A stretch of 64,000 nt of DNA from a candidate division Zixibacteria bacterium HGW-Zixibacteria-1. GTDB lineage: Bacteria; Zixibacteria; MSB-5A5; GN15; PGXB01. Both the position numbers and the translations under genes were made by a program. The notes under the pieces are model-generated. The model was given only the letters and a program-made list of their open reading frames with translations, was not told where the DNA came from and did not search any database. Shown piece after piece: positions 1-64,000 of the stretch (positions within the stretch are counted from its first letter, which is position 1; every line of letters begins with the position of its first letter). The stretch covers positions 124,001-188,000 of the forward strand of contig PGXB01000001.1 in assembly GCA_002838945.1 (NCBI GenBank), in the 5' to 3' direction.

Positions 1-568
1 ACCTCAGGATACGATACAGCGGCCGGACACGATGTACGGCGTCACCAAAGTGGCGGGGGAGCTTCTGTGCGACTATTATCATAAGCGGTTCGGGCTGGAT
101 ACGCGCGGCCTTCGTTTTCCCGGGTTGATATCATATGAAACCGAGCCGGGCGGCGGCACCACCGATTATGCGGTCGAAATATATTATGAGGCCCTGAGGC
201 ACGGGAAGTACACCTGTTATCTCGGAGCCGACACCCGTCTGGATATGATGTATATGCCCGACGCCATCAGGGGGATGATCGACCTGATGGAGGCCGATCC
301 GAATAAATTGATTCACCGCAACGCTTTCAATGTTACGGCCATGAATTTCACACCGGAGCAGATCGCGGATGAAATCAGAAAACATATTCCGGATTTCGAA
401 ATCGAGTACAAAATTGATCCGGTCAGGCAGGCTATTGCCGATTCATGGCCGAATTACCTCGATGACTCGGCCGCCCGCGAAGAATGGGGCTGGAACCCAA
501 CCTATAACCTCGAGACCATGACAAGCGACATGCTGGAAAAACTGGCCAAAAAAATCAACCGGCCATAG
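1..568 (+). CDS. tdh: L-threonine 3-dehydrogenase, epimerase-like SDR type (3' part only)
   Basis: This is the C-terminal part of an NAD-dependent, UDP-galactose-epimerase-like L-threonine 3-dehydrogenase, which oxidises L-threonine to 2-amino-3-ketobutyrate in the cytoplasm. The frame is open from base 2, so the start and the Rossmann NAD-binding half lie before the window. The catalytic YxxxK pair is seen as MYGVTK at base 32. It is followed by stretches typical of this enzyme rather than of sugar epimerases: [22 protein letters not shown] and [16 protein letters not shown]. The usual partner, 2-amino-3-ketobutyrate CoA ligase, could lie upstream but is not visible. The stop is 28 bases before the next gene, so the two may be co-transcribed. 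A related sugar-nucleotide epimerase is the main alternative. Confidence 0.85.
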
Positions 569-596
569 AAACCGTAATCGAGACAGAGCGACGAGC

Positions 597-1370
597 ATGA
601 AAGTAATCAGACTGGTTTCCTGGAATGTCAACGGGATCAGGGCGGTTCAGCGTAAAAACGGTTTCGACTGGTTTTTCGAGGCCCGGCCGCATATACTCTG
701 TCTTCAGGAAACCAAAGCAACCGCCGAGCAATTCCCTTCGGAATTAACCGAATCAGACGGTTATCATAACTATTCATCAGCCGCAGAAAAAAAAGGTTAC
801 AGCGGGGTGGCTGTCTTTTCCCAGCTTAAACCGCGTAATGTTCAACATGGATTCGGGATTGCCCGATTCGATACCGAGGGCCGCATATTAATCTGTGATT
901 ACGGCAAGTTTCTTCTTTACAACATTTATTTCCCGAATGGGAAGGCTTCAAAGGAGCGGCTGAAATACAAGCTGGAGTTCTATGATGCTTTCCTGGATCA
1001 TGCCGAGACCATGAAAAAAGCGGGCAAGGATATTATTGTCTGCGGTGATGTCAACACGGCTCACAAGGAAATCGACCTGGCCCACCCCAAAGAAAACGAG
1101 AAAACTTCCGGCTTTCTGCCGGAAGAAAGGGCCTGGCTGGATAAGCTGATCAAGCACCGCTATATTGACACTTTAAGGATGTTCAATGATCAGCCGGGGC
1201 AATATACCTGGTGGGATGTGAAAAGCCGGGCCAGGGAGAGGAATGTCGGCTGGAGAATTGATTATTTTTTTGTCAGCGAGTCGCTTAAAAAGCGGATTAA
1301 AAGAGCCCACATTTTCCCGGAAATTGCCGGTTCGGATCATTGCCCGACAGCCATCGACCTTCAAATATAG
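597..1370 (+). CDS. xth: exodeoxyribonuclease III (AP endonuclease)
   Basis: Exonuclease III family DNA-repair enzyme (cytoplasmic; cleaves 5' of abasic sites and has 3'-5' exonuclease and 3'-phosphatase activity). At 257 residues it is near the usual length. The whole catalytic set is visible: SWNVNGIRA at the N-terminus (N10, N12), LQETKA (metal ligand E38), [13 protein letters not shown] (Asp/Asn pair), WRIDYFFVS, and the C-terminal GSDHCP (D247-H248). The ATG at 597 lies 28 bases after the threonine dehydrogenase stop and gives a normal N-terminus. A good intrinsic terminator follows the stop. I see nothing odd about the gene; the assignment is firm at family level. Confidence 0.95.
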
Positions 1371-1394
1371 ACCCTTTGAAATTGTGAGATTCTT

Positions 1395-1424
1395 AAGGCC
1401 GAGTCAAAATTCGGCCTTTTTTTT
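1395..1424 (+). terminator. intrinsic terminator after xth
   Basis: A perfect 8-bp stem, AAGGCCGA (1395-1402) with TCGGCCTT (1411-1418), has an 8-base loop and runs into eight T residues. It lies 25 bases after the xth stop and separates that unit from the regulator downstream. Confidence 0.85.
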
Positions 1425-1561
1425 GGTCATTCCGGTTGTCTTTCTAAAATTTATTTCGTTGTTATTCATTGGCTTAGAAAAATCTTTCAAAAAAACTGCT
1501 TTGGGGGTATTGACAGGTTAATGAAAACCGATATCTTTAAGAAAACTCAGAATTCTCAGAA

Positions 1562-2335
1562 ATGTCAGAAATGGTTGACTTGTCGAAAAATAAGGATTAT
1601 CTGACTACGACGGAAGCCGCCCGGCTTTTGTCGGTATCACCGGATACTGTTTTAAAATGGGTCAAGGCGGGTAAAATAGAATCTTTCCGGACACTGGGGG
1701 GGCACTGCCGGATTCCGATGAGCGCGCTTGATGCGCTGTCGGGGGACAAGTCCGGTCTTCTCGAGACCGAAGAAATCACGCGGCGCGAATCGACCTTCCA
1801 GTACTGCTGGGAGTACTTGTCCAAGGGGGGCGAGATAAAAGGGGAGTGTCATGAGTGTATTACGTACCGGTCGCGTTCCCGCCGCTGTTATGAACTTCGC
1901 AATCTGCCCGATGGTCTCGGCTGCCTTCGCCTGTACTGCAAATCGACCTGCACCGAATGTGACTATTATAAGATGGTCAGCGAGCAGGGATTGAATGTCC
2001 TGGTATTGGCGGAGAGCAACCGAATAATCACCGACTACGATGATATCGATATCAACGGACTGCATATTCGTTTTGTCCAAAGCGAATACGAATGCGCCAT
2101 GATGATCGAAAAATTCCGACCTGACTTTATCGTCGTCGATTGCACTTTCGGGAAAAGGCGCACCGAGATCGTGTGCAAAAGCCTGTTCAATGATCCGCGG
2201 ATCCCGGTGGTACGGCTGATTCTGTCATCGAAGACCAAGAAGCTGAGTGATTATTGTGATAAAGAGGTGTTTGGATGGATCAAAAAGCCGTTTTCGATTG
2301 AGCAGTTGAAAAATTGCATTGAGGGGACGGCTTGA
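1562..2335 (+). CDS. HTH regulator with Cys-rich middle domain and degenerate receiver-like C-terminus
   Basis: Probable DNA-binding regulator of 257 residues in three parts. Residues about 12-60 (DYLTTTEAARLLSVSPDTVL, followed by WVKAGKIESFRTLGGHCRIP) are an excisionase/MerR-type helix-turn-helix. Residues about 82-140 hold many cysteines (CWEYL, GECHEC, RRCYEL, GCLRLYC, CTECDYYK) and resemble the 'two-CW' Cys-rich modules seen in some sensor proteins, so metal or redox sensing is possible. Residues about 145-255 have a CheY-like layout: FIVVDCTFG could hold the phospho-Asp and IKKPFS the conserved Lys-Pro, but the usual N-terminal acidic pair is replaced by AESN. The receiver may therefore not be phosphorylated normally. 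It stands alone between two terminators. The target genes are unknown; the redox module downstream is a candidate. Confidence 0.7.
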   Translation: MSEMVDLSKNKDYLTTTEAARLLSVSPDTVLKWVKAGKIESFRTLGGHCRIPMSALDALSGDKSGLLETEEITRRESTFQYCWEYLSKGGEIKGECHECITYRSRSRRCYELRNLPDGLGCLRLYCKSTCTECDYYKMVSEQGLNVLVLAESNRIITDYDDIDINGLHIRFVQSEYECAMMIEKFRPDFIVVDCTFGKRRTEIVCKSLFNDPRIPVVRLILSSKTKKLSDYCDKEVFGWIKKPFSIEQLKNCIEGTA

Positions 2336-2350
2336 TTTAGGGGCTGGCGG

Positions 2351-2377
2351 AAGGGGACCGAAGCTGCGGACCCCTTT
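2351..2377 (+). terminator. hairpin terminator after the HTH/Cys-rich regulator
   Basis: Stem AAGGGG-A-CCG (2351-2360) with CGG-A-CCCCTT (2367-2376), interrupted by one A/A mismatch, has a short T tail. It lies 15 bases after the stop at 2335. The tail is weak, so termination may be partial. Confidence 0.55.
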
Positions 2378-2424
2378 GATAACTGACATTTGAACTAAGG
2401 CAAACTCTTGGGGAGAGCTGTGTT

Positions 2425-2961
2425 ATGCCGGACAAGATAACTGTCGGAGGTCGTACGCTCAGGTTAATCAAGTGTGATATTACGGACCTCGAAATCGAAT
2501 CTTTCGTTTACTATGCCCGTGAGGATCTGGCTCTTGGCGCCGGATTCGGCAATGCCATTTCGGTTCGGGGCGGCCCGACCATCCAGAAAGAGCTGGAGGA
2601 ATTCGGCTCGATTAAAACGACCGAAGCGGTGATAAGTTCGGCCGGCGAGATGAAGGCCAATTACATCATCCATGCCGCCGGGCCGAAATTCCAGGAGGAG
2701 AATCTCGAAGATAAGCTCCGGGTGACCATCCTCAATGCGCTTGAAAAGGCGGATGAAAAAGGGATAAAGGCAATTGCTTTCCCGACCATGGGCACCGGTT
2801 TTTACGGGATTCCGCTTGATGTCTCGGCCCGGGTGACGATCGGCACGATTGTCGACTACCTGTCGGGCCAAACCGGCCTCGAGGATGTTGTCATATGCCC
2901 GCTCGACTCGCGGGATTTCAAGCCGTATGAAGCCCAACTGTCACATATGGCGCCGGCATAA
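2425..2961 (+). CDS. macrodomain protein (ADP-ribose binding or hydrolysing)
   Basis: A single macrodomain of 178 residues. The motifs are RLIKCDITDLEIESFVYYA (the N-terminal strand that usually carries GDIT), a Gly-rich AGFGNAISVRGG segment in place of the usual GGGVAGAI, YIIHAAGPKF, and AFPTMGTGFYGIPLD, which is the second ADP-ribose-binding loop. Such domains bind ADP-ribose or remove it from proteins or O-acetyl-ADP-ribose. The altered first loop makes the exact substrate uncertain. The ATG at 2425 follows a GGGGAGAG ribosome site. The stop overlaps the ribosome site of the next gene, so it is probably co-transcribed with the redox membrane protein at 2972. Confidence 0.85.
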   Translation: MPDKITVGGRTLRLIKCDITDLEIESFVYYAREDLALGAGFGNAISVRGGPTIQKELEEFGSIKTTEAVISSAGEMKANYIIHAAGPKFQEENLEDKLRVTILNALEKADEKGIKAIAFPTMGTGFYGIPLDVSARVTIGTIVDYLSGQTGLEDVVICPLDSRDFKPYEAQLSHMAPA

Positions 2962-2971
2962 AGGAGGAATG

Positions 2972-3655
2972 ATGAGCGAATTACTGCACTTTTCCGAGCA
3001 TACTTTGCAGGAAGCGGCCCTGGTCCTTATGGCGCTGGTTTACGCCACGCGTTTGATCTGGCTGCTTCATTTCAAAGCGGGCCGCGACCGCCAGGCCCCG
3101 ACCGGTGTGGAGGGTACGACGCCGGCCAAAGGCATTTTGTATTCATGGGTTAATATTGCCATGCCCTGGGCGATGGAGAGCACCCGCACCAAGCCTTTTA
3201 TGTATGTCCAGTTTATAATATTCCATCTGGGTGTAACCGCGGCGATCGGGCTCTCATTTGTCATTCCTTACGCCCCGGAGCTTCTCAACTCCCGGGTAGC
3301 GGTGGTGATATTGATGGTCATCATCGGCGGCGCCTTCCTGGTGGGAGTGATGCGGATGACCCGCCGTATAACGGACAAATATATGCGTGTTATCAGTTCG
3401 CCGGACGATTATTTTTCACTGCTGCTTCTAACGGTCTGGTTCGCCTTCGCTTTTCTGGCCGTGCCCAACAGTACCGCCTGGGGTGAATGGCATTTGCTGA
3501 CCTATTTCATCCTGACCGCCTTCTTCCTGGTCTATGTCCCGTTCAGCAAGATATCGCATTACCTGTACTATCCTTTTACCAGATACTACTTTGGCAAGAC
3601 CATGGGACATCGCGGGGTATATCCGATACGCCATGTCCCGCAACCCAGGGAATAG
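2972..3655 (+). CDS. NarI/DsrM-like membrane subunit, probable quinone-reactive cytochrome b
   Basis: Integral membrane protein of 227 residues with about five hydrophobic helices, resembling the nitrate-reductase gamma/DsrM/HmeC family of diheme cytochrome b subunits that exchange electrons with the quinone pool. Histidines that could bind heme lie in or near helices: WLLHFKAG, FIIFHLGV, WGEWHLLTYF and SKISHYLYY. I start it at ATG 2972 because AAGGAGG at 2961-2967 is directly upstream; a longer in-frame reading from 2849 overlaps the macrodomain gene and is rejected. It is followed 36 bases later by an HdrD-like iron-sulfur protein, the usual partner, which supports a membrane-bound redox complex. 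Heme binding is inferred from family and residues only. Confidence 0.8.
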   Translation: MSELLHFSEHTLQEAALVLMALVYATRLIWLLHFKAGRDRQAPTGVEGTTPAKGILYSWVNIAMPWAMESTRTKPFMYVQFIIFHLGVTAAIGLSFVIPYAPELLNSRVAVVILMVIIGGAFLVGVMRMTRRITDKYMRVISSPDDYFSLLLLTVWFAFAFLAVPNSTAWGEWHLLTYFILTAFFLVYVPFSKISHYLYYPFTRYYFGKTMGHRGVYPIRHVPQPRE

Positions 3656-3691
3656 CCATTTAACGGCGGACCAGATAATTTGGAGAAAATA

Positions 3692-5455
3692 ATGAGCAGT
3701 ACAAATACAAGATCATACAAAGCGCAAAAAGTAATCGAGAGAATGGGCAAAAAGCTGAACCGGCAGATTGTCGGTTCGCTGGTGGCCTGTGTGCACTGTG
3801 GAATGTGCACTAATGCCTGCCACTATGTTCTGGCTAATCCCGATGATCCGACGTACGCTCCGGCCTACAAGGCGGATCAGATTCGCAAGTTTTTCAAGAA
3901 ACATTATGACTGGACCGGGCGTGTCCTGCCCTGGTGGGTCAAGGCAAAAAGTCTTTACACCGACCAGGAACTGGAGGATTTGAAAGATACCGTTTTCGGG
4001 AAATGCACCAACTGCCGGCGCTGTTCCATCAACTGCCCGATGGGCGTGGATTATGCCACGTTCAACCGGATGGCCCGGGGACTGCTGGTCTCGGTCGGGG
4101 TCATGCCCGAGGGGGTGGCCGTGGTCAGCAAGGACCAGTGGGAAATCGGGAACCAGATGGGGGTTCTCAGGGAAGACTATGTCGATACCCTGGAATGGCT
4201 GTCCGAGGAATTGCAGGGGGAATGGGAAGATCCGGCGGCGACCATCCCGATCGACAAGGTGGATGCCGACGTGGTCTATTCCATCAATCCCCGCGAGGTC
4301 AAATATGATCCGCGCACCATTTCCGATGCCGCGCTTATTTTCTATGCCGCCGGAGAGAACTGGACCATGCCCAGCGAATGCTGGGATATGACCAATTTCG
4401 GCCTGTTTTCCGGCGATGATGATTTGGGTGGTGCCGTGGCGGTGCGGTTGTATGAAAAAGTCAAAGAACTGAACGGCAAAAAGCTGGTTATTTCGGAATG
4501 CGGTCACGGGTATCGTTCGACCCGCTGCGAAGGACCGAATTGGGGCAAAACCGATGTCAGCTTCCCGATGGAAAGCTCGGTGATCACCATGCTCCGTTAT
4601 ATCAAAGAGGGCCGGATCAAAGTCGATAAATCGAAGAATACGACGCCGGTCACGTTCCACGATTCCTGCAACAACGCCCGGAGCTGCGGCTTGTATGAGG
4701 AGCCGCGCGAATTGCTGAACCTGGTCTGTTCCGATTTCCGCGAGATGTATCCCAACCGCTCCGAGAATTATTGCTGTACCGGCGGCGGCGGGGCGATGTC
4801 GATGTCGGAATACACTCCGCGCCGGCTCAAGTCGGCCAAAATCAAGGCCGATCAGCTCAAGGCGACCGGGGCCGAGATAGTTGTCACTTCCTGCCATAAC
4901 TGTGTCGACGGTTTATCTGACCTGATTCGGCACTACAAGCTGGGCATGCCGGTGACACAGTTGGTCAACCTGGTTGCCAATGCGCTGGTGCTCGAGAAGA
5001 AGGTGATGGTACCGGTCGAGGAGATTCCCGAGCCGGCCGCCGATCTTTCCGGCTATCGTATTCTGGTTGCCGATGACGAACCTGATTTCGTGACCTTCGT
5101 TTCGACTGTTCTCGAGGATAACGGCGCCACGGTCATTCGAGCCTATGACGGCGACAGCGCCATCACTATGGCCCGGAAAGAAAAACCGCATATGATGACG
5201 CTGGATATTACCATGCCGGGTAAATCAGGAATAGAGGTTTTCGAATTCCTGAAGAAGGATCCAGAACTGCAGAGGATACCGGTCTTTATCATCACCGGCA
5301 AGCCGGAGCTGAGAAAGCTCATCTATGACCGTCCGGTTCCCCCCGAGGGATATATGGACAAGCCGATAACCGAAGAGGGATTGCTCTTTAATATCAAACA
5401 ATTATTGAAAATACATCATCACCAGGAGAAAGCGGAGAGTAAGAAACAAACATAA
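3692..5455 (+). CDS. HdrD/DsrK-like (4Fe-4S) protein fused to a C-terminal receiver domain
   Basis: Iron-sulfur electron-transfer subunit of 587 residues. Two CX2CX2CX3C clusters come first (CVHCGMCTNAC and CTNCRRCSINCPMG), then two CCG-type cysteine-rich regions of the heterodisulfide-reductase kind, including ECGHGYRSTRC, HDSCNNARSCG, NYCCTGGGGAM and TSCHNC. From about residue 450 there is a complete CheY-type receiver domain: LVADDEPDF, phospho-acceptor in LDITMPG (D505), FIITGK and MDKP. A catalytic-type redox subunit joined to a phosphorylation domain is unusual. ATG 3692 is chosen over TTG 3680 because GGAGAA lies just before it. The partner is the NarI-like gene 36 bases upstream; a kinase and another receiver follow. 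The physiological substrate (thiol/disulfide, sulfur compound or quinone) cannot be told from the sequence. Confidence 0.88.
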   Translation: MSSTNTRSYKAQKVIERMGKKLNRQIVGSLVACVHCGMCTNACHYVLANPDDPTYAPAYKADQIRKFFKKHYDWTGRVLPWWVKAKSLYTDQELEDLKDTVFGKCTNCRRCSINCPMGVDYATFNRMARGLLVSVGVMPEGVAVVSKDQWEIGNQMGVLREDYVDTLEWLSEELQGEWEDPAATIPIDKVDADVVYSINPREVKYDPRTISDAALIFYAAGENWTMPSECWDMTNFGLFSGDDDLGGAVAVRLYEKVKELNGKKLVISECGHGYRSTRCEGPNWGKTDVSFPMESSVITMLRYIKEGRIKVDKSKNTTPVTFHDSCNNARSCGLYEEPRELLNLVCSDFREMYPNRSENYCCTGGGGAMSMSEYTPRRLKSAKIKADQLKATGAEIVVTSCHNCVDGLSDLIRHYKLGMPVTQLVNLVANALVLEKKVMVPVEEIPEPAADLSGYRILVADDEPDFVTFVSTVLEDNGATVIRAYDGDSAITMARKEKPHMMTLDITMPGKSGIEVFEFLKKDPELQRIPVFIITGKPELRKLIYDRPVPPEGYMDKPITEEGLLFNIKQLLKIHHHQEKAESKKQT

Positions 5456-5478
5456 GTTAAGAAAGAGGGATTCGTCCG

Positions 5479-6912
5479 ATGGAGAATCTTTTCAAAACAT
5501 ATTTTGAGTCGATGCCCTGCTTCCTGACGGTCCAGGATAAGGACTTTCGCATAATCGATGCCAACAATATGTTCAGAGAATGCTTCGGCGACTATGAGGG
5601 GCGGTACTGCTACCAGGTTTACAAACACCGGCCTGAAAAATGCGAGGTCTGCCCGGTGGAGAGAACTTTCCGCGACGGCCGCGCCTATCACAGCGACGAA
5701 CTGGTAACAACGATCGACGGCCGCGAGGTCTGGGTGATTGTCAATACCACTCCCATACGAGACGAATCGGGCAATATTGTCGCCGTCATGGAGATGTCCA
5801 CCGACATCACCGATATCAAAGTGCTTCACAAGCAGCTTCGGGAAAGCCATGAGAGGTACCGCATCCTTTTCGAAGAGGTGCCCTGCTTTATTTCCATTCA
5901 GGACAGGGATCTTCGCATTGTCGATGCCAACCGTCTTCACCGCGAGGCATTCGGCACTTCGTACGGCAGTAAATGCTACGAGGTCTATAAGCACCGCGAC
6001 GGTGAATGTCAGCCCTGCCTGGTCCGTCAGACCTTTGCCGACGGGCAGATCCGCACCCATGAGGAAGTGGTGACGTCGCAGAACGATGAGCAGATGAATG
6101 TCCTGGTATGCACGGCGCCGATCCGGAACGGTGACGGCGAGATCGAAAAGGTAGTCGAGATGAGCACCGATATCACCCAGATACGCAAGCTCCAGGATAA
6201 GCTGACTTCGGTCGGCCTGCTGATCGGCTCCATTTCCCACGGCATCAAGGGGCTCCTGAACGGTCTCGACGGCGGCATCTACCTGGTCAACACCGGCCTG
6301 AAGAAGGACGACCGGGATCGCATCGACCGCGGCTGGGAAATTGCCCTGCGCAATGTCGACCGCATTCGAACCATGGTGATGGATATCCTGTACTATGCCA
6401 AGGATCGCGAGCCGGACTGGCAGCAGATATCGGCGGCGGACCTGGTGCAGGACGTCTGCGGAATATTGAAGGATAAGGCCGAGAAACTGAAAATAAGCTG
6501 CACCTGCGAAATCGACGGCGATATCGGTGAATTCGAAGCCGATCCCCAGGCGGCGCGCGCGCTTTTGACCAACCTGGTCGAGAATGCCATCGATGCCTGT
6601 CGGATCGATACCAAAAAACCGGATCATAAGGTTCAGGCATTGCTTCACGGAACCGCGAACAGCGTCGTCTTCGAAATTTCCGATAACGGCGGCGGCATGG
6701 ATCGCGAGACCAGAGAGAAGGCCTTCAGCCTCTTTTTCTCCTCGAAGGGGGCGGGCGGAACCGGTCTGGGTCTGTTCATATCCAACAAGATCGCCCAGGC
6801 GCATGGTGGCAAAATAATCGTCGAGTCGGAGGAGGGCGAGGGCTCGCGGTTTATAGTCGAATTGCCGCGAAAGCGGCCGACCAAACTTAAGAAAGAGAAT
6901 AATCATACATAA
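5479..6912 (+). CDS. double-PAS sensor histidine kinase
   Basis: Soluble-looking kinase of 477 residues with no membrane segment. Two PAS domains (about 1-115 and 125-235) each carry the same triple-Cys pattern: GRYCYQVYKHRPEKCEVC in the first and SKCYEVYKHRDGECQPC in the second. These could bind a metal or sense redox state. The H-box is unusual, SISHGIKGLLNGLDGG with H254. The ATPase part has the N box (LVENAIDAC), G1 (DNGGGMD), F box (FSLFFSS) and G2 (GTGLGLF), so it should be active. It starts 23 bases after the HdrD-receiver fusion and 16 bases before a lone receiver. The two receivers nearby are the likely phosphotransfer targets (inference from context). Confidence 0.88.
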   Translation: MENLFKTYFESMPCFLTVQDKDFRIIDANNMFRECFGDYEGRYCYQVYKHRPEKCEVCPVERTFRDGRAYHSDELVTTIDGREVWVIVNTTPIRDESGNIVAVMEMSTDITDIKVLHKQLRESHERYRILFEEVPCFISIQDRDLRIVDANRLHREAFGTSYGSKCYEVYKHRDGECQPCLVRQTFADGQIRTHEEVVTSQNDEQMNVLVCTAPIRNGDGEIEKVVEMSTDITQIRKLQDKLTSVGLLIGSISHGIKGLLNGLDGGIYLVNTGLKKDDRDRIDRGWEIALRNVDRIRTMVMDILYYAKDREPDWQQISAADLVQDVCGILKDKAEKLKISCTCEIDGDIGEFEADPQAARALLTNLVENAIDACRIDTKKPDHKVQALLHGTANSVVFEISDNGGGMDRETREKAFSLFFSSKGAGGTGLGLFISNKIAQAHGGKIIVESEEGEGSRFIVELPRKRPTKLKKENNHT

Positions 6913-6928
6913 ATGCGGGAGGACGGCT

Positions 6929-7309
6929 ATGAGTAATAATAAGCATATTTTAATAGTCGATGATGAACCGGATATGGTGGAATGGCTGACATCATTCTTC
7001 GAAGACAACGGTTACAAAACAAGTTTTGCTCATGACGGATTCGACGGTTTCGAAAAAACACTGGCGGAAAAGCCCGACCTGATTACGCTTGATATCAGCA
7101 TGGACAAAGAATCGGGTATCAAGATGTACCGCAAGCTGCACGATTCGGAGGAAACGAATAAGATCCCGGTCATCATTATAAGCGGTGTCTCGCCGGAGCT
7201 AAAAGGCTTCATCGAACGCAGAAAACAGGTTGATCCGCCGGCCGGGTATTTCGAAAAGCCGGTCGATAAAGATAAACTTCTCGAGACGGTCAAAAGGCTG
7301 ATCGGATAG
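6929..7309 (+). CDS. single-domain response regulator (CheY-like)
   Basis: A receiver domain alone, 126 residues, with all conserved positions: VDDEPDM acidic pair, phospho-Asp in LDISMD (D55), IISG (Thr/Ser position) and the Lys in FEKPVDK. There is no output domain, so it would act by binding a partner or in a phosphorelay. Its sequence is close to the receiver fused to the HdrD-like protein two genes upstream: both contain DDEPD and the PP(A/E)GY segment before the conserved Lys-Pro. That suggests a shared origin and the same kinase. GGGAGGA lies just before ATG 6929, and the gene ends shortly before a strong terminator that closes the unit starting at 2425. Confidence 0.92.
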   Translation: MSNNKHILIVDDEPDMVEWLTSFFEDNGYKTSFAHDGFDGFEKTLAEKPDLITLDISMDKESGIKMYRKLHDSEETNKIPVIIISGVSPELKGFIERRKQVDPPAGYFEKPVDKDKLLETVKRLIG

Positions 7310-7340
7310 GGAAGCTGCCACTTAAGAGAGACTCGTCCAA

Positions 7341-7375
7341 AAAAAGGGGCCGATAATAACAACCGGCCCTTTTTT
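7341..7375. terminator. bidirectional intrinsic terminator
   Basis: GGGCCG (7347-7352) pairs with CGGCCC (7364-7369). The stem is extended by an A run on the left and a T run on the right, so it can work for the response-regulator unit on the plus strand and for the peptidase gene on the minus strand. Confidence 0.8.
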
Positions 7376-7394
7376 ACGATGCTTTGATTTCGGT

Positions 7395-9887
7395 CTATTT
7401 CAGCAGTATCATTTTCCTGGTATCGATAAAATCATCCGCCTGCAAGCGATAGAAATAGATTCCGCTGGCCACCCGGCCGCCGGCGGCATCACGACCATCC
7501 CACAGTACTGAATATCTGCCGGCCGGAACGGTTTCATCAACCAGTGCAATTATTTTCCGGCCTAGAATATTGAAAATCTCCAGTTTCACATCAGACGCCC
7601 GTGCCAGCGAAAAGTCTATTCGTGTCGCCGGGTTGAAAGGATTGGGATAGTTTTGTTCCAGTACAAATCTGTTTGGCAGAATGTCATTTTCATTTTCACC
7701 GATATCGGTCGGCGTATCGGCCGAGTCATAGACGGCGATCAATTCGATATCATCGATGTTCCATCCGCCGAACAGGTTGTTGGCATATTCGACTTCCATC
7801 ACCCAGCGCAGGTACACGGTCTGCTGTTTGTCGGCAATGTCCGAAATATCGATAATGGTTTCGGACCAGGAGGTCACATCATAGCCGTCGTACCCCGACC
7901 GGACAGTGGTCCAGTCGGTTTTGTCAGCGCTGACCTGGACGGAACCGAGACCGAAACCATCTGATGCCAGCCAGCGCCGGAACCTGAGCTGGGTTTTCAG
8001 ATACATCGAGCAGTCGAGTGCGGTCGTTGTCAGGCAGGTGGGATCAAGAAACTCCGTATAGGTGCCGTCGATATTATACCCATACACATAATCGCCGGTG
8101 TAGCCGCCGACCGGATCGCACCCGAAGTTGAACGGGCCGCATCCGCCGCCGGTCGGTTGACCGAACGCCCAGTCCCCCTCGCAGGTCCAGCCCGGATCGG
8201 TGTTGAGCATCTCCATGTACAATGTTCGCGGGGTTCCGACGATCAGTTGCACGGAGCGGGTCGTGTTATCCAGAGAATTATCGAGATTTTTTAAATGCAG
8301 GTCAGCGGTATGTAATCCCTCGCATAGCTGTCCCGCCATATCGTTAATTTCCACCATTACGATAGCGGTGTCATACGGCGCCAGTTCTCCCGAGATATCG
8401 CCGGAAAGAGACAGCCAGTCGATTTCGGAGTCGAGTGAAATCTCATACTTAATCGGCTGGTCGTACTTATGTGAGAAACGATATGCTTTGGAACCCGGCA
8501 GGAACGGGCCGCCCGAAGGCCCTTCCGACTCTAATCCCTCCGAGGGGCCGACTTTCATACTCTGAACGACGGTCAAACCCTTGATGCAAAAATCGGCGCT
8601 GTTATCGGTATCATAAAGATCGAGCCATTCCCCCCCGGGATACCGGTAGTGGCTTTCGCCGGGACTTGATTTCGATTCGACCATAACGCGGTAATCGGCG
8701 CCGAGAAGAATCGGGATATCCGAGGTATGATCATAAGCCTGACCGCCGGTATCAAGGCCGAGATAAATGTAAAAGTCATTGCCCGACTCCATGGAAACGG
8801 GGTTATCAAGACTGATAGTATGAAACCCGGAGTATTCAATAAAGCCGGTTTGACTGATCAACTCGCCCGATAATGCCCCGGCTGCATAAGTATCATAAAT
8901 CCTGACTTCAAAAGTAACACTGTCTGCGGCTGTATAAAAACTGACCGCCTGCAGATTCTCGTTGAACTCCGCGGTGAACGCATTGAAGGCATCGGTTATT
9001 CCGGTGAAAGTCTCCCGCCAGCCATGATAATCATGATAGTACACCTTATCGTATTGCATCCGTTCGATATTCTGAAACGAGACCGCCCCCATTTCCGGAT
9101 GCCGGCCGCAATGTTTGTCATAATAGGATATCCAGAAATAACCGTCTTCGCCCCACGCATCGCCCCAGCTGTTTTTAACCATCCAGGCGCCGGGCAGCGG
9201 GGCTTGTGTCACGTGGTTGTCATCCCAGCCGACGATGGCGACGGCATGAGTCGGATCATGGTTGTCGGAAGGCGGCTGATAGAAATTAGTGCCGCTCCAA
9301 AAGGTGTAAGAATCCAGATAGCACATGGCGGTTCCGATCGCCCCTTCGGTCATCAATTTGTTTTTTATCAAATCGATTCGATCAAGGTCCTCGCCCATCC
9401 GATACCATTCGATATCGCGGACATAGTAATAATGATAACTGTCGTCATGCCGCGCCGGAGGCTGGGCAAATGACTGGCCGTCGATATCGCGCACGGCACC
9501 CTCGCCGCGGGATAAATAGGCTGCGGTGACCAGGTAATCGCCGCCCTGATGAACGACCAGCCCGGCCCCGGAGGGAGGCGTGATATCATCGTTGTTATAT
9601 TGATTAAAGCCGTTCCACCAATCGAGATGATATTCGGCCAGGTTAGGTTCATCGCTTTCTCCGGCGGCCGCCCAGGTGCCGGTCATGAGCAGATTGCTTT
9701 CCATGGATGCCATAGCGCCATGGGTCCAGCAGGTGCCGCCCTGCTGGCTGCGAATGCCGGAGACATAATTGGCGCCGTCAACGTCGCGCAGGTTGAAAAC
9801 CGGCGGCAATTCAAGAGTTGCGGCCCAAATCGGGAGCGAAAAAATCGATGCGGCGCAGACTATCAGGAATTTAACGATTGATTTCAA
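7395..9887 (-). CDS. secreted papain-like (C1) cysteine peptidase with C-terminal sorting domain
   Basis: Exported protein of about 830 residues. A signal peptide (KFLIVCAASIFSLPIWA) leads into a C1-type peptidase domain with all catalytic positions: Cys in QQGGTCWTHGAM (C53), His in PTHAVAIVGWDD (H214) and Asn in MVKNSWGDAWGEDGYF (N239). Beta-rich regions follow. The end (QNYPNPFNPATRIDFSLA, then IYFYRLQA and RKMILLK) is the FlgD-like/type IX secretion sorting domain common in FCB bacteria. The start needs care: AAGGAGG (9899-9893, minus strand) overlaps the GTG at 9893, so the TTG at 9887, five bases after it, is the likely start. It stands alone. A role in extracellular protein degradation is inferred; type IX secretion genes are not in the window. 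Confidence 0.9.
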   Translation of the reverse strand: MKSIVKFLIVCAASIFSLPIWAATLELPPVFNLRDVDGANYVSGIRSQQGGTCWTHGAMASMESNLLMTGTWAAAGESDEPNLAEYHLDWWNGFNQYNNDDITPPSGAGLVVHQGGDYLVTAAYLSRGEGAVRDIDGQSFAQPPARHDDSYHYYYVRDIEWYRMGEDLDRIDLIKNKLMTEGAIGTAMCYLDSYTFWSGTNFYQPPSDNHDPTHAVAIVGWDDNHVTQAPLPGAWMVKNSWGDAWGEDGYFWISYYDKHCGRHPEMGAVSFQNIERMQYDKVYYHDYHGWRETFTGITDAFNAFTAEFNENLQAVSFYTAADSVTFEVRIYDTYAAGALSGELISQTGFIEYSGFHTISLDNPVSMESGNDFYIYLGLDTGGQAYDHTSDIPILLGADYRVMVESKSSPGESHYRYPGGEWLDLYDTDNSADFCIKGLTVVQSMKVGPSEGLESEGPSGGPFLPGSKAYRFSHKYDQPIKYEISLDSEIDWLSLSGDISGELAPYDTAIVMVEINDMAGQLCEGLHTADLHLKNLDNSLDNTTRSVQLIVGTPRTLYMEMLNTDPGWTCEGDWAFGQPTGGGCGPFNFGCDPVGGYTGDYVYGYNIDGTYTEFLDPTCLTTTALDCSMYLKTQLRFRRWLASDGFGLGSVQVSADKTDWTTVRSGYDGYDVTSWSETIIDISDIADKQQTVYLRWVMEVEYANNLFGGWNIDDIELIAVYDSADTPTDIGENENDILPNRFVLEQNYPNPFNPATRIDFSLARASDVKLEIFNILGRKIIALVDETVPAGRYSVLWDGRDAAGGRVASGIYFYRLQADDFIDTRKMILLK

Positions 9888-9892
9888 GGACA

Positions 9893-9899
9893 CCTCCTT
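9893..9899 (-). promoter_or_regulatory. Shine-Dalgarno that decides the start of the papain-like peptidase
   Basis: AAGGAGG on the minus strand, whose last G is also the first base of an in-frame GTG (9893). A ribosome cannot use that GTG with this site, so the TTG at 9887-9885 with five-base spacing is preferred. Confidence 0.6.
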
Positions 9900-10088
9900 C
9901 CGGGAGCGAAATTCATACTAAAATAAAGCCCGCCGGAATATATATTGAATCACGGATCATCGTCAATAAGCGTAACAAAGAATATCGCTCTTTCTACAAT
10001 AGACGATTCTATTAATCAGGTGCTTAAATGAAACAGATTCGACAGATTATTTTGTCGGACTTGAGATGTATAGAGATTGCCGGCGATA

Positions 10089-10748
10089 TCAACTGTTAAT
10101 CAGATAAAATCCATAGCCGAGGTAAATATATCGAATCAGCCGGCCGAGGGTATTGGCCGTGTAAAGCAGCAGCGGGGGGTATTTCTTTACGCCGCAGGCA
10201 AAATAGAGGATATCGAAAGGAATCGGGGAGGCGGTCCCGAGAAAGAGGGCCAGGGTCACATATAATCTGGAGCGGCCATGAACCCAGCGATTTTTTTCGG
10301 CGTTGGGGAAGCGTTTTCTGAAAAATTTCGAATTGCCGAAAAAACGTCCCGTATAATACGTCACCAGCGAGCCGAGGGCGGAACCGAAAGCCATAATCAG
10401 GGCCAGGCGGATAACCGAATATCCCATAGTCGTCCCAATCAGAACATACTGCCACACGGGCAGGCAAATCGGGCTGCTGCTGATGGCGGTCAGGACAAAC
10501 AGAATAATATCGATATATTGACGTCCGTATCGATTGATAAGATAAAGGCCGATGTTATTAATGTCTTCTTTAAAGATGGCGACAATGACAATACCGGCAA
10601 TAATAATTCCGGCCGTGAGCAGTATCGACATCAGACCGTTGTTTTTGCCGTCATTCACGACTACAAGTTGGTCTTCACCGGCTTCAGCGGCAAGGTCAGG
10701 CGGATCTATCTTATCGATGTCCGGCGGAAGATGGTTCAATTTCGTCAT
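10089..10748 (-). CDS. VTT (SNARE-associated/YqaA-like) membrane protein
   Basis: Membrane protein of 219 residues. A polar N-terminal tail is followed by a hydrophobic helix (about 40-60), then the VTT/DedA-like core: LTAISSSPICLPVWQYVLIG, ALIMAFGSALGSLVTYYTG, and GTASPIPFDILYFACG with the conserved small-residue/Pro pattern. Members of this superfamily are thought to move lipids or support membrane homeostasis; the precise role of this subgroup is unknown. ATG 10748 is used because AGGA lies six bases before it; a TTG two codons earlier is possible. It is monocistronic, with divergent spacing of about 200 bases to the LOG gene. Confidence 0.78.
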   Translation of the reverse strand: MTKLNHLPPDIDKIDPPDLAAEAGEDQLVVVNDGKNNGLMSILLTAGIIIAGIVIVAIFKEDINNIGLYLINRYGRQYIDIILFVLTAISSSPICLPVWQYVLIGTTMGYSVIRLALIMAFGSALGSLVTYYTGRFFGNSKFFRKRFPNAEKNRWVHGRSRLYVTLALFLGTASPIPFDILYFACGVKKYPPLLLYTANTLGRLIRYIYLGYGFYLINS

Positions 10749-10948
10749 TATCAATCCTGCTCATAAATTGACATCAGCAGCCCCACAAAAAAGTTAATAT
10801 ACCTGCCCCCCTGAGTAATTGCAAACCAAATGGGATTAATAAGGTCAGATATTTTAATGTTATACGCTTTCCTTTTGTATTGCAAATCGGAATCGTAAGC
10901 TCTAATATGGAATTAGTTTTTTACCGGCGCATAACAGAAAGGGTCAAA

Positions 10949-11824
10949 ATGTCCGCAAAAGGGAAGAAAAAGCAGAAAGAAGAATGGCCGATCAAAGCAT
11001 ATAAAAACCTCGATTTCCTAAACAGCCCGGCGGCCCGGACGATTCGGGTGATGACCGAGATGGTCGAGCCGGCCGATCGTTTCAGGAGAAACAATCTCTG
11101 GAATACGGTGGTTTTTTTCGGATCGGCGCGGACATTACCGGGAAAAGAGGCACGCAAAAATTTGTTTGAAATAGAAGCCAAAATCAGGAAATCGGGTAAA
11201 ATATCATCCAAGTCGAAAGCCGACCTCGAAGAAGCCAAAAAGGCGCTGATAATGTCGGAATATTATGAAGAGGCGGCAGAATTATCGGAGAAACTGACCC
11301 GGTGGTTTACGGAGGTCGAACAGCAACACGGCCGGAGTTTTTCGATTTGCACCGGCGGCGGCCCGGGTATTATGGAGGCGGCCAACCGCGGCGCTCAGAA
11401 AGCGGGGGGGCGTTCGGTAGGACTGAATATCAGCCTTCCGATGGAGCAAAATCCCAATAAGTACCAGACAAGAGAGTTGTCGTTTGAGTTTCATTATTTC
11501 TTTATCCGCAAATTCTGGTTTTTCTATCTGGCCAAGGCCCTGGTTGTTTTTCCCGGCGGTTTCGGCACACTTGATGAGTTTTTCGAATTGCTGACCATTA
11601 TTCAGACCGGAAAATCCAAAAAAACAATGCCGGTGGTGCTGTTCGGCAGCGGGTATTGGAAGGAAGTCCTTAATCTGGAAAAGATGGCGTACTGGGGTAC
11701 TATCGCCAAAGAGGACCTCAGGCTGTTTCGCATTTTTGATGATGTCGATAAGGCTTTCGAATATCTCAAAGTCGAACTGACCAGACATTATCTGACGGCG
11801 CCACCCAGCAAAAGAAAAAAATAA
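10949..11824 (+). CDS. LOG-family protein (TIGR00730-type Rossmann fold)
   Basis: Cytoplasmic protein of 291 residues with the 'lysine decarboxylase-like' LOG fold. The diagnostic motifs are intact: VVFFGSARTLPG, CTGGGPGIMEAANRGA and FPGGFGTLDEFFELLT (the PGGxGTxxE signature). Proteins of this family are nucleotide 5'-monophosphate phosphoribohydrolases; those studied release cytokinin-type bases or hydrolyse purine monophosphates. The PGGxGT glutamate needed for catalysis is present. The longer-than-usual N-terminus, with a Lys-rich stretch, fits the larger bacterial subgroup. ATG 10949 follows AAAGGG; upstream in-frame starts lack a ribosome site. It ends 17 bases before the EamA transporter, so the two are probably co-transcribed. 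Confidence 0.88.
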   Translation: MSAKGKKKQKEEWPIKAYKNLDFLNSPAARTIRVMTEMVEPADRFRRNNLWNTVVFFGSARTLPGKEARKNLFEIEAKIRKSGKISSKSKADLEEAKKALIMSEYYEEAAELSEKLTRWFTEVEQQHGRSFSICTGGGPGIMEAANRGAQKAGGRSVGLNISLPMEQNPNKYQTRELSFEFHYFFIRKFWFFYLAKALVVFPGGFGTLDEFFELLTIIQTGKSKKTMPVVLFGSGYWKEVLNLEKMAYWGTIAKEDLRLFRIFDDVDKAFEYLKVELTRHYLTAPPSKRKK

Positions 11825-11841
11825 TCTATCCCTTTACAAGT

Positions 11842-12756
11842 ATGCTGCCGAATATTTCCAGGAAAAAACTGATGCTGGCCGACCTGGGCCTGTTCTATGC
11901 CGCGGCCGTCTGGGGGGCGACATTTTTTATGGTCAAGGGGGCGCTGGCCGATGTCGACCCGATTGTGATGGTAGGCTACCGCTTTACCCTGGCCGGAGCT
12001 ATTCTTCTAATATATTTGCTGTTCAAGCGGCAGGACATTTTCGAGGGGATTGGCCGGGCGATGGTTCTGGGGCTGCTTCTCTGGTTTCTTTATATCCCGC
12101 AGACTCTGGGACTGAAATACACAACCGCCTCCAATTCCGGTTTTATTACCGGCCTGTTTGTGGCCTTTATACCGCTCTTTCTCCTGACCATTTTCAAGAA
12201 GAAGCCGACCAGGGTGGAAATTATCGCGTCGGCTGTTTCGCTGCTGGGATTGTGGGTCCTGACGGGCGGAATGGCTGATGTCAATATCGGCGATATTCTG
12301 ACGCTGGCGGCGGCGATGACCTATGCCCTGCATGTTTTGTACTCCGATAAATATATGAAAGCCGGCATGAATCCATATATTCTGGCCTGCCAGCAGTTCC
12401 TGATTGTCGGGCTTCTTTCCCTGCTGGCGGCCCTGGTCATCGATCTTCCTTTTACGGTAAAAACGGCGGTCTCGGTACGGGTGATTATCTTTCTGGCCCT
12501 GTTTCCATCACTGACCGCTTTTATTATTCAATTGCTCGCCCAGAAAATCAGATCGCCGCTGCGCGTTTCCCTCATATTTGCTCTTGAGCCGGTTTTTGCG
12601 GCCATTTTTGCCTGGACCCTTGGTGACGAAGTATTTGTAACCCGGCGTGCCCTCGGCGGCCTGCTGATATTCACGGCCTTGATTATATCCGGGCTGCCGA
12701 CCACATCGATCCTAAAAAACCGGCTGTCAAAGAAAGAGGGAGTTCCCTCAATATAA
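11842..12756 (+). CDS. EamA/DMT-family transporter
   Basis: Integral membrane protein of 304 residues with ten hydrophobic segments arranged as two EamA repeats. Family features include FYAAAVWGATFFMVKGAL at the start of repeat one, TTASNSGFITGLFVAFIPLF, and in repeat two ALEPVFAAIFAWTLGDE, the usual ending of DMT exporters. These proteins export metabolites or amino-acid-like compounds from the cytoplasm; the substrate cannot be read from sequence. It follows the LOG-family gene by 17 bases. No convincing ribosome site precedes ATG 11842; the ATG at 11872 is an alternative start. Confidence 0.88.
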   Translation: MLPNISRKKLMLADLGLFYAAAVWGATFFMVKGALADVDPIVMVGYRFTLAGAILLIYLLFKRQDIFEGIGRAMVLGLLLWFLYIPQTLGLKYTTASNSGFITGLFVAFIPLFLLTIFKKKPTRVEIIASAVSLLGLWVLTGGMADVNIGDILTLAAAMTYALHVLYSDKYMKAGMNPYILACQQFLIVGLLSLLAALVIDLPFTVKTAVSVRVIIFLALFPSLTAFIIQLLAQKIRSPLRVSLIFALEPVFAAIFAWTLGDEVFVTRRALGGLLIFTALIISGLPTTSILKNRLSKKEGVPSI

Positions 12757-13499
12757 TAATTATTCGGAATTAAACGACTCCGGCCCATCATCGTCGGCGA
12801 CAAATCAGGGCCGGGGGAGAAAAAGTCTTTTCAAGGCATTGCCGGCCGAACTTAATACCGGCCACGGACAAATGCTTCTGACTCAAATTTTTTTGGGTGA
12901 CTGACTGGAAGTGGAATCACCGTCACCAAAATCCCACATCGTACTCTCCACAGGCAGCGTTGGAGAGTTCACGACATTGACCTCCTCGGGCAGTCACCCA
13001 TATTTTGCAAAAAATCGGCTTAAATATCGAAAATCCTTACAACATGATAGACATTCGATTTATTTGGTGGGTAAATCATTCGTTTCTTGCAGGAATAAGC
13101 AGGATCAATTTTTTTTGACAGGTTTGATTAAGAATTTATGGTCGATTAGTCTCATGCCGTTCATGTGGTTAGTGGGGGGAGCGAGGAAAAATAATGGATA
13201 AAAGAAAGCATAATTTGCGTTTAAGGATAAATAAGGAAACATCATGAATAAATGAACGTATCATAACCCAGCGGTATATTTATCTCCCACCTTAAGTCGG
13301 GTTTGATTGGCGTGGTAGAGGGATGGCAGGCAATTGGAAAATATCCTCATGTAAATAATAACAAGGTTTTCTTTAAAATGGCCCTTTTGAACGGTCGTTC
13401 ATTGTTGACAACAGACTTTAAAAGCGATTATTTAGGAATAATTATTTGTGTGAATTGGGCAAAAAGACTATATTATTATTGCAGCCGGTAGGAAATAAT
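12757..13499. other. 743-base gene-free stretch before the first sigma-factor gene
   Basis: I find no credible gene here. A GC-rich inverted repeat (CGGCCC 12781-12786 with GGGCCG 12808-12813, with a small inner hairpin) follows the EamA gene but has no T run, so it is not a classical terminator. The rest is AT-rich with scattered stops. The last 100 bases hold the likely promoter of the sigma-factor operon (13405-13434). A 96-codon open stretch from 12911 has no ribosome site and no recognisable sequence. Confidence 0.5.
13405..13434 (+). promoter_or_regulatory. candidate promoter of the first sigma/anti-sigma operon
   Basis: TTGACA (13405-13410) is followed 18 bases later by TATTTA (13429-13434), a poor -10. 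The -35 lies inside the near-palindrome TGTTGACAACA, which recurs upstream of the histidine kinase at 27541. The predicted start site is about 60 bases before the TTG start codon. This is pattern evidence only. Confidence 0.3.
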
Positions 13500-14042
13500 T
13501 TGAATATCAACAACTTGTACACTATTGCTCGCGACGGAAATCAAGCCGGCGAAGAAGAATTATTCAAGGCGTTAACTGCAAGATTTCGTTTATTCGCGCG
13601 CCAAAGAATATGGGACGAACTGGACTCGGAAGAAATTGTGCAGGACGCCCTAATGACTATATGTAAAGAGTACAGAGGAATTGACTTCACAACCAGCTTC
13701 TCAGCTTGGGCCTATAAGGTCCTCGATAACCGGATTCTGGGCTATATCCAGACCAAGAAACGACACAATGGTCGAATTAGTTCGGTATCCGAGGCCGAAA
13801 ATCTACCTGCCACTGACAGAGACAATCCAAAACTGGAGTTGAAACGAAAGCTGATGCAATGTATGCGTAAAGTGGCCAGCACAAATCTAAGGTACGCACG
13901 GGTCTTGAACCTTCATTACCAGGGGTTCAACACCGAGGAAATTTGTGAGAAAACGGGGTTGACGCGCAATAATCTGTATTCAGTCTTGTCTCGAGCCAGA
14001 TCGATGCTTGAGTATTGTCTTGAAAAAGGAGATATAAAATAG
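13500..14042 (+). CDS. sigma-70 family (ECF-like) RNA polymerase sigma factor
   Basis: Alternative sigma factor of about 180 residues. Region 2 is visible at SEEIVQDALMTICKEYRG, then SFSAWAYKVLDNRILGYIQT; region 4 (HTH) is ARVLNLHYQGFNTEEICEKT with RNNLYSVLSRARSMLEY, where the usual S-x-GTVxSRLxRAR is replaced by TRNNLYSVLSRAR. I choose TTG 13500, six bases after TAGGA, because this start aligns with the paralogue at 55764; a TTG at 13446 would add 18 residues. The stop overlaps the GTG of the anti-sigma gene by one base, so translation is coupled. The target promoters are unknown. Confidence 0.85.
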   Translation: MNINNLYTIARDGNQAGEEELFKALTARFRLFARQRIWDELDSEEIVQDALMTICKEYRGIDFTTSFSAWAYKVLDNRILGYIQTKKRHNGRISSVSEAENLPATDRDNPKLELKRKLMQCMRKVASTNLRYARVLNLHYQGFNTEEICEKTGLTRNNLYSVLSRARSMLEYCLEKGDIK

Positions 14043-16366
14043 TGGCGGGTTGCGGCGACAAGCATTTCGAAGAAATGCTTCACGCTTACGAATTGGGCAT
14101 GCTATCCGATGTTGATCGTGAAGAATTCGAAATGCACATGATGGATTGCCGGTTCTGTTTCGAAAGAGTTCAGAAACTGGCCGTGGTGAGCCATATCGTG
14201 CGGCACGACCCGGAAATCAGGACGACCATCGAAGAAACGATAGAGACCGAAGAGGCTGAAGAAGAGACCGACCTGTCCGAAAAGAAATCATCCTTTTTCC
14301 ATAAACGTCTTTGGCCGTCGCTGGTGCCCACGCTGGTCGTAGTTGGCTTCCTGATAGTCCTTTTGATGAAGCCATGGCAGGTGGATATCCATCCGACCCA
14401 GGAGGCTGTGGCCACTCAAAGCCGTCTGGCCATCATGTATTTTGAAAACCTGACCGATCCTCAGGATGAGCAGCGCCTGGGGGATATCATCACCAGCCTT
14501 TTGATTACCGACCTGTCCGAATCGGAATATGTCAATGTGATTTCCAGCCAGAGGCTTTATGACATTGCCAGGACCATGGGCAAAGAGAGCCACGTCGGTC
14601 TGGATAAGGAAACAGCTCTGGAGATTGCACGGCGCGCCGATGCCAAATGGATGCTGCTTGGCAGCATTCACCAGTCGGAACCATATTATTCGATTGCCGG
14701 GCAATTGGTGGATGTGGCCACCGGCGATGTCATTGCGTCACAACTGACGGCCGGGGAACCGGGCGAGAATATCTTCGCCATTGTCGACAAATTGTCGGCC
14801 GAAATAAAAAATGATCTGACCCTGCCACGGGAAGCGGGTGATGAGCTCGACCCGATGGTGGCCGATGTTACCACACATTCGGCGGAAGCCTACCGGGATT
14901 ATCTTCAGGGCGTCGAATATTATCGAAAGTTATATGCAGAAGAATCAAAAAGATACCTGGAAAAGGCTATTGAAGAAGATTCCACTTTTGCCATGGCATA
15001 TTATTATCTGTCACATGCGGTTGCTTCCAAGACCGCATTGAGCGAGAAGTATATGAATATGGCCCTGAAGTATCTCGATAAAGTAAATCAGAAAGAGCGG
15101 TATTATATTCTGGCCAAAGAAGCATCGGATAATGTCGATTATAAAATGGCCGTAAACTATCTCGAGAAAATACTGGATCGTTATCCGGATGAAAAGGATG
15201 CGCTGTACTTAATTGGAACTAATTACTATACGATGCAGGAATATAAAAAGGCCGTCGAATATTTCGAGAAGGTAATCGGTCTGGATCCTTTCAATAAACT
15301 TACCTTCAATATGCTTGCCTACTGTTATTACGCCCTCGGCGACTATGATAAAGCCATAGAAAATGCGGACAAATATGTTGCGGTTGCGCCGGATGAAGCC
15401 AACCCCTATGATACTCGAGGAGATATTCTGGCACGAATAGGCCGGACGGAGGAAGCTATCGAGTCATTAAAAAAGGCGCTTCAGATAAAGCCTGATTTTG
15501 CAGCTTCGGGAATGGCCCTTATTTATCTTAATCTGTTCCATAGAAATTATGCCGAAGCGAACCATTATGCCGATGTGTTTGCAGAGAGCGGCGTAACAAA
15601 TGCCGAATCGAGGAGCAATTTCTACCATGCCATCGTTTACAGTTATCAGGGCATGGCTCAAAAAGCGCTCAAGACACTTGATGAATATCTGGAAGAGGAT
15701 ATGCAAGAGGAAGATTATATGCTTCTCGGCGACAAGTATTATCTCAAGGCGGCGATATATGACGAAATGGGCCGCGCCGATGAGGCGATTGATAATATTC
15801 GCAAGGCCAGAGAGGTCTCCTTATTGAATAATCCGGATGTTACTGCGGCCTATCGACACCTTGAGACTCAGTATCTGGCCAGAGGGAAGCGTTTCGCCGA
15901 GGCCGAAAAAATGCTGGAAAACTACGCCAAGGACATAGAAGGCTTCGAGTTAAGATTGGCTCGTTATCATTATTGCAGCGGCGCCATTGCCTTCGAGCGC
16001 AGCAATTATGAAAAAGCCATCACGGAATTCGAGCAATCCCAGAAAGTACGGGATACCTTCTCATACCTGACAGGATATATGCTGGCCCTTTCCTTTATCA
16101 AAACCGGGCAATATGAGGCGGCCATCCCGATTTTTGAAAAGCTTTCTTACGAAGTTTCCATCTGGCGGATGTTCTATGGTATTCAGGATTCGAAGGCATT
16201 CTATTATCTGGGGATCGCCTATGAGGAAACCGGCAATTATGAGAAGGCCGCCGCTTATTACAACAAATTTCTCGAGATATGGAAAGATGCCGATTCGACC
16301 TGGACCGAATTGGATGATGCCAGGCTGCGCCTGGATCGTTTAATCAGCCGTTCGCAGTTGAATTAA
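14042..16366 (+). CDS. anti-sigma factor fused to FlgO/CsgG-like and TPR domains (membrane)
   Basis: Multi-domain membrane protein of 774 residues. Residues 1-55 are a zf-HC2-type anti-sigma domain (HAYELGML, then HMMDCRFCFE, giving the HxxxCxxC zinc site). One transmembrane helix follows (about 95-115, LVPTLVVVGFLIVLL). Residues about 128-270 form a FlgO/TolB-like domain (LAIMYFENLTDPQDE, then LLGSIHQSEPYYSIAGQLVD). The remainder is about ten TPR repeats. The N-terminus would hold the sigma factor in the cytoplasm and the large C-terminus would sense in the periplasm (inference from topology). The GTG start overlaps the sigma-gene stop by one base. Its stop overlaps that of the convergent TSUP gene. 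Confidence 0.87.
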   Translation: MAGCGDKHFEEMLHAYELGMLSDVDREEFEMHMMDCRFCFERVQKLAVVSHIVRHDPEIRTTIEETIETEEAEEETDLSEKKSSFFHKRLWPSLVPTLVVVGFLIVLLMKPWQVDIHPTQEAVATQSRLAIMYFENLTDPQDEQRLGDIITSLLITDLSESEYVNVISSQRLYDIARTMGKESHVGLDKETALEIARRADAKWMLLGSIHQSEPYYSIAGQLVDVATGDVIASQLTAGEPGENIFAIVDKLSAEIKNDLTLPREAGDELDPMVADVTTHSAEAYRDYLQGVEYYRKLYAEESKRYLEKAIEEDSTFAMAYYYLSHAVASKTALSEKYMNMALKYLDKVNQKERYYILAKEASDNVDYKMAVNYLEKILDRYPDEKDALYLIGTNYYTMQEYKKAVEYFEKVIGLDPFNKLTFNMLAYCYYALGDYDKAIENADKYVAVAPDEANPYDTRGDILARIGRTEEAIESLKKALQIKPDFAASGMALIYLNLFHRNYAEANHYADVFAESGVTNAESRSNFYHAIVYSYQGMAQKALKTLDEYLEEDMQEEDYMLLGDKYYLKAAIYDEMGRADEAIDNIRKAREVSLLNNPDVTAAYRHLETQYLARGKRFAEAEKMLENYAKDIEGFELRLARYHYCSGAIAFERSNYEKAITEFEQSQKVRDTFSYLTGYMLALSFIKTGQYEAAIPIFEKLSYEVSIWRMFYGIQDSKAFYYLGIAYEETGNYEKAAAYYNKFLEIWKDADSTWTELDDARLRLDRLISRSQLN

Positions 16367-17142
16367 AATCCCAACAGCTTTTTTACCACATCGACCACGC
16401 CCAGCAGGGCGAGGGCCGAAACAATTACGACCGCGATAAGAATATATCGTACAAATGACGCCCCTCGTTCCACCGCCATTTTGGTCGCGACCCAGGCGCC
16501 CAGCATGTTGCCGACCGCAAGGATCAAACCGATCTCAAGACGAACCTGGCCGTTGTAAACAAAGACAGCGAGGGCGAAGATGGTGAACAGCATGATGATC
16601 AAATTTTTTATACCGTTGGCCCGCACCAGTTCATAACCGGCCCCCAGCACCAGCCCGGCCAGCAGAAAAATACCGACCCCGGCCTGAATAAAACCGCCAT
16701 AGACGCCGATGCCGAAGAATATCGCAAGCTGTATTATTCCCGGCCTTTGGGTCATCAGATCAGGATGGCCGACCAGCCAGCGTTTCGGCCTGATCAGGAT
16801 CACGACAAACATGACCACCATCAGGATTCCGATGGCGTGACGCATCATTTGTTCATCGAGATTGACGGCGATCTGCGCCCCGACAACCGCCCCGATCACG
16901 GCCGGCGCGGCCAGGGTAAGTCCTTTGGAGAGGTCAAGTTTCTTCTCTTTACGAAAAGCGCTCACGGCGACGACGGTTTGCAGCAGGATGGCTACCCGGT
17001 TGGTACCGTTGGCAATATTGGCCGGAAGGCCCAGGAATATCAGCAGCGGCAAAGAGATCAAAGAGCCGCTGCCGGCCAGCGTATTAATAAAACCGCAGGC
17101 AAATCCGGCCGCGATAACCAGGGGATAAATGTACCACTCCAA
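16363..17142 (-). CDS. TauE/SafE (TSUP) family permease
   Basis: Membrane protein of 259 residues with eight or so hydrophobic helices and the duplicated TSUP pattern: AAGFACGFINTLAGSGSLIS at the N-terminus and GVYGGFIQAGVGIFLLAGLV in the second half. Members move anions such as sulfite, sulfoacetate or related sulfur compounds across the inner membrane; the substrate here is not determined. The start is a TTG (17142) with GAGG nine bases upstream. The 3' end overlaps the convergent anti-sigma/TPR gene by its stop codon, so there is no room for a shared terminator. Confidence 0.88.
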   Translation of the reverse strand: MEWYIYPLVIAAGFACGFINTLAGSGSLISLPLLIFLGLPANIANGTNRVAILLQTVVAVSAFRKEKKLDLSKGLTLAAPAVIGAVVGAQIAVNLDEQMMRHAIGILMVVMFVVILIRPKRWLVGHPDLMTQRPGIIQLAIFFGIGVYGGFIQAGVGIFLLAGLVLGAGYELVRANGIKNLIIMLFTIFALAVFVYNGQVRLEIGLILAVGNMLGAWVATKMAVERGASFVRYILIAVVIVSALALLGVVDVVKKLLGF

Positions 17143-17221
17143 ATTTCAGAACCTCGCCAATCGAATTATTTTGAAAAAGAAGGTCATCAGATAAGGGTGA
17201 TCGAGCAAGCGATAAAAATTG

Positions 17222-17419
17222 TTAATCGAACAGAGTCGGCTGATAAGAGGCCCATTTGTGTGGATCGATCTGGTGCTGGTACTTATAGATACACTCGCCA
17301 TCCTTGCAAATATGCGGTCTCTTCTTGCCGATATATTCAAAGGAGCGGCCGCAGACATCACAGGTGGCGGTTTTCCAATCCAGTTTGGGCAATTGGGGTG
17401 TGTCTTTGTGAGTCGTCAT
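17222..17419 (-). CDS. small zinc-ribbon-like conserved protein
   Basis: A 65-residue cytoplasmic protein with a probable metal site: ATCDVCGRSF (CxxC) and later HICKDGECIYKYQH (Cys-x5-Cys with flanking His). Such a pattern fits a small zinc-binding fold; I do not recognise a named family. It lies between the TSUP and threonine synthase genes in the same orientation, with 79 bases to the former. No strong ribosome site precedes ATG 17419. The cysteine arrangement and the lack of a competing frame support it as real, but the function is unknown. Confidence 0.6.
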   Translation of the reverse strand: MTTHKDTPQLPKLDWKTATCDVCGRSFEYIGKKRPHICKDGECIYKYQHQIDPHKWASYQPTLFD

Positions 17420-17514
17420 ATTTAATTCATATTAATTTCTTATCTGCGCATCATCTTAATGATAATGCCGGTAATTAGCAATCACTTATTATATATTTTA
17501 ATTGAATCTGCAGA

Positions 17515-18702
17515 TCAATTCATATGCTCCTGTAAAACATCGAGATACTTATAGCCGCTGCCGGTGATGAAGATGACAATTTTGTCGGAAGCTTTTATAA
17601 AACCGGATCTAAGAAGTTTTTTCAGGGCCGCCAGCGAGGCGCCTCCTTCGGGTGAAGAGAAGATTCCTTCGTGCGAAGCCAGCGCGCGGGTGTCGGCCAT
17701 GATTTCATCATCCGAGACCGCTACCGCCGTCCCGCCGCTTTCGCGGATTGCCCTGAGCATCAGGAAATCGCCGACCGCTCCCGGAACGCGCAGTCCGGCC
17801 GCCAGCGTATGCGGGTTGTGCCATTCATCCGCCGCTTCTTTGCCGGCCTCGAAGGCGCGCGGAATCGGTGCGCACCCATCGGCTTGCACTGCAACCATTC
17901 TGGGCCGTTTCGGGCCGATCCAGCCCATTTTTTGCATTTCGTCGAAGGCTTTCCACATCCCGATCAGCCCGGTCCCGCCGCCGGTCGGATAGATGATGAC
18001 ATCCGGAAGATCATAGTCGAACTGCTCGGCCAGTTCATAACCCATCGTTTTCTTGCCCTCGATGCGGTATGGTTCTTTGAGTGTAGCCAGGGCAAACCAG
18101 CCCTCTTTCTTGACTTTTTCGGCCGCTTTGATGCCGCAGTCTTTGATGCTGCCGTCAACCAGTTCTATTTGCGCCCCGTGATAGACTCCATCGACCAGGA
18201 ACGGCGCCGGGACATCTTTCGGCATAATAATCATGCATTGTATCCCGGCCCGGGCGGCATACGCCGCCACCGCCGATCCGGCATTACCGGCGGTGGGGAT
18301 AATCAGCTTTTTGATGCCCAGTTCTTTGGCGCGGGAAACCGCCATCCCCAGCCCGCGCGCCTTGAATGAGCCGGTCGGGTTAACCGTTTCGTCTTTGAAG
18401 AACAAATTTTTCAGCCCGAGTTCATCGCCGATTTTGACCGATTCCAGAAGCGGCGTGCCGCCTTCACCAAGCGTCACGATATTCGACATATCTTTGACCG
18501 GGAGAATTTCCAGATATCGCCACATGACCGACGGGCGGGCCCGCAGGCTGTCAGGATTGATCAGCTCGGCGGCCATTCGGTAGTCATAATCAACCATAAG
18601 CGGTCCGCCGCACGGGCACAGGGTGTGAATCTCATCCATATTATGTCTGGCGTTGCATTTGGAACAGTAAAGATCTTTGACGGCGGTATTGGTTGACGGC
18701 AT
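17515..18702 (-). CDS. thrC: threonine synthase
   Basis: PLP-dependent enzyme of about 395 residues that makes L-threonine from O-phosphohomoserine. It has a short N-terminal Cys4 zinc-ribbon (YCSKCNARHNM and CPCGGPL), the substrate loop LGEGGTPLL, the PLP lysine in NPTGSFKARG, the glycine-rich phosphate loop TAGNAGSAVAAYAARAG, and the second PLP-binding segment YPTGGGTGLIGMWKAF. The ATG at 18702 is preferred over GTG 18714 because GAGG lies six bases before it. Other fold-type II enzymes (threonine dehydratase, cysteate synthase) are less likely given the zinc ribbon and GEGGTPL. With the dehydrogenase at the window start, threonine is both made and broken down. Confidence 0.92.
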   Translation of the reverse strand: MPSTNTAVKDLYCSKCNARHNMDEIHTLCPCGGPLMVDYDYRMAAELINPDSLRARPSVMWRYLEILPVKDMSNIVTLGEGGTPLLESVKIGDELGLKNLFFKDETVNPTGSFKARGLGMAVSRAKELGIKKLIIPTAGNAGSAVAAYAARAGIQCMIIMPKDVPAPFLVDGVYHGAQIELVDGSIKDCGIKAAEKVKKEGWFALATLKEPYRIEGKKTMGYELAEQFDYDLPDVIIYPTGGGTGLIGMWKAFDEMQKMGWIGPKRPRMVAVQADGCAPIPRAFEAGKEAADEWHNPHTLAAGLRVPGAVGDFLMLRAIRESGGTAVAVSDDEIMADTRALASHEGIFSSPEGGASLAALKKLLRSGFIKASDKIVIFITGSGYKYLDVLQEHMN

Positions 18703-18886
18703 TTCTATCCTCACTTATTACGGGTCAAGGCTATAACGGTCCATCACCAAGATAATATGAAGCGGGGAATGTATCCACCACCAAATTTATAAAAATCGAA
18801 AAAGACTTGCGGGCATTCACAAGAATATCTGATATTTCCGTCAAACCTGAAGTAACTTTTTGAGGAATAATAAGGTATTATAGATC

Positions 18887-19582
18887 ATGGGTTCAAGCTG
18901 GATTAAGACGATTGATCTCTGCCGCTATTATACGCGGGGGCGTTACGAGGTTCGGGCGGTGGATAATGTCAGCCTTTCATTGGAGAAGGGGGAGTTCCTG
19001 GCGATTGTCGGCGCTTCCGGATCAGGAAAATCGACGCTGTTAAATCTTATTGCGGGGCTTGACAGCCCGACGGCGGGCCGGATCGAATTCGAGGGAATCG
19101 CTTTGAACAGTCTCAGCCGCAAGGAGCTGGCATCATATCGCGCCCATAAAGTCGGCATGATATTTCAGTCCTTTAATCTGATGGCGCATTTGACGGCGCT
19201 GGAAAATGTCGAGCGGGCGCTTTTTTTCAATGATACACCACGGCGCAGGCGCAAAGAAATGGCTCTTGAGATTCTTGACCGGCTGGGCATGAGCGACCGT
19301 ATCGATCATCACCCGGCCGATCTCTCCGGCGGCGAGCAGCAGCGGGTGGCGGTGGCGCGGGCGCTGGTCAAGAATCCGGAAATACTTTTCGCCGATGAGC
19401 CGACCGGCAATCTCGACCGGGACAACAGTATCCAGATAGCCGATTTGATAACCGATCTCAACCGTCGCGGGCTCACCATAGTCATGGTTACGCATGATCT
19501 CGATATGGCCGGCAGCTATGCGGCACGGATGGTACGTATGAATTACGGCCGGGTAATCGATGATTCGGAGGCGGCAAAATGA
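18887..19582 (+). CDS. ABC transporter ATP-binding protein (MacB/LolD type)
   Basis: ATPase of 231 residues. Walker A is GASGSGKSTLLN, the Q-loop follows in IFQSFNLMAHLTA, the signature is LSGGEQQRVAVARAL, Walker B is ILFADEPTGNLD and the H-loop is MVTHDL. This sequence type pairs with FtsX/MacB-like permeases that drive lipoprotein or peptide extrusion rather than classical import. Its last four bases overlap the permease start (ATGA), so the two are translationally coupled. The cargo is unknown; there is no adjacent membrane-fusion protein. Confidence 0.95.
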   Translation: MGSSWIKTIDLCRYYTRGRYEVRAVDNVSLSLEKGEFLAIVGASGSGKSTLLNLIAGLDSPTAGRIEFEGIALNSLSRKELASYRAHKVGMIFQSFNLMAHLTALENVERALFFNDTPRRRRKEMALEILDRLGMSDRIDHHPADLSGGEQQRVAVARALVKNPEILFADEPTGNLDRDNSIQIADLITDLNRRGLTIVMVTHDLDMAGSYAARMVRMNYGRVIDDSEAAK

Positions 19583-21042
19583 AATTGCACGACTTCCTGA
19601 CCATCTCGACCGGCAACCTGTGGCGGATGAAACTGCGGGCCTTTTTGACCATATCCGGCGTGGTCATTGCCATCGCCGCTTTCGTGGCGATGCTTTCCTT
19701 CGGCGCCGGAATGCAGAAAAACGTATCGGAGCAGTATCAAAAGCTGGGATTGTTAACGACCATGCAGGTCTTTCCGCCGAAAGACAACCAGCCCTCCGAT
19801 TCCACGGGGGCAGTTATTCTCGACAGCAAAGCGGTCGCAGCTATTTCCAAAATCCCGGGTGTACGGCTGGTCTATCCGTTTAATTCATTCACGGTAACGG
19901 CCGGCATTATCGACACGCAGTTGTCGCTTTCGGCGCAGGCGCTCCCGATCGACGCCATGAAAACCAAAGCATACTCGAATTTCGCCGCCGGCTCGGCATT
20001 CGAAAACGACAGCGCCAAAGAAGTTGTCGTTACCGAAGAACTGCTCAGAATGCTCGACATCGACAAGGCCGACTCGCTGATCGGGAAACAGCTGATTATA
20101 TCGGTCAGCGTGGCCAGTATCGACAGCGGCATTGTGCACATCATTCCCAAAATGGACAGCACGCTCAAGCAGAGGATCAATCAGATACAATTCGATTCGC
20201 TGATTCACGCCGCCTATATCAAAAGGGTGGTTCGACAGGAACTTGGCTATGCCATGGGAAGGTTTCTGGATGGTTTCTTCAATGCCAAAGCGCTGGTCAG
20301 CGATACATTGATTATCAGGGGAGTACTGGAGAGCCGTCATGGCGGCCCGATTCGCGTCAACCCGCTGATTATTCCAGCGGCGACAGCGGCCCGATTCAGT
20401 GCCGGCGGCATTACCGATGACCCGACGGCATTGTTTGCCTCGCTTCAGAGCGGAACGTTGCTGACCGCCGACGGCAATCAGGACGGCCGGTCATACCCGA
20501 AAATAACCGTCGATCTCGAACCGAATATACCGTATACCTCGGTTCGCGATACCATCAAAGCACTCGGATACCGGACCTTCAGCTTTGCCGAGGAATTCGC
20601 CCAAATGCAGAAATTTTTTATCTATTTCGATATGGCCCTCGGCGTTATTGGCTTGATTGCGCTGATCACGGCCTCGTTGGGTATTGTCAACACCATGGTG
20701 ATGTCGATTATCGAACGCCGCCGTGAGATAGGCATTCTCAAATCGCTCGGCGCCGATGAGCGCGATATCCGGCTATTGTTTCTGGCCGAATCCGGTTTGA
20801 TCGGCGCCATTGGAGCCTCGTTTGGAATTATTTTCGGGTGGGTTATCACGAGGGTGGCATCCATGGTGATCAAGATTATCATGCAGAAACAGGATATACC
20901 CGAAATGGAGCTGTTCGCCCTGCCGCCATGGCTAATACTGACCGCGCTATTATTCGGCCTGCTTGTCAGTCTTGCGGCCGGATTTTATCCCGCTTCGCGG
21001 GCGGCACGAGTCGATCCGGTCGAGGCCCTTCGCACCGAATAG
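19579..21042 (+). CDS. ABC transporter permease (MacB/FtsX family)
   Basis: Membrane protein of 487 residues with the MacB layout: one N-terminal helix (LRAFLTISGVVIAIAAFVAM), a large periplasmic domain (about 45-350), and three C-terminal helices within the FtsX domain (ALGVIGLIALITASLGIVNT, then EIGILKSLGA, LIGAIGASFGIIFGWVITR and LILTALLFGLLVSLAAGFYP) ending in ASRAARVDPVEALR, the usual FtsX tail. It works with the ATPase overlapping its start. The likely role is mechanotransmission-type export or lipoprotein handling; the substrate is not known. It ends 17 bases before the convergent sulfatase-like gene. Confidence 0.92.
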   Translation: MKLHDFLTISTGNLWRMKLRAFLTISGVVIAIAAFVAMLSFGAGMQKNVSEQYQKLGLLTTMQVFPPKDNQPSDSTGAVILDSKAVAAISKIPGVRLVYPFNSFTVTAGIIDTQLSLSAQALPIDAMKTKAYSNFAAGSAFENDSAKEVVVTEELLRMLDIDKADSLIGKQLIISVSVASIDSGIVHIIPKMDSTLKQRINQIQFDSLIHAAYIKRVVRQELGYAMGRFLDGFFNAKALVSDTLIIRGVLESRHGGPIRVNPLIIPAATAARFSAGGITDDPTALFASLQSGTLLTADGNQDGRSYPKITVDLEPNIPYTSVRDTIKALGYRTFSFAEEFAQMQKFFIYFDMALGVIGLIALITASLGIVNTMVMSIIERRREIGILKSLGADERDIRLLFLAESGLIGAIGASFGIIFGWVITRVASMVIKIIMQKQDIPEMELFALPPWLILTALLFGLLVSLAAGFYPASRAARVDPVEALRTE

Positions 21043-21058
21043 AAATCATTAATCGATA

Positions 21059-22996
21059 TTATCGTCTGGCCGGGACGCCGAGCCGGATATGGCCCAGCGC
21101 ATAACGGCCGTCGCCATTGCGGGGAATAATCAAAATATTGTCATAGCCGGCATAGGCCGTCTCCTGCGGAATGGCCAAGGTATCGATACGCAGGGCATCG
21201 CCGGTGACATTCAGAGCGGGAAGCATCATCTCGACAAGATCAGTATCGCCTTTTCGGAACCGTACCAGGTACTCATCATTGCGATCGGCGGTTATTTCCA
21301 TCAATGTCGAATGATACATTCTTTCAAGATCGATGCACAGACCCTGAGGAGTCATCCGTATGCACTGCCCGGAATTGGGATTGGTCCCTGCAGGCAACGG
21401 ATGACTGACATGGAGGTACTTAATTTTTCCCGGCGACAGAGACAAATAGTAATCAAGCAAATATTCATATATGCGGCCGCTGTCGTTGGTAATCGGCATA
21501 AAGCCAAAAGGGTGCTCCCAGGTGCTGTAATAACTCAGGTCAGGGAGCAGATCATAGCGGCAGTCGAACAGGATATTGGCTATGACCCGGAAGGTGTTGA
21601 CCGGACTGACGGCATCATAAACATAAGCGCTGTCACTTTGCGGAAGCAGGACGGCATTGAGAATGGAAAAGCGTTCTTTAAGATTGGTCTCCGCCGATCC
21701 GACCCAGCTTAATTCCGAGCCGGGCCCATGATCAGCCTGTATGATGATGATCGGCCGGTTTTCGGGATCGATGGAAAGCAGGTGGTTAATGACCGCTTCC
21801 ATTTGTCCATTGATAAATTTCACCTGATTGATATAGCCGTTTCGATACTCATCGACTGTCCCGCCCTCATTGAGGAAATGCGAGCCGTCCTCCATGTTGA
21901 ACGGCCGCTCCGGGCGAAGGCTCTCGCCGTTCGGGCCGAAGACAAACGGCGGATGCGGGCAGATGATATGGGCAAAGACAAATTGCGGCGCGGCGGCTTT
22001 TTTGCGATCGGCAAGATTCGCTATGATATGCATAATGCGGTTGTGATGAATTTCGAACGGCGAATAGATGCGGCTCAGGATCACCGGCAGCGGTGTGAAT
22101 GATAACAGCATGTTGGCGAATTCACCGGGCATCCATGAAGCGCTGATGTAATTATCCACCTCGCGTATCTCCGAAAGGCCGTATCCCGATGAAAAAGCTG
22201 AAGTCGTATAACCAGCTCTTTTGAACAGTTCCAGAACTTTATTATGGCGCAATCTCTCATACAAGCGCAAGCGATCGCTCGAGAGCGAATCCAATGAAAC
22301 CAGATTCGGGACATAATCCATGTTGAATGTCGTAGCCAATGACAGCAGGGTCTGTCCATAGTTGGAATGACTGCTGTCGGCAACGGTGAAACCGCGGTTT
22401 CTGAGAAAGTCGATAAACTCCGAATTGTCGTACTGGTATATTTCGGAAAGCACGTCGGCGCGGGCATAGCCATCGAGGACAATGAAATAAGCATCGGGAA
22501 GATTTTCACTTTGTTTGATGCTTTGCGAATTTTCCGATATTATGTCCGGCGCGGAAACGCTCGAAATAAACACGATTCCAATTCGGATTATCTGAATAAG
22601 CAGCAGTGCTGCCGCAACTATATTCAGAATTCTTGTCGTTTGATTCAGTTTCGGCTTTTTCAGGATGATGACGAAGATAATTATCAGCAGTACGAACGTG
22701 CAAATCACCAGAAGCAGCCACGGCGAGATATAATTATTAAGCGAGCGGGCCAGATGACCGTAGGAGAAGAAGAAAAGCGTCATGACTGAAGTAATCAATC
22801 CGGCCCTGAGCCAATCTTTTAGTATTAGATTGAAAATCGACACGACGGCCGAAGCAGTTATAATAATCAGAAACGCCGGAAAAAAAATGTCGCTGAAATA
22901 CGTCTGTCCGACATTAAGGGCGTAGAGAAAGAAAACCGGAAAAAGGGCGAATAAAAACGGGTGCAGGATGTATGGACGGCTGCCGCGCGATTTCAT
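21059..22996 (-). CDS. membrane sulfatase-like hydrolase (alkaline phosphatase superfamily)
   Basis: Membrane-anchored protein of 645 residues. Five hydrophobic segments fill the first 170 residues, and the rest is an extracytoplasmic sulfatase-fold domain: NLPDAYFIVLDGYARADVL holds the first metal site and presumed Thr/Ser-type nucleophile region, and later come FAHIICPHPPFVFGPNG and IIIIQADHGPGS (the conserved Asp-His). This layout is shared with LTA-synthase-like and phosphoethanolamine-transferase-like enzymes, but sequence alone does not show the substrate. Modification of surface glycans or lipids is a reasonable guess. Its start overlaps the methyltransferase stop by four bases, in a three-gene operon read from 24597. 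Confidence 0.82.
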   Translation of the reverse strand: MKSRGSRPYILHPFLFALFPVFFLYALNVGQTYFSDIFFPAFLIIITASAVVSIFNLILKDWLRAGLITSVMTLFFFSYGHLARSLNNYISPWLLLVICTFVLLIIIFVIILKKPKLNQTTRILNIVAAALLLIQIIRIGIVFISSVSAPDIISENSQSIKQSENLPDAYFIVLDGYARADVLSEIYQYDNSEFIDFLRNRGFTVADSSHSNYGQTLLSLATTFNMDYVPNLVSLDSLSSDRLRLYERLRHNKVLELFKRAGYTTSAFSSGYGLSEIREVDNYISASWMPGEFANMLLSFTPLPVILSRIYSPFEIHHNRIMHIIANLADRKKAAAPQFVFAHIICPHPPFVFGPNGESLRPERPFNMEDGSHFLNEGGTVDEYRNGYINQVKFINGQMEAVINHLLSIDPENRPIIIIQADHGPGSELSWVGSAETNLKERFSILNAVLLPQSDSAYVYDAVSPVNTFRVIANILFDCRYDLLPDLSYYSTWEHPFGFMPITNDSGRIYEYLLDYYLSLSPGKIKYLHVSHPLPAGTNPNSGQCIRMTPQGLCIDLERMYHSTLMEITADRNDEYLVRFRKGDTDLVEMMLPALNVTGDALRIDTLAIPQETAYAGYDNILIIPRNGDGRYALGHIRLGVPARR

Positions 22997-24375
22997 CTGC
23001 CGGACATGAGATAGAGAGTTCTTCTGGTGTCGATAATCGGCTCGGACCTTATGATATTGAAATGCTCGGCGAAGGCCTTCTCGAAGGCTTCCTGAGTGTA
23101 ATCATCAAAAATATCGCGGCGGCTGGCCAGCATCCGCTGCACCTGTGAATCATCCTTAGGTACGAATTCGATGATGAGATTCTGTCCGATGGCACGAAAG
23201 AAATGGGCTATCTGCCCGAAGGCCAGGTTATCGCCGATAGCGAGGTGATGTATCAGGGCCAGGGCCATAACGGTATCGGCCGGCGCCCGCTCGAGAAGAG
23301 ACATCCGTTCCCGGTGCGCCCAACCTGTCCCGGAACTGGGATTAACCAGGTCGAGCACGAGCGGCAAAATCCGTCTTTCGCCGGCGCGAATATTTTCAAT
23401 ATAATCTTCCTCGACCGCGCCGTAATCGAGATCGAAAGCCACCGTGAAGGCGCCTTTTTCGGCCGCCAGACGGCTGAAACGGCCGTTGTTGGCGCCCAGA
23501 TCCCAGAGACGGGTCGGCATGGTCATATCAATATATTGTGAGACAAGCTGTTGCTTGTGCTCCAGCGCCGCGGAATCATAATTGTTGTTATCGTAATAAT
23601 CGGCCCAGAGCGTTTTCTTTCGGCGCCATTTCAGTTTTCGGACAGCCGATTCGAGACTGTCGATCAATCCCAACATGGCGTTTCGGCTCACCATACCGCC
23701 GCCGTTATGTATGCTTTTCGATTTGAAATGGCGCTGGCTCCGGACATGAAGATGAATATGGGCCAGCAGCGGGAGCGACAGCCATGTCCGCCAGGGAAGA
23801 AGCGCGGCGGTCATATCGAGCGGGATACCGTCAAGATGCACCCGCATCAACTGCCCGAAGCGAATATCGAGGTAACTCATCAAAGCCAGCGGCGCCAGGA
23901 AATGCCGGCAGAACTGGCGATAAGCGAGCCATGGCTCGCCCTCGATATATTTTTCGAAAGAAAGGGTGTCGATCAGAATCGGGCGGCCGTTGTCGAACTG
24001 GATATTATAGGCAGAGGCATCCTTGAGGGTCATGCTGCACTCAAGAGCCTGTTTTTGTATTTCGAGGGTGGCCAGAGCGGCATCCTTGAGCTGGCTGAAA
24101 CACCACTCATACGGATACGAGATAAATTCTATCCGGCGCGGTTTGATGACCTTATAGGCCGCTTCGGGCTCGATTGGCGGATGATCGGTTTCTTCGTGCG
24201 CAACCAGAAGGTTCGCCTCCACCAGCCTGCGATACAGCCCGGAATCAATCAAATGGTCATAGTTATCGCGGTAAGAGAGGTTAACCTGGCGATAGAGCGC
24301 GCTTCCATGGCTGAAAATAAAACCGGCGGGGTCGCGGAAAGATCCGGCCACCCGGCTGTCGGCTGGTGCGCGCAT
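22993..24375 (-). CDS. class I SAM-dependent methyltransferase, NoeA-like
   Basis: Cytoplasmic protein of 460 residues with two parts. The N-terminal half (about 1-215; FIFSHGSALYRQVN, YPYEWCFSQLKDAALATLEI, NGRPILIDTLSFE) resembles the NoeA-like/'nodulation' methyltransferases and contains a small kinase-like FDNGRPILIDT segment. The C-terminal half holds the SAM site: MPTRLWDLGANNGRFSRLAA with the acidic strand AFDLDYGAV and later MALALIHHLAIG. It starts directly after the small membrane protein stop (no gap) and overlaps the sulfatase-like gene by four bases. The three probably act together on a surface molecule (inference). Confidence 0.82.
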   Translation of the reverse strand: MRAPADSRVAGSFRDPAGFIFSHGSALYRQVNLSYRDNYDHLIDSGLYRRLVEANLLVAHEETDHPPIEPEAAYKVIKPRRIEFISYPYEWCFSQLKDAALATLEIQKQALECSMTLKDASAYNIQFDNGRPILIDTLSFEKYIEGEPWLAYRQFCRHFLAPLALMSYLDIRFGQLMRVHLDGIPLDMTAALLPWRTWLSLPLLAHIHLHVRSQRHFKSKSIHNGGGMVSRNAMLGLIDSLESAVRKLKWRRKKTLWADYYDNNNYDSAALEHKQQLVSQYIDMTMPTRLWDLGANNGRFSRLAAEKGAFTVAFDLDYGAVEEDYIENIRAGERRILPLVLDLVNPSSGTGWAHRERMSLLERAPADTVMALALIHHLAIGDNLAFGQIAHFFRAIGQNLIIEFVPKDDSQVQRMLASRRDIFDDYTQEAFEKAFAEHFNIIRSEPIIDTRRTLYLMSGR

Positions 24376-24597
24376 TTATTCGGCCTTGTCTCTCCGGCGG
24401 AGACGGGAGACGCGCTCCCTGATTCTGCCGAACGACATCTTGACGGCGAATATTCCGCCCAGCACACCGGCCATGAGGATCTGTATGAAGTAACTTCCCG
24501 ATGACGGATCGATATAGGCGTTGGCCCGCGGAGTAAAAATGAAGATTAGTAATATCGAAATAACCGACAATTCAACGATTTTTTTCACGACAATCAT
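24376..24597 (-). CDS. small two-helix membrane protein with YIDPSSGS motif
   Basis: A 73-residue protein. A first hydrophobic segment or signal (VELSVISILLIFIFTPRANA) is followed by AYIDPSSGSYFIQILMAG, a second helix and a basic tail (RIRERVSRLRRR). The YIDP(G/S)xGS motif at the membrane surface recurs in small proteins found beside sulfatase-like and methyltransferase genes; the function is unknown to me. ATG 24597 is used because GAGG lies six bases before it; a longer frame from 24684 adds a polar stretch that is unlikely before a signal. It is the first gene of the three-gene minus-strand operon ending at 21059. Confidence 0.7.
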   Translation of the reverse strand: MIVVKKIVELSVISILLIFIFTPRANAYIDPSSGSYFIQILMAGVLGGIFAVKMSFGRIRERVSRLRRRDKAE

Positions 24598-24982
24598 CCA
24601 CAACCTCGCTTCGTCCCACTCACGACAGTCGCAGCTATTTGTTGCCCTCACGATCGGTGGTTTGGCGGTGAGGCATCGCGGCAAGTATTAACAGCAGCTT
24701 CGTAAGTAATCTACTGGTTCAATTCTCCTGCCCATTCACACCGGGCGCAGTGATTATATAATCTTTTCCGTTTCTGTCAAGCGCCTATTTGTATTATTGG
24801 CGCCTATTTATATTTATAGACGTGCATACCATTAATATTATGGTATTAAATACGCCCGAATCTGGCAAAGGTTGCTTTATGGCGGGGAATATCTTATTTT
24901 ATGCGTAAGGGTTTACAAATTTAAATTGAACGCGGGTTCAGTTTGTCGGTGGATATTTATTAAAAATAATCGGGAGGCAGTA
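24598..24982. other. 385-base divergent intergenic region with an AT-rich palindrome
   Basis: Promoter region shared by the methyltransferase operon (minus) and the TIR gene (plus). Near-direct repeats of GCGCCTATTT lie at about 24780 and 24799. A near-perfect palindrome with arms ATACCAT (24826-24832) and ATGGTAT (24840-24846) is centred about 145 bases before the TIR start and could be an operator. I see no gene here. Confidence 0.4.
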
Positions 24983-25990
24983 ATGGATAGAGACGAGGCG
25001 GTGAAATTACTACGGGGTGGCCCGAAGGGGATTGAGGAGTGGAACAGGAGGAGGGTAGAGGGCGAAAATGTACCAAACCTTTTGGATGTTAATCTCAGAA
25101 GTGCCATTCTCAGAAATGCTAATCTCAGCCGTATAAATCTCAGAATAGCTGACCTTTGGAAGGCTGATTTAAGAGGTGCTGATTTGAGAGATGCTGATCT
25201 CAGAATTGCGGATCTTAGAAACGCCGATTTACGAAATGCCAATCTCAGCGGTGCAATTATATATTACACAAGATTTCAAAATACATTACTTTCAAAAACC
25301 ACTTTTATTAGGGCGCAATTGGGCAATACTATCTTGTCATCAGATCTATCAGAGGCAATTGGTCTGGATGAGACAATGCACGATGCTGAGTCATTTATTG
25401 ACGTAAACTCTTTGCTTAAATTCAAAGGCGATCTGCCGGAAAAATTTCTTCGAGGCTGTGGGTTGCGTGATGAAGAAATCGCTTATTTCCGGGCGCAGGT
25501 GGGGAAACCGATAAGGTTCTATACTTGCTTTATCAGTTACAGCACCGCCGATGAGAAATTCGCAACACGCTTGTACAATGATTTCCAGGGAGCCGGAATC
25601 AGATGTTGGAAATGGGATAAAGATGCCCGAACCGGCAAGAGTATCTGGGGCGAGATAGATCATGCAATTAGACAATTCAATAAATTGGTGCTGATTGCGA
25701 GCGAATCATCACTGAAGAGCCCTTATGTGGGCGATGAGATCGAGCGGGCTATTCAAAAAGAGCGGGAATTAATCGGGCGGAAAAACAAGGGTGAATATGA
25801 CGGCGAGACTGATGTCCTTTTCCCGGTGCGAATTGATGATTATATTTTCGAAAAGTGGGAGCATGAACGCAAGGCGGATGTGGTCAAAAAGGTAATCGCT
25901 GACGCCCGCGACTGGGATAAAGACAACGCCAAATATCAGAACGTTCGGGATAAACTGATTGCCGACGTGAAAAAGCAAAGCGACATTTGA
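24983..25990 (+). CDS. pentapeptide-repeat protein with C-terminal TIR domain
   Basis: Cytoplasmic protein of 335 residues. Residues about 32-100 are pentapeptide repeats of the A(D/N)L type (for example RADL-like units LRNANLSRINLRIADLWKAD), forming a right-handed beta-helix. Residues about 172-300 are a TIR fold: RFYTCFISYSTADEKFATRL (box 1), GIRCWKWDKDARTGKSIWGE, LIASESSLKSPYVGDEIERA. The last segment carries acidic residues where TIR NADases have their catalytic Glu. ATG 24983 follows GGGAGG by five bases. It stands alone. TIR proteins of this kind can be NAD-cleaving immune effectors or signalling adaptors; which applies here is not determined. Base composition is more AT-rich than its neighbours, which may indicate transfer. 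Confidence 0.85.
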   Translation: MDRDEAVKLLRGGPKGIEEWNRRRVEGENVPNLLDVNLRSAILRNANLSRINLRIADLWKADLRGADLRDADLRIADLRNADLRNANLSGAIIYYTRFQNTLLSKTTFIRAQLGNTILSSDLSEAIGLDETMHDAESFIDVNSLLKFKGDLPEKFLRGCGLRDEEIAYFRAQVGKPIRFYTCFISYSTADEKFATRLYNDFQGAGIRCWKWDKDARTGKSIWGEIDHAIRQFNKLVLIASESSLKSPYVGDEIERAIQKERELIGRKNKGEYDGETDVLFPVRIDDYIFEKWEHERKADVVKKVIADARDWDKDNAKYQNVRDKLIADVKKQSDI

Positions 25991-26028
25991 AATACTTTGC
26001 CCCGACATCGAAAATAGAGGGAAATTTT

Positions 26029-26178
26029 CTATTCGCAGGAACAGGAGGAGTTATTCAAAAGCGGCAGGATTTTCAAACCCTCCGGCTTATTTGACTTTTG
26101 GATCGCTTCCGGGATGTTTTTTTTCGACTTGCTCTTACAGGCACATTCTTTTTTATCTATCGGTTTTTTGATAGCCAT
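26029..26178 (-). CDS. 49-residue Cys-rich microprotein (two CxC motifs)
   Basis: A short open frame starting at ATG 26178 and ending in TAG. The product is Lys-rich with ECACKSK near the start and ends SSCSCE, so two CxC pairs could bind a metal. It lies 36 bases downstream of the SelW-like selenoprotein in the same orientation and probably shares its transcript. There is no strong ribosome site, only a distant GAG. I do not recognise a family. The sensible amino-acid pattern, the paired CxC motifs and its position support it as a gene; chance is not excluded. Confidence 0.5.
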   Translation of the reverse strand: MAIKKPIDKKECACKSKSKKNIPEAIQKSNKPEGLKILPLLNNSSCSCE

Positions 26179-26214
26179 TTAATAAAACGCAATCTCAATT
26201 AGTTATAACCTTCA

Positions 26215-26445
26215 TTAACGTTTACTCTTTTCTATCAATTCAAAAATCTCTACATGGGTCGGGAAACGCCCGCATTCAGCTTTATTGTCATAAACCGCTT
26301 TTCCGTCAATCGATACCTCGAAAATCCCGTTGTGGCCGTCAACCAATTTGGCCTTAAGTCCGAATTTGGCCTTTATCGCTTCCGCCAGACCGGCGGCTTG
26401 TGGCAGGTAATTTCACTCAACGCAGTATCTTATACTGATATTCAT
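26215..26445 (-). CDS. SelW/Rdx-family selenoprotein (CxxU, in-frame UGA)
   Basis: A 76-residue thioredoxin-like Rdx (SelW/SelT/SelH) protein, readable only if the UGA at 26415-26413 is decoded as selenocysteine. Read this way it begins MNISIRYCVEU (C8-x-x-U11, the family redox motif) and continues NYLPQAAGLAEAIKAKFG, LVDGHNGIFEVSIDG and ECGRFPTHVEIFELI, which is a full-length Rdx fold. AGGAGA precedes ATG 26445 by five bases. A SECIS-like hairpin lies at the right distance after the UGA. The role is presumably a thiol/selenol redox protein; the partner is unknown. Automated annotation would truncate or miss it. The selenocysteine machinery is not in the window. Confidence 0.85.
26382..26396 (-). 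promoter_or_regulatory. bacterial SECIS-like hairpin of the SelW-like gene
   Basis: In the minus-strand transcript, CCGCC-GGUCU-GGCGG begins 17 bases after the UGA: a perfect 5-bp GC stem with apical loop GGUCU. SelB recognition in the E. coli fdhF SECIS depends on a GGUC-type loop at a similar distance, so this is a good functional match. It lies within the coding sequence, as bacterial SECIS elements do. Confidence 0.8.
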
Positions 26446-26510
26446 TTAATTCTCCTGCTGATTTACAGCACAGTATTAAAGTTACGAATGAGGCAACACT
26501 ATTCTTTGAT

Positions 26511-26542
26511 ATAAAACAGGCGGGAGTTAATACCCCCGCCTG
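26511..26542 (-). terminator. terminator of the exported protein gene at 26555-27220
   Basis: CAGGCGGG (26517-26524) pairs with CCCGCCTG (26535-26542). On the minus strand the stem is followed by TTTTAT. It lies 12 bases after the stop of the minus-strand gene and separates it from the selenoprotein gene, which therefore needs its own promoter between about 26446 and 26510. Confidence 0.75.
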
Positions 26543-26554
26543 CCAAAAACAGTT

Positions 26555-27220
26555 TTATTCGCCCTCGGGAATATCCTGCCACTTGATGGTTTTAACCATC
26601 TCCAGCACTTCCTTGAATATTTTCGGGAAGAACACACTTTCGCATGACAGCAGGCAGGTCATCATTAAATTATCTTTCTTGATAGCCACAATACCGACGC
26701 TGTAGGTTCTCGGGATCGTCTCGCCCATACCCAATTTCTTGAGATAATGGACGGTTCCCTGCCACTGGCTGGCCTCATAGTCATCAACCTTGATAAAATC
26801 CTTGGCGACTGTTTTGAGCCCTTCGAGAGAAAGGTTTTCCTCCAGAGGCTGAAGATCTTTCAAAACTTCTTTTTTGACTTTGGACGAATAAGAGTTCCTG
26901 ATCAGGGAATCAACATACACAGCCGGCGTAAATTCGACTTCATCGACATGAATATTCAAAATCGGAATCCTGGCCATGGCCGGATACTGCATAAGTTCCG
27001 GCGGGATTTCATACTGTTGCTGGGTCAAGACCAGGCGAAGTTCCTTGTCCGGTTTTTGAAGTTCCGGTTTCCAGTTACCAAGACAAGTGATCTGGAAATC
27101 ATACGCGGCATCGGTATAAACATTATTTTCGAGATCGCCCGATTTTTTTGATTTCTTCCGGGCAAAGACGCTGGGAACACAGATTAAAATGGCCAGCAGG
27201 ATAATTAACAGACGTTTCAT
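26555..27220 (-). CDS. exported protein of unknown function
   Basis: A 221-residue protein with a clear signal peptide (KRLLIILLAILICVPSVFA) followed by RKKSKKSGD. The mature part begins with YTDAAYDFQITCLGNWKPEL, a pattern seen in proteins of the PsbP/'photosystem-like' or DUF1795-type fold that bind at the cell envelope, but I cannot assign a family with confidence. Later CLLSCE holds two cysteines. It is monocistronic, with its own terminator, and is divergent from the two-component system at 27541. The function is unknown. Confidence 0.75.
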   Translation of the reverse strand: MKRLLIILLAILICVPSVFARKKSKKSGDLENNVYTDAAYDFQITCLGNWKPELQKPDKELRLVLTQQQYEIPPELMQYPAMARIPILNIHVDEVEFTPAVYVDSLIRNSYSSKVKKEVLKDLQPLEENLSLEGLKTVAKDFIKVDDYEASQWQGTVHYLKKLGMGETIPRTYSVGIVAIKKDNLMMTCLLSCESVFFPKIFKEVLEMVKTIKWQDIPEGE

Positions 27221-27540
27221 GGTATAAATAACCTCCCCGTTGCTTTAGCCCTTTTGCGCGGACCGGTTAAATCATTGAGGATAATGAATTTCACTCTCAC
27301 TTCCCAATAATCACAAAACAATCATACAAAGGAATTCGACATTTGTCCACTAATTAATTTTACCGAAAATTAACAGAAAGTTCCAGAATAAAGCCAAGCA
27401 CCCGAAGGAGTAAACTCCTCTTGTTGACAACAAATCGGTTTAGTAATAACTTAAACACCGGGCCGTTTGCGTGGGACGGGGAATCGATGCGTATAAGTAT
27501 AAATTTCACGGCCGCTTAGTTGTTTAGCGAAGGGATCAGG
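27221..27540. other. 320-base divergent intergenic region
   Basis: It separates the exported protein (minus) from the histidine kinase (plus). The motif TTGTTGACAACAA (27421-27433) contains a TTGACA box and is an inverted repeat (TTGTT/AACAA); the 12 bases TTGTTGACAACA also occur at 13402-13413. A -10 is not clear (TAACTT at 17 bases). No gene is visible. Confidence 0.35.
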
Positions 27541-28875
27541 ATGAAAACAAGACGGGATATCAAGCCGACCAGATTCGCCCTCTATATCTTTGTGGGGCTG
27601 ATTATTTTCTGCGTCGCCCAATTATCCTGGTGGATAATTTATCAGATCGATTTAAGCAAACAGCTGAGCCGTCACCAGACGGAACTCCTGGATCAGCGCA
27701 TCGAAATCATCGGACTGACCGCCAACCGCTGTTTTCAGCAAAGAATAAGCGTGATTACATATGCCATGAATATGGCGCAGGATCAGGGAAAATTTTTCGA
27801 CAGCCTGCTGGCCGACAGCATCATAATCGGATATTCGTCAAGCGGGGTTCCGGCGGGAACCGCGAAAAACTCCGGGCGGGCTGATTCGACCTTCTATGCC
27901 GATATCGGCGGCGGGACAACTATTTTCTTCGATCCGAAATTCCCGGGACAGTTGCTTGGAGACGCAAAGGACGCCATCGATTACAATCCTTCCGGAAAAC
28001 ATGGCGGCAAAAATATGACCTGGGTCGATCCCGCCATGTTCGCGGTTCTTCCCGAGGTGGAGGAAGAACTGACTCGATCGACTCATGGCCGGATAATGAT
28101 GTTCGCTTCCGAGGGCAGTTTTTTTGTCCTGATTACATTATTCGGGGCCTTCCTGATATACCGGACGCTGCAGCGATCCGAGGAGTTGACTTTTCGCCAG
28201 CAGAATTTTATCCATGCCGTGACGCATGAATTTCGCACGCCGCTGACTTCACTGCGGCTGTACATCCAGACGCTTCAGTCGGGAAAACTGAATGACGACA
28301 AGAAGCATGATTTGTACGGTAAGATGCTTGATGACTGCTACCGGCTGGAAGGCATGGTCGATAATGTTCTCGAGGCGGGCCGCTCCGGCCGGCAGGATTA
28401 CCGCCTTAATCTGGAAAAAACCGATCTGACCGGCGACCTCGGTGAATATCTCGACAATCTCCAGCCGCTGCTTGACGGGTTGGGCGGAAAAATCGAGCGG
28501 CATCTCGAGCCGAATATCACGGTCAGAGCCGATTATCAGGCGCTCGAAAGAGCGGTTCGGGCCATTATCGAAAATGCCCTGAAATATTCGAAGCCGGAAA
28601 ATAGAAAAATCAGCGTATCATTGTCGCGGCAGGGCGCCTTTGCCTGCATCGACATCACCGATAACGGCGTCGGCATCCCGGTAAAAGAACAAAAATATAT
28701 TTTCGACCGTTTTTACCGTATCGGTGATGAATCGACCCGAACGGTCAAGGGAACCGGGCTGGGGCTGTACCTGGTGCGCCAGGCGGTCGAGGCGCATGGC
28801 GGCACGGTCGAAATCAGATCCGAAGGCATCGGCCACGGCTCGGTGTTCACGATTAAATTGCCCCTGGTGCAATAG
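27541..28875 (+). CDS. membrane sensor histidine kinase
   Basis: Sensor kinase of 444 residues. An N-terminal helix (about 13-35, FALYIFVGLIIFCVAQLSWW), a periplasmic domain of about 150 residues and a second helix (FVLITLFGAFLIYRTL) are followed by HisKA with H229 in THEFRTPLTSLRLYI. The ATPase domain has IENALKYS (N box), DNGVGIP (G1), IFDRFYR (F box) and GTGLGLYLV (G2). The ATG at 27541 is preferred to TTG 27520. It is directly followed by its response regulator (stop TAG then ATG with no gap). The signal sensed in the periplasm is unknown. Confidence 0.93.
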   Translation: MKTRRDIKPTRFALYIFVGLIIFCVAQLSWWIIYQIDLSKQLSRHQTELLDQRIEIIGLTANRCFQQRISVITYAMNMAQDQGKFFDSLLADSIIIGYSSSGVPAGTAKNSGRADSTFYADIGGGTTIFFDPKFPGQLLGDAKDAIDYNPSGKHGGKNMTWVDPAMFAVLPEVEEELTRSTHGRIMMFASEGSFFVLITLFGAFLIYRTLQRSEELTFRQQNFIHAVTHEFRTPLTSLRLYIQTLQSGKLNDDKKHDLYGKMLDDCYRLEGMVDNVLEAGRSGRQDYRLNLEKTDLTGDLGEYLDNLQPLLDGLGGKIERHLEPNITVRADYQALERAVRAIIENALKYSKPENRKISVSLSRQGAFACIDITDNGVGIPVKEQKYIFDRFYRIGDESTRTVKGTGLGLYLVRQAVEAHGGTVEIRSEGIGHGSVFTIKLPLVQ

Positions 28876-29577
28876 ATGAAAAAAAAGATTTTGATTGTCG
28901 AGGACGAAGAGCATATCGCCGACGGGCTTCAGTTGAATCTCGAAGCGGAGGGGTATGAGACGGTCATTGCCTCCGACGGCCAGATGGCGCTGGACTACTG
29001 GCGGCAGGGCGGTTTCGATTTGATAATTCTCGACATCATGCTTCCGGGCAGGGACGGGCTCGAAGTGTGCCGGACCATTCGCAAAGAGGCCGGGCGCGTT
29101 CCGGTGCTGTTTCTGTCGGCCCGCGACCGCGAGGATGATCGTGTCGCCGGTTTGCTGGCCGGCGGCGATGACTACATGACCAAACCGTTCAATCTCAAGG
29201 AATTGATTCTCAGAGTAGCGGCCATCTTCCGCCGACAGGTATGGTACAGCACCAGTCCGCTCGATGATAACCAGGTCAAATTCGGTGATTTCTGGGTCGA
29301 TACCAACACCTACAAAGCATCCGGCGTCGACGGCGAGATCGAGCTATCCCAGAAAGAAGTCATGATCATGAAATTTCTGGCCGAACACGCCGATGAGGTC
29401 GTCACGCGCGACATGCTGCTCAACGCCGTCTGGGGGTACAATGTTTATCCATCAAGCCGGACGGTCGATAATTTTATCGTCAGGCTGCGCAAAATATTCG
29501 AGCCGGATCAGGCCAATCCCAAATATATTCACACCATTCGCGGAGCCGGGTATAAATTCACTCCCGACGGCGAATGA
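28876..29577 (+). CDS. OmpR/PhoB-family response regulator
   Basis: A 233-residue regulator. The receiver domain (about 4-118) has VEDEEHI, phospho-Asp in ILDIMLPG (D53), LFLSARD and MTKPFN. The winged-helix DNA-binding domain (about 135-230) has ELSQKEVMIMKFLAEHADEV, TRDMLLNAVWGY, RTVDNFIVRLRKIFE and HTIRGAGYKF. It is the cognate partner of the kinase immediately upstream. Target genes are not visible; the adjacent hem operon is convergent, so it is not its obvious target. The stop is 17 bases from the hemN stop on the other strand. Confidence 0.95.
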   Translation: MKKKILIVEDEEHIADGLQLNLEAEGYETVIASDGQMALDYWRQGGFDLIILDIMLPGRDGLEVCRTIRKEAGRVPVLFLSARDREDDRVAGLLAGGDDYMTKPFNLKELILRVAAIFRRQVWYSTSPLDDNQVKFGDFWVDTNTYKASGVDGEIELSQKEVMIMKFLAEHADEVVTRDMLLNAVWGYNVYPSSRTVDNFIVRLRKIFEPDQANPKYIHTIRGAGYKFTPDGE

Positions 29578-29594
29578 CCGGGCTGCTAATCGGA

Positions 29595-30992
29595 TTAAAT
29601 TGTTCTTGAGAAAGTCGGTTTTTTGCCGGGAAGTCGGCCGCCAAGGTAGTTGTCATAGGTCATGGCGATGTTCCGGATAAAGGTCCGGCCGACCGGCGTG
29701 ACTTTGATACCGCCGTTGTGCATTTCGAGGAAATCATCGGTAAAAAACTCGGCCAGTTTTTGATGTTCATCCGTGAAATAAGTATGATAATCGATACCGA
29801 ATTTTTCCTTGAGATCATTGAAATCAAGGCGGAAATTGCACATCAATGACATAATGACGTTCTGGCGGATGAGGTCGTCATAGGATAGTATCATCCCGCG
29901 ATAAGTCGCGAGACGCTCTTCACCGATGACATTCATATAGGCGTCAAGGCTCGAATGATTCTGGAAGAAAGAATGATTGATATAGCCGATCGACGACATC
30001 CCCAGACCGATCATATCGGGCGATGACTGCACCGTGTAGCCCATAAAGTTTCGGTACAGGCGGCCGTCCTCCTGCGCGATCGACAGCTCATCCTCGGGAA
30101 GCGCAAAATGATCCATGCCGATCTGGCGATAACCGTGACCGGTGAATATTTTGACGGCATCGGCAAATAGGCGGTACTTGATCTCGGTGGCGGGAAGATC
30201 ATCGGGGCTGATTTTTTTCTGGTTGGCTTTGGCATCCGGCAAATAAGCAAAGCTGTAAAGAGCGACCCGATCCGGTTTAAGCTGGACGGCTTTTAGAAGT
30301 GACCCGTCGAACCGCTCAATGGTCTGTTTCGGCAACCCATAAATCAGATCAATATTGATACCCTTGAATTTCAGCTGGCGGCAGTATTCGACTACTTCGC
30401 TGACAAGTTCGAATGACTGGATGCGGCCGATGGCCTCCTGGACGGTCGGATCGACATCCTGCACCCCGACCGAGATACGGTTGAAACCGCGGCCCGCCAG
30501 ATAATCGAGCTGCTCGAAAGTGGTGACGCGCGGATCGATCTCCAGCGATTTCTCACATCCCGGAATAAATTCGAAATTTTCTTCGAGAGCACCGAGAATG
30601 CGATTGAAATCATCGATCTCGACATAGGTCGGCGTTCCGCCTCCGAAATGGAGCTGGCTGATTTTTTTCCGCCCGCCGAGCAATTCGGCGGTCAGCTTTA
30701 TTTCGGTAATCAGGGCATCGATGTACTTTTTTACACGATCGGAACTTTTGGTTATATAGGTGTTGCATCCGCAGTAATAACATCGCCTGCGGCAGAAGGG
30801 AATATGCACGTATGCCGCTAGCGGTTGGTCGGTCTGCTTCGAGGCCGTTTTCAGGGCCGCCGCATAATTTTCGGAGATTACCTTGTCCGACCACACCGGC
30901 GCCGTCGGATAACTCGTGTATCTGGGGCCGGGGCGGTCGTACTTACGGAGCAACTCGACCGGCACCTTTATTGAACCATTGTTGTCGGACAT
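29595..30992 (-). CDS. hemN: oxygen-independent coproporphyrinogen III oxidase (radical SAM)
   Basis: Radical-SAM enzyme of 465 residues that converts coproporphyrinogen III to protoporphyrinogen IX without oxygen. The cluster motif is CRRRCYYCGC (CX3CX2CXC), followed by LHFGGGTPTYVE and EIDPRVTTFEQ. The long C-terminal domain and YTSYPTAPVW near the start match true HemN rather than HemW. It is the last gene of the hem operon, one base after hemE. An oxygen-independent enzyme fits an anaerobic host. It ends 17 bases from the convergent response regulator. Confidence 0.93.
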   Translation of the reverse strand: MSDNNGSIKVPVELLRKYDRPGPRYTSYPTAPVWSDKVISENYAAALKTASKQTDQPLAAYVHIPFCRRRCYYCGCNTYITKSSDRVKKYIDALITEIKLTAELLGGRKKISQLHFGGGTPTYVEIDDFNRILGALEENFEFIPGCEKSLEIDPRVTTFEQLDYLAGRGFNRISVGVQDVDPTVQEAIGRIQSFELVSEVVEYCRQLKFKGINIDLIYGLPKQTIERFDGSLLKAVQLKPDRVALYSFAYLPDAKANQKKISPDDLPATEIKYRLFADAVKIFTGHGYRQIGMDHFALPEDELSIAQEDGRLYRNFMGYTVQSSPDMIGLGMSSIGYINHSFFQNHSSLDAYMNVIGEERLATYRGMILSYDDLIRQNVIMSLMCNFRLDFNDLKEKFGIDYHTYFTDEHQKLAEFFTDDFLEMHNGGIKVTPVGRTFIRNIAMTYDNYLGGRLPGKKPTFSRTI

Positions 30993-30993
30993 A

Positions 30994-32019
30994 TCATTTC
31001 CTGTAATTGCGCACTGTTTCTACCATGGTATGAACCGATTCGATGGGGGTTTTGACCATAATGCCATGACCGAGATTGAAAATCAGCCGCGAGAGATCAT
31101 CGACACTGTCCAGAAGCGCCTTCGTTTTTTCCCGCACATGCTCGACCGAACCGAAGAGCACCGCCGGATCCAGGTTCCCCTGCATCGCTTTACCGGGCAG
31201 CATCCTGGCCGCGGCCGCCAGATTCATGCGGTAATCGATGCTGACCACTTCGCAATCGACATCTTTAATCATATCGATATATGGCGCGATATTATTCACA
31301 AATAAAATACGCGGGACATTCTTCCCGGCGATTGAACTAAATATTTTATTGACGGCATCGACCGACATGGTCTTGAAATCATCGCGGGAAAGCACCCCGC
31401 CCCAGCTTTCGAACAATTGCACCGTATCGGCACCGGCCTCGATTTGTGCCTCGAGATAACGGGCGGTGATTTTCGAAAGAAAATCGATCAATCGTTTTGC
31501 CGCCGATGGATATTGATGTATAAACTTTTTGGCGATATCGAAATTTTTGGAGCCTTTGCCCTGAATAAGATAGCAGGCTACCGTGAAGGGCGAGCCGGCA
31601 AAACCGATCAGCGGTTTATCGGGAAGAATCTCTTTTATTTTCCTGATGCCGTCCAGCACATAAGGCATTTCGGCGGCAATATCGAATTCGATCAGGCGGT
31701 CGATGTCTTCCGGTTTGGTTATCGGCGCTTCGATTTCGGGGCCGCCGTCGGGAAAATCAATCTTGACGCCCATCGGTTCCAGAATCGTGAGAATGTCGGA
31801 AAAGAGAATGGCGGCATCGAGATCGAATCGCGCGATCGGCTGCCTGACAACTTCGGCGATAAGTTCCGGTGTCCGGCACAACTCCAGAAACGAAACTTTG
31901 TCACGAATCGCCTGGTATTCGGGCAAATAACGCCCCGCCTGGCGCATGATCCAGACCGGAATCGGCCCGTCATTGCGGCCGTAACAGGCTTTGATAAAGT
32001 TGCTGTCGGCTATTGCCAC
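30994..32019 (-). CDS. hemE: uroporphyrinogen decarboxylase
   Basis: A 341-residue cytoplasmic enzyme that removes four carboxyl groups from uroporphyrinogen III. The signature near the N-terminus, PVWIMRQAGRYLPEY, is intact with the catalytic Arg residues. Other family segments include AILFSDILTILEPMG, GFAGSPFTVACYLI, LFESWGGVLS and FNLGHGI. It starts with GTG at 32019, overlapping the end of hemL by ten bases, and is followed one base later by hemN. The family assignment is firm. Confidence 0.95.
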   Translation of the reverse strand: MAIADSNFIKACYGRNDGPIPVWIMRQAGRYLPEYQAIRDKVSFLELCRTPELIAEVVRQPIARFDLDAAILFSDILTILEPMGVKIDFPDGGPEIEAPITKPEDIDRLIEFDIAAEMPYVLDGIRKIKEILPDKPLIGFAGSPFTVACYLIQGKGSKNFDIAKKFIHQYPSAAKRLIDFLSKITARYLEAQIEAGADTVQLFESWGGVLSRDDFKTMSVDAVNKIFSSIAGKNVPRILFVNNIAPYIDMIKDVDCEVVSIDYRMNLAAAARMLPGKAMQGNLDPAVLFGSVEHVREKTKALLDSVDDLSRLIFNLGHGIMVKTPIESVHTMVETVRNYRK

Positions 32020-33317
32020 TTATGCGCCTCCTGCCGGATGGCATCGGCCAGAGTCGATGCGGCATCCTTGAGCATCACTTCGGTATGCGCCGCCGAAATG
32101 AAGCAGACTTCATACCCCGATGGCGGCAGGTAAATGCCGCTGTTCAATATTTTTTCATGGACACGGTTATAATGCGAGATACCGTCGGAGTCGATTCGGT
32201 CGGCGCGGCGCGGCAGGTCATTCTGGAAGACAATCCAGTATATCGAAGCCACTCCCGCAACATTGATAGTATAGCCCTTGAGTTTCTCGGTCAATTCGCT
32301 GACAAACAAGCGGTTTTTTCGTTCCAGATCGCTGTATATTTTGCCATCGGCTAATTTATTAAGCGTCGCCAATCCCGCCGTCATGGCCATTGGATTACCT
32401 GACAAGGTGCCGGCCTGATAGACCGGCCCGAGCGGCGAGAGGACATCCATGATATCGGCCCGGCCGCCAAAGGCGCCGACCGGCATGCCGCCGCCGATAA
32501 TTTTGCCATAGGTGATCAGGTCGGGGAATATCCCGTAATAGGCCGCGGCGCCTTCAAGTCCCAGCCGGAAACCGGTGATGACTTCATCGAGAATCAGCAG
32601 GGCGCCGTGCTTTTCGGTGAGGGCGCGCAGCAAACGCATGAAATCATGCCGCTGAACCAGCAGGCCGTTGTTGGCGGGGATGCCTTCGATAATGGCCGCC
32701 GCCAGTTTATCACCATGTTCATTGAAAAAACTTTCCAGAGCTTCTTCATCATCGAGCGGCAATACCGCTGTCTGGCTGGTAATGCTTTCCGGGACCCCGG
32801 CCGATGACGGCTGCCCGAAAGTAACCAGCCCGGAACCGGCTTTAACCAGCAGATGGTCCGAATGCCCATGATAGCAGCCCTCGAACTTAAGAATCATGTC
32901 GCGCCCGGTATAACCGCGGGCGGTGCGGATGGCCGACATAACCGCTTCGGTTCCGGAAGAGACAAAACGAATTTTTTCGATTGATTCGACATGCCTGACG
33001 ATAAAATCGGCCAGCTTGTATTCAAGTTCCGTCGAGGCGCCGAAAGTCATTCCCCTCTCCGCCTGTTTCTTGACGGCGGCGACCACATCCGGATCGCCGT
33101 GCCCCAAAATCAGCGGTCCCCAGGAAGAGCAGAAATCAAGATAGCGGTTACCGTCAACATCATAAAGATAGGCCCCTTCGCCTCTTTCGATGAAACGCGG
33201 AATTCCGCCGACTGATTTGAAGGCCCGAACCGGCGAATTGACGCCGCCGGGGATGACTTTGGAAGATTTTTCCAGAAGCTCCTGCGATTTCTCGGTGCTG
33301 AACTTTTTGCCGTCCAT
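32010..33317 (-). CDS. hemL: glutamate-1-semialdehyde 2,1-aminomutase
   Basis: PLP-dependent aminomutase of about 435 residues that makes 5-aminolevulinate in the C5 pathway. Recognisable segments are VIPGGVNSPVRAFKSVGGIP, SGTEAVMSAIRTARG, LDEVITGFRLG, and the PLP-lysine region TYGKIIGGGMPVGAFGG. ATG 33317 is used, nine bases after AGGGA; TTG 33326 would put the start directly against that site. It lies 87 bases after hemD and overlaps hemE by ten bases. With hemA, it shows that 5-aminolevulinate is made from glutamyl-tRNA. Confidence 0.95.
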   Translation of the reverse strand: MDGKKFSTEKSQELLEKSSKVIPGGVNSPVRAFKSVGGIPRFIERGEGAYLYDVDGNRYLDFCSSWGPLILGHGDPDVVAAVKKQAERGMTFGASTELEYKLADFIVRHVESIEKIRFVSSGTEAVMSAIRTARGYTGRDMILKFEGCYHGHSDHLLVKAGSGLVTFGQPSSAGVPESITSQTAVLPLDDEEALESFFNEHGDKLAAAIIEGIPANNGLLVQRHDFMRLLRALTEKHGALLILDEVITGFRLGLEGAAAYYGIFPDLITYGKIIGGGMPVGAFGGRADIMDVLSPLGPVYQAGTLSGNPMAMTAGLATLNKLADGKIYSDLERKNRLFVSELTEKLKGYTINVAGVASIYWIVFQNDLPRRADRIDSDGISHYNRVHEKILNSGIYLPPSGYEVCFISAAHTEVMLKDAASTLADAIRQEAHKWQ

Positions 33318-33404
33318 TATTATCAATCCCTCTACTATTTTTCCCGGTTTATCCCAGCCGATTTTAATAACATTTCCGGCGCCGGATTGTTTCCATAAAT
33401 TATA

Positions 33405-34106
33405 CTAATATAAATAATCCAACACCATATCTACGTCAGGAATATCCATTATTTTGAAAATTTGCCAGTTGTGCAGACTCATTTCGGAAGCCGTTGTCCG
33501 GCCGATGGCAATCGTTCGGGCCAGCGGCACTCCGAATGTTTTATGGTATGATCTTACCGCCGACGGAGCCGTGAAAAGAATAAAATCGGATTCGGATAAA
33601 CCGATCACATTACCCGCCGGAACGGCGCCCTCGGTCGTTTCATAACATATGATGGAATAATATCTTAGCCCGGCCAGATTGAATAAATATTCCGGATCAT
33701 AGACAATTTTCGAGGCGCGGGCGAAAAGAACCGTCTCGTTTCCGGCAGCGATATTGGTCACAAACTCAAGAAAAAGATTTTTTCCATAGGGTTCGGCCGG
33801 GGCAAAGTCGGCGCTCAATCCATATTCCTCAAGCGCTTCCATGGTCTTTTTTCCGACAACACCTATTTTTGTTTTATCAGACAGCGGGATATTAAGCTTT
33901 TCCAGCCTGTCGAGAAACGATCTGACACCATTGGCGCTGGTAAAAAAGAGCCAGTCCAGTCGATTGATAACATCATCATTAATATTGAATTTAATATATT
34001 CGGTATTCATGAGCGGCAGCGGGACAATCTCAACCCCGCGGGCATGAGCCATCCGGGTAATTTCATCAAGTTGATCCGGCTGTCTGGTGATGGCAAGGCG
34101 CGTCAT
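33405..34106 (-). CDS. hemD: uroporphyrinogen-III synthase
   Basis: A 233-residue protein of the HemD family, which closes the tetrapyrrole ring with inversion of ring D. The family diverges strongly, so recognition rests on the bilobal pattern WLFFTSANGVRSFLDRL (the conserved FTSxNGV segment), IGVVGKKTMEALEEYGL, FILFTAPSAVRSYHKTFG and AIGRTTASEM, plus the position directly after hemC (4-base ATGA overlap). In the first reactions of the pathway, hemC and hemD products act in sequence. Confidence 0.92.
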   Translation of the reverse strand: MTRLAITRQPDQLDEITRMAHARGVEIVPLPLMNTEYIKFNINDDVINRLDWLFFTSANGVRSFLDRLEKLNIPLSDKTKIGVVGKKTMEALEEYGLSADFAPAEPYGKNLFLEFVTNIAAGNETVLFARASKIVYDPEYLFNLAGLRYYSIICYETTEGAVPAGNVIGLSESDFILFTAPSAVRSYHKTFGVPLARTIAIGRTTASEMSLHNWQIFKIMDIPDVDMVLDYLY

Positions 34107-35020
34107 TTTTGCTCCTTACACAAAGCCATGAAGGCTTTTTCGACCAGTTCATTGACATTATTGCCGGTAAGATCGACGCCGACCATTCCATCCCAGCCGT
34201 CATCTTTCGGAATCCCCAGCACTGCTTTCAGCCTGAGCTGTTCCCCCCTGATTTCCGAATAGACGCCGAGAGGAAGCGAGCACCCCGAATTAAATTTGGC
34301 CAGCAGTCCGCGTTCCAGCGAGGCTTCGATCAATGCATCCGGCGAACCCATCTTCGAAACAACCGCCTCGGTTTTTGGATCATCATGGCGAATCTGGAGC
34401 CCCAGAATGCCCTGCGCGGGGGCAGGAAGGAAATCTTCCGGATCCAGCTCGATAGCTTTAAGGTCGCTCAAATCAAGTTCAAGTCTTTTGACACCGGCGG
34501 CGGCGATGACAATAGCGTCGTACATGCCTTCGCGAAGTTTTCTGATCCGGGTCGGGACATTGCCGCGCAGTTCCCTGATTTCGAGGGAATCATTATAAAA
34601 GGCAATCTGGCATTTTCTCCTGGCCGAACTGGTGCCGATGATACCGCCCGGCCTGACGGGAACAACACCTTCACCGGCATTTGAGCCTTTTCTGATTAGA
34701 AGCATCTCGCGGCGGTCGGCGCGATAACCGGCCGCGCCCAATTTCAGACCTTCGGGCTGGGTGGTCATGAGGTCCTTCAGCGAATGTACCGCCAGATCGA
34801 CTTCTCCATTGAGAAGGCTGTCCTCGATTTCCTTGGTGAAAAAGCCCTTGCCTTCCATTTTGTCGAATGCGAGATCGTCGATTTTATCGCCGGAAGTTTT
34901 GATGATCTTAATATCGACACAGCATCCAAACTGCTCTTCAAGAATCTTTTTGATGAAATGAGCTTGATATAACGCCAGATCCGAGCCTCTGGTCCCGATG
35001 GTAATATTGACAGGTTTCAA
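34103..35020 (-). CDS. hemC: hydroxymethylbilane synthase (porphobilinogen deaminase)
   Basis: A 305-residue enzyme that joins four porphobilinogen units. Visible motifs are ITIGTRGSDLALYQAHFI, VDLAVHSLKDLMT, IGTSSARRKCQI, ELRGNVPTRIRKL, and NSGCSLPLGVYS, whose Cys carries the dipyrromethane cofactor. It overlaps hemA and hemD by four bases each, which indicates tight translational coupling. Its substrate comes from HemB (porphobilinogen synthase), which is not encoded in this operon or elsewhere in the window. Confidence 0.96.
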   Translation of the reverse strand: MKPVNITIGTRGSDLALYQAHFIKKILEEQFGCCVDIKIIKTSGDKIDDLAFDKMEGKGFFTKEIEDSLLNGEVDLAVHSLKDLMTTQPEGLKLGAAGYRADRREMLLIRKGSNAGEGVVPVRPGGIIGTSSARRKCQIAFYNDSLEIRELRGNVPTRIRKLREGMYDAIVIAAAGVKRLELDLSDLKAIELDPEDFLPAPAQGILGLQIRHDDPKTEAVVSKMGSPDALIEASLERGLLAKFNSGCSLPLGVYSEIRGEQLRLKAVLGIPKDDGWDGMVGVDLTGNNVNELVEKAFMALCKEQK

Positions 35021-36285
35021 ACGGCGCTCTTCTGGGGGAAGACGAAATCCTTAAGATTCATTTGGGAGTACATTTGCGCCAGATGGTCGGACAGTTTGCG
35101 TGCCGGCTGAAAGGCGGAATGTCCGATGAGCTTGGTGACCAGTCTCAGGACCGCTTCTTTTTCCTCATCGCTCAATGAAGTCACTTTCTTGGCGAAGAGA
35201 TCTTCGAGCGCGGTCTGGGCCAGCTCTATGGATTCATTAAAACTTTCGCGGAAGATCGGCTTTATCGAGATTTCCATCCGATCACTCAGAAATTGATGAA
35301 CCGACTGCTTGAGAATATCATTGGCTTTGCTGGTCTCGACAAATTTCTTCCTGAGATTACCGTTGGACCTGGCTTTAAGATACGGAATGTCGATCAATCT
35401 GACTTTTTCATCAGCGGCGAATTCGGGCGCGAAGTCGCGCGGAATCGCCAGATCGATGCAAAGCACCGGAGTTTCGGATGCATGCAACAGCGCCAGGAAT
35501 GATTCGCCGAAAATCGGATCGGGCGAGGCAGTCGCGGAGACAATCGCTCCGACATTAGCCGGTGATTGCTTGAACTTATCCAGAGCCACCGCCTGTCCGC
35601 CGAATTCCGCGGCCAGTTTCTCGGCCTTATCCAGCGAACGATTGACAAACAAAATATTTCCCAGGTTTGCATTCCGGATGTATTTGGCGAATTTATTGGT
35701 CATCTCACCCGCCCCGACCAGGGCGATAACGGCATCTTTATTCTTCTTGAGATGTTTTTCGAGTTCGGCGAACGCCAGCGAAGCCATCGACTGCGCCCCT
35801 TTGCCGATCTCGGTCTCGCGCTTGATCTTTTTGGAGACATTGAGCGCTTCATCACCAAGGCGGCTCAGAAAAGGCCCGGCCAGACCGGCTTCGATCGCTT
35901 CCTGGTAGGCATTCTTGAACTGGCCGGCGATTTGCGCTTCACCCATCACCAGCGATTCGAGCGAGGAGACGGTCCGGAAAAGATGCGTGATGGCATCACG
36001 GCCGACATAATGATAAAAATCATTCGGGAAAAAGCTGATGGCATGGCCGCCCGAGAAAAAGAAATCCAGCAGACGGTAAAAAATCTGGCTGCTGGAATAT
36101 TTACCGGTTGAGGCATATATAAACTCGACCCGGTTGCAGGTGGCCAGATAAATCAGCTCGCTTATCTCAAGCGATGATTTCAACTGATGAAGCTTATCGA
36201 TTTTCTCGTCACGGTCAAGGGTCAGACATTCAAGCAGTGGAAGGTTCTGCTGCCAGACTGATGAGCCGATTATTCCGAATTCCAT
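35017..36285 (-). CDS. hemA: glutamyl-tRNA reductase
   Basis: A 422-residue enzyme that reduces glutamyl-tRNA to glutamate-1-semialdehyde, the first committed step of tetrapyrrole synthesis. The catalytic Cys lies in ATCNRVEFIY. Further family motifs are SSLESLVMGEAQIAGQFKNA, IALVGAGEMTNKFAKYI (NADPH site) and LFVNRSLDKAEKLA. It is the first gene of the minus-strand hem operon, which diverges from the cytochrome locus across a 412-base region. Expression with the cytochromes is plausible but not shown. Confidence 0.96.
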   Translation of the reverse strand: MEFGIIGSSVWQQNLPLLECLTLDRDEKIDKLHQLKSSLEISELIYLATCNRVEFIYASTGKYSSSQIFYRLLDFFFSGGHAISFFPNDFYHYVGRDAITHLFRTVSSLESLVMGEAQIAGQFKNAYQEAIEAGLAGPFLSRLGDEALNVSKKIKRETEIGKGAQSMASLAFAELEKHLKKNKDAVIALVGAGEMTNKFAKYIRNANLGNILFVNRSLDKAEKLAAEFGGQAVALDKFKQSPANVGAIVSATASPDPIFGESFLALLHASETPVLCIDLAIPRDFAPEFAADEKVRLIDIPYLKARSNGNLRKKFVETSKANDILKQSVHQFLSDRMEISIKPIFRESFNESIELAQTALEDLFAKKVTSLSDEEKEAVLRLVTKLIGHSAFQPARKLSDHLAQMYSQMNLKDFVFPQKSAV

Positions 36286-36697
36286 CTTCTTACATCCCGA
36301 TCTTTTATTTTAGCTTCGTCATTACTTGCGCCAAAAGTAAATAAAATCCAATTAGAATTGTCATGGAATTGTCACAGAATCGAAAAAAATGAATTTTTTC
36401 ACATAATTATTAACCGGGCGACTCCTTTTTCGACTCCGCAGGAGATTGTATTGCCTTACGATTCAATATATTATGATCGACAAACTTAATCCAATATAGC
36501 CGCAACAAGAATTATAATATATACATTATCGTACAGTATTCGGATTTTGAAAAAGCACCATATAATTGAGGACAATTTTCTCATGCAGATCCATCGCGGG
36601 TGCAATAATTGACCAAATTCAGCCTTGAGACATCTGATTTTCCACAAGCCGCGATATATAACAAATAGTCGCCGGAGATCGTTCCGATAATGACCAT
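36286..36697. other. 412-base divergent region between hem operon and cytochrome locus
   Basis: AT-rich control region between hemA (minus) and the heptaheme cytochrome (plus). GTACAGTATT at 36531-36540 resembles the GTAC-containing half-sites upstream of the nanowire operon (37497-37528), which might indicate a common regulator. No convincing -35/-10 pair and no gene are visible. Confidence 0.35.
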
Positions 36698-37456
36698 ATG
36701 AGTATCGGGACGGCATTACGGATTTCGGGTATCGGCATGGTGCTTCTGGCGTTACTGACACTTTCTGCGGCCGCACCGCAGGATGATGAGAAGAAGGAGA
36801 AGGCTGATCATAATAATGTAAGCTGCCCGCAGTGCCACTCATTTGCAGAAACCAAAGCCGACGCGACCGCCGAAAGCCGCAACCGCAGTGACAATTGCAC
36901 CGGATGCCATACGCTTTCCACTTTGGAGCCTTCGGCATATCCCCTAAATTTTCATAATAGTGCCGCCGGCAACTGCCTGGATTGCCATCAATTTCATAAA
37001 AAAGCTATGATCAAGGCAGGCTCCCGTGTGTTTGCGCTCGATTTCGACTCAAAATCACAACTGTTTCAATGTCTTACCTGCCATAATGATTCGGTAAGTC
37101 TCGATAATCTGTCGGCTGGACACAAGACGGCCGCAGCGGTGTACCATTCCGATAACCCGGCCCTGACATTCTTATCCCCATCGGAAAAATGCCTTATCTG
37201 CCACTCGACCCGCTCCGATGCCTTCCCCGACCTGGTGAAGGCCGGATTGAACCCGCCTTCTTTCGACGAACATGCCAGCCATCCGTTTGGGGTCTCCGCC
37301 AAAGCGGGAGGAGTTGAGATAAATGAAGAGAAGGTCGTTTTATATGAAGGCCGGATCGAATGCCAGTCATGTCATGAATTCGAGAACCCCAAAAACGGCG
37401 AGTTGGCCGTATTCGAATATCCCGGCGAAACCTGCCGGGTGTGTCATCCCCACTGA
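36698..37456 (+). CDS. heptaheme c-type cytochrome
   Basis: Exported cytochrome of 252 residues with seven CXXCH sites (CPQCH, CTGCH, CLDCH, CLTCH, CLICH, CQSCH, CRVCH). A hydrophobic N-terminus (IGMVLLALLTLSAAA) acts as a signal or anchor, so it should be periplasmic. The spacing includes C..CHxFH, as in doubled-CXXCH proteins, but the overall arrangement is not one I can name. No strong ribosome site precedes ATG 36698; the ATG at 36737 is an alternative start. It is the first gene of the plus-strand cytochrome locus and may carry electrons through the periplasm toward the outer-membrane components downstream. The role is inferred from position. Confidence 0.88.
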   Translation: MSIGTALRISGIGMVLLALLTLSAAAPQDDEKKEKADHNNVSCPQCHSFAETKADATAESRNRSDNCTGCHTLSTLEPSAYPLNFHNSAAGNCLDCHQFHKKAMIKAGSRVFALDFDSKSQLFQCLTCHNDSVSLDNLSAGHKTAAAVYHSDNPALTFLSPSEKCLICHSTRSDAFPDLVKAGLNPPSFDEHASHPFGVSAKAGGVEINEEKVVLYEGRIECQSCHEFENPKNGELAVFEYPGETCRVCHPH

Positions 37457-37496
37457 TTAGTACATTATAAGTGCTTTGCACTGCACGTTTCTTGAA

Positions 37497-37533
37497 AAAG
37501 TACAGTTTGACATAATAATCTGTACTTTATAAT
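37497..37533 (+). promoter_or_regulatory. candidate promoter with overlapping 9-bp inverted repeat (operator)
   Basis: Perfect TTGACA (37507-37512) and perfect TATAAT (37528-37533) are separated by 15 bases, shorter than the ideal 17. The -35 box lies between the arms of a perfect inverted repeat, AAAGTACAG (37497-37505) and CTGTACTTT (37520-37528), so a dimeric regulator bound here would cover the promoter. The short spacing is typical of promoters that need or are remodelled by an activator. This is pattern evidence only. Confidence 0.45.
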
Positions 37534-37542
37534 AATCTATAA

Positions 37543-37586
37543 ATGTACTGAATTTGTCCAGGATAGGTGCAAAATATACTGAATTT
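37543..37586 (+). repeat. two direct repeats of TACTGAATTT, 31 bases apart
   Basis: ATGTACTGAATTT (37543-37555) and ATATACTGAATTT (37574-37586) differ at one position and are 31 bases apart, close to three helical turns, so both would face the same side of the DNA. They lie downstream of the candidate promoter and share the TAC core with its inverted repeat. They are candidate binding sites of a regulator of the nanowire-like operon. Confidence 0.45.
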
Positions 37587-37779
37587 ATCTTTTTTTTGAC
37601 AAACCGGACAAAAAAGACTTGCTTTTTCCAGATTATATATTAGATTTGGCCCAGCGTGGATAAAAGAGATACATATTAGGGCAATTTACTCGCCGTTAAG
37701 TTAGACCATGAAAGATTGTGAAAATATTCACAGGGCTACTGCGCCGAATAATGTCTGTCAGGAAGGCAGGACTAAATTG

Positions 37780-38955
37780 ATGAACCGCATAATGATAACA
37801 GCTACTGTCTGGCTGCTGGGCCTGTTTTCTCCGATTTCTATTATGGCGCAGTCCGAAACATCGCTCTCGGTGCCGGCTCAGTTTGTGCGATTTCTGACCG
37901 TTCCCGGGACCGAAAATCACCTTTTACGGCCGGGGCGAATTCTAATCGAAGCCAATACAAATGAGATATATGTCGCCGATCCGGGCAACAGCCGGGTGAC
38001 AATTTTCGACTCCAAGGGTATCTTCTTATATGAATTTTCCACGGTCGATCAATGCGGGGCGCCGACCGATTTGGCCGTCGATTCCCAGGGGTATATATAT
38101 GTTTTGGGCACGACGCTGGAAGGGCCAAAGATATTCATTTATGATTTTGATGGAAAATTTATCAAGGTTTTCAATCCGGCGCTGTCTGACGGGCAAAAAA
38201 TTAATACAGGCAGTCTCGCCATCAGTGATAGAGACAAACTATATGTACTGGATCTTTCCGGGCCGCGCCTTCTCGGTTTTGACTTCAATGGTAACCTCGA
38301 GTCGGAAATAAAGATTGAAAACGAGATGGATGAAACGCTGCGGGAAGAGCTCTTTTTCGGTTCGCTTTCCATAAAGAATGAGGTGATTTACCTGCCGGCC
38401 GCTTCGCAGGGTGAAATTCTCCGTTTTAATATCAGCGGCGAGAAGCTGCCGTCCATGGGTTATAAAGGAAGCGGTGTCGGCGAGCTGGGATTTCCCGTAT
38501 CGGTTAGTGTTTCCGATGACGGTATCATTGCAGTTCTCAATAAGCACCGTTACAATGTCGTTTGTTTCACCGAATCCGGCCGGTTTTTGGGAGAATTCGG
38601 CGGCAAGGGAATGCGCGCCGGATGGTTTTATCATCCCACCTGGCTGGCGATCGGTCCGGAAAACGAAATTTATATCGGCCAAACTTACAATAATATGGTC
38701 CAGGTCTGTCGGCTGCCGCAATTTATTGTGGACCGACATTTACAGATACACAGCAATAATTCAAACCGCGAGGTTGATCCACAAATGGCAACCGGCGGCC
38801 AAAAGATTCATTTGGAACCGGATCCTGAACTCTCAAACGGAACAGCGATGGAACCTGGAACACAACAACACTTATTTTTTTCATCACATTCTGTACACCG
38901 GCAGGATCTAGACCTGCCCGGAATCAACTCTAATGCGCTTAAGGAGGTTCACTAA
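37780..38955 (+). CDS. NHL-type beta-propeller protein, exported
   Basis: Exported protein of about 391 residues. A signal peptide (ITATVWLLGLFSPISIMAQ) is followed by six-bladed NHL-like repeats, for example NEIYVADPGNSRVTIFDSKG, PTDLAVDSQGYIYVLG, and PTWLAIGPENEIYIGQTYNN. The C-terminal 50 residues are polar and Gln/His/Asn-rich. ATG 37780 is preferred over 37708 because it gives a clean signal peptide and follows GGCAGGA. Its stop overlaps the next start (TAATG), so it is coupled to the OmcS-like cytochrome. As I recall, NHL-repeat genes also accompany omcS-type genes in Geobacter. It may help assemble or anchor the filament; there is no direct evidence. Confidence 0.88.
   Translation: MNRIMITATVWLLGLFSPISIMAQSETSLSVPAQFVRFLTVPGTENHLLRPGRILIEANTNEIYVADPGNSRVTIFDSKGIFLYEFSTVDQCGAPTDLAVDSQGYIYVLGTTLEGPKIFIYDFDGKFIKVFNPALSDGQKINTGSLAISDRDKLYVLDLSGPRLLGFDFNGNLESEIKIENEMDETLREELFFGSLSIKNEVIYLPAASQGEILRFNISGEKLPSMGYKGSGVGELGFPVSVSVSDDGIIAVLNKHRYNVVCFTESGRFLGEFGGKGMRAGWFYHPTWLAIGPENEIYIGQTYNNMVQVCRLPQFIVDRHLQIHSNNSNREVDPQMATGGQKIHLEPDPELSNGTAMEPGTQQHLFFSSHSVHRQDLDLPGINSNALKEVH
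38941..38947 (+). promoter_or_regulatory. strong Shine-Dalgarno for the OmcS-like cytochrome
   Basis: A full AAGGAGG lies inside the end of the NHL gene, seven bases before ATG 38955. It is among the best ribosome sites in the locus and suggests high translation of the hexaheme protein relative to its coupled neighbour. Confidence 0.75.
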
Positions 38956-40022
38956 TGCGCAGAATGTTTCTACTTGTAGCAGCCATCTGCTTCGTTTTCG
39001 GCGGAAGTGCTTATGCCTTCCACGATGCCGGCGTCGCATACTGTGCCGGCTGCCACACTATGCACAACAGTAAGGACGGCGCGCTGGTCGATCCCGACAG
39101 CCCGAACGGCAATGACTGGCTGTTGAAAGACGCGACACCCAGTGATGTCTGTCTTTCATGCCATGCCACCAGCCGCGGCGCTGTCTTCACGGCCGACCCG
39201 CTGGCCCCGCCGACCACCAAGGGCGGCGGCAACTTTGTTTTCCTTCTGGAAGACAACCTTAACGACGGCCACGGCGGCGCTACCAATCCTATCAATGGTG
39301 ATGCCGCAGGTCACAATCTCAACGCTCCGTCCAAAGGCGTTGCCGGCGACGGAACCCTGCTGTCCTCACCGGGCGGCGCTTTCCCGTCATCCGAACTGGG
39401 TTGCTCCAGCTGCCATGATCCGCACGGAAATACCAATTTCCGTTTGCTCTATGGCGCCGGTTCCATCCAGGACGGCCTGTTCACCTTTACCAATGCCGCT
39501 CCTGATGCCGAAGGTCTGTCCACCGGTTCTTCCGGCGGCGTCGAGTCCAATTCGAATCATACCGCTTACCACAGCGGCATGAGCGCCTGGTGCGGAAACT
39601 GCCACGGTGATTTCCACAATGTCGGCAGCACCATGAAGCACCCGACCGATCATACTCTCGGCGCTACCATTGCGACCAATTACAACCTTTACAATGGCAC
39701 CGAAGACATCACTGGTGGTGCTGCGGCGACCGCTTACCTGGCGGACGTTCCGTTCGAAGATGCGGCCACGACGACCACATCGACTGCCGGTCCTTCTTCC
39801 ACCAGTAAGGTCATGTGCTTGAGCTGCCATCGCGCGCACGCTTCGTCGGCTCCGAATGCCGGCCGTTGGGAATTTGCCGTCACTCTTCTCGAAGAGGATG
39901 GTGTGGAATCAGGTTCCTATGCGATTCCTGATCCCTACAACAGCCCCAACCAGCGCTCGCTGTGCAACAAGTGTCACGTCAAAGACGTCAATGACGAAAT
40001 CGTTACTGTTGTTGTTCCGTAA
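38955..40022 (+). CDS. OmcS-like hexaheme cytochrome, probable nanowire (filament) subunit
   Basis: Exported cytochrome of 355 residues with six CXXCH sites (CAGCH, CLSCH, CSSCH, CGNCH, CLSCH, CNKCH). After the signal peptide (FLLVAAICFVFGGSAYA) the mature protein begins FHDAGVAYCAGCHTMHNS, nearly the start of Geobacter OmcS as I remember it. Other OmcS landmarks follow in order: ELGCSSCHDPHGN, YHSGMSAWCGNCH with nearby DFHN, TLGATIATNYNLYN, CLSCHRAHASS and QRSLCNKCH. Heme number, order and spacing match the subunit of the extracellular filaments. Extra histidines (H23 at the mature N-terminus, HTMH, HDPH, RAH) can serve as distal ligands, including between subunits. Neighbours are two beta-propellers, a beta-barrel, CsgG-like proteins and a PPIase. 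Filament formation is inferred. Confidence 0.9.
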   Translation: MRRMFLLVAAICFVFGGSAYAFHDAGVAYCAGCHTMHNSKDGALVDPDSPNGNDWLLKDATPSDVCLSCHATSRGAVFTADPLAPPTTKGGGNFVFLLEDNLNDGHGGATNPINGDAAGHNLNAPSKGVAGDGTLLSSPGGAFPSSELGCSSCHDPHGNTNFRLLYGAGSIQDGLFTFTNAAPDAEGLSTGSSGGVESNSNHTAYHSGMSAWCGNCHGDFHNVGSTMKHPTDHTLGATIATNYNLYNGTEDITGGAAATAYLADVPFEDAATTTTSTAGPSSTSKVMCLSCHRAHASSAPNAGRWEFAVTLLEEDGVESGSYAIPDPYNSPNQRSLCNKCHVKDVNDEIVTVVVP

Positions 40023-40082
40023 GGTGCGACACGCTTACGACGGAATCATTGATTTATTCTTTTCGTCTGTTTTATTCGCGCG

Positions 40083-40109
40083 ACGCCCGAGTCTTACACT
40101 CGGGCGTTT
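40083..40109 (+). terminator. hairpin after the OmcS-like gene, possible partial terminator or RNA stabiliser
   Basis: Perfect 9-bp stem, ACGCCCGAG (40083-40091) with CTCGGGCGT (40099-40107), has a 7-base loop and a short TTT tail. It lies 61 bases after the hexaheme gene and 30 before the next gene. The T tract is short, so it may allow read-through. It could limit downstream expression or protect the upstream mRNA 3' end, raising the subunit level. Confidence 0.6.
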
Positions 40110-40138
40110 CGTGCGAGAAAAAGGGGTCTGGATTAAGA

Positions 40139-41575
40139 ATGCGGTTCATTAAAAAAACATCGACAGCAGGGTTTGCCTGGTCGTTTATTGCATTTCTGCT
40201 GATCGGCGCCCCTTTTCTTATCTTGCAGCTATCCGCTTTTTCACAAACATCCGGCGTTTCTGACGACTCCCAGATTGTTGTTTATATCGAGACGGGAGAA
40301 TCATTTCCCGACCGGGTGGAAACAGAACTGGCCTCACTTCGATTGTCCGGCAATCAGGGCATGGTCGAGCTGCCGGTGAGACATGCCTCACTGAACATCC
40401 CGGTCGGCTCCGGCCAACAGGTGCTCCTGTCGGAAGCCGCGATACCGCCGGGCCACTATAATTCTCTTATCTTTGCATTTAAGAAAGTTAAAGTTATGAT
40501 CAAAGGCGGGATGGTGGAGCTGCCCGATCCGCCCGAAAGCGTTACTGTCGCTATCGATGTGCATATTGTCAGAGAAACGGCGGAAACCATCTTTCTTCAA
40601 TGGTCGCCGGAATTGCATGTCAATGATGACGAACAAGTGGTTTTTAGCCCGCGTTTCAAGCTGCTGCCGAATGACATTCCACCTTCAGGGGGCTTGATTT
40701 TTGTCGCCAATGAAGGTTCGGATAATCTGACGGTTATAGACCGGTTCAACTACCGCATTGTCGATGTCATCAGAACCGGTACTGCCCCGCGCGGAATGGC
40801 TTATTCGCGTCTCAATCGTCAATTGTATGTGGCCAATTCGGAAGACAACAGCGTCGTTGTCATCGACTTGAACACACGCCAGACGTTGCGGACGGTTTTG
40901 CTCCGGTACGGCGACGAGCCGGGCCGTATGGCCCTGTCGCCTGATGAGCAGCAATTGTATGTAGTCAACCATGGTTCCAACACGATGTCGGTCTATGATA
41001 CCCAATCCTTCCAGGAAATGGATCGAGTGACTCTGGGAACTGCGCCGGCGGCGATAGTCTCCGACCGGCTCAGCGGCAATGTTTATATCAGCAACCTGCG
41101 TTCGGAGGATGTCTCGGTTTACCAGCCGATCGAGCAAGCGGTCGCGACAACGCTGGCCGTGGGCGGATCGCCGTCCGAAATTGCCCTTGATGATCGTGAC
41201 AGGGTTTTGTACCTGGCTTTCGACAGACAAAGAAAAATATCTTTTATCGACCTGCGCACCGGAAACAATCTGGGGACGCTTAATATTTGCTCCCCGGCGG
41301 TCGGCCTGGCCTATCATCGCGGCTCGCGTCAACTCTACACAGCGATGGCCGACTGTTCCGAAATCGCCATAATAAAACCGGAAAACGGGCTCAAGCTCGG
41401 GCAGATTCTCGTTCCCGGCCGCCCCGGGTTGATTACGCTCGATCCGGAAAACAGGTTCTTGCTGGTCGTCATGCCGGAGGAGAACAAATTGGTGGTAATC
41501 AATGTTGTCAGCAGGGAAGTGATGGCACAAATCGAGGTCGGGGAGCGGCCGTATATGGCAATAGTTCCGGAGTGA
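40139..41575 (+). CDS. YVTN-type seven-bladed beta-propeller surface protein
   Basis: Exported protein of 478 residues. After the signal sequence (GFAWSFIAFLLIGAPFLI) comes a beta-rich domain of about 170 residues (QIVVYIETGESFPDRVETEL to PRFKLLPNDIPP) that resembles DUF4382-type carbohydrate-binding-like modules. Then follow YVTN/YncE-like repeats: GLIFVANEGSDNLTVIDRFN, RQLYVANSEDNSVVVIDLNT, QQLYVVNHGSNTMSVYDTQS and others. ATG 40139 is used; a longer frame from 40049 would overlap the hairpin. It may sit at the cell surface and interact with the filament or the beta-barrel seven bases downstream. The function is not known. Confidence 0.85.
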   Translation: MRFIKKTSTAGFAWSFIAFLLIGAPFLILQLSAFSQTSGVSDDSQIVVYIETGESFPDRVETELASLRLSGNQGMVELPVRHASLNIPVGSGQQVLLSEAAIPPGHYNSLIFAFKKVKVMIKGGMVELPDPPESVTVAIDVHIVRETAETIFLQWSPELHVNDDEQVVFSPRFKLLPNDIPPSGGLIFVANEGSDNLTVIDRFNYRIVDVIRTGTAPRGMAYSRLNRQLYVANSEDNSVVVIDLNTRQTLRTVLLRYGDEPGRMALSPDEQQLYVVNHGSNTMSVYDTQSFQEMDRVTLGTAPAAIVSDRLSGNVYISNLRSEDVSVYQPIEQAVATTLAVGGSPSEIALDDRDRVLYLAFDRQRKISFIDLRTGNNLGTLNICSPAVGLAYHRGSRQLYTAMADCSEIAIIKPENGLKLGQILVPGRPGLITLDPENRFLLVVMPEENKLVVINVVSREVMAQIEVGERPYMAIVPE

Positions 41576-41582
41576 TAAAGTT

Positions 41583-43670
41583 TTGAAATATATGAAGCAC
41601 CATACAATAATGATATCGTTTTTCCTGCTGATAATCTTGGCGGCAGGGCGGCCGGCTCAGGCTCTTATCTCCGATAATCTCCGCGGAAATCTTCAGATTA
41701 CGGGGGTCAGTTCGGAATCGGAAGCACAAACCACCAAGTCGCTCAATCAGGAATATTCGATCAACTGGACGAAATATTTTACACCATATATTTTAACCAG
41801 GGCCTCGCTTCGTTATCATAATCTCGGGATCGATCAGAGCCAGTCGGCCAATGTCTGGCGCTATGATTACCAGCCGGCCGGTGAACTGGTCTGGAAACAT
41901 CCCTATTTTACCCTTGGCGGAATAATCCGGCGGCAGGAAACCACGAGCAGCAATGAGACCACCAATTTGATACGCAACAGTTCCGGCCTAACCTTTACGA
42001 CCAATTCGGTGAAATATCCGATGCTGGAGGTGCGTTATGACTGGAACCACACTTATAATGACAAGAATCGGATCGAGCGCGACACCCGGGAGCGCCGCCT
42101 GCAAACCGGTCTTAATTACAATTTTAAGCGACAGAGTTTCTATTACAACCTGGTTCGCAGGGATAATGCGAATGCCGGCAGCAACCTCGATATCACCGAG
42201 ACCCAGCATCTATTCCGCTGGAACCAATCATCATACTGGCTCGATAATCGGCTGCGTTTCAGTTCCGGATATGACTTCAACTATCGTTCCCAGAAAACCG
42301 AAAACCTCGGCGGCGACAAACTGCTCGAAAGCCTGCCTTTCTCGCGCGCCCTATATGGCATTGATCCCACGCCCGACCTGAGTGAGCTCGACAGTGTCAG
42401 CACCCTGGCCGACGGCAACATCACCGATCCGGCTCAGCCGACGATTGCTATCGGCGAGGGCCTGCTGGATCGAAATATGGGTTTCGATTTTGCCATCGAG
42501 CGTGAGGTCAGCGCCATCTATATATATACCGACCGCCCATCAGGCGCACAGTTGAGCTGGCGGATTTATGTTTCCGACGACAATCTAATCTGGAACCCGG
42601 TTACTTCCGCGGTCTTTGCCGAATTCAATACCAGTTTTAACCGGTATGAAATATTTTTCCCGCCTCAGACCACCCGATACATCAAGGCGGTCAATTCCGG
42701 ATTGAACGACGTCATAAGTGTCTATGTGACAGAAATTCAACCACTTATTGAAAAGCAGAATGTTGTAAAGGATAGCAAGAGTTCGTCATCGCACCTGGTC
42801 GATCTGGCGGCTAATTATGCCTTTTCGCGGATTTTCGAGACCTCGGCCGACCTGACTCTCCGCCGTGAACCGGGCGGCGGTTTCGGCAACAGCCGGGATG
42901 AAATATTTTATTCTTTGACCGGCCGGCATCGGCCGAGCTCAGCGATTTCGCAACTGGTTCGTTACCAGTCCGGGTATGAGAATCTCACGGATGGCGGCAC
43001 CCGCAACGACAGCCGCTCCCTGTCATACAGCCTCCTGATGTCGCCGCTGCCGACTCTCTCGTTTTCCTTTGCCGCCCTGACAAGAACCGATTATATTGAT
43101 AAAATAAAGACCAGGGAGACCAATAACCTGTTTTTTCAGACCAGTGGAAATCTCCTGGCCGGGCTGGATCTGTCGCTTGAGGCAGGCTACAATCGCAATA
43201 ATCAATTTGACTCGAGGACGGCCTACGACAGCTGGACCTACAGGTTGTCGGCCGATGCGAAAGTGCATCGCACCCTGGATGCGATATTTAATGTGTTGTA
43301 TCAATCGACCAACAGCTTGTCGGACGAAACGACGCGGATCAGGCGGCAATACAGCGCCGATCTGAATTATCGCCTGACCAGGACGATTTTAATGCGGGGA
43401 TCGCTCACATACGACGATGAAGAAAACCTTGATTATTTTTACCAGGAATATAACTTAAGCTGGAATCTCACACCCCGTATCACAATTGGAGCTTTGGCGA
43501 CGTTAAATGACGGCGATAGTGGTGTGAGAAGCGAACGGGCCAATATGCGGATAAATTATAAAATCAGTAATGGTAGTCTGCTGTTTTTCAGTTACACGAG
43601 GAATGAATTCGCTCTGGCTGACAGAACCCGGACGACGTCGTTGCAGATCGGTTTGAAATCCGGATTTTGA
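41583..43670 (+). CDS. outer-membrane beta-barrel protein with inserted discoidin-like domain
   Basis: Exported protein of 695 residues. After the signal (IMISFFLLIILAAGRPAQA) most of the chain alternates polar and hydrophobic residues in strands with aromatic ends, such as FTPYILTRASLRYHNLGI and QSFYYNLVRRDNAN, and it ends with Phe (IGLKSGF), as outer-membrane barrels do. About residues 290-395 a globular insert (LSWRIYVSDDNLIWNPVT, TTRYIKAVNSG) looks like an F5/8 type C fold. The start is uncertain: TTG 41583, ten bases after GGAG, or ATG 41592. In this setting it could be the outer-membrane channel for filament subunits or an electron conduit. No named family is recognised. Confidence 0.78.
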   Translation: MKYMKHHTIMISFFLLIILAAGRPAQALISDNLRGNLQITGVSSESEAQTTKSLNQEYSINWTKYFTPYILTRASLRYHNLGIDQSQSANVWRYDYQPAGELVWKHPYFTLGGIIRRQETTSSNETTNLIRNSSGLTFTTNSVKYPMLEVRYDWNHTYNDKNRIERDTRERRLQTGLNYNFKRQSFYYNLVRRDNANAGSNLDITETQHLFRWNQSSYWLDNRLRFSSGYDFNYRSQKTENLGGDKLLESLPFSRALYGIDPTPDLSELDSVSTLADGNITDPAQPTIAIGEGLLDRNMGFDFAIEREVSAIYIYTDRPSGAQLSWRIYVSDDNLIWNPVTSAVFAEFNTSFNRYEIFFPPQTTRYIKAVNSGLNDVISVYVTEIQPLIEKQNVVKDSKSSSSHLVDLAANYAFSRIFETSADLTLRREPGGGFGNSRDEIFYSLTGRHRPSSAISQLVRYQSGYENLTDGGTRNDSRSLSYSLLMSPLPTLSFSFAALTRTDYIDKIKTRETNNLFFQTSGNLLAGLDLSLEAGYNRNNQFDSRTAYDSWTYRLSADAKVHRTLDAIFNVLYQSTNSLSDETTRIRRQYSADLNYRLTRTILMRGSLTYDDEENLDYFYQEYNLSWNLTPRITIGALATLNDGDSGVRSERANMRINYKISNGSLLFFSYTRNEFALADRTRTTSLQIGLKSGF

Positions 43671-43692
43671 CAATGAATGGAAGGTGCATAAA

Positions 43693-44259
43693 ATGATAAG
43701 AACGGGATTGCTTCTGGCGGCAATAATTATTTTAATCGGGGGCTGCGGGGGCATGTCGCCATCGGTTTTTATCCATGATGAATACAATTTCCAGTATCTG
43801 GAAAGAGTGGCCGTGGTTCCTTTCGACAACCTGTCATCGGATCAGGGGGCGGGCGCCAGGGCATCAAGAATATTCATTTCGGAATTGCTGTCGGAAAGGG
43901 CGTTCGATGTCGTCGAACCGGGGGAAGTCACCAAGGCACTGGAGAAGTATGCCACCGTGCGCACCAGCCAGTTGACAAAAGAACAGATCATCAATATCGG
44001 CAAGGAACTTAAAGTGCAGGGAATCATCCTTGGCAATGTCACCGAAGTTTCGACATTCAGAAGCGGCGCCTCGACGACCAACACGGTTACGATGGTGGTA
44101 AGCATGGTCGAAACCGAGACCGGCATGACGGTCTGGTCGGCCACGAATACCTCCGGTAAGAAGGGCTTTTTCTCGTCCCTGTTCGGAACCGGGGATAAAT
44201 CCGAAAGCGAAGCCATGCGCGATTGCGTCAAGGGAACCTTGAAAACACTGATAAAGTAG
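43693..44259 (+). CDS. CsgG-like lipoprotein
   Basis: A 188-residue lipoprotein: signal RTGLLLAAIIILIGGC, with a lipobox ending in Cys. The mature part shows the CsgG/GNA1162-type core: ERVAVVPFDNLSSDQGAGAR, SELLSERAFDVVEPGEVTKA, GKELKVQGIILGNVTEV, then TVTMVVSMVETETGMTVWSA. CsgG forms the outer-membrane secretion pore for curli subunits; smaller relatives have less certain roles. ATG 43693 follows GGAAGG by eight bases. It starts 22 bases after the beta-barrel and is followed one base later by a tandem-domain relative. A role in secretion or assembly of the cytochrome filament is inferred from this context. Confidence 0.8.
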   Translation: MIRTGLLLAAIIILIGGCGGMSPSVFIHDEYNFQYLERVAVVPFDNLSSDQGAGARASRIFISELLSERAFDVVEPGEVTKALEKYATVRTSQLTKEQIINIGKELKVQGIILGNVTEVSTFRSGASTTNTVTMVVSMVETETGMTVWSATNTSGKKGFFSSLFGTGDKSESEAMRDCVKGTLKTLIK

Positions 44260-44260
44260 A

Positions 44261-45331
44261 ATGAAAATTATTCGGCTTAAATATATTATTGCACTGCTAA
44301 TCATTACGTTTATCGGTGTCATGCCGTGCGCCCAAAGCAGCCCCGAAAGCGATCAGGAGGCTGCCAAGACCACGCGGAAATACACGATTGCGATTCTTCC
44401 CTTTGTCAATTTCTCGGGTGAGACCCGGGGTGAAGAGGTCCTGATGCCCCTGATTCAGAGCCGGGTCGCCGGGAGCGATTTGATTGTCGTTGATTCTTCC
44501 CAATTGCGCCAGACTCTCCGCAAGCACCGCATCCGCTCATCCGGCGCCATCAATACATCCGACGCCTCTATAATAGCGGATGAGCTGGGCATTGACTTTT
44601 TATTGCTCGGATCAATCGATGTCTTCATCGAAAATGACCTTCCCGAAACCGGGTTTTCCGCCAGGTGTCTGGATGTAAAAAATATGAAAATATTCTGGGC
44701 CGTATCCGAAGCGGCCGGCGGCAATGATTTCACCGGGTTGCTGGGAATCGGACAAATCCGGGAGATCGACAAACTGGCGGAAAAGCTGGTCGGCGGCGCC
44801 TTCAAAAACTTCGAAAAAAGTATCAATGCTTATATTCGGAAAAATGAGACGGGCAAATCCTCGCCGACATTTGCTCTCGTTCCTTTCGATAACCTGTCGG
44901 CCCAAAAATTCGCCGGAGATGTAATCTCGACGATTCTATTGACCGAACTTGTTGACCGGGGAATGAGTGTAATAGAACCGGGGACGGTGGGTGAACTGTT
45001 TCGGTCGCACAATCGGGCGCTGCGCGGCGAAATCGACTTCGATATGATAACCGAATTGCGAAGCGGGCTGAACGCCGATTATGTTATTACCGGCAGCGTC
45101 AATCTTTTCAAAGCGGGACCGGGGGGAGTCGAAGGCTCCGGACCCGAAGTGGAGTTTGGCGGACGATGCCTGGATTCCGAGGATGGGCGAATTATCGGGG
45201 CCTATGAATATTCACGGCGCGGTACCAATTCCGCCGCGCTGCTTCGCCCCGGATCGACCAATTCGCTGGGGGAACTGTCACGGGACGCGGTCGAGGATTT
45301 TGTCAAAAAAGTGAAAAAAGATATTAAGTAA
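44261..45331 (+). CDS. tandem FlgO/CsgG-like exported protein
   Basis: A 356-residue exported protein (signal region YIIALLIITFIGVMPCAQ) with two copies of the same fold. Copy one (about 43-185) has YTIAILPFVNFSGETRGEE and LGIDFLLLGSIDVFIEND. Copy two (about 205-350) has PTFALVPFDNLSAQKFAGD, VIEPGTVGELFRSH and LNADYVITGSVNLFKAG. It starts one base after the CsgG-like lipoprotein stop, whose sequence is similar (PFDNLS, VVEPGEV), so the genes probably arose by duplication. The domain also occurs in the anti-sigma/TPR protein at 14042. The likely site is the periplasm or inner face of the outer membrane; the function is inferred only. Confidence 0.8.
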   Translation: MKIIRLKYIIALLIITFIGVMPCAQSSPESDQEAAKTTRKYTIAILPFVNFSGETRGEEVLMPLIQSRVAGSDLIVVDSSQLRQTLRKHRIRSSGAINTSDASIIADELGIDFLLLGSIDVFIENDLPETGFSARCLDVKNMKIFWAVSEAAGGNDFTGLLGIGQIREIDKLAEKLVGGAFKNFEKSINAYIRKNETGKSSPTFALVPFDNLSAQKFAGDVISTILLTELVDRGMSVIEPGTVGELFRSHNRALRGEIDFDMITELRSGLNADYVITGSVNLFKAGPGGVEGSGPEVEFGGRCLDSEDGRIIGAYEYSRRGTNSAALLRPGSTNSLGELSRDAVEDFVKKVKKDIK

Positions 45332-45370
45332 TATATTGGTGTGTGATAAAAGGGGAAAAGGTTTTTTAAA

Positions 45371-47023
45371 ATGAAATATTATCTGACTGCAATAATCGGA
45401 CTTGTAATACTTCTGGGAGCAGCGGACATATTATCAGCGGGTGAAAAGGATCCAGGTGATCAATCTTACCTGGCGGTCGTAAACGATGACACCATTTATG
45501 TCGCGGCCATGGATCAGATATTTATGAATCTGCATTCCAAATTGGACAAAGAGCGCAAGGAAAATTTCGATTACCGCAAATTGTTGAATAAAATGATTAA
45601 TGACCGCCTGATAATTCAGGAGGCGACGGCGCTGGGGCTGGATCAGGATGACCGGCTGCTTGACAAGCTCGGGCAAAGCCGGAAAAACAATGCCATGCGT
45701 CTCTATGCCCGGGAACAATTCAAAGCGGCCCCTGAGATAAGCGACAAGGATGTGCTCGATTATTTCAATAAGTATTATGCGAAACTTCAGTTGCGGACAA
45801 TATCGGTTCAGGACTCCGCCCTGGCGCGGACATTTATCGCCGCCATCAAGGGCGGTGCACCGATGGACAGCATCGCCGAAGCATCATCGATGGATATGTA
45901 TCGCTATAAAGGCGGCCTGCACAATCTAAAATACTATGCGGACGTCGAGAGAGAACTGCGGGATCAGGCCGATAAATTGAAACCCGGCGGCATTTCGGCA
46001 CCGTTCAGGTATCGGCAGGTGTATGCTTTCCTCCGCGTGGAAAAGACCATGCCCGCCGACACATCGGAGCTGGCGACGTATGCCAAAAAAATCAGGTCGG
46101 TTCTTGAGCAACAAGTGCGCGGAGCGAAATGGACAGAATTTATCGACGGACTTGAAAAGCGTTATCCATTCCGGACCGATTCAGCCGTAATTGCCCGAAT
46201 CAAAGCCGATAGTGCAAAATTGTACACTCCGGATTTTACCGATGGCTCAGGTGATCCGATTTTTGTCGGAAGCGGTCAATATTCTTACTCCGAGGCCGAG
46301 GTTCGCACGGGAGTCTCGCGCCTTGCGATGGAACGAGGCGACCTGCCCTTCGACTCTCTGTTGCAAATAGGCTTGATTTCGGCCAAGGATGAATTTGTCC
46401 TGACCATGGCGTCATCAGAGGACGGCTACCTGGAACGCCCCGAAGTGGTTTCTCAATATATCAACAGCCTTGACAGTTCATTGATTGAAACCTACATTAA
46501 AGAGACGGTTGTTTCGCAAATAACGTTCAATCATGCCGAATTCGACGCCTATTACAATGAACATCTTGATGATTTCCGCGAACCGGATGAGATTGAACTG
46601 GGACGACTGGATATTCCCGATGAAAAAACGGCCGCCGAGATCGAGAAAAGATTGAAAGATGGGGCCGATTATGATTTTATTGCGCGGGAATACGGACGCA
46701 CCGCCGATGTCGTGGAGGAAAAGACGCAATGGATTTCGCTCCAGGTACTTCCCGATCAGGTCAAAAGCGAACTGGAACTTCTTAAAATCGGCGAATCGAG
46801 CCGGGTTTTTCCGACATCCGAGGGATTGATGATCTTTCATGTCAGCGGCAGGAGGCCCGGACGGGTAAAAGAGATGAGTGAAGTGGAAATGAAAATTCGG
46901 GAAATCATGTTCCAGAGAAAATTCGATGAATTGCTCGACAAGGCTCTTACCTTGATAAAGGCGGGGTCCGAGATCGAATACAATGAGCCGGCCATAGGCA
47001 AATATTTCGGTGAGGGGTCATGA
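45371..47023 (+). CDS. SurA/PpiC-type peptidyl-prolyl cis-trans isomerase, exported
   Basis: Exported protein of 550 residues. After the signal (YLTAIIGLVILLGAADILSA) there is a SurA-N-like helical part (VNDDTIYVAAMDQIFMNLHS, MINDRLIIQEATALG), a first parvulin-like region (about 130-220, LQLRTISVQD, SIAEASSMDMYRYKGG), and a second one near 400-500 (IELGRLDIPDEKTAAEIEKR, ADYDFIAREYGRTAD, GESSRVFPTSEGLMIFHVSG). Such chaperone-isomerases fold outer-membrane and secreted proteins in the periplasm. PPIase genes also occur, as I recall, in clusters encoding cytochrome filaments, so a dedicated folding role for the cytochromes or barrels here is plausible. It is in line with the upstream genes, 39 bases after the tandem CsgG-like gene. 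Confidence 0.87.
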   Translation: MKYYLTAIIGLVILLGAADILSAGEKDPGDQSYLAVVNDDTIYVAAMDQIFMNLHSKLDKERKENFDYRKLLNKMINDRLIIQEATALGLDQDDRLLDKLGQSRKNNAMRLYAREQFKAAPEISDKDVLDYFNKYYAKLQLRTISVQDSALARTFIAAIKGGAPMDSIAEASSMDMYRYKGGLHNLKYYADVERELRDQADKLKPGGISAPFRYRQVYAFLRVEKTMPADTSELATYAKKIRSVLEQQVRGAKWTEFIDGLEKRYPFRTDSAVIARIKADSAKLYTPDFTDGSGDPIFVGSGQYSYSEAEVRTGVSRLAMERGDLPFDSLLQIGLISAKDEFVLTMASSEDGYLERPEVVSQYINSLDSSLIETYIKETVVSQITFNHAEFDAYYNEHLDDFREPDEIELGRLDIPDEKTAAEIEKRLKDGADYDFIAREYGRTADVVEEKTQWISLQVLPDQVKSELELLKIGESSRVFPTSEGLMIFHVSGRRPGRVKEMSEVEMKIREIMFQRKFDELLDKALTLIKAGSEIEYNEPAIGKYFGEGS

Positions 47024-47091
47024 GGTTATATTTTTTGCACGATGTAAATAATAATTACACGGATATTTTCCTGAAAAGGGTAATTTAGGAT

Positions 47092-47727
47092 ATGAGAATC
47101 AGGAGCTTACTTTCATCGCTGACATTGACGGCGTTTCTGCTGGCAGGATTGTTGATACAATTTTCGCCGCAGGATGCCGCCGCTCAGGTGAAAAAAGGCA
47201 AGCGTTTTTCCAGCAAGGGGAACTGTCTCGAATGTCATAAGGAGGCCGACTTCGCAGGCGGTACCAAGCATAAACCTTTTGCGGAGAACAAGTGTCTTTC
47301 CTGCCATAAGCCGCATGGAATTGTCGGTGTCTTAAGGTTGAAGGACGATATCAAAACGATATGTCTTGAATGTCACGACCAAACAGCTCTGGGACTGGAC
47401 AGGAAGATTCTGCACAAACCGGTGGCGGACGGTGATTGCACGGTCTGCCACAATCCGCATGCCGGTGAAGGCAAGGGAATTCTCAAGGAAGCGTCGCCGC
47501 AGCTCTGCTACGGCTGTCATGACCAGTCCGACTTCGAGCGCGTTCACAAACACAAGCCCCTCGAAAAAGGCTGTTTCTCATGCCACGAAATTCACGGCAG
47601 TGATCATAAGGGTCTGCTGGTCAAGGATGAAAAGGATTTATGCCGCGACTGCCATGATACCAGGGCGGCCGGTTTTGCCAAAGCTCATGCCACACCACTC
47701 ATACCTCCGATCAGCCCGGCCTGCTGA
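47092..47727 (+). CDS. multiheme cytochrome, N-terminal part (7 hemes), cut by a frameshift
   Basis: Signal peptide (LLSSLTLTAFLLAGLLIQF, cleavage near DAAAQ) followed by seven CXXCH sites in doubled-CXXCH arrangement: CLECH, CLSCHKPHG, CLECH, CTVCHNPHA, CYGCH, CFSCHEIHG and CRDCH. After GFAKAHA the frame loses the family pattern and stops at TGA 47725. The -1 frame continues the pattern with QPGLLTTSIHGPV, CESCHNPPGG and then the next open frame. One base is therefore missing between about 47686 and 47703, by mutation or by an assembly error. Without the break the protein would have about 642 residues and 25 hemes. It probably lies in the periplasm or at the cell surface. Confidence 0.85.
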   Translation: MRIRSLLSSLTLTAFLLAGLLIQFSPQDAAAQVKKGKRFSSKGNCLECHKEADFAGGTKHKPFAENKCLSCHKPHGIVGVLRLKDDIKTICLECHDQTALGLDRKILHKPVADGDCTVCHNPHAGEGKGILKEASPQLCYGCHDQSDFERVHKHKPLEKGCFSCHEIHGSDHKGLLVKDEKDLCRDCHDTRAAGFAKAHATPLIPPISPAC

Positions 47728-47807
47728 CCACCTCGATACACGGCCCGGTACAGGGAGGCGCGTGCGAAAGCTGCCACAATCCGCCCGGCGGCCCGGACCA
47801 GTTCGGC

Positions 47808-49019
47808 GTGACTACCGCCGGTTCGGAGATGTGTCTCCTATGTCATGATGAACCGGAAAAAGGAACGCATGATCCGGTTGCCGACGGCGAGTGCCTGACC
47901 TGCCATAACCCGCACGGTTCGAAATATAAGGCCCTGCTGGCCGAGGCGCCGATAAAACTATGTCTTAAGTGTCATGATGACGTGCAGGATGAACTGGTCA
48001 TGAGCTCCAACCATAAACCGGCCCGCCAGGATTGCACCCTGTGTCATTCCGCGCACGGCAAGGTTGCCGATAAATTGATCAGCAAGGATATCAATACCCT
48101 CTGCGGTGACTGCCATCAGGATGTGAAGGAATCGGCTTCGCTTGAATATACGCACTATCCTTTTGTCGATGGAAGCTGCCTTGACTGCCACACCCCGCAC
48201 GGTTCGACCTTCGAGAAGTTGACGAAAAGCAACCGCCTTGATCTTTGCGGTGAATGTCATGATGATATCGACAAATGGGTCGTCATGAAAAGTCCGCATG
48301 TTCCGGTCAGAGCCGGGCAGTGCAATGTCTGTCATGAGCCGCATGCGTCGTCGCAGGCGGCCCTGCTGAAAGGAACGCGCAGCGATTTATGCCTTGGCTG
48401 CCATGAAAGCCTGGTTAAGGAGGGCGAAGGATTCGCCCTGCATCCGCCTTTCGAGGAAAAAGAATGTGACCTTTGCCACCAGCCGCACGGCTCCGATATA
48501 AAGGGTCTGCTGTCGGCCGATCAGAATAAAATCTGCGGCGAATGTCATGACGATGTTGTCACTCCGCCCGAAGGCACTCACAGCAACCATAAACCGGTTG
48601 AAAATGGTTCCTGCACTAGCTGCCACCAGCCGCACATGTCGAAGATCAACGGACTTCTGCTGGATAAACCGGAACAATTGTGCCTGTCCTGCCACGCCGA
48701 TATTCTTAAGCATGCCGAAGGCGGCATGGTGCACGCACCGGCTGAAGACGGTGAATGTCTGGGATGCCACCAGCCGCATCATAGTCAATTCGTATCGCTT
48801 CTGACCGAGGATGTACCGGCCCAGTGCCTGAACTGCCATGACGGCGATGATTCCGAATTCAAATCCAAACATTTGAGCCTCAGCGGCAGCCAGATCGATT
48901 GCCGGAAGTGCCATAATCCGCATGTTTCCAATGAAGGCGTCCTCATGAATGCCCATTCACACGACCCCTTCGGCAGCGGCGACTGCTATGCCTGCCATCA
49001 GCAGGAGGACAAGCGATGA
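47808..49019 (+). CDS. multiheme cytochrome, C-terminal part (17 hemes) after the frameshift
   Basis: A 403-residue open frame with 17 CXXCH sites in alternating CxxCH / CxxCHxPHG pairs (doubled CXXCH domains), for example CLLCH, CLTCHNPHG, CLKCH, CTLCHSAHG and CGDCH, ending CYACHQQEDKR. It has no signal peptide, and its GTG 'start' has no ribosome site. It is the continuation of the gene starting at 47092, with one further heme site (CESCH, near 47763-47777) in the link between them. Its stop overlaps the next cytochrome start (ATGA). If the frameshift is real in the cell, this part would not be exported or given heme. I think it more likely one 25-heme protein. Confidence 0.85.
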   Translation: MTTAGSEMCLLCHDEPEKGTHDPVADGECLTCHNPHGSKYKALLAEAPIKLCLKCHDDVQDELVMSSNHKPARQDCTLCHSAHGKVADKLISKDINTLCGDCHQDVKESASLEYTHYPFVDGSCLDCHTPHGSTFEKLTKSNRLDLCGECHDDIDKWVVMKSPHVPVRAGQCNVCHEPHASSQAALLKGTRSDLCLGCHESLVKEGEGFALHPPFEEKECDLCHQPHGSDIKGLLSADQNKICGECHDDVVTPPEGTHSNHKPVENGSCTSCHQPHMSKINGLLLDKPEQLCLSCHADILKHAEGGMVHAPAEDGECLGCHQPHHSQFVSLLTEDVPAQCLNCHDGDDSEFKSKHLSLSGSQIDCRKCHNPHVSNEGVLMNAHSHDPFGSGDCYACHQQEDKR

Positions 49020-50236
49020 GAACAACATCATTTATCATACTATCGGCGATACTTTGTTTTATGGCGCCATCCATGGCCTCGGTCGTGAAGGTCGATGAGC
49101 CGGCGGTTTGCCTGATGTGTCATTCCGAGATCGAGGAGTTGATGACGCAGAAGCACCGCCACACTGCTTTCGAAGGCGGCAAATGCTCCGATTGTCACAA
49201 CCCGCATGCCTCGAAACATGCCGCCCTGCTGAATGATGACACCAGGGACCTTTGTCTGGAGTGCCATGACGATATAAAATCGCAGCTTCAGATGACGACG
49301 GTTCATAATCCGGCCATGCAGGGGGAATGTCTTGCATGCCACGACCCTCATGCTTCGGCTCTGCCCGATCAATTGAAGGAGAAGGGCTCCAAGCTCTGCC
49401 TGCGGTGTCATGAAAACGTCGAGACCTGGCTGCAGCGGTCATATGTGCATCAACCGGTCGCCGACAACTGTCAAAACTGTCATTCTCCGCATGCCTCGAA
49501 TTCCGGCAAGCTGCTGACACAGGACATTCCGAAACTCTGCTTCGGCTGCCATAAACAGGACGCCGCTTTCAGTACCGCCCATAAGGGGTATAATCTGAGC
49601 GATGCCAATTGTGTTACCTGTCATGATCCTCATTCGGCGACACAGCCCAACCTGCTGATGGCCAATCAACATTCACCGTTCAGCGGCGGCAAGTGCAGTA
49701 CCTGCCATGCCACCCAGGGCGCAACATCCTCGTTCGAACTGGTGTCCGATGTTAAGACGTTATGTCTCAAATGTCATCGGGGTCTCAAGGATCAGACCGC
49801 GCTGACTTATCATCACAATCTGGATGACGAGCGCTCCTGCCTGAATTGCCACAACCCGCATGCTTCACCGACCCAGTCTATGCTGGCGGCGGACCAGAAG
49901 GTCCTGTGCATGCGCTGCCATTTCAACGGTGAAAAATATGCCGGCAAGGACAAGAACAAGTATATTACTCATAAGGGAATAGACTGTACCAACTGCCACA
50001 CCCCGCACGGATCGAACAATGAAAGATACCTGGCCGGGGATGGGATCAAGACATGCGACGGCTGTCACGGCGATGCACACAGAAGCTCGCACCCTGTCGG
50101 CGAGGATGTCATCGATCAGCGAACCGGCAAGCCGGTTATCTGTCGGAGCTGCCACTGGCTCCACGGCGCCGATTTTGAGCCGTATCTGCCGCTGAATCCC
50201 AAGGGAGACCTTTGCATCCAGTGCCACCGGAAATAA
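49016..50236 (+). CDS. 16-heme doubled-CXXCH cytochrome
   Basis: Exported cytochrome of 406 residues with 16 CXXCH sites. The signal peptide (SFIILSAILCFMAPSMA) is followed by doubled CXXCH repeats: CLMCH, CSDCHNPHA, CLECH, CLACHDPHA, CLRCH, CQNCHSPHA, CFGCH, CVTCHDPHS, and so on to CRSCHWLHG and CIQCH. It overlaps the preceding cytochrome by four bases, and the two are clearly related, so they probably arose by duplication. Dense heme chains of this kind act as electron wires or capacitors in the periplasm or at the surface. A strong terminator follows, marking the end of the nanowire-like operon. Confidence 0.9.
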   Translation: MRTTSFIILSAILCFMAPSMASVVKVDEPAVCLMCHSEIEELMTQKHRHTAFEGGKCSDCHNPHASKHAALLNDDTRDLCLECHDDIKSQLQMTTVHNPAMQGECLACHDPHASALPDQLKEKGSKLCLRCHENVETWLQRSYVHQPVADNCQNCHSPHASNSGKLLTQDIPKLCFGCHKQDAAFSTAHKGYNLSDANCVTCHDPHSATQPNLLMANQHSPFSGGKCSTCHATQGATSSFELVSDVKTLCLKCHRGLKDQTALTYHHNLDDERSCLNCHNPHASPTQSMLAADQKVLCMRCHFNGEKYAGKDKNKYITHKGIDCTNCHTPHGSNNERYLAGDGIKTCDGCHGDAHRSSHPVGEDVIDQRTGKPVICRSCHWLHGADFEPYLPLNPKGDLCIQCHRK

Positions 50237-50256
50237 GCTAACGGGAATAAAACACT

Positions 50257-50299
50257 AACCGGCTAATATGAGTTAATTCATATATTAGCCGGTTTTTTT
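50257..50299 (+). terminator. strong intrinsic terminator ending the nanowire-like operon
   Basis: AACCGGCTAATAT (50257-50269) pairs with ATATTAGCCGGTT (50282-50294) in a perfect 13-bp stem and runs into seven T residues. It lies 21 bases after the 16-heme cytochrome stop and separates the operon from the porin-cytochrome group. Confidence 0.9.
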
Positions 50300-50495
50300 A
50301 TTGCTTCGTATTTTGTTTAAATATTGCAGAAATAGACCGTTTCTCTTATCTTAAAAACAGGGGGCAGGACGATCTGGAGAAATATGAATAAATCTCTTAC
50401 GTCAAACTCCTGCATAATCTTATATCAAATAAACGGGGGTCAAAACAGGCCATTTTGCCGACAAAAATAAATCCTGAATAAAAAATCTAACTTTT

Positions 50496-51839
50496 ATGTC
50501 AAAAAAACACGATAATAAGAGTATGAATTCACAACCAAGACTACTATCGTCTTATTTCTCCTGTCTTTATCGTATGACTGACAGACACTTATCCAATCCC
50601 AACTCGCATCGTTTCATTCTAATTGCCATTTTCCTGATTCTGGGAATGGCTTCGATGTTTTTCCGCCCATTATATGCGGCCGAATTGAATGGAAGCCTTT
50701 CCAGCGAGATGTATTTCTGGGAAGCGGGCGACAGCTCGCATATCCGCCCTTATGAAAGTATCCGGGCCGATTTAATCGCCTGGAGGCCCGAGCCGTATCG
50801 ACAGTTGTCGTTTCATACGTACCTTCGCTGGACAACCGATCTGTCCGACAAATTTGCGACCGATCCTCAGACATATATATATGATTCATATCTCCGGCTG
50901 GCCGGGTATCCTTCCGGATCGAATATTTATCTCGGACGGCAATTTGTTTATTCGGCGGCGGGGAGCGCTTTTATCGACGGTCTTCGATTCAAATATAATG
51001 TATCCCGTGCATTCAAATTTGACATGTACGGCGGTAGTAACGTATCCGGAACCGAGCCGGAAAAAGTGCAGTCATTGTCGGATAATGCGGTTGCCGGGAT
51101 GCGCCTGTCATATATTTTGGGTCGCTCGAACGTTTTTGGCCTGAACTGGATGATGCGGCGTTCCGACGGTTCAATAGCGTATCATCGCGTCGGCTTCGAT
51201 CTGAACAGCGGCGGCCGGGCCTGGAATATGTATAATCGTGTTTCATATAATGCGGCCAATCTACGACTTGCCGAGTTCCTGTCCCGAGTTTCATGGACCC
51301 GATCCAAATGGTATATTTCGGGGGAATTCAACTGGCGTGAACCGTCGGTCCCCGGCAATACCTTATTCACCCTGGTCGAATTTAATCGCTACAAACAGAT
51401 CAGGCTGGAATTGAATCGTGCCTTATGGCAGCATTTGCGGCTTGTGACCAGGTTCAATTATGATTTCTTCACGGAAGAAGATTCCTGGAATGCCAGTCTC
51501 GGCCTGAACGGCGGCATCTGGTCGTTATCATGGCGGCACAAGACGGGCTACGGCGGTGACAATGACGGACTGGTCGGCTTCACCAATATTCGGCTTTACC
51601 CGACTCTGGAACTTTACGCCAGCGCCAATTTCAGCCGGTATCGCGTTCAGGATATGCAGGAGGAACTCAGCGATTCATATATGACGACTTTGGGAATTCA
51701 GAAAAATTTCGGTAAAAGCACAACCGTCAGGGCGGAGGGGCAGTACCTTCGCAATGCCGTTAGAAACGATGACACCCGTTTCTATTTCAGGTTTGTCAAA
51801 GGATTTTCTTTTGCTTCGCATGGAGAGGATGGAGAGTAG
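50496..51839 (+). CDS. outer-membrane beta-barrel (porin-like) of the second cytochrome group
   Basis: A 447-residue barrel protein. A polar N-terminal stretch precedes the export signal (FILIAIFLILGMASMFF, ending near LYAAE). The mature chain starts LNGSLSSEMYFWEAGDSSHI and is made of amphipathic strands with aromatic girdles, for example SFHTYLRWTTDLSDKF, WNASLGLNGGIWSLSWRHK and LELYASANFSRYRVQ. The start is uncertain because no ribosome site is evident; ATG 50523 or ATG 50574 would shorten the leader. It abuts two large cytochromes (the stop TAG is followed directly by ATG), an arrangement like porin-cytochrome conduits (OmbB-OmaB-OmcB type). I infer that it sheaths a heme chain across the outer membrane. 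Confidence 0.8.
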   Translation: MSKKHDNKSMNSQPRLLSSYFSCLYRMTDRHLSNPNSHRFILIAIFLILGMASMFFRPLYAAELNGSLSSEMYFWEAGDSSHIRPYESIRADLIAWRPEPYRQLSFHTYLRWTTDLSDKFATDPQTYIYDSYLRLAGYPSGSNIYLGRQFVYSAAGSAFIDGLRFKYNVSRAFKFDMYGGSNVSGTEPEKVQSLSDNAVAGMRLSYILGRSNVFGLNWMMRRSDGSIAYHRVGFDLNSGGRAWNMYNRVSYNAANLRLAEFLSRVSWTRSKWYISGEFNWREPSVPGNTLFTLVEFNRYKQIRLELNRALWQHLRLVTRFNYDFFTEEDSWNASLGLNGGIWSLSWRHKTGYGGDNDGLVGFTNIRLYPTLELYASANFSRYRVQDMQEELSDSYMTTLGIQKNFGKSTTVRAEGQYLRNAVRNDDTRFYFRFVKGFSFASHGEDGE

Positions 51840-52892
51840 ATGAAACATTGGAAAATCATCATAGTTATGATTGTATCGGTCCTGTCTCTTGCCTGGCTGG
51901 CATGGGGTTATCCATCGACGCAACTGACCGTTCCTCCCGGCGATATCAAGTTTGCCCATGCCAATCACACCGACCTGGAATGTCTCACCTGCCATGCCGG
52001 AGCCGAAACGAGTGTGTCCCCACAGGATAAACTGTATCCGGCGATGGAAGTATGCGGGGATTGTCATGACATCGAAGAGGTCGATGGATGCGGCACCTGC
52101 CATCGCAGTATTGATGACCCTCAGGCCTTGCCCAATCCTGACCGACCGATTGAATTCAACCATAAGAAGCATTTCGAGCAAAAGATAAAATGTACTCATT
52201 GCCATGACGGCATTGCCGAAAGCAGGGAGTCGAGCACCACCTACATGCCGACCATGCCGCTGTGCATGACGTGTCACGACGGCATCAAAGCCGACAACAG
52301 TTGCGCCCTGTGTCACGGGCAGAGAATCACGCTGCTGGATATTCACCCGCAGGACTGGCGGCATCAGCATGGCGATAGAGCCACGAGCGATCCCGAATTT
52401 TGCGGCGGATGCCACCGCAGTGAAAGATTTTGTGCCGAATGTCACCGCGAAGATAATCTCGAGGGGAACATTCACGACCTTAATTATGAATATACGCACG
52501 GGCTCGATGCCGGCAGCAAGGAAAAGGACTGCGCCCGCTGTCATGACAGAAAACTTTTCTGCAATGCCTGCCATGAGAGACAAAACCGCATCCCGCTGGA
52601 ACACTCGACCTTGAACTGGCTGTCGGAACACGGCCTGGCGGCGCGCAATGATATCGAGAACTGCGCTTCCTGCCACGACTCGAGTGATCCGACCTGCGCC
52701 AGGGGCGGTTGTCATCGTGATATCGACGGCATCAGGGGCACCGATCCGCGCATCCATACGGGGAATATGGCTTTTCTTCAAAGTAAAGGTCTCTGGCACG
52801 GGGATGACGGTTATTTCTGTTTTCAGTGCCACACCAGCACCCGGGCGACCGGTGGGGGCTTCTGCAGTTACTGCCATGAATCCGGAGATTAA
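51840..52892 (+). CDS. multiheme cytochrome with 13 CXXCH and one CX4CH, probable periplasmic conduit
   Basis: A 350-residue cytochrome with an N-terminal signal or anchor (IIIVMIVSVLSLAWLAWG). Heme sites run from CLTCH, CGDCH, CGTCH and CTHCH to CFQCH and CSYCH; the site CARGGCH has four residues between the cysteines (CX4CH) and may also bind heme. The FAHANHTDLECLTCHAG and FNHKKHFEQKIKCTHCH segments match the cytochrome c3/c7-like pattern of HxxH before CXXCH. It begins one base after the porin-like stop and is followed 18 bases later by the lipoprotein cytochrome. The periplasmic-side partner of an outer-membrane conduit is the best reading. Confidence 0.87.
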   Translation: MKHWKIIIVMIVSVLSLAWLAWGYPSTQLTVPPGDIKFAHANHTDLECLTCHAGAETSVSPQDKLYPAMEVCGDCHDIEEVDGCGTCHRSIDDPQALPNPDRPIEFNHKKHFEQKIKCTHCHDGIAESRESSTTYMPTMPLCMTCHDGIKADNSCALCHGQRITLLDIHPQDWRHQHGDRATSDPEFCGGCHRSERFCAECHREDNLEGNIHDLNYEYTHGLDAGSKEKDCARCHDRKLFCNACHERQNRIPLEHSTLNWLSEHGLAARNDIENCASCHDSSDPTCARGGCHRDIDGIRGTDPRIHTGNMAFLQSKGLWHGDDGYFCFQCHTSTRATGGGFCSYCHESGD

Positions 52893-52910
52893 GACAGGGG
52901 CATAAATTTT

Positions 52911-55562
52911 ATGGTCACTTCCAGACAAAAAGTCAGCCTGTTCGGAATATATCCGGCGATAATCCTGACTCTTATAGTCGGATTTATCATCGGATGCGGT
53001 TCCGATCGCGACAAGCCAACCCTACCCGGGGCTCACCCGGATAGCTGGCTGGATAGTAATTCATCCGATTTTCATGGCGATGTCGTTCTTGCAACCGGAT
53101 CAAGAAGCTGCGAAAAGTGTCATGGAAGCGATCTGGACGGCGGCAAGGTGGAAGTATCATGTATTGACTGCCACACAAATTTGACCGGCTTCTGCACCGG
53201 CTGTCACGGCGGGTATGATAACAGCACCGGGGCGCCGCCATACGGCCTGAGAGACGAGACCGACGATACAACGCTTGCGGTCGGCGCGCATACGATTCAT
53301 ATGGAAGGTTCATCTCTGGCTGCGGCTCTGGAGTGTGATGCCTGTCACAATGTTCCGGCCTTTGTCTTCGATTCGGCGCATTATGACAGTAACAATCTTT
53401 CGGAAGGACTATCAACCGACTCTGTCGCCGAGATTGTCTGGCACGGTTATTCCGACGGCGGTGGTGCCGCCTGGAACCGGAACGCGCGGGCCTGCTCCGC
53501 GACTTACTGCCACGGAAATTTCGACGGCGGCAACACGGGCAATGTTGCGGCCTGGACCGCCGAAAACCAGGCGGAGTGCGGGTCATGTCACGACACCGGT
53601 GACGATCCCTCAAGACTGCAGTGGAAACATGAGTTCCATGTGACTACGGCCGGACTAAAATGTGCCGAGTGCCACGCCAATGTTGTCGATAGCTCATTGG
53701 CGATAGTGCAACCGACTCTTCATGTCAACGGCACGGTCGATACCCTCACCAGGGATAAAGCGGTTTGCGAAGCGTGCCACAGCGGCGGAACCATCTCCTG
53801 TGTCTCATGCCATGGTGGTATCGATAATCAGACCGGCGCTCCGCCTAAAGGATTGCGGGGAGAGCTGGCGACCGGCGACAGGGCTGTCGGCGCCCATACG
53901 ATGCATCTGGAGGATGGCGTCCTGGCCGATGCCTTCAATTGCTCCGAGTGTCATATTGTACCGGCTTCCTTCAGCGCCCCCGGTCATCTTGATCCGGATT
54001 CGGTGGCCGAAATAACCTGGGGTCTGCTGGCCGGCAACCTGTCATCGTGGGACAGGAATAATGAGACTTGCTCCAATACATACTGTCACGGCAATTTCGA
54101 CGGCGGCGATAATTCGAATGTGCCGGTCTGGACGGCGGCGGATCAAGCGGTTTGCGGAAGCTGTCATGATATCGGCGATAATCCGGCGACTTTGCACTGG
54201 AAACACGCTTTTCACATAAATACGGCTAATTTGTACTGTGCCGATTGTCATGCAAGCGTTGTTGATACCCTTCTGGCTGTCACCGATATCAGCCTGCATG
54301 TCAATGGTGAAACCGACATAATGGTTCGCGATACCGCCGTCTGCGCTGTCTGTCATGGATCGGGCCCGGCCGCCTGCACCAGTTGTCATGGCGGCGCCGA
54401 TAATCTGACCGGCGCGCCGCCGGTCGGACTTCGCGGCGAAACATTGACAAGCGAGCGGGCCGTGGGAGCCCACACCGGGCACATGGATGGCGGCGAACTG
54501 TCCGATGGCATCGAATGCAGTGAATGTCATATCGTGCCGGGCACGCTCATCGACACGGGACATCTCGGTGCGGACTCGGTGGCCGAAATAACCTGGGGCC
54601 TTCTGGCCGGCAATCAATCGTCGTGGGATCGTAACAGCGAATCATGCGGCAACACTTACTGCCATGGCAATTTCGCGGGCGGTTACGCCGACAATGCTCC
54701 GGTCTGGACGGCTAATAACCAGGCGCATTGCAGCTCATGCCATGATATCGGATATGCACCGGCCGATTTATTGTGGAAACATGAATATCATATCCAGACC
54801 GGCGGCCTGGCATGTGCCGACTGTCATGCCAATGTGGTCGATTTATCGCTGACCATTGTCGGCCCGGATCGGCATATTAACGGCATTGTCGATACCCTCA
54901 CGCGTGATGCGGCCATTTGCGTCGACTGTCACGGATTCAGCCCCGAGGCCTGCAGCAGGTGTCACGGCGGCACCGACAATCCGACCGGTGCACCGCCGCT
55001 CGGCCTGCGCGGCGAAACATTGACCACCCAGCGTGCGGTCGGGGCCCACACGAAACATATAGAAGGCGGCACTTATGCCGACGCCTTCAGTTGCACCGAC
55101 TGCCACCTCGTTCCGAATTCGCTGACGGCACCGGGACATCTTGGGATTGATTCGGTGGCCGAGATGACCTGGAGTTCACTCGCCGGCAGTCAGTCATCAT
55201 GGAACAGAAGTACTTCCAGATGCAGTTCAACCTATTGCCACGGCAATTTCAGCGGCGGCTACACTGCCAATGCACCGATCTGGACAGCGGCCAATCAGGC
55301 CGGCTGCGGTTCCTGCCATGATGATGGTTCTAACCCCCGGGATCTCAGCGGAAGACACCAGAAGCACATTACGGATAAAGATGTTGCCTGCATGAATTGC
55401 CACTTTGCCACGGTTAATGCCCAGGAGGACATTATCGGCAATGATGTGCATGTCGACGGGGTCAAGACGGTCGTCTTCTCATTTCAGGGGACCTATAACA
55501 ATGGAACCTGTTCGGGCTTGCCGGGGCAGTGTCACGGAACCAAAAGCTGGTATTCCAATTAA
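52911..55562 (+). CDS. lipoprotein cytochrome with about 26 heme sites in 192-residue repeats
   Basis: An 883-residue outer-membrane lipoprotein: hydrophobic ILTLIVGFIIGC with lipobox Cys. It has 21 CXXCH sites, four CX4CH sites (CSATYCH, CSNTYCH, CGNTYCH, CSSTYCH) and a possible CX6CH (CSGLPGQCH) near the end. The protein is four near-identical modules: the TGAPP(x)GLR element recurs at bases 53229, 53835, 54411 and 54987 (202, 192 and 192 residues apart). Each module holds GAHTxH, CxECHxVP, a CX4CHGNFxGG, CGSCHD, CADCHA and CxxCHGG. The CX4CH...CXXCH pattern is known in Geobacter surface cytochromes (the GSu C4xC/C2xCH type). Surface exposure as the outer partner of the barrel is inferred. 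Confidence 0.9.
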   Translation: MVTSRQKVSLFGIYPAIILTLIVGFIIGCGSDRDKPTLPGAHPDSWLDSNSSDFHGDVVLATGSRSCEKCHGSDLDGGKVEVSCIDCHTNLTGFCTGCHGGYDNSTGAPPYGLRDETDDTTLAVGAHTIHMEGSSLAAALECDACHNVPAFVFDSAHYDSNNLSEGLSTDSVAEIVWHGYSDGGGAAWNRNARACSATYCHGNFDGGNTGNVAAWTAENQAECGSCHDTGDDPSRLQWKHEFHVTTAGLKCAECHANVVDSSLAIVQPTLHVNGTVDTLTRDKAVCEACHSGGTISCVSCHGGIDNQTGAPPKGLRGELATGDRAVGAHTMHLEDGVLADAFNCSECHIVPASFSAPGHLDPDSVAEITWGLLAGNLSSWDRNNETCSNTYCHGNFDGGDNSNVPVWTAADQAVCGSCHDIGDNPATLHWKHAFHINTANLYCADCHASVVDTLLAVTDISLHVNGETDIMVRDTAVCAVCHGSGPAACTSCHGGADNLTGAPPVGLRGETLTSERAVGAHTGHMDGGELSDGIECSECHIVPGTLIDTGHLGADSVAEITWGLLAGNQSSWDRNSESCGNTYCHGNFAGGYADNAPVWTANNQAHCSSCHDIGYAPADLLWKHEYHIQTGGLACADCHANVVDLSLTIVGPDRHINGIVDTLTRDAAICVDCHGFSPEACSRCHGGTDNPTGAPPLGLRGETLTTQRAVGAHTKHIEGGTYADAFSCTDCHLVPNSLTAPGHLGIDSVAEMTWSSLAGSQSSWNRSTSRCSSTYCHGNFSGGYTANAPIWTAANQAGCGSCHDDGSNPRDLSGRHQKHITDKDVACMNCHFATVNAQEDIIGNDVHVDGVKTVVFSFQGTYNNGTCSGLPGQCHGTKSWYSN

Positions 55563-55622
55563 TAGTTGAATACAACCGCCCCGGTGCCAAAGCCGGCCTG
55601 GCCTGCAATTACATGGTTCTAT

Positions 55623-55641
55623 TCTTTGAAATTTTCAAAGA
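55623..55641. promoter_or_regulatory. 19-bp perfect palindrome upstream of the second sigma-factor gene
   Basis: TCTTTGAAA (55623-55631) and TTTCAAAGA (55633-55641) form a perfect inverted repeat around one T. There is no loop for a hairpin, so a protein-binding operator is more likely than a terminator. It lies about 45 bases before a candidate -35. Confidence 0.4.
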
Positions 55642-55685
55642 TATTCTGATTTCGAAGCTTTACTATATTTCCGACAAAAAAAGTG

Positions 55686-55713
55686 TTGCTTGATAAGGCC
55701 TCTGCGGTTTAAT
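55686..55713 (+). promoter_or_regulatory. candidate promoter of the second sigma/anti-sigma operon
   Basis: TTGCTT (55686-55691), a 16-base spacer, and TTTAAT (55708-55713), which matches TATAAT in five of six positions. It would place the transcript start about 45 bases before the TTG start codon. The evidence is weak. Confidence 0.3.
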
Positions 55714-55763
55714 TGATTGTCTCAAAATAAAACGGAATATGTTGAAATTTCCATCAAGGCAAA

Positions 55764-56297
55764 TTGAAAGAACTCTGGAAAAAAGCGGCTTTGGGCGATA
55801 TCGAGGCAGAGAAGAAACTTTCTCGGCACCTCCTTGAAAGATTTTCAGTTCTGGCCGGATTAGTAATATGTAAAGAAGATGCCAGGGATATTGCCCAGGA
55901 GGCCTGTGCCGTGATCTTGACCGAATATAAATCTCTTAAAAGTCCTTTCGAATATAATGCGTGGGCCCAAAAAATACTGAAAAACAAAATCGCCAGCTAT
56001 TTTCAGCGAAAATCGGTCGAAAACCGTATTTTCTCGGAAAATCATCGTGATAATCTCGAAAATCTGGTCGAAGCGTCTGCTGAAAATAATGAAATTATGC
56101 AGATTCTGATCAAATGTCTGAAGAAATTGGTCGATTCATTTCCCAGATACGCGCGAGTTATAAATCTGGTTCAGCTTGGCTATAACACTAATGAAATATG
56201 CGGCCGCATGGATATTTCCCGCAACAATCTCTACGTGCTGCTTAACAGGGGCCGTAAGATTATGAGAGACTGTGTTTTCGACGGAGGTGCCGAATGA
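55764..56297 (+). CDS. sigma-70 family (ECF-like) sigma factor at the end of the cytochrome locus
   Basis: A 177-residue sigma factor starting with TTG (MKELWKKAALGDIEAEKK is the expected N-terminus of the family). Region 2: ARDIAQEACAVILTEYKSL, FEYNAWAQKILKNKIASYF; region 4: RYARVINLVQLGYNTNEICG with SRNNLYVLLNRGRKI. It is clearly a paralogue of the factor at 13500, with the same RNNLY substitution in the recognition helix. It overlaps its anti-sigma gene by four bases. Its place directly after 20 kb of cytochrome genes makes that locus a likely target, although no matching promoter is identified. Confidence 0.87.
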   Translation: MKELWKKAALGDIEAEKKLSRHLLERFSVLAGLVICKEDARDIAQEACAVILTEYKSLKSPFEYNAWAQKILKNKIASYFQRKSVENRIFSENHRDNLENLVEASAENNEIMQILIKCLKKLVDSFPRYARVINLVQLGYNTNEICGRMDISRNNLYVLLNRGRKIMRDCVFDGGAE

Positions 56298-56992
56298 TGG
56301 ATGACAAATGTATCGATGAAACGGCCGGGACGTTGTTGCATGCCTATGAACTGGGACTACTGAGCACTGAAGAAAAGGACCGATTCGAGACCCATCTTCT
56401 GTCATGTGATTACTGTTATGCTGAAGTGAAGAAATTTATGCCCCGCGGTCTAATGCTTGGCAGGGCGGCGGATGTTAAAAAGGCCCTGCAGGAAAAACTG
56501 GCAGATATCGGGACGGAACCGTCGTCTCGAAAAAAACTGTCTCAATATCTCTGGCCAAGATTGCCGCTCATACTCAAACCTGCCTTTTTATATTTTCTGA
56601 TTTTGGTACTGCTGGTACCTTCTTATATGGGTTTGAAAAAAATAACTGAATATGAGTACGGAAAGGAGATTAAGCCGGTTCAGATGATATACCTCACTCC
56701 CACGCGGACCCCCGTTAAGAATGTATTTGAAAGCGGCAAAGAAACGGATGGAGTCATTTTCATCGCCTGCCCCGGAGTTGATAAAAATAACAGTTATATT
56801 CTGGAAATTCTTACCGAAAGCAATCTTCCGGTACTGGTTATTGATGATTTCGATAAATTCGACGAACGAGGGACCGCCCAACTGGTCCTTCCGTGGAAAT
56901 TGATGAAAAACGGGAATTATCAATTAATTATCAGGGAATCCACCGCCGATTCCACACATTTGCTATGCCGATATGAATTCGGCATTCAGTAA
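56294..56992 (+). CDS. anti-sigma factor, membrane-anchored
   Basis: A 232-residue protein. The zf-HC2-like N-terminus (LLHAYELGLLSTEEKDRFET, then HLLSCDYCYAEV) matches that of the anti-sigma/TPR protein at 14042. One transmembrane helix (about 98-118, FLYFLILVLLVPSYMGL) follows, then a periplasmic domain of about 110 residues (VIFIACPGVDKNNSYILEIL, GNYQLIIRE) that looks like an extracellular beta-sandwich. It overlaps the sigma gene by four bases. It would release the sigma factor on a periplasmic signal. Unlike its relative, it lacks FlgO and TPR parts. The stop is 33 bases from the convergent CHAT gene. Confidence 0.83.
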   Translation: MMDDKCIDETAGTLLHAYELGLLSTEEKDRFETHLLSCDYCYAEVKKFMPRGLMLGRAADVKKALQEKLADIGTEPSSRKKLSQYLWPRLPLILKPAFLYFLILVLLVPSYMGLKKITEYEYGKEIKPVQMIYLTPTRTPVKNVFESGKETDGVIFIACPGVDKNNSYILEILTESNLPVLVIDDFDKFDERGTAQLVLPWKLMKNGNYQLIIRESTADSTHLLCRYEFGIQ

Positions 56993-57025
56993 CCCTGTTC
57001 GACATCCCTACATCGGAGAGCAGCA

Positions 57026-60000
57026 TCACTTCCAATCCCCAAAAATAACCACTCCGCCCCAGTTGTAGGGGTGATCATTCCGACCCTGTTTTCTGAGCTC
57101 ATTGATTTTATCAAGTTGTATCTGCCGCACACTTCCAGCCAGGGACATATTGCTGCTGCGGTACAATCCGGAGAAGATTTCCATGGCTGATTTATCGACT
57201 ACCGGCCAGAGTGTGCTGATGACCGTTCTCGCTCCGGCCATCTGAAAAGCGCGCCTCAATCCGAAGACCCCCTCGCCCCCCTGAATTTGCCCGAGACCGG
57301 TTTCGCAGGCCGACAGAACCACGAGACTGACCCCGCTCAGATCCAGCACGGAAACTTCACAGGCGGTCAGGATGCCGTCTTCAAGGCCGGCACTGTCGGC
57401 GCTCTCAGGACGATTATTGGCTCCCGCCAGAAACAGACCTGTTAGAAGCAGCGGATTTTCGCCGACATAGGGCGTCTCAGAGCTGCTTCCATTGCCGGCA
57501 TTATCCGGATGGCAGCCACCGTCAAAAAAGTATCCGTGGGTGGCCAGATGGATAACTCTGTTACCGGGAGAGTACGATTTGAAATAATCTTCCGAAGCGG
57601 CATGTCCAAGGTAAATTTCGGCCGGTTCATCATTATATTTTTTCCAGGTATCCGCAATCATTTTGATTTCTTTTCTTGTCTCCGGCAGGGGGCTCAATCT
57701 TATTTCATCGAACATCCCGCAGACCGACCTGACATTTCCCGCCACAGGCGGCGCCGACTCATCGCCGCCGTTATTTGGATAAGTCCCCGTCGAAATTCGC
57801 TCTGACGCGGTGGCGTTGAAATCCGGATCCCCAAGAGCAAAAAGACCCTCGCCGGACGAGGATGGTTCTTCAAGACGAACCAGATCCCGTCCTGATGACA
57901 AATAGTGAACCGTATATTTCTCGATCAGATATTTTCCATCATCGTCGGACAGCCCGGCAAAAGAAATCAAATTCAGGGCATCATCCGGTGCAATCATGAT
58001 CATACCGGCGCCTTCAAGGCAGTCTTCAAAAGGTTGCCAGAGCTTCCGATAGATGCAGTTGCTGATTTTCGCATATTCTTTCATGTCGGAATCGATAGTA
58101 ACTCCGCCAAGCGCGGCGATATGATTCATGTGATCACGATAGCGCTCGATAAAGTTATCGATTTCACGGGCTTCACCGAGATCGATTATTTTCGCCGGTT
58201 GCTTTTTGGAGGCTATGATGACCAGATAGTGGGGCGCCGAAGTATCGGGAAGGACATTGTTATAGTTAAATTTGTAGAAATCCACAAAAACATCCGTATC
58301 CGAGAGAGATTCAATGACGCGCCTCAGGTTTAATTGTTTGTCATTCAGCCACTTTCTGATATCCGCACTGCGCATCGACAGAGTCTGTTCCAAATCTTTA
58401 ATTACATTTTCAAGTGAATCGATTTCCTGTTTATAGAATGGCGTATTTCTATCCGACCCGGCCGTGAATAAATTTGATAATTTATATTTTATGAGTTTGA
58501 GAGAATCCAGTATTTGGGCCGTTTCCGGATCCTTTCGCATCATGGTGGAGCGTTGTCTTTCAAAGATTCCATCGGTAATCAGCCCCTTGGTGAACTGAAT
58601 CAGGTCAAGAGCCTTGCCGGTTGTTCCGGGATCCCACTCCCGGCCGTCAAAATATCGCGACAGCAGCCCGTCCAGTGACATTCGGGCATATTGAGAATAA
58701 GCCAGGGCATCCCTTTCCGACATGGTGATTATGTCATCATGAAGAACACTAAATCTCATGTCGGTCTCCCGCAAGGCGTACTCAAAAGCATTTATTGAAT
58801 CATGGCGGGCGGCATATAACCTGCTTAAAACACTGTAGTAGTTTACGAGAAGCATAAAGTTATTCTTGTAATTGCTTTCGGCGATTTTCAAACCGTAATT
58901 CAACAGTGAATCGGCCTGTTGCAGTTTACCACAACTCAAATAAAGATCCCCAAGTTGTCTGGTTATATACAGGGTGTAGGCATGATCCGGGCCGAAGGAA
59001 TTTTTATTAATTTCAAGTGCCCGCAACAGATATTTTTCGGCCTCATCGAATTCTCCCTTCCGGTCCAGAAGGATTCCCAATATTTTCAAGTTATCGCTTA
59101 CCAGGGGATGGTTGGGGCCGAGAACCTTTTCATTTATTGCCAGCGCCCGCAGCAGCATCGCTTCGGCTTCATCATATTTTTTCTGGAAAATGTACAGCCC
59201 GGCCAGGCTGGAAAAACCCTTGGCAACATACAGATCCTCCGGCCCGACCGTCTTTTCCCAGATATCGATCGCTTCAAGATAATATTTCTCGGCGTCTTCA
59301 AACCGCGCGGTCATCTTGTAGCAGTTGGCCAGGTTGAGTATGGCACTGGCCGTTATGAAATCTTCCCGCCCAAAAGCCTCTTCACGAATTTTAAGGACTT
59401 TTTTGTGCATCCGCTCAGCCTCGGAATACATCCCTCTTTTTTCATATAGTACTGCCAGGTTTCTAATACAGACCGCGGTCTGGGGATCATCCTGGCCCAG
59501 ATTGTCTTCAAAAATATTCAGTGCCCGGATATATTGAGATTCTGCCGTTTCCAATAATCCCTTGTTCATATTCGTAAGCGCCAGATTATGCAGTGCCTTG
59601 GCAACTTGAAAGTGACTTTTTCCGAAAATATTTTCGCAGATCTCAAGGGACTTATACTCAAAGGCCAGGGCCCGGTCGGTCTGACCGGTCTCGTCGCAGA
59701 GCATTCCCAGATAATGATACGCCCTGGCGGCATCATAATGCATTTCGCCGCAGCGCCTTTTTGTTATTTCAAGGGACCGCACAAACGATGATTCGGCCGC
59801 AATATAGTCATAATTATATAGCTGATATGAACCGATCTTGCACACCACATAAGCGACCAGGCTGTCATCCGGCCCGCAAATACGCTCGACCTCCTGCAAA
59901 GCCAGGGCGCCCAGAACACGGGCCGAGTCCAAATTTCTCGCCGTGGCCTGTGAGTCGGCCAGATTCAGATAATCCTCCCACTGATCGGCCATGACCGGCA

Positions 60001-60055
60001 TGTTAAAAAACAGCCATAATACCGCCACTGCTGCGAATATAAATCGTTTATCCAC
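57026..60055 (-). CDS. exported TPR-CHAT domain protein (caspase-like peptidase)
   Basis: A 1009-residue exported protein. The signal (FIFAAVAVLWLFFNMPVMA) is followed by about 12 TPR units of the kinesin-light-chain type (residues about 30-430, for example AARAYHYLGMLCDETGQTDR). A linker of about 250 residues precedes the C-terminal CHAT domain (about 700-1008). The caspase-like dyad is intact: His in VIHLATHGYFFDGG (H840) and Cys in VVLSACETGLGQIQGGEG (C917), followed by FQMAGARTVISTLWPV. I use GTG 60055 because AGGA lies seven bases before it and the signal then starts cleanly; an ATG at 60148 would add a polar leader. CHAT proteins can be proteases; the target is unknown. Confidence 0.88.
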   Translation of the reverse strand: MDKRFIFAAVAVLWLFFNMPVMADQWEDYLNLADSQATARNLDSARVLGALALQEVERICGPDDSLVAYVVCKIGSYQLYNYDYIAAESSFVRSLEITKRRCGEMHYDAARAYHYLGMLCDETGQTDRALAFEYKSLEICENIFGKSHFQVAKALHNLALTNMNKGLLETAESQYIRALNIFEDNLGQDDPQTAVCIRNLAVLYEKRGMYSEAERMHKKVLKIREEAFGREDFITASAILNLANCYKMTARFEDAEKYYLEAIDIWEKTVGPEDLYVAKGFSSLAGLYIFQKKYDEAEAMLLRALAINEKVLGPNHPLVSDNLKILGILLDRKGEFDEAEKYLLRALEINKNSFGPDHAYTLYITRQLGDLYLSCGKLQQADSLLNYGLKIAESNYKNNFMLLVNYYSVLSRLYAARHDSINAFEYALRETDMRFSVLHDDIITMSERDALAYSQYARMSLDGLLSRYFDGREWDPGTTGKALDLIQFTKGLITDGIFERQRSTMMRKDPETAQILDSLKLIKYKLSNLFTAGSDRNTPFYKQEIDSLENVIKDLEQTLSMRSADIRKWLNDKQLNLRRVIESLSDTDVFVDFYKFNYNNVLPDTSAPHYLVIIASKKQPAKIIDLGEAREIDNFIERYRDHMNHIAALGGVTIDSDMKEYAKISNCIYRKLWQPFEDCLEGAGMIMIAPDDALNLISFAGLSDDDGKYLIEKYTVHYLSSGRDLVRLEEPSSSGEGLFALGDPDFNATASERISTGTYPNNGGDESAPPVAGNVRSVCGMFDEIRLSPLPETRKEIKMIADTWKKYNDEPAEIYLGHAASEDYFKSYSPGNRVIHLATHGYFFDGGCHPDNAGNGSSSETPYVGENPLLLTGLFLAGANNRPESADSAGLEDGILTACEVSVLDLSGVSLVVLSACETGLGQIQGGEGVFGLRRAFQMAGARTVISTLWPVVDKSAMEIFSGLYRSSNMSLAGSVRQIQLDKINELRKQGRNDHPYNWGGVVIFGDWK

Positions 60056-60564
60056 GCCACAATCCTGTGTGATAAAGTGTGCGCCAAAGCACCGGGATGA
60101 AAAATCAGAGTGAGTCAAACCAATCCGGTTTAATTTAAATATATGCATGAAGGCGAATCATGCAAGCATTTTCGACAAAAGATCGCAGGCAAATTATAAT
60201 AACCATTTCCCAATAGCACTCTAACCGCCGGCGTTTTACGATATTTTTTTCAAACAATATTTTTTTCTGTAAGATTCGGGCCGCTTAACTGATTGGATTC
60301 ATGAAGAGCATAATATGAGCACGGGAAATCTTTGACAACGACCGGGGATGAAAACTACCACACGGCAACACCATAAACACATTTGGGCAAACTTATTAGC
60401 ATAATCCACGTTCTGAAGTTCGCTGTCCGCATCGCTTAATAAATTTAAAAAGAAAGGAGGTTTAAAAGGACACACAGATGTCGGTCCCGGAGACAGGGCA
60501 ATCCGGTTAATGCGTGGGATCAATTAATAGGACTTTTAGGAAGTCTTATACCTTAGGAGGAAAG
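60056..60564. other. 509-base divergent region before the C25-type peptidase gene
   Basis: Control region for the CHAT gene (minus) and the peptidase gene (plus). A full AAAGGAGG (60453-60460) stands well upstream with no proper gene after it. AGGAGG at 60555-60560 is the ribosome site of the peptidase. A short frame from about 60478 encodes ten residues only. No promoter or riboswitch is recognised with confidence. Confidence 0.45.
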
Positions 60565-63500
60565 ATGAGAAAATTGTTATTTTTTTCGGTAATCATGCTG
60601 TTTTTAGCGGCGATTACGGCCAATGCCGAGCGCATCGTAGTGGACAGCACGCTCGCAGATATCGTGGTCACGGTGTTGGAATCCAGCGATACAAGAACCG
60701 TGATTAAGTTTGATATCGGAGCATATGACAGGGAAGAAGTCAATATTAGTGGAGATATTTACTACAAGATCAGTTGCGGCGAAGAGGGCAAAATTCTGAA
60801 TGAAGGCGCCCCGGAATTACCGATGATCTGCAGAAGTATTATTATCCCTGATGACGCCCAAATGGCTGTCAATGTTTTATCATCGAACTTTATTGACTAT
60901 CACGGCACCCCGGTTGCACCATCGAAAGGAAGCTTATTGCGAACCGTGTTGCCGGACACCATTCCTTATACCTTCGGTGATGCCTATTTCAGTCCGGGCT
61001 GGTCCCCGGCGACTCTGGCGGAAATCGGCGAACCCTTTATCTTCAGGGATTACAGGGGATTGATAGTCGAACTGAATGCCTTTCAGTATAATCACCAGGA
61101 CACGGTCCTGCGTGTTTACAATTCGGTAACATTGGAGGTGGTCAACACCGGCCCCGGCGGAATCAATGTATTTACCAGAAGTCGAAGCGAATTGGAACTG
61201 ATACCCGATTTTGAACAAATGTATGAACGCCGCTTTATTAATTATGATTACAATACCGGCAGATATCCGGTTGTAGATGAAACGGGAGAAATACTCATTA
61301 TTACGGCGGATGCATTTCATAATCTGGTTTTGCCTTTGGTCGATTGGAAACTTCAAAAAGGGATTAAGACGACATTGGTCAACGTCTCGACGATCGGCAA
61401 TACCGTGTCACAGATTTACAATTACATCGACCAGTTTTACGACACCCATAACCTGGCCTTCGTCCTTCTGGTCGGTGACGCCGAATTTGTGGCGGTTCCA
61501 TATGACCAGGGCGATTCCGATCCTTATTATTCCAGACTTGACGGCACCGACAACTGGCCCGAAATCTTTGTCGGGCGCCTGTCTGCGTCCAATAATACTG
61601 AATTGGAAACACAGATATTAAGGACGGTCAATTATGAAAAGACGCCGTTTGGCGGCAGTTGGTACCAGAAGGCGACCGGGGTTGCCTCCAATCTCGGACC
61701 CGGCGATGACGGCGAATATGATTACCAGCATCTCAATAATATCAGGACCGGTCTCCTGAGCTATGGCTATACCCTGGTCGATCAGATCTATGACCCGACC
61801 GCGACCAGCTCTATGGTCACGACCGCCCTCAATAATGGTCGCAGTCTGGTCAATTATACCGGCCATGGCGACTATGATCACTGGGTCACTTCCAGTTTTT
61901 ATATCTCGCATGTAAACAGCCTGACGAATGAGTTCATGCTTCCACTGATTATCAGCGTCGCCTGTTATAATGGCGATTTTGTCGGTCAAACCTGTTTTGC
62001 CGAGGCGTGGCTTCGCGCTACAAACAACGGCAATCCGACCGGAGCCATCGCCGCTTATATGTCATCGGTATCACAGTCATGGTATGAACCCATGGAAGCT
62101 CAGGATGAGGCGAATTTCCTGATAGTCAGTGAAGCCAAATCGACGATAGGCGGGATTTGTTACAACGGTTCCTGTAAAATGATGGAAACCTACGCTCAAA
62201 ATTACAATAGTGTTCAGATGTTCAAGACCTGGCATATCTTCGGCGACCCTTCGGTTCAGTTATTCACTAAATCCCCGGCGGTTATGGCGGTATCTCATGA
62301 TACGTACATCGAACCCTATGCGGTCACATTCGACGTCACCGTGAGCGGGATTGAAGGCGCCCTGTGCGCTCTTTATGAGAATGGTATCCTTCATGGATCC
62401 GCATATACCAATTCATCGGGAATAGCGATTATTCCGATTGATATCGCCCTGCCGGCAAGCGGCGAGATCACTCTGACAGTGACCGCCTTCAACCAGGAGC
62501 CATATATCGCGGCCCTGCCGATTGGCTATCAGGAGCCAATTTCCTTTGTTATTCCATCCCAAAACGCGCTGGATGTCATGAAAACCTCTCCGATATTTGT
62601 CGTCTTCAATCAGGAAATGGACGGCTCGACATTCAACAATTCCACATTCAAGGTCATTGGCAAAACCACCGGACAATATCCCGGAACGGTATTCTATGCG
62701 ACCGGTAGTCAATACGCCACGTTCACTCATACCGTCGATTTTAAGGAAGGCGAAGAAATAACCGTCGTCCTGACGGACGGTCTGGAAACAAGCGGCGGTC
62801 TGCCGCTGGAAAACGGCTACACCTGGTCATTCACGACGGCAAGCTGTGCCTCCGCCGATTTTGGTCCAAGCATCGAATATGCCACCTATGCCAATCCGAA
62901 TAAGGCCACCGCCGCTGATTTCAACGGTGATGGGTTTGTCGATATCGCCACAAGCAGTCAGACCAGGAATTATGTCTCGATACTCCTGAACAATGGCAGC
63001 GGCGGTTTCCCGACCCATACAGATATATATCTTGGCGATAGTCATGGGCCCAATGGAATTTGCGCGGCTGATTTCACAGGTGATGGTTATATCGATCTGG
63101 CGACTTCGAATTATGCCAGCGATAATGTCACCATTCTCGCCAATAATGGAAACGGCATTTTTTCGATTCAGGGTGAATATCAGGTGGTCGACATCCATGG
63201 CGGGTGCTACCCGGCCGACATGAATGGGGATGGTCATATTGATCTCGTCATAGGCATCGGCAGTGGGACTCCCGATTACATTGCCGTTTTTTATAATAAC
63301 GGCAATGGCACCTTCAGCCAGCTGACTCGTCTGGAGGTTCTTGATAACCCCTTTGATCCCAAGGCGGCCGATTTTAACAATGACGGCGCCCTTGACCTGG
63401 TCATTGTTAACGCCTGGTCCGATTCAGCCTGTGTCTTTCTCAACGACGGAGAGGGAGGCTTTGGCCCCAGAGTCGATTATTATACCGGGGACCGACCGCT

Positions 63501-64000
63501 TGAAATTGCGACTGCCGATCTCAACGGGGATGGCTTCGTGGATTTCGCAGTAAGCAATAAGACCGATAATAAGGTCACAATCCATATGAATGACGGTAAC
63601 GGCGGTTTCGGGTTATACTCGACGGTCAGCCCGCTTTACGGCCCTGAGGCCATCAATGCGGCCGATTTTGATGGTGACGGCGATATGGATCTTGTTACCG
63701 CGAATCGTGACGACATGAGTGTTACTATCCTTTGGAACAACGGCAGTGCGAGCTTCACCATAGATGCTCTTGATGACTATTGCGATACCCAAATGTATTG
63801 CAGCGGTGTTGACATTGTCGCGGCTGATCTGGACAGCGAAGGCAGTATTGATCTCTTTACGGTCAACATCGACGATAATGGAACCATTTCGGTAATGAAG
63901 AATTTCGGCCCCCCGGATGCGCCAGTGCTATACTCACCGGTCAATGGCAAGGTACTGCTGGCACCTGCCCAGCCAACCTTGAATTGTAATGATGTAGCGA
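60565..64000 (+). CDS. gingipain-like (C25) secreted peptidase with FG-GAP repeats (3' end outside window)
   Basis: An open frame of 1145 codons that continues past the window. The signal peptide (LLFFSVIMLFLAAITANA) is followed by a propeptide-like region with APELPMICRSIIIP, then a C25 catalytic domain: NLAFVLLVGDAEFV, WPEIFVGRLSA, His in VNYTGHGDYDHW (H434), Cys in IISVACYNGDF (C467), and WHIFGDPSVQLF at its end. Ig-like sheets follow (about 570-760), then FG-GAP/VCBS repeats (about 775-1110) of the type AADFNGDGFVDIATS and NNGNGTF, which may bind calcium. At the window edge a new Ig/FN3-like unit begins (VLYSPVNGKVLLAPAQPTL). It is preceded by AGGAGG. In FCB bacteria such proteins usually carry a sorting tail, which would be downstream. 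Confidence 0.9.
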   Translation, partial: MRKLLFFSVIMLFLAAITANAERIVVDSTLADIVVTVLESSDTRTVIKFDIGAYDREEVNISGDIYYKISCGEEGKILNEGAPELPMICRSIIIPDDAQMAVNVLSSNFIDYHGTPVAPSKGSLLRTVLPDTIPYTFGDAYFSPGWSPATLAEIGEPFIFRDYRGLIVELNAFQYNHQDTVLRVYNSVTLEVVNTGPGGINVFTRSRSELELIPDFEQMYERRFINYDYNTGRYPVVDETGEILIITADAFHNLVLPLVDWKLQKGIKTTLVNVSTIGNTVSQIYNYIDQFYDTHNLAFVLLVGDAEFVAVPYDQGDSDPYYSRLDGTDNWPEIFVGRLSASNNTELETQILRTVNYEKTPFGGSWYQKATGVASNLGPGDDGEYDYQHLNNIRTGLLSYGYTLVDQIYDPTATSSMVTTALNNGRSLVNYTGHGDYDHWVTSSFYISHVNSLTNEFMLPLIISVACYNGDFVGQTCFAEAWLRATNNGNPTGAIAAYMSSVSQSWYEPMEAQDEANFLIVSEAKSTIGGICYNGSCKMMETYAQNYNSVQMFKTWHIFGDPSVQLFTKSPAVMAVSHDTYIEPYAVTFDVTVSGIEGALCALYENGILHGSAYTNSSGIAIIPIDIALPASGEITLTVTAFNQEPYIAALPIGYQEPISFVIPSQNALDVMKTSPIFVVFNQEMDGSTFNNSTFKVIGKTTGQYPGTVFYATGSQYATFTHTVDFKEGEEITVVLTDGLETSGGLPLENGYTWSFTTASCASADFGPSIEYATYANPNKATAADFNGDGFVDIATSSQTRNYVSILLNNGSGGFPTHTDIYLGDSHGPNGICAADFTGDGYIDLATSNYASDNVTILANNGNGIFSIQGEYQVVDIHGGCYPADMNGDGHIDLVIGIGSGTPDYIAVFYNNGNGTFSQLTRLEVLDNPFDPKAADFNNDGALDLVIVNAWSDSACVFLNDGEGGFGPRVDYYTGDRPLEIATADLNGDGFVDFAVSNKTDNKVTIHMNDGNGGFGLYSTVSPLYGPEAINAADFDGDGDMDLVTANRDDMSVTILWNNGSASFTIDALDDYCDTQMYCSGVDIVAADLDSEGSIDLFTVNIDDNGTISVMKNFGPPDAPVLYSPVNGKVLLAPAQPTLNCNDVA

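Follow-up and report, generated by a model that had tools for sequence, protein, structure and literature searches.

The closest described systems are built around OmcS, the filament-forming hexaheme cytochrome of Geobacter sulfurreducens (PDB 6EF8, 6NEF). Twelve histidines ligate the hemes of OmcS, eleven of them internal and one, on heme 5, supplied by a neighbouring subunit (Filman et al., PMC6584659); its physiological role is disputed (PMC11077965). In Geobacter, it is the GSU2501-type hexahemes and not OmcS itself that always accompany an eight-gene "nanowire secretion" block, GSU2500-2493, which has been described in Citrifermentans bremense and Geobacter H2geo among others (PMC12977616). 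OmcS homologues have been reported outside Geobacter as well (including PMC10553843), and what is apparently the same cluster was read by Murali et al. (2023) as an OetABI conduit with OmcS/OmcX filaments (PMC10553843).

Here we analyse a locus in a 64,000-nucleotide stretch of DNA (the window), which a sequence-only reading had proposed to be an OmcS-like nanowire system. Shen and colleagues are said to have described the omcS-companion (osc) cluster in 2025 as "widespread and ancient", and reportedly view the block as assembly machinery, with OscH as a chaperone, OscEFG as a channel and OscD as a propeller. Because its six-heme protein and eight partner genes match the set that goes with OmcS filaments in Geobacter, the organism analysed here, an uncultured bacterium remote from Geobacter, probably makes such filaments. 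We put the probability that the product of this locus is an extracellular cytochrome filament of the OmcS type, together with its assembly or conduit machinery, at roughly 75%.

A hexaheme cytochrome of the OmcS family

The ORF at 38955-40022 (on the forward strand, like every gene located below except a divergent heme-synthesis set) encodes a 355-residue product with six CXXCH motifs. By inspection, a Sec signal peptide ends between AYA and FHD, so that the mature chain would start at F22 with FHDAGVAYCAGCHTMHNS. In a phmmer search against all PDB chains, a single sequence scored at E < 1, that of OmcS (6ef8/6nef; E 1.2e-40), matched in three consecutive stretches over residues 22-344; the alignment is highly significant, and the lack of one, which the sequence-only reading had named as a refuting outcome, did not occur. 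A profile of 49 family sequences matched OmcS over its full length at E 6.5e-148, the next PDB entry being at E 0.06, and on these values chance similarity is excluded. Neither the PDB sequence profile nor Foldseek gave a match to OmcE, OmcZ or the archaeal nanowires, so the similarity is specific to OmcS rather than of a generic multiheme kind.

The likeness in heme number and order that had been claimed holds, but the two proteins are 42% identical in a seven-row MAFFT alignment. Both carry six CXXCH motifs and the mature N-terminus FHxxGVAxCxGCHTMHNS, and the N-terminus and later landmarks quoted in the sequence-only reading are all present in the ORF. The mature chain has 334 residues, compared with 407 in OmcS, mostly because its loops are shorter, for example between motifs 3-4 and 5-6. 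On the PDB and profile searches, and on the histidine columns and predicted fold described below, the protein is a member of the OmcS-type hexaheme family (OmcS/OmcT/OmcJ/GSU2501-like) and the proposed filament subunit of the locus.

Among 65 aligned homologues, eleven histidine columns are invariant (65/65) and a twelfth, H16 in OmcS numbering, is kept in 62/65, all other histidine columns being far less conserved. These twelve positions (2, 13, 16, 51, 110, 144, 147, 243, 257, 332, 335 and 404 in OmcS) are all retained in our hexaheme, at residues 23, 34, 37, 70, 120, 154, 157, 217, 229, 292, 295 and 341, and twelve is the number that would be expected for the six bis-histidine hemes of OmcS. 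His16 of OmcS, reportedly the ligand that crosses into the adjacent subunit (Wang et al. 2019), corresponds to H37. H16 is missing from three sequences, all of them extra paralogues, two in Geobacteraceae and one in a Myxococcota-type MAG. CXXCHxxH is a common multiheme motif, and the ligand argument therefore depends on the full set of twelve histidines, not on H16 by itself.

AlphaFold2, run without templates, yielded a moderate model of the hexaheme (pLDDT 68.8, pTM 0.70). Foldseek returned OmcS (6ef8) as its sole match in the PDB (E 1.7e-16, TM 0.71), and VIA aligned it to OmcS with Z 22.4, at 3.7 Å over 312 residues. The protein is thus predicted to have the OmcS fold; OmcS may have been in the AlphaFold training set, and the model could have learned it from there. 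At the N-terminus, the ten-residue block preceding H16 ranks with the best conserved (0.73) but is close to the bottom in monomer pLDDT (46), as would be expected of a segment that depends on a neighbouring subunit. As conservation and pLDDT correlate weakly across ten-residue blocks (Spearman 0.28, p 0.11), we treat this argument as supportive only.

The companion genes and their conservation

The sequence-only reading had placed the hexaheme in one collinear unit with two propellers, a barrel, two CsgG/FlgO-like proteins and an isomerase, ending at 47023. Pfam matches and predicted structure uphold each of these neighbours, but the unit continues past that point through two large cytochromes. 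The conserved unit spans 37708-50236, with intergenic spacing of -4 to 68 bases, in the order NHL propeller, hexaheme, YVTN propeller, barrel, two LpoB/CsgG-like proteins, SurA/PPIC isomerase, 26-heme cytochrome and 16-heme cytochrome.

The first companion is a secreted six-bladed NHL beta-propeller (37708-38955, likely start 37780; PF01436/PF17170), conserved before or after the omcS-like genes of relatives. Behind the hexaheme, a YVTN/lactonase-type beta-propeller (40049-41575, likely start 40139; PF10282, TIGR02276) is 26-27% identical to its Geobacterales counterparts (E 5e-31 to 6e-42) and is missing from the corresponding spot in several relatives. The product of 41583-43670 is predicted to be a large outer-membrane beta-barrel of about 29 strands (AlphaFold pLDDT 88), with a CBM32/discoidin-like insert at about residues 220-345 of the mature protein; a PDB sequence search gave no match to its barrel part. 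It is followed by an LpoB/CsgG/PelC-like lipoprotein (43684-44259; PF13036; PelC 9h80, E 0.0022), 28-34% identical to Geobacterales counterparts, and by a two-lobed LpoB/FlgO-like protein (44261-45331; PF13036, weak PF17680), which also has counterparts there. The SurA/PPIC-type prolyl isomerase (45371-47023; PF13145, E 3e-21; E 2e-13 to the counterpart at one Geobacterales locus) would, by position, be an OscH-type chaperone.

The two cytochromes that complete the unit both resemble MtrA (6r2q_A). The 16-heme protein (49016-50236) matches it at E 9e-17, and the MtrA/DmsE-like 26-heme protein (47092-49019) at E 2e-15, the latter also scoring just under the cutoff of TIGR03508 (190.9 against 192.2 bits). 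Most relatives have a single 26-heme ORF. Here the frame is broken around 47658-47727: one ORF (47092-47727) carries 7 CXXCH motifs, while the other frame, open from about 47658, carries 17 from 47808 on and one before. Comparison with a host-phylum locus (L106) suggests that a short out-of-frame deletion removed one heme site. The affected sequence is repetitive and the assembly a draft; the break may be a real mutation or an assembly error.

Judged against four Geobacterales loci (L045, L048, L060, L062) taken together, our locus contains all eight companion gene types, and the companions are collinear with the Geobacterales block except for the NHL propeller. As in GSU2501 and its GSU2500-2493/osc block, the order YVTN-barrel-LpoB-LpoB-PPIase-26-heme-16-heme directly follows the hexaheme. 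The NHL propeller, in contrast, precedes the hexaheme here, as in one of the four loci (L062), whereas it comes after it in Geobacter H2geo; the companions are about 20-40% identical, and the 26-heme gene is broken here. The matching block follows OmcS-like genes in C. bremense, Geomonas and Geobacter H2geo, the identity of these loci with the published block being taken from PMC12977616. With eight companion genes adjoining an omcS-like gene, the locus appears by gene content to be an osc locus.

A survey of gene order in related genomes, which the sequence-only reading had suggested, found the block order, whole or in the part covered by the contig, at two loci each in Krumholzibacteria and Nitrospirota, at one each in Fibrobacteria, Acidobacteriota and Rokubacteria, and at thirteen in the host phylum. 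The hexaheme is present (E <= 1e-25) in 18 of 132 host-phylum genomes. The barrel occurs in 17 of these 18 and in none of the remaining 114, the exception being a genome (G079) in which only a paralogue without the block was found. Compared with the genome G034, the hexaheme is the most constrained product (80% identity, pN/pS 0.20) and the companions less so (43-65%, 0.32-0.55), values that give a ranking only, since synonymous sites are near saturation. The block is under purifying selection.

A 7-heme c7/NrfB-like cytochrome (36698-37456; Pfam c7/c3) lies ahead of the block and is probably an accessory. Counterparts were found by tblastn at six loci; several relatives have theirs just upstream of the block, others close by or on the opposite strand. 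Beyond it, the divergent heme-synthesis set ends at 36285, with HemN, HemE and an aminotransferase identified by Pfam and HemD-, HemC- and HemA-like proteins by reading of the ORFs. Downstream of the block, a barrel-like porin recognised by inspection (50496-51839; 447 residues, no CXXCH), for which a family search gave no match, is probably the first gene of a second porin-cytochrome conduit. It is followed by a cytochrome with 13 CXXCH by motif count (51840-52892) and a lipoprotein-like multiheme cytochrome with 21 CXXCH and 4 CX4CH (52911-55562; PF09698/TIGR01904, Geobacter CxxxxCH/CxxCH repeats), which has a lipobox-like GC near its N-terminus. Neither the heme-synthesis set nor this porin-cytochrome set (50496-55562) was found beside the block in the relatives examined. 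Elsewhere in the genome, a further multiheme cluster has an MtrA-like decaheme adjoining a barrel-like protein and a Rieske/cytochrome b pair, and extracellular electron transfer thus fits the organism.

Proposed filament assembly and competing readings

The comparison with OmcS put forward in the sequence-only reading is borne out by sequence, ligand histidines, predicted fold, gene neighbourhood and co-occurrence. By analogy, the hexaheme would be exported by Sec and loaded with heme, attended by the PPIase (45371) in the periplasm, and helped across the outer membrane by the two lipoproteins (43684, 44261) and the barrel (41583). Subunits would polymerise head to tail, with His16 of one (H37 in our hexaheme) ligating heme 5 of the next, to give a continuous and presumably conducting heme chain. 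The MtrA-like 26- and 16-heme cytochromes could then move electrons across the periplasm and outer membrane, either to or from the filament.

The companions could instead form mainly a conduit of the MtrAB/OetABI type, in which the 26- and 16-heme cytochromes sit in the barrel and the hexaheme serves as an extracellular terminal cytochrome or as a filament. We regard this as possible but doubtful; it overlaps in part with the filament reading, and the confidences in the two do not sum to one. In its favour, both large cytochromes match MtrA of the Shewanella MtrAB complex (PDB 6R2Q), and the highest VIA Z score of the barrel is to MtrB (6r2q_B, 16.7). However, this match is not distinctive, being tied with unrelated outer-membrane barrels (16.3), and compared with MtrAB there are more hemes here and a larger barrel with its discoidin-like insert. 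The conduit interpretation is also that of Murali et al. for apparently the same cluster: the OetABI/OmcX-OmcS cassette of ANME-partner sulfate reducers shares with our locus a barrel, large multiheme cytochromes and an OmcS-like filament candidate, and differs in phylum and in the second porin-cytochrome set found downstream here (PMC10553843). On the other hand, a PPIase and LpoB/PelC-like proteins are suited to secretion. OscEFG and OscH, moreover, are reportedly secretion and folding factors for OmcS in the 2025 work of Shen and colleagues. The evidence on the companions is mixed, and the conduit and secretion readings may both be true.

A second alternative, stated in PMC12977616, is that the hexaheme, like GSU2501, is secreted or sits at the surface as a cytochrome without polymerising, the block being a general secretion route later adopted by OmcS. 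The constant pairing of the block with GSU2501-type hexahemes instead of OmcS would agree with this, as would the position of our hexaheme, which branches outside OmcS. Yet all twelve ligand histidines are kept, including H16, which can evidently be lost when not needed, as in the three extra paralogues elsewhere, and the conserved, low-confidence N-terminus suggests a partner; we consider this reading improbable. Least likely is decay or loss of function of the locus in this genome, as the apparent deletion and lost heme site in the 26-heme gene might imply: all the other genes have open frames, pN/pS against G034 is well under 1 for the hexaheme and for each piece of the split gene, and the deletion may be an artefact.

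Phylogenetic position and host

In a maximum-likelihood tree of 70 hexaheme-family sequences, the protein groups with FCB-type MAGs and one Acidobacteriota in a clade of 24 rows (97/98), within which a second-copy subclade is nested whose members mostly lack the companion block. OmcS and the block-linked hexahemes of Geobacterales belong to another clade, of 37 rows (97/97). The protein is thus a deep sister of the OmcS/OmcT/GSU2501 clade. Since these clades are separate, we reject orthology with OmcS and regard the protein as a family member; recent transfer from Geobacter is likewise unlikely, the GC content of the cluster (0.52) also being close to that of its surroundings.

An FCB-type host, as the sequence-only reading had proposed, is plausible though not proven, with RpoB as the one basis of comparison. 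RpoB is 69% identical to that of a MAG deposited as "Calditrichaeota bacterium CLD4" (same order), 55-60% identical, near full length, to those of most Krumholzibacteria, Delongbacteria and other MAGs tested, and 54% identical, in the longest segment, to that of a Geobacter relative. The further claim of a nanowire system in a little-described lineage stands in part. An OmcS-type system is supported and "little described" is fair here; a literature search found no paper pairing OmcS with Krumholzibacteria. The novelty was overstated, because the osc cluster has already been published as widespread, and the locus is thus a deep-branching addition to known osc systems.

The FCB clade could be an old, separate branch of OmcS-type nanowires, with polymerisation and the osc machinery predating OmcS, and the same phylum could hold a second, deeply divergent OmcS-like system as well (about 30% identity, all 12 ligand histidines, the 26- and 16-heme proteins fused into a 42-heme protein); we offer this tentatively, as somewhat short of an even bet. 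The locus bears on two open questions: did OmcS filaments arise late, within Geobacter, or are they an ancient trait, and does the companion block serve as a secretion machine or as an electron conduit? An outgroup subunit this compact (334 residues), with the complete block beside it, is well suited to testing both the age of the filament and the role of the block, and the locus points to an uncultured FCB lineage that is likely to export electrons over long range.

Flanks of the cytochrome block

Directly upstream of the cytochrome block, and divergent from it, lie reverse-strand heme biosynthesis genes encoding HemN, HemE, an aminotransferase, and HemD-, HemC- and HemA-like proteins (29595-36285). 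Heme biosynthesis genes were also sought beside the cytochrome block in the loci of relatives, and none were found there. At 50496-55562, a porin-like barrel, a cytochrome with 13 CXXCH motifs and a lipoprotein-like cytochrome with 25 sites probably form a second outer-membrane conduit. Immediately past these cytochrome genes, at 55764-56992, a protein with sigma-70 region 2 precedes an anti-sigma-like one of the zinc-finger type, and a 1040-residue TPR-CHAT protein is encoded at 57026-60148 on the reverse strand. Elsewhere in the host's own genome, contig 7 carries a further cluster of multiheme genes (locus L102), in which an MtrA-like decaheme adjoins a barrel-like protein; the cluster also encodes cytochromes with 4 to 19 hemes, along with Rieske and cytochrome b proteins.

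Other hexahemes in the FCB group and in Neobacillus

The FCB group holds a second-copy OmcS-like subclade (loci L109, L111, L114, L029 and L023, the last at 2385-3563), and the companion block is absent beside most of its members. Tandem hexaheme cytochromes also occur in the Gram-positive Neobacillus (L083, L085, L089 and L094). These show about 28-31% identity, over part of the chain only, and keep 9-11 of the 12 ligand His positions, position 16 among them; position 2 is F, not His.

The large cytochromes and a divergent system in the host phylum

An apparent out-of-frame deletion (47658-47727) splits the 26-heme cytochrome of the window, unlike in most relatives, where it is one ORF. The host phylum also has a second OmcS-like system, a divergent one (L118, L121, L119, L120 and L122, in genomes G041, G042, G017, G006 and G037), and genomes with a strong match to it do not overlap with those carrying the window type. 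Its hexaheme, with at most three copies per locus, is ~30% identical to that of the window, retains all 12 ligand His, and neighbours a propeller and two LpoB-like proteins. In L118 and L121, a single 42-heme ORF resembles both the 26- and 16-heme cytochromes, whose heme counts sum to 42.
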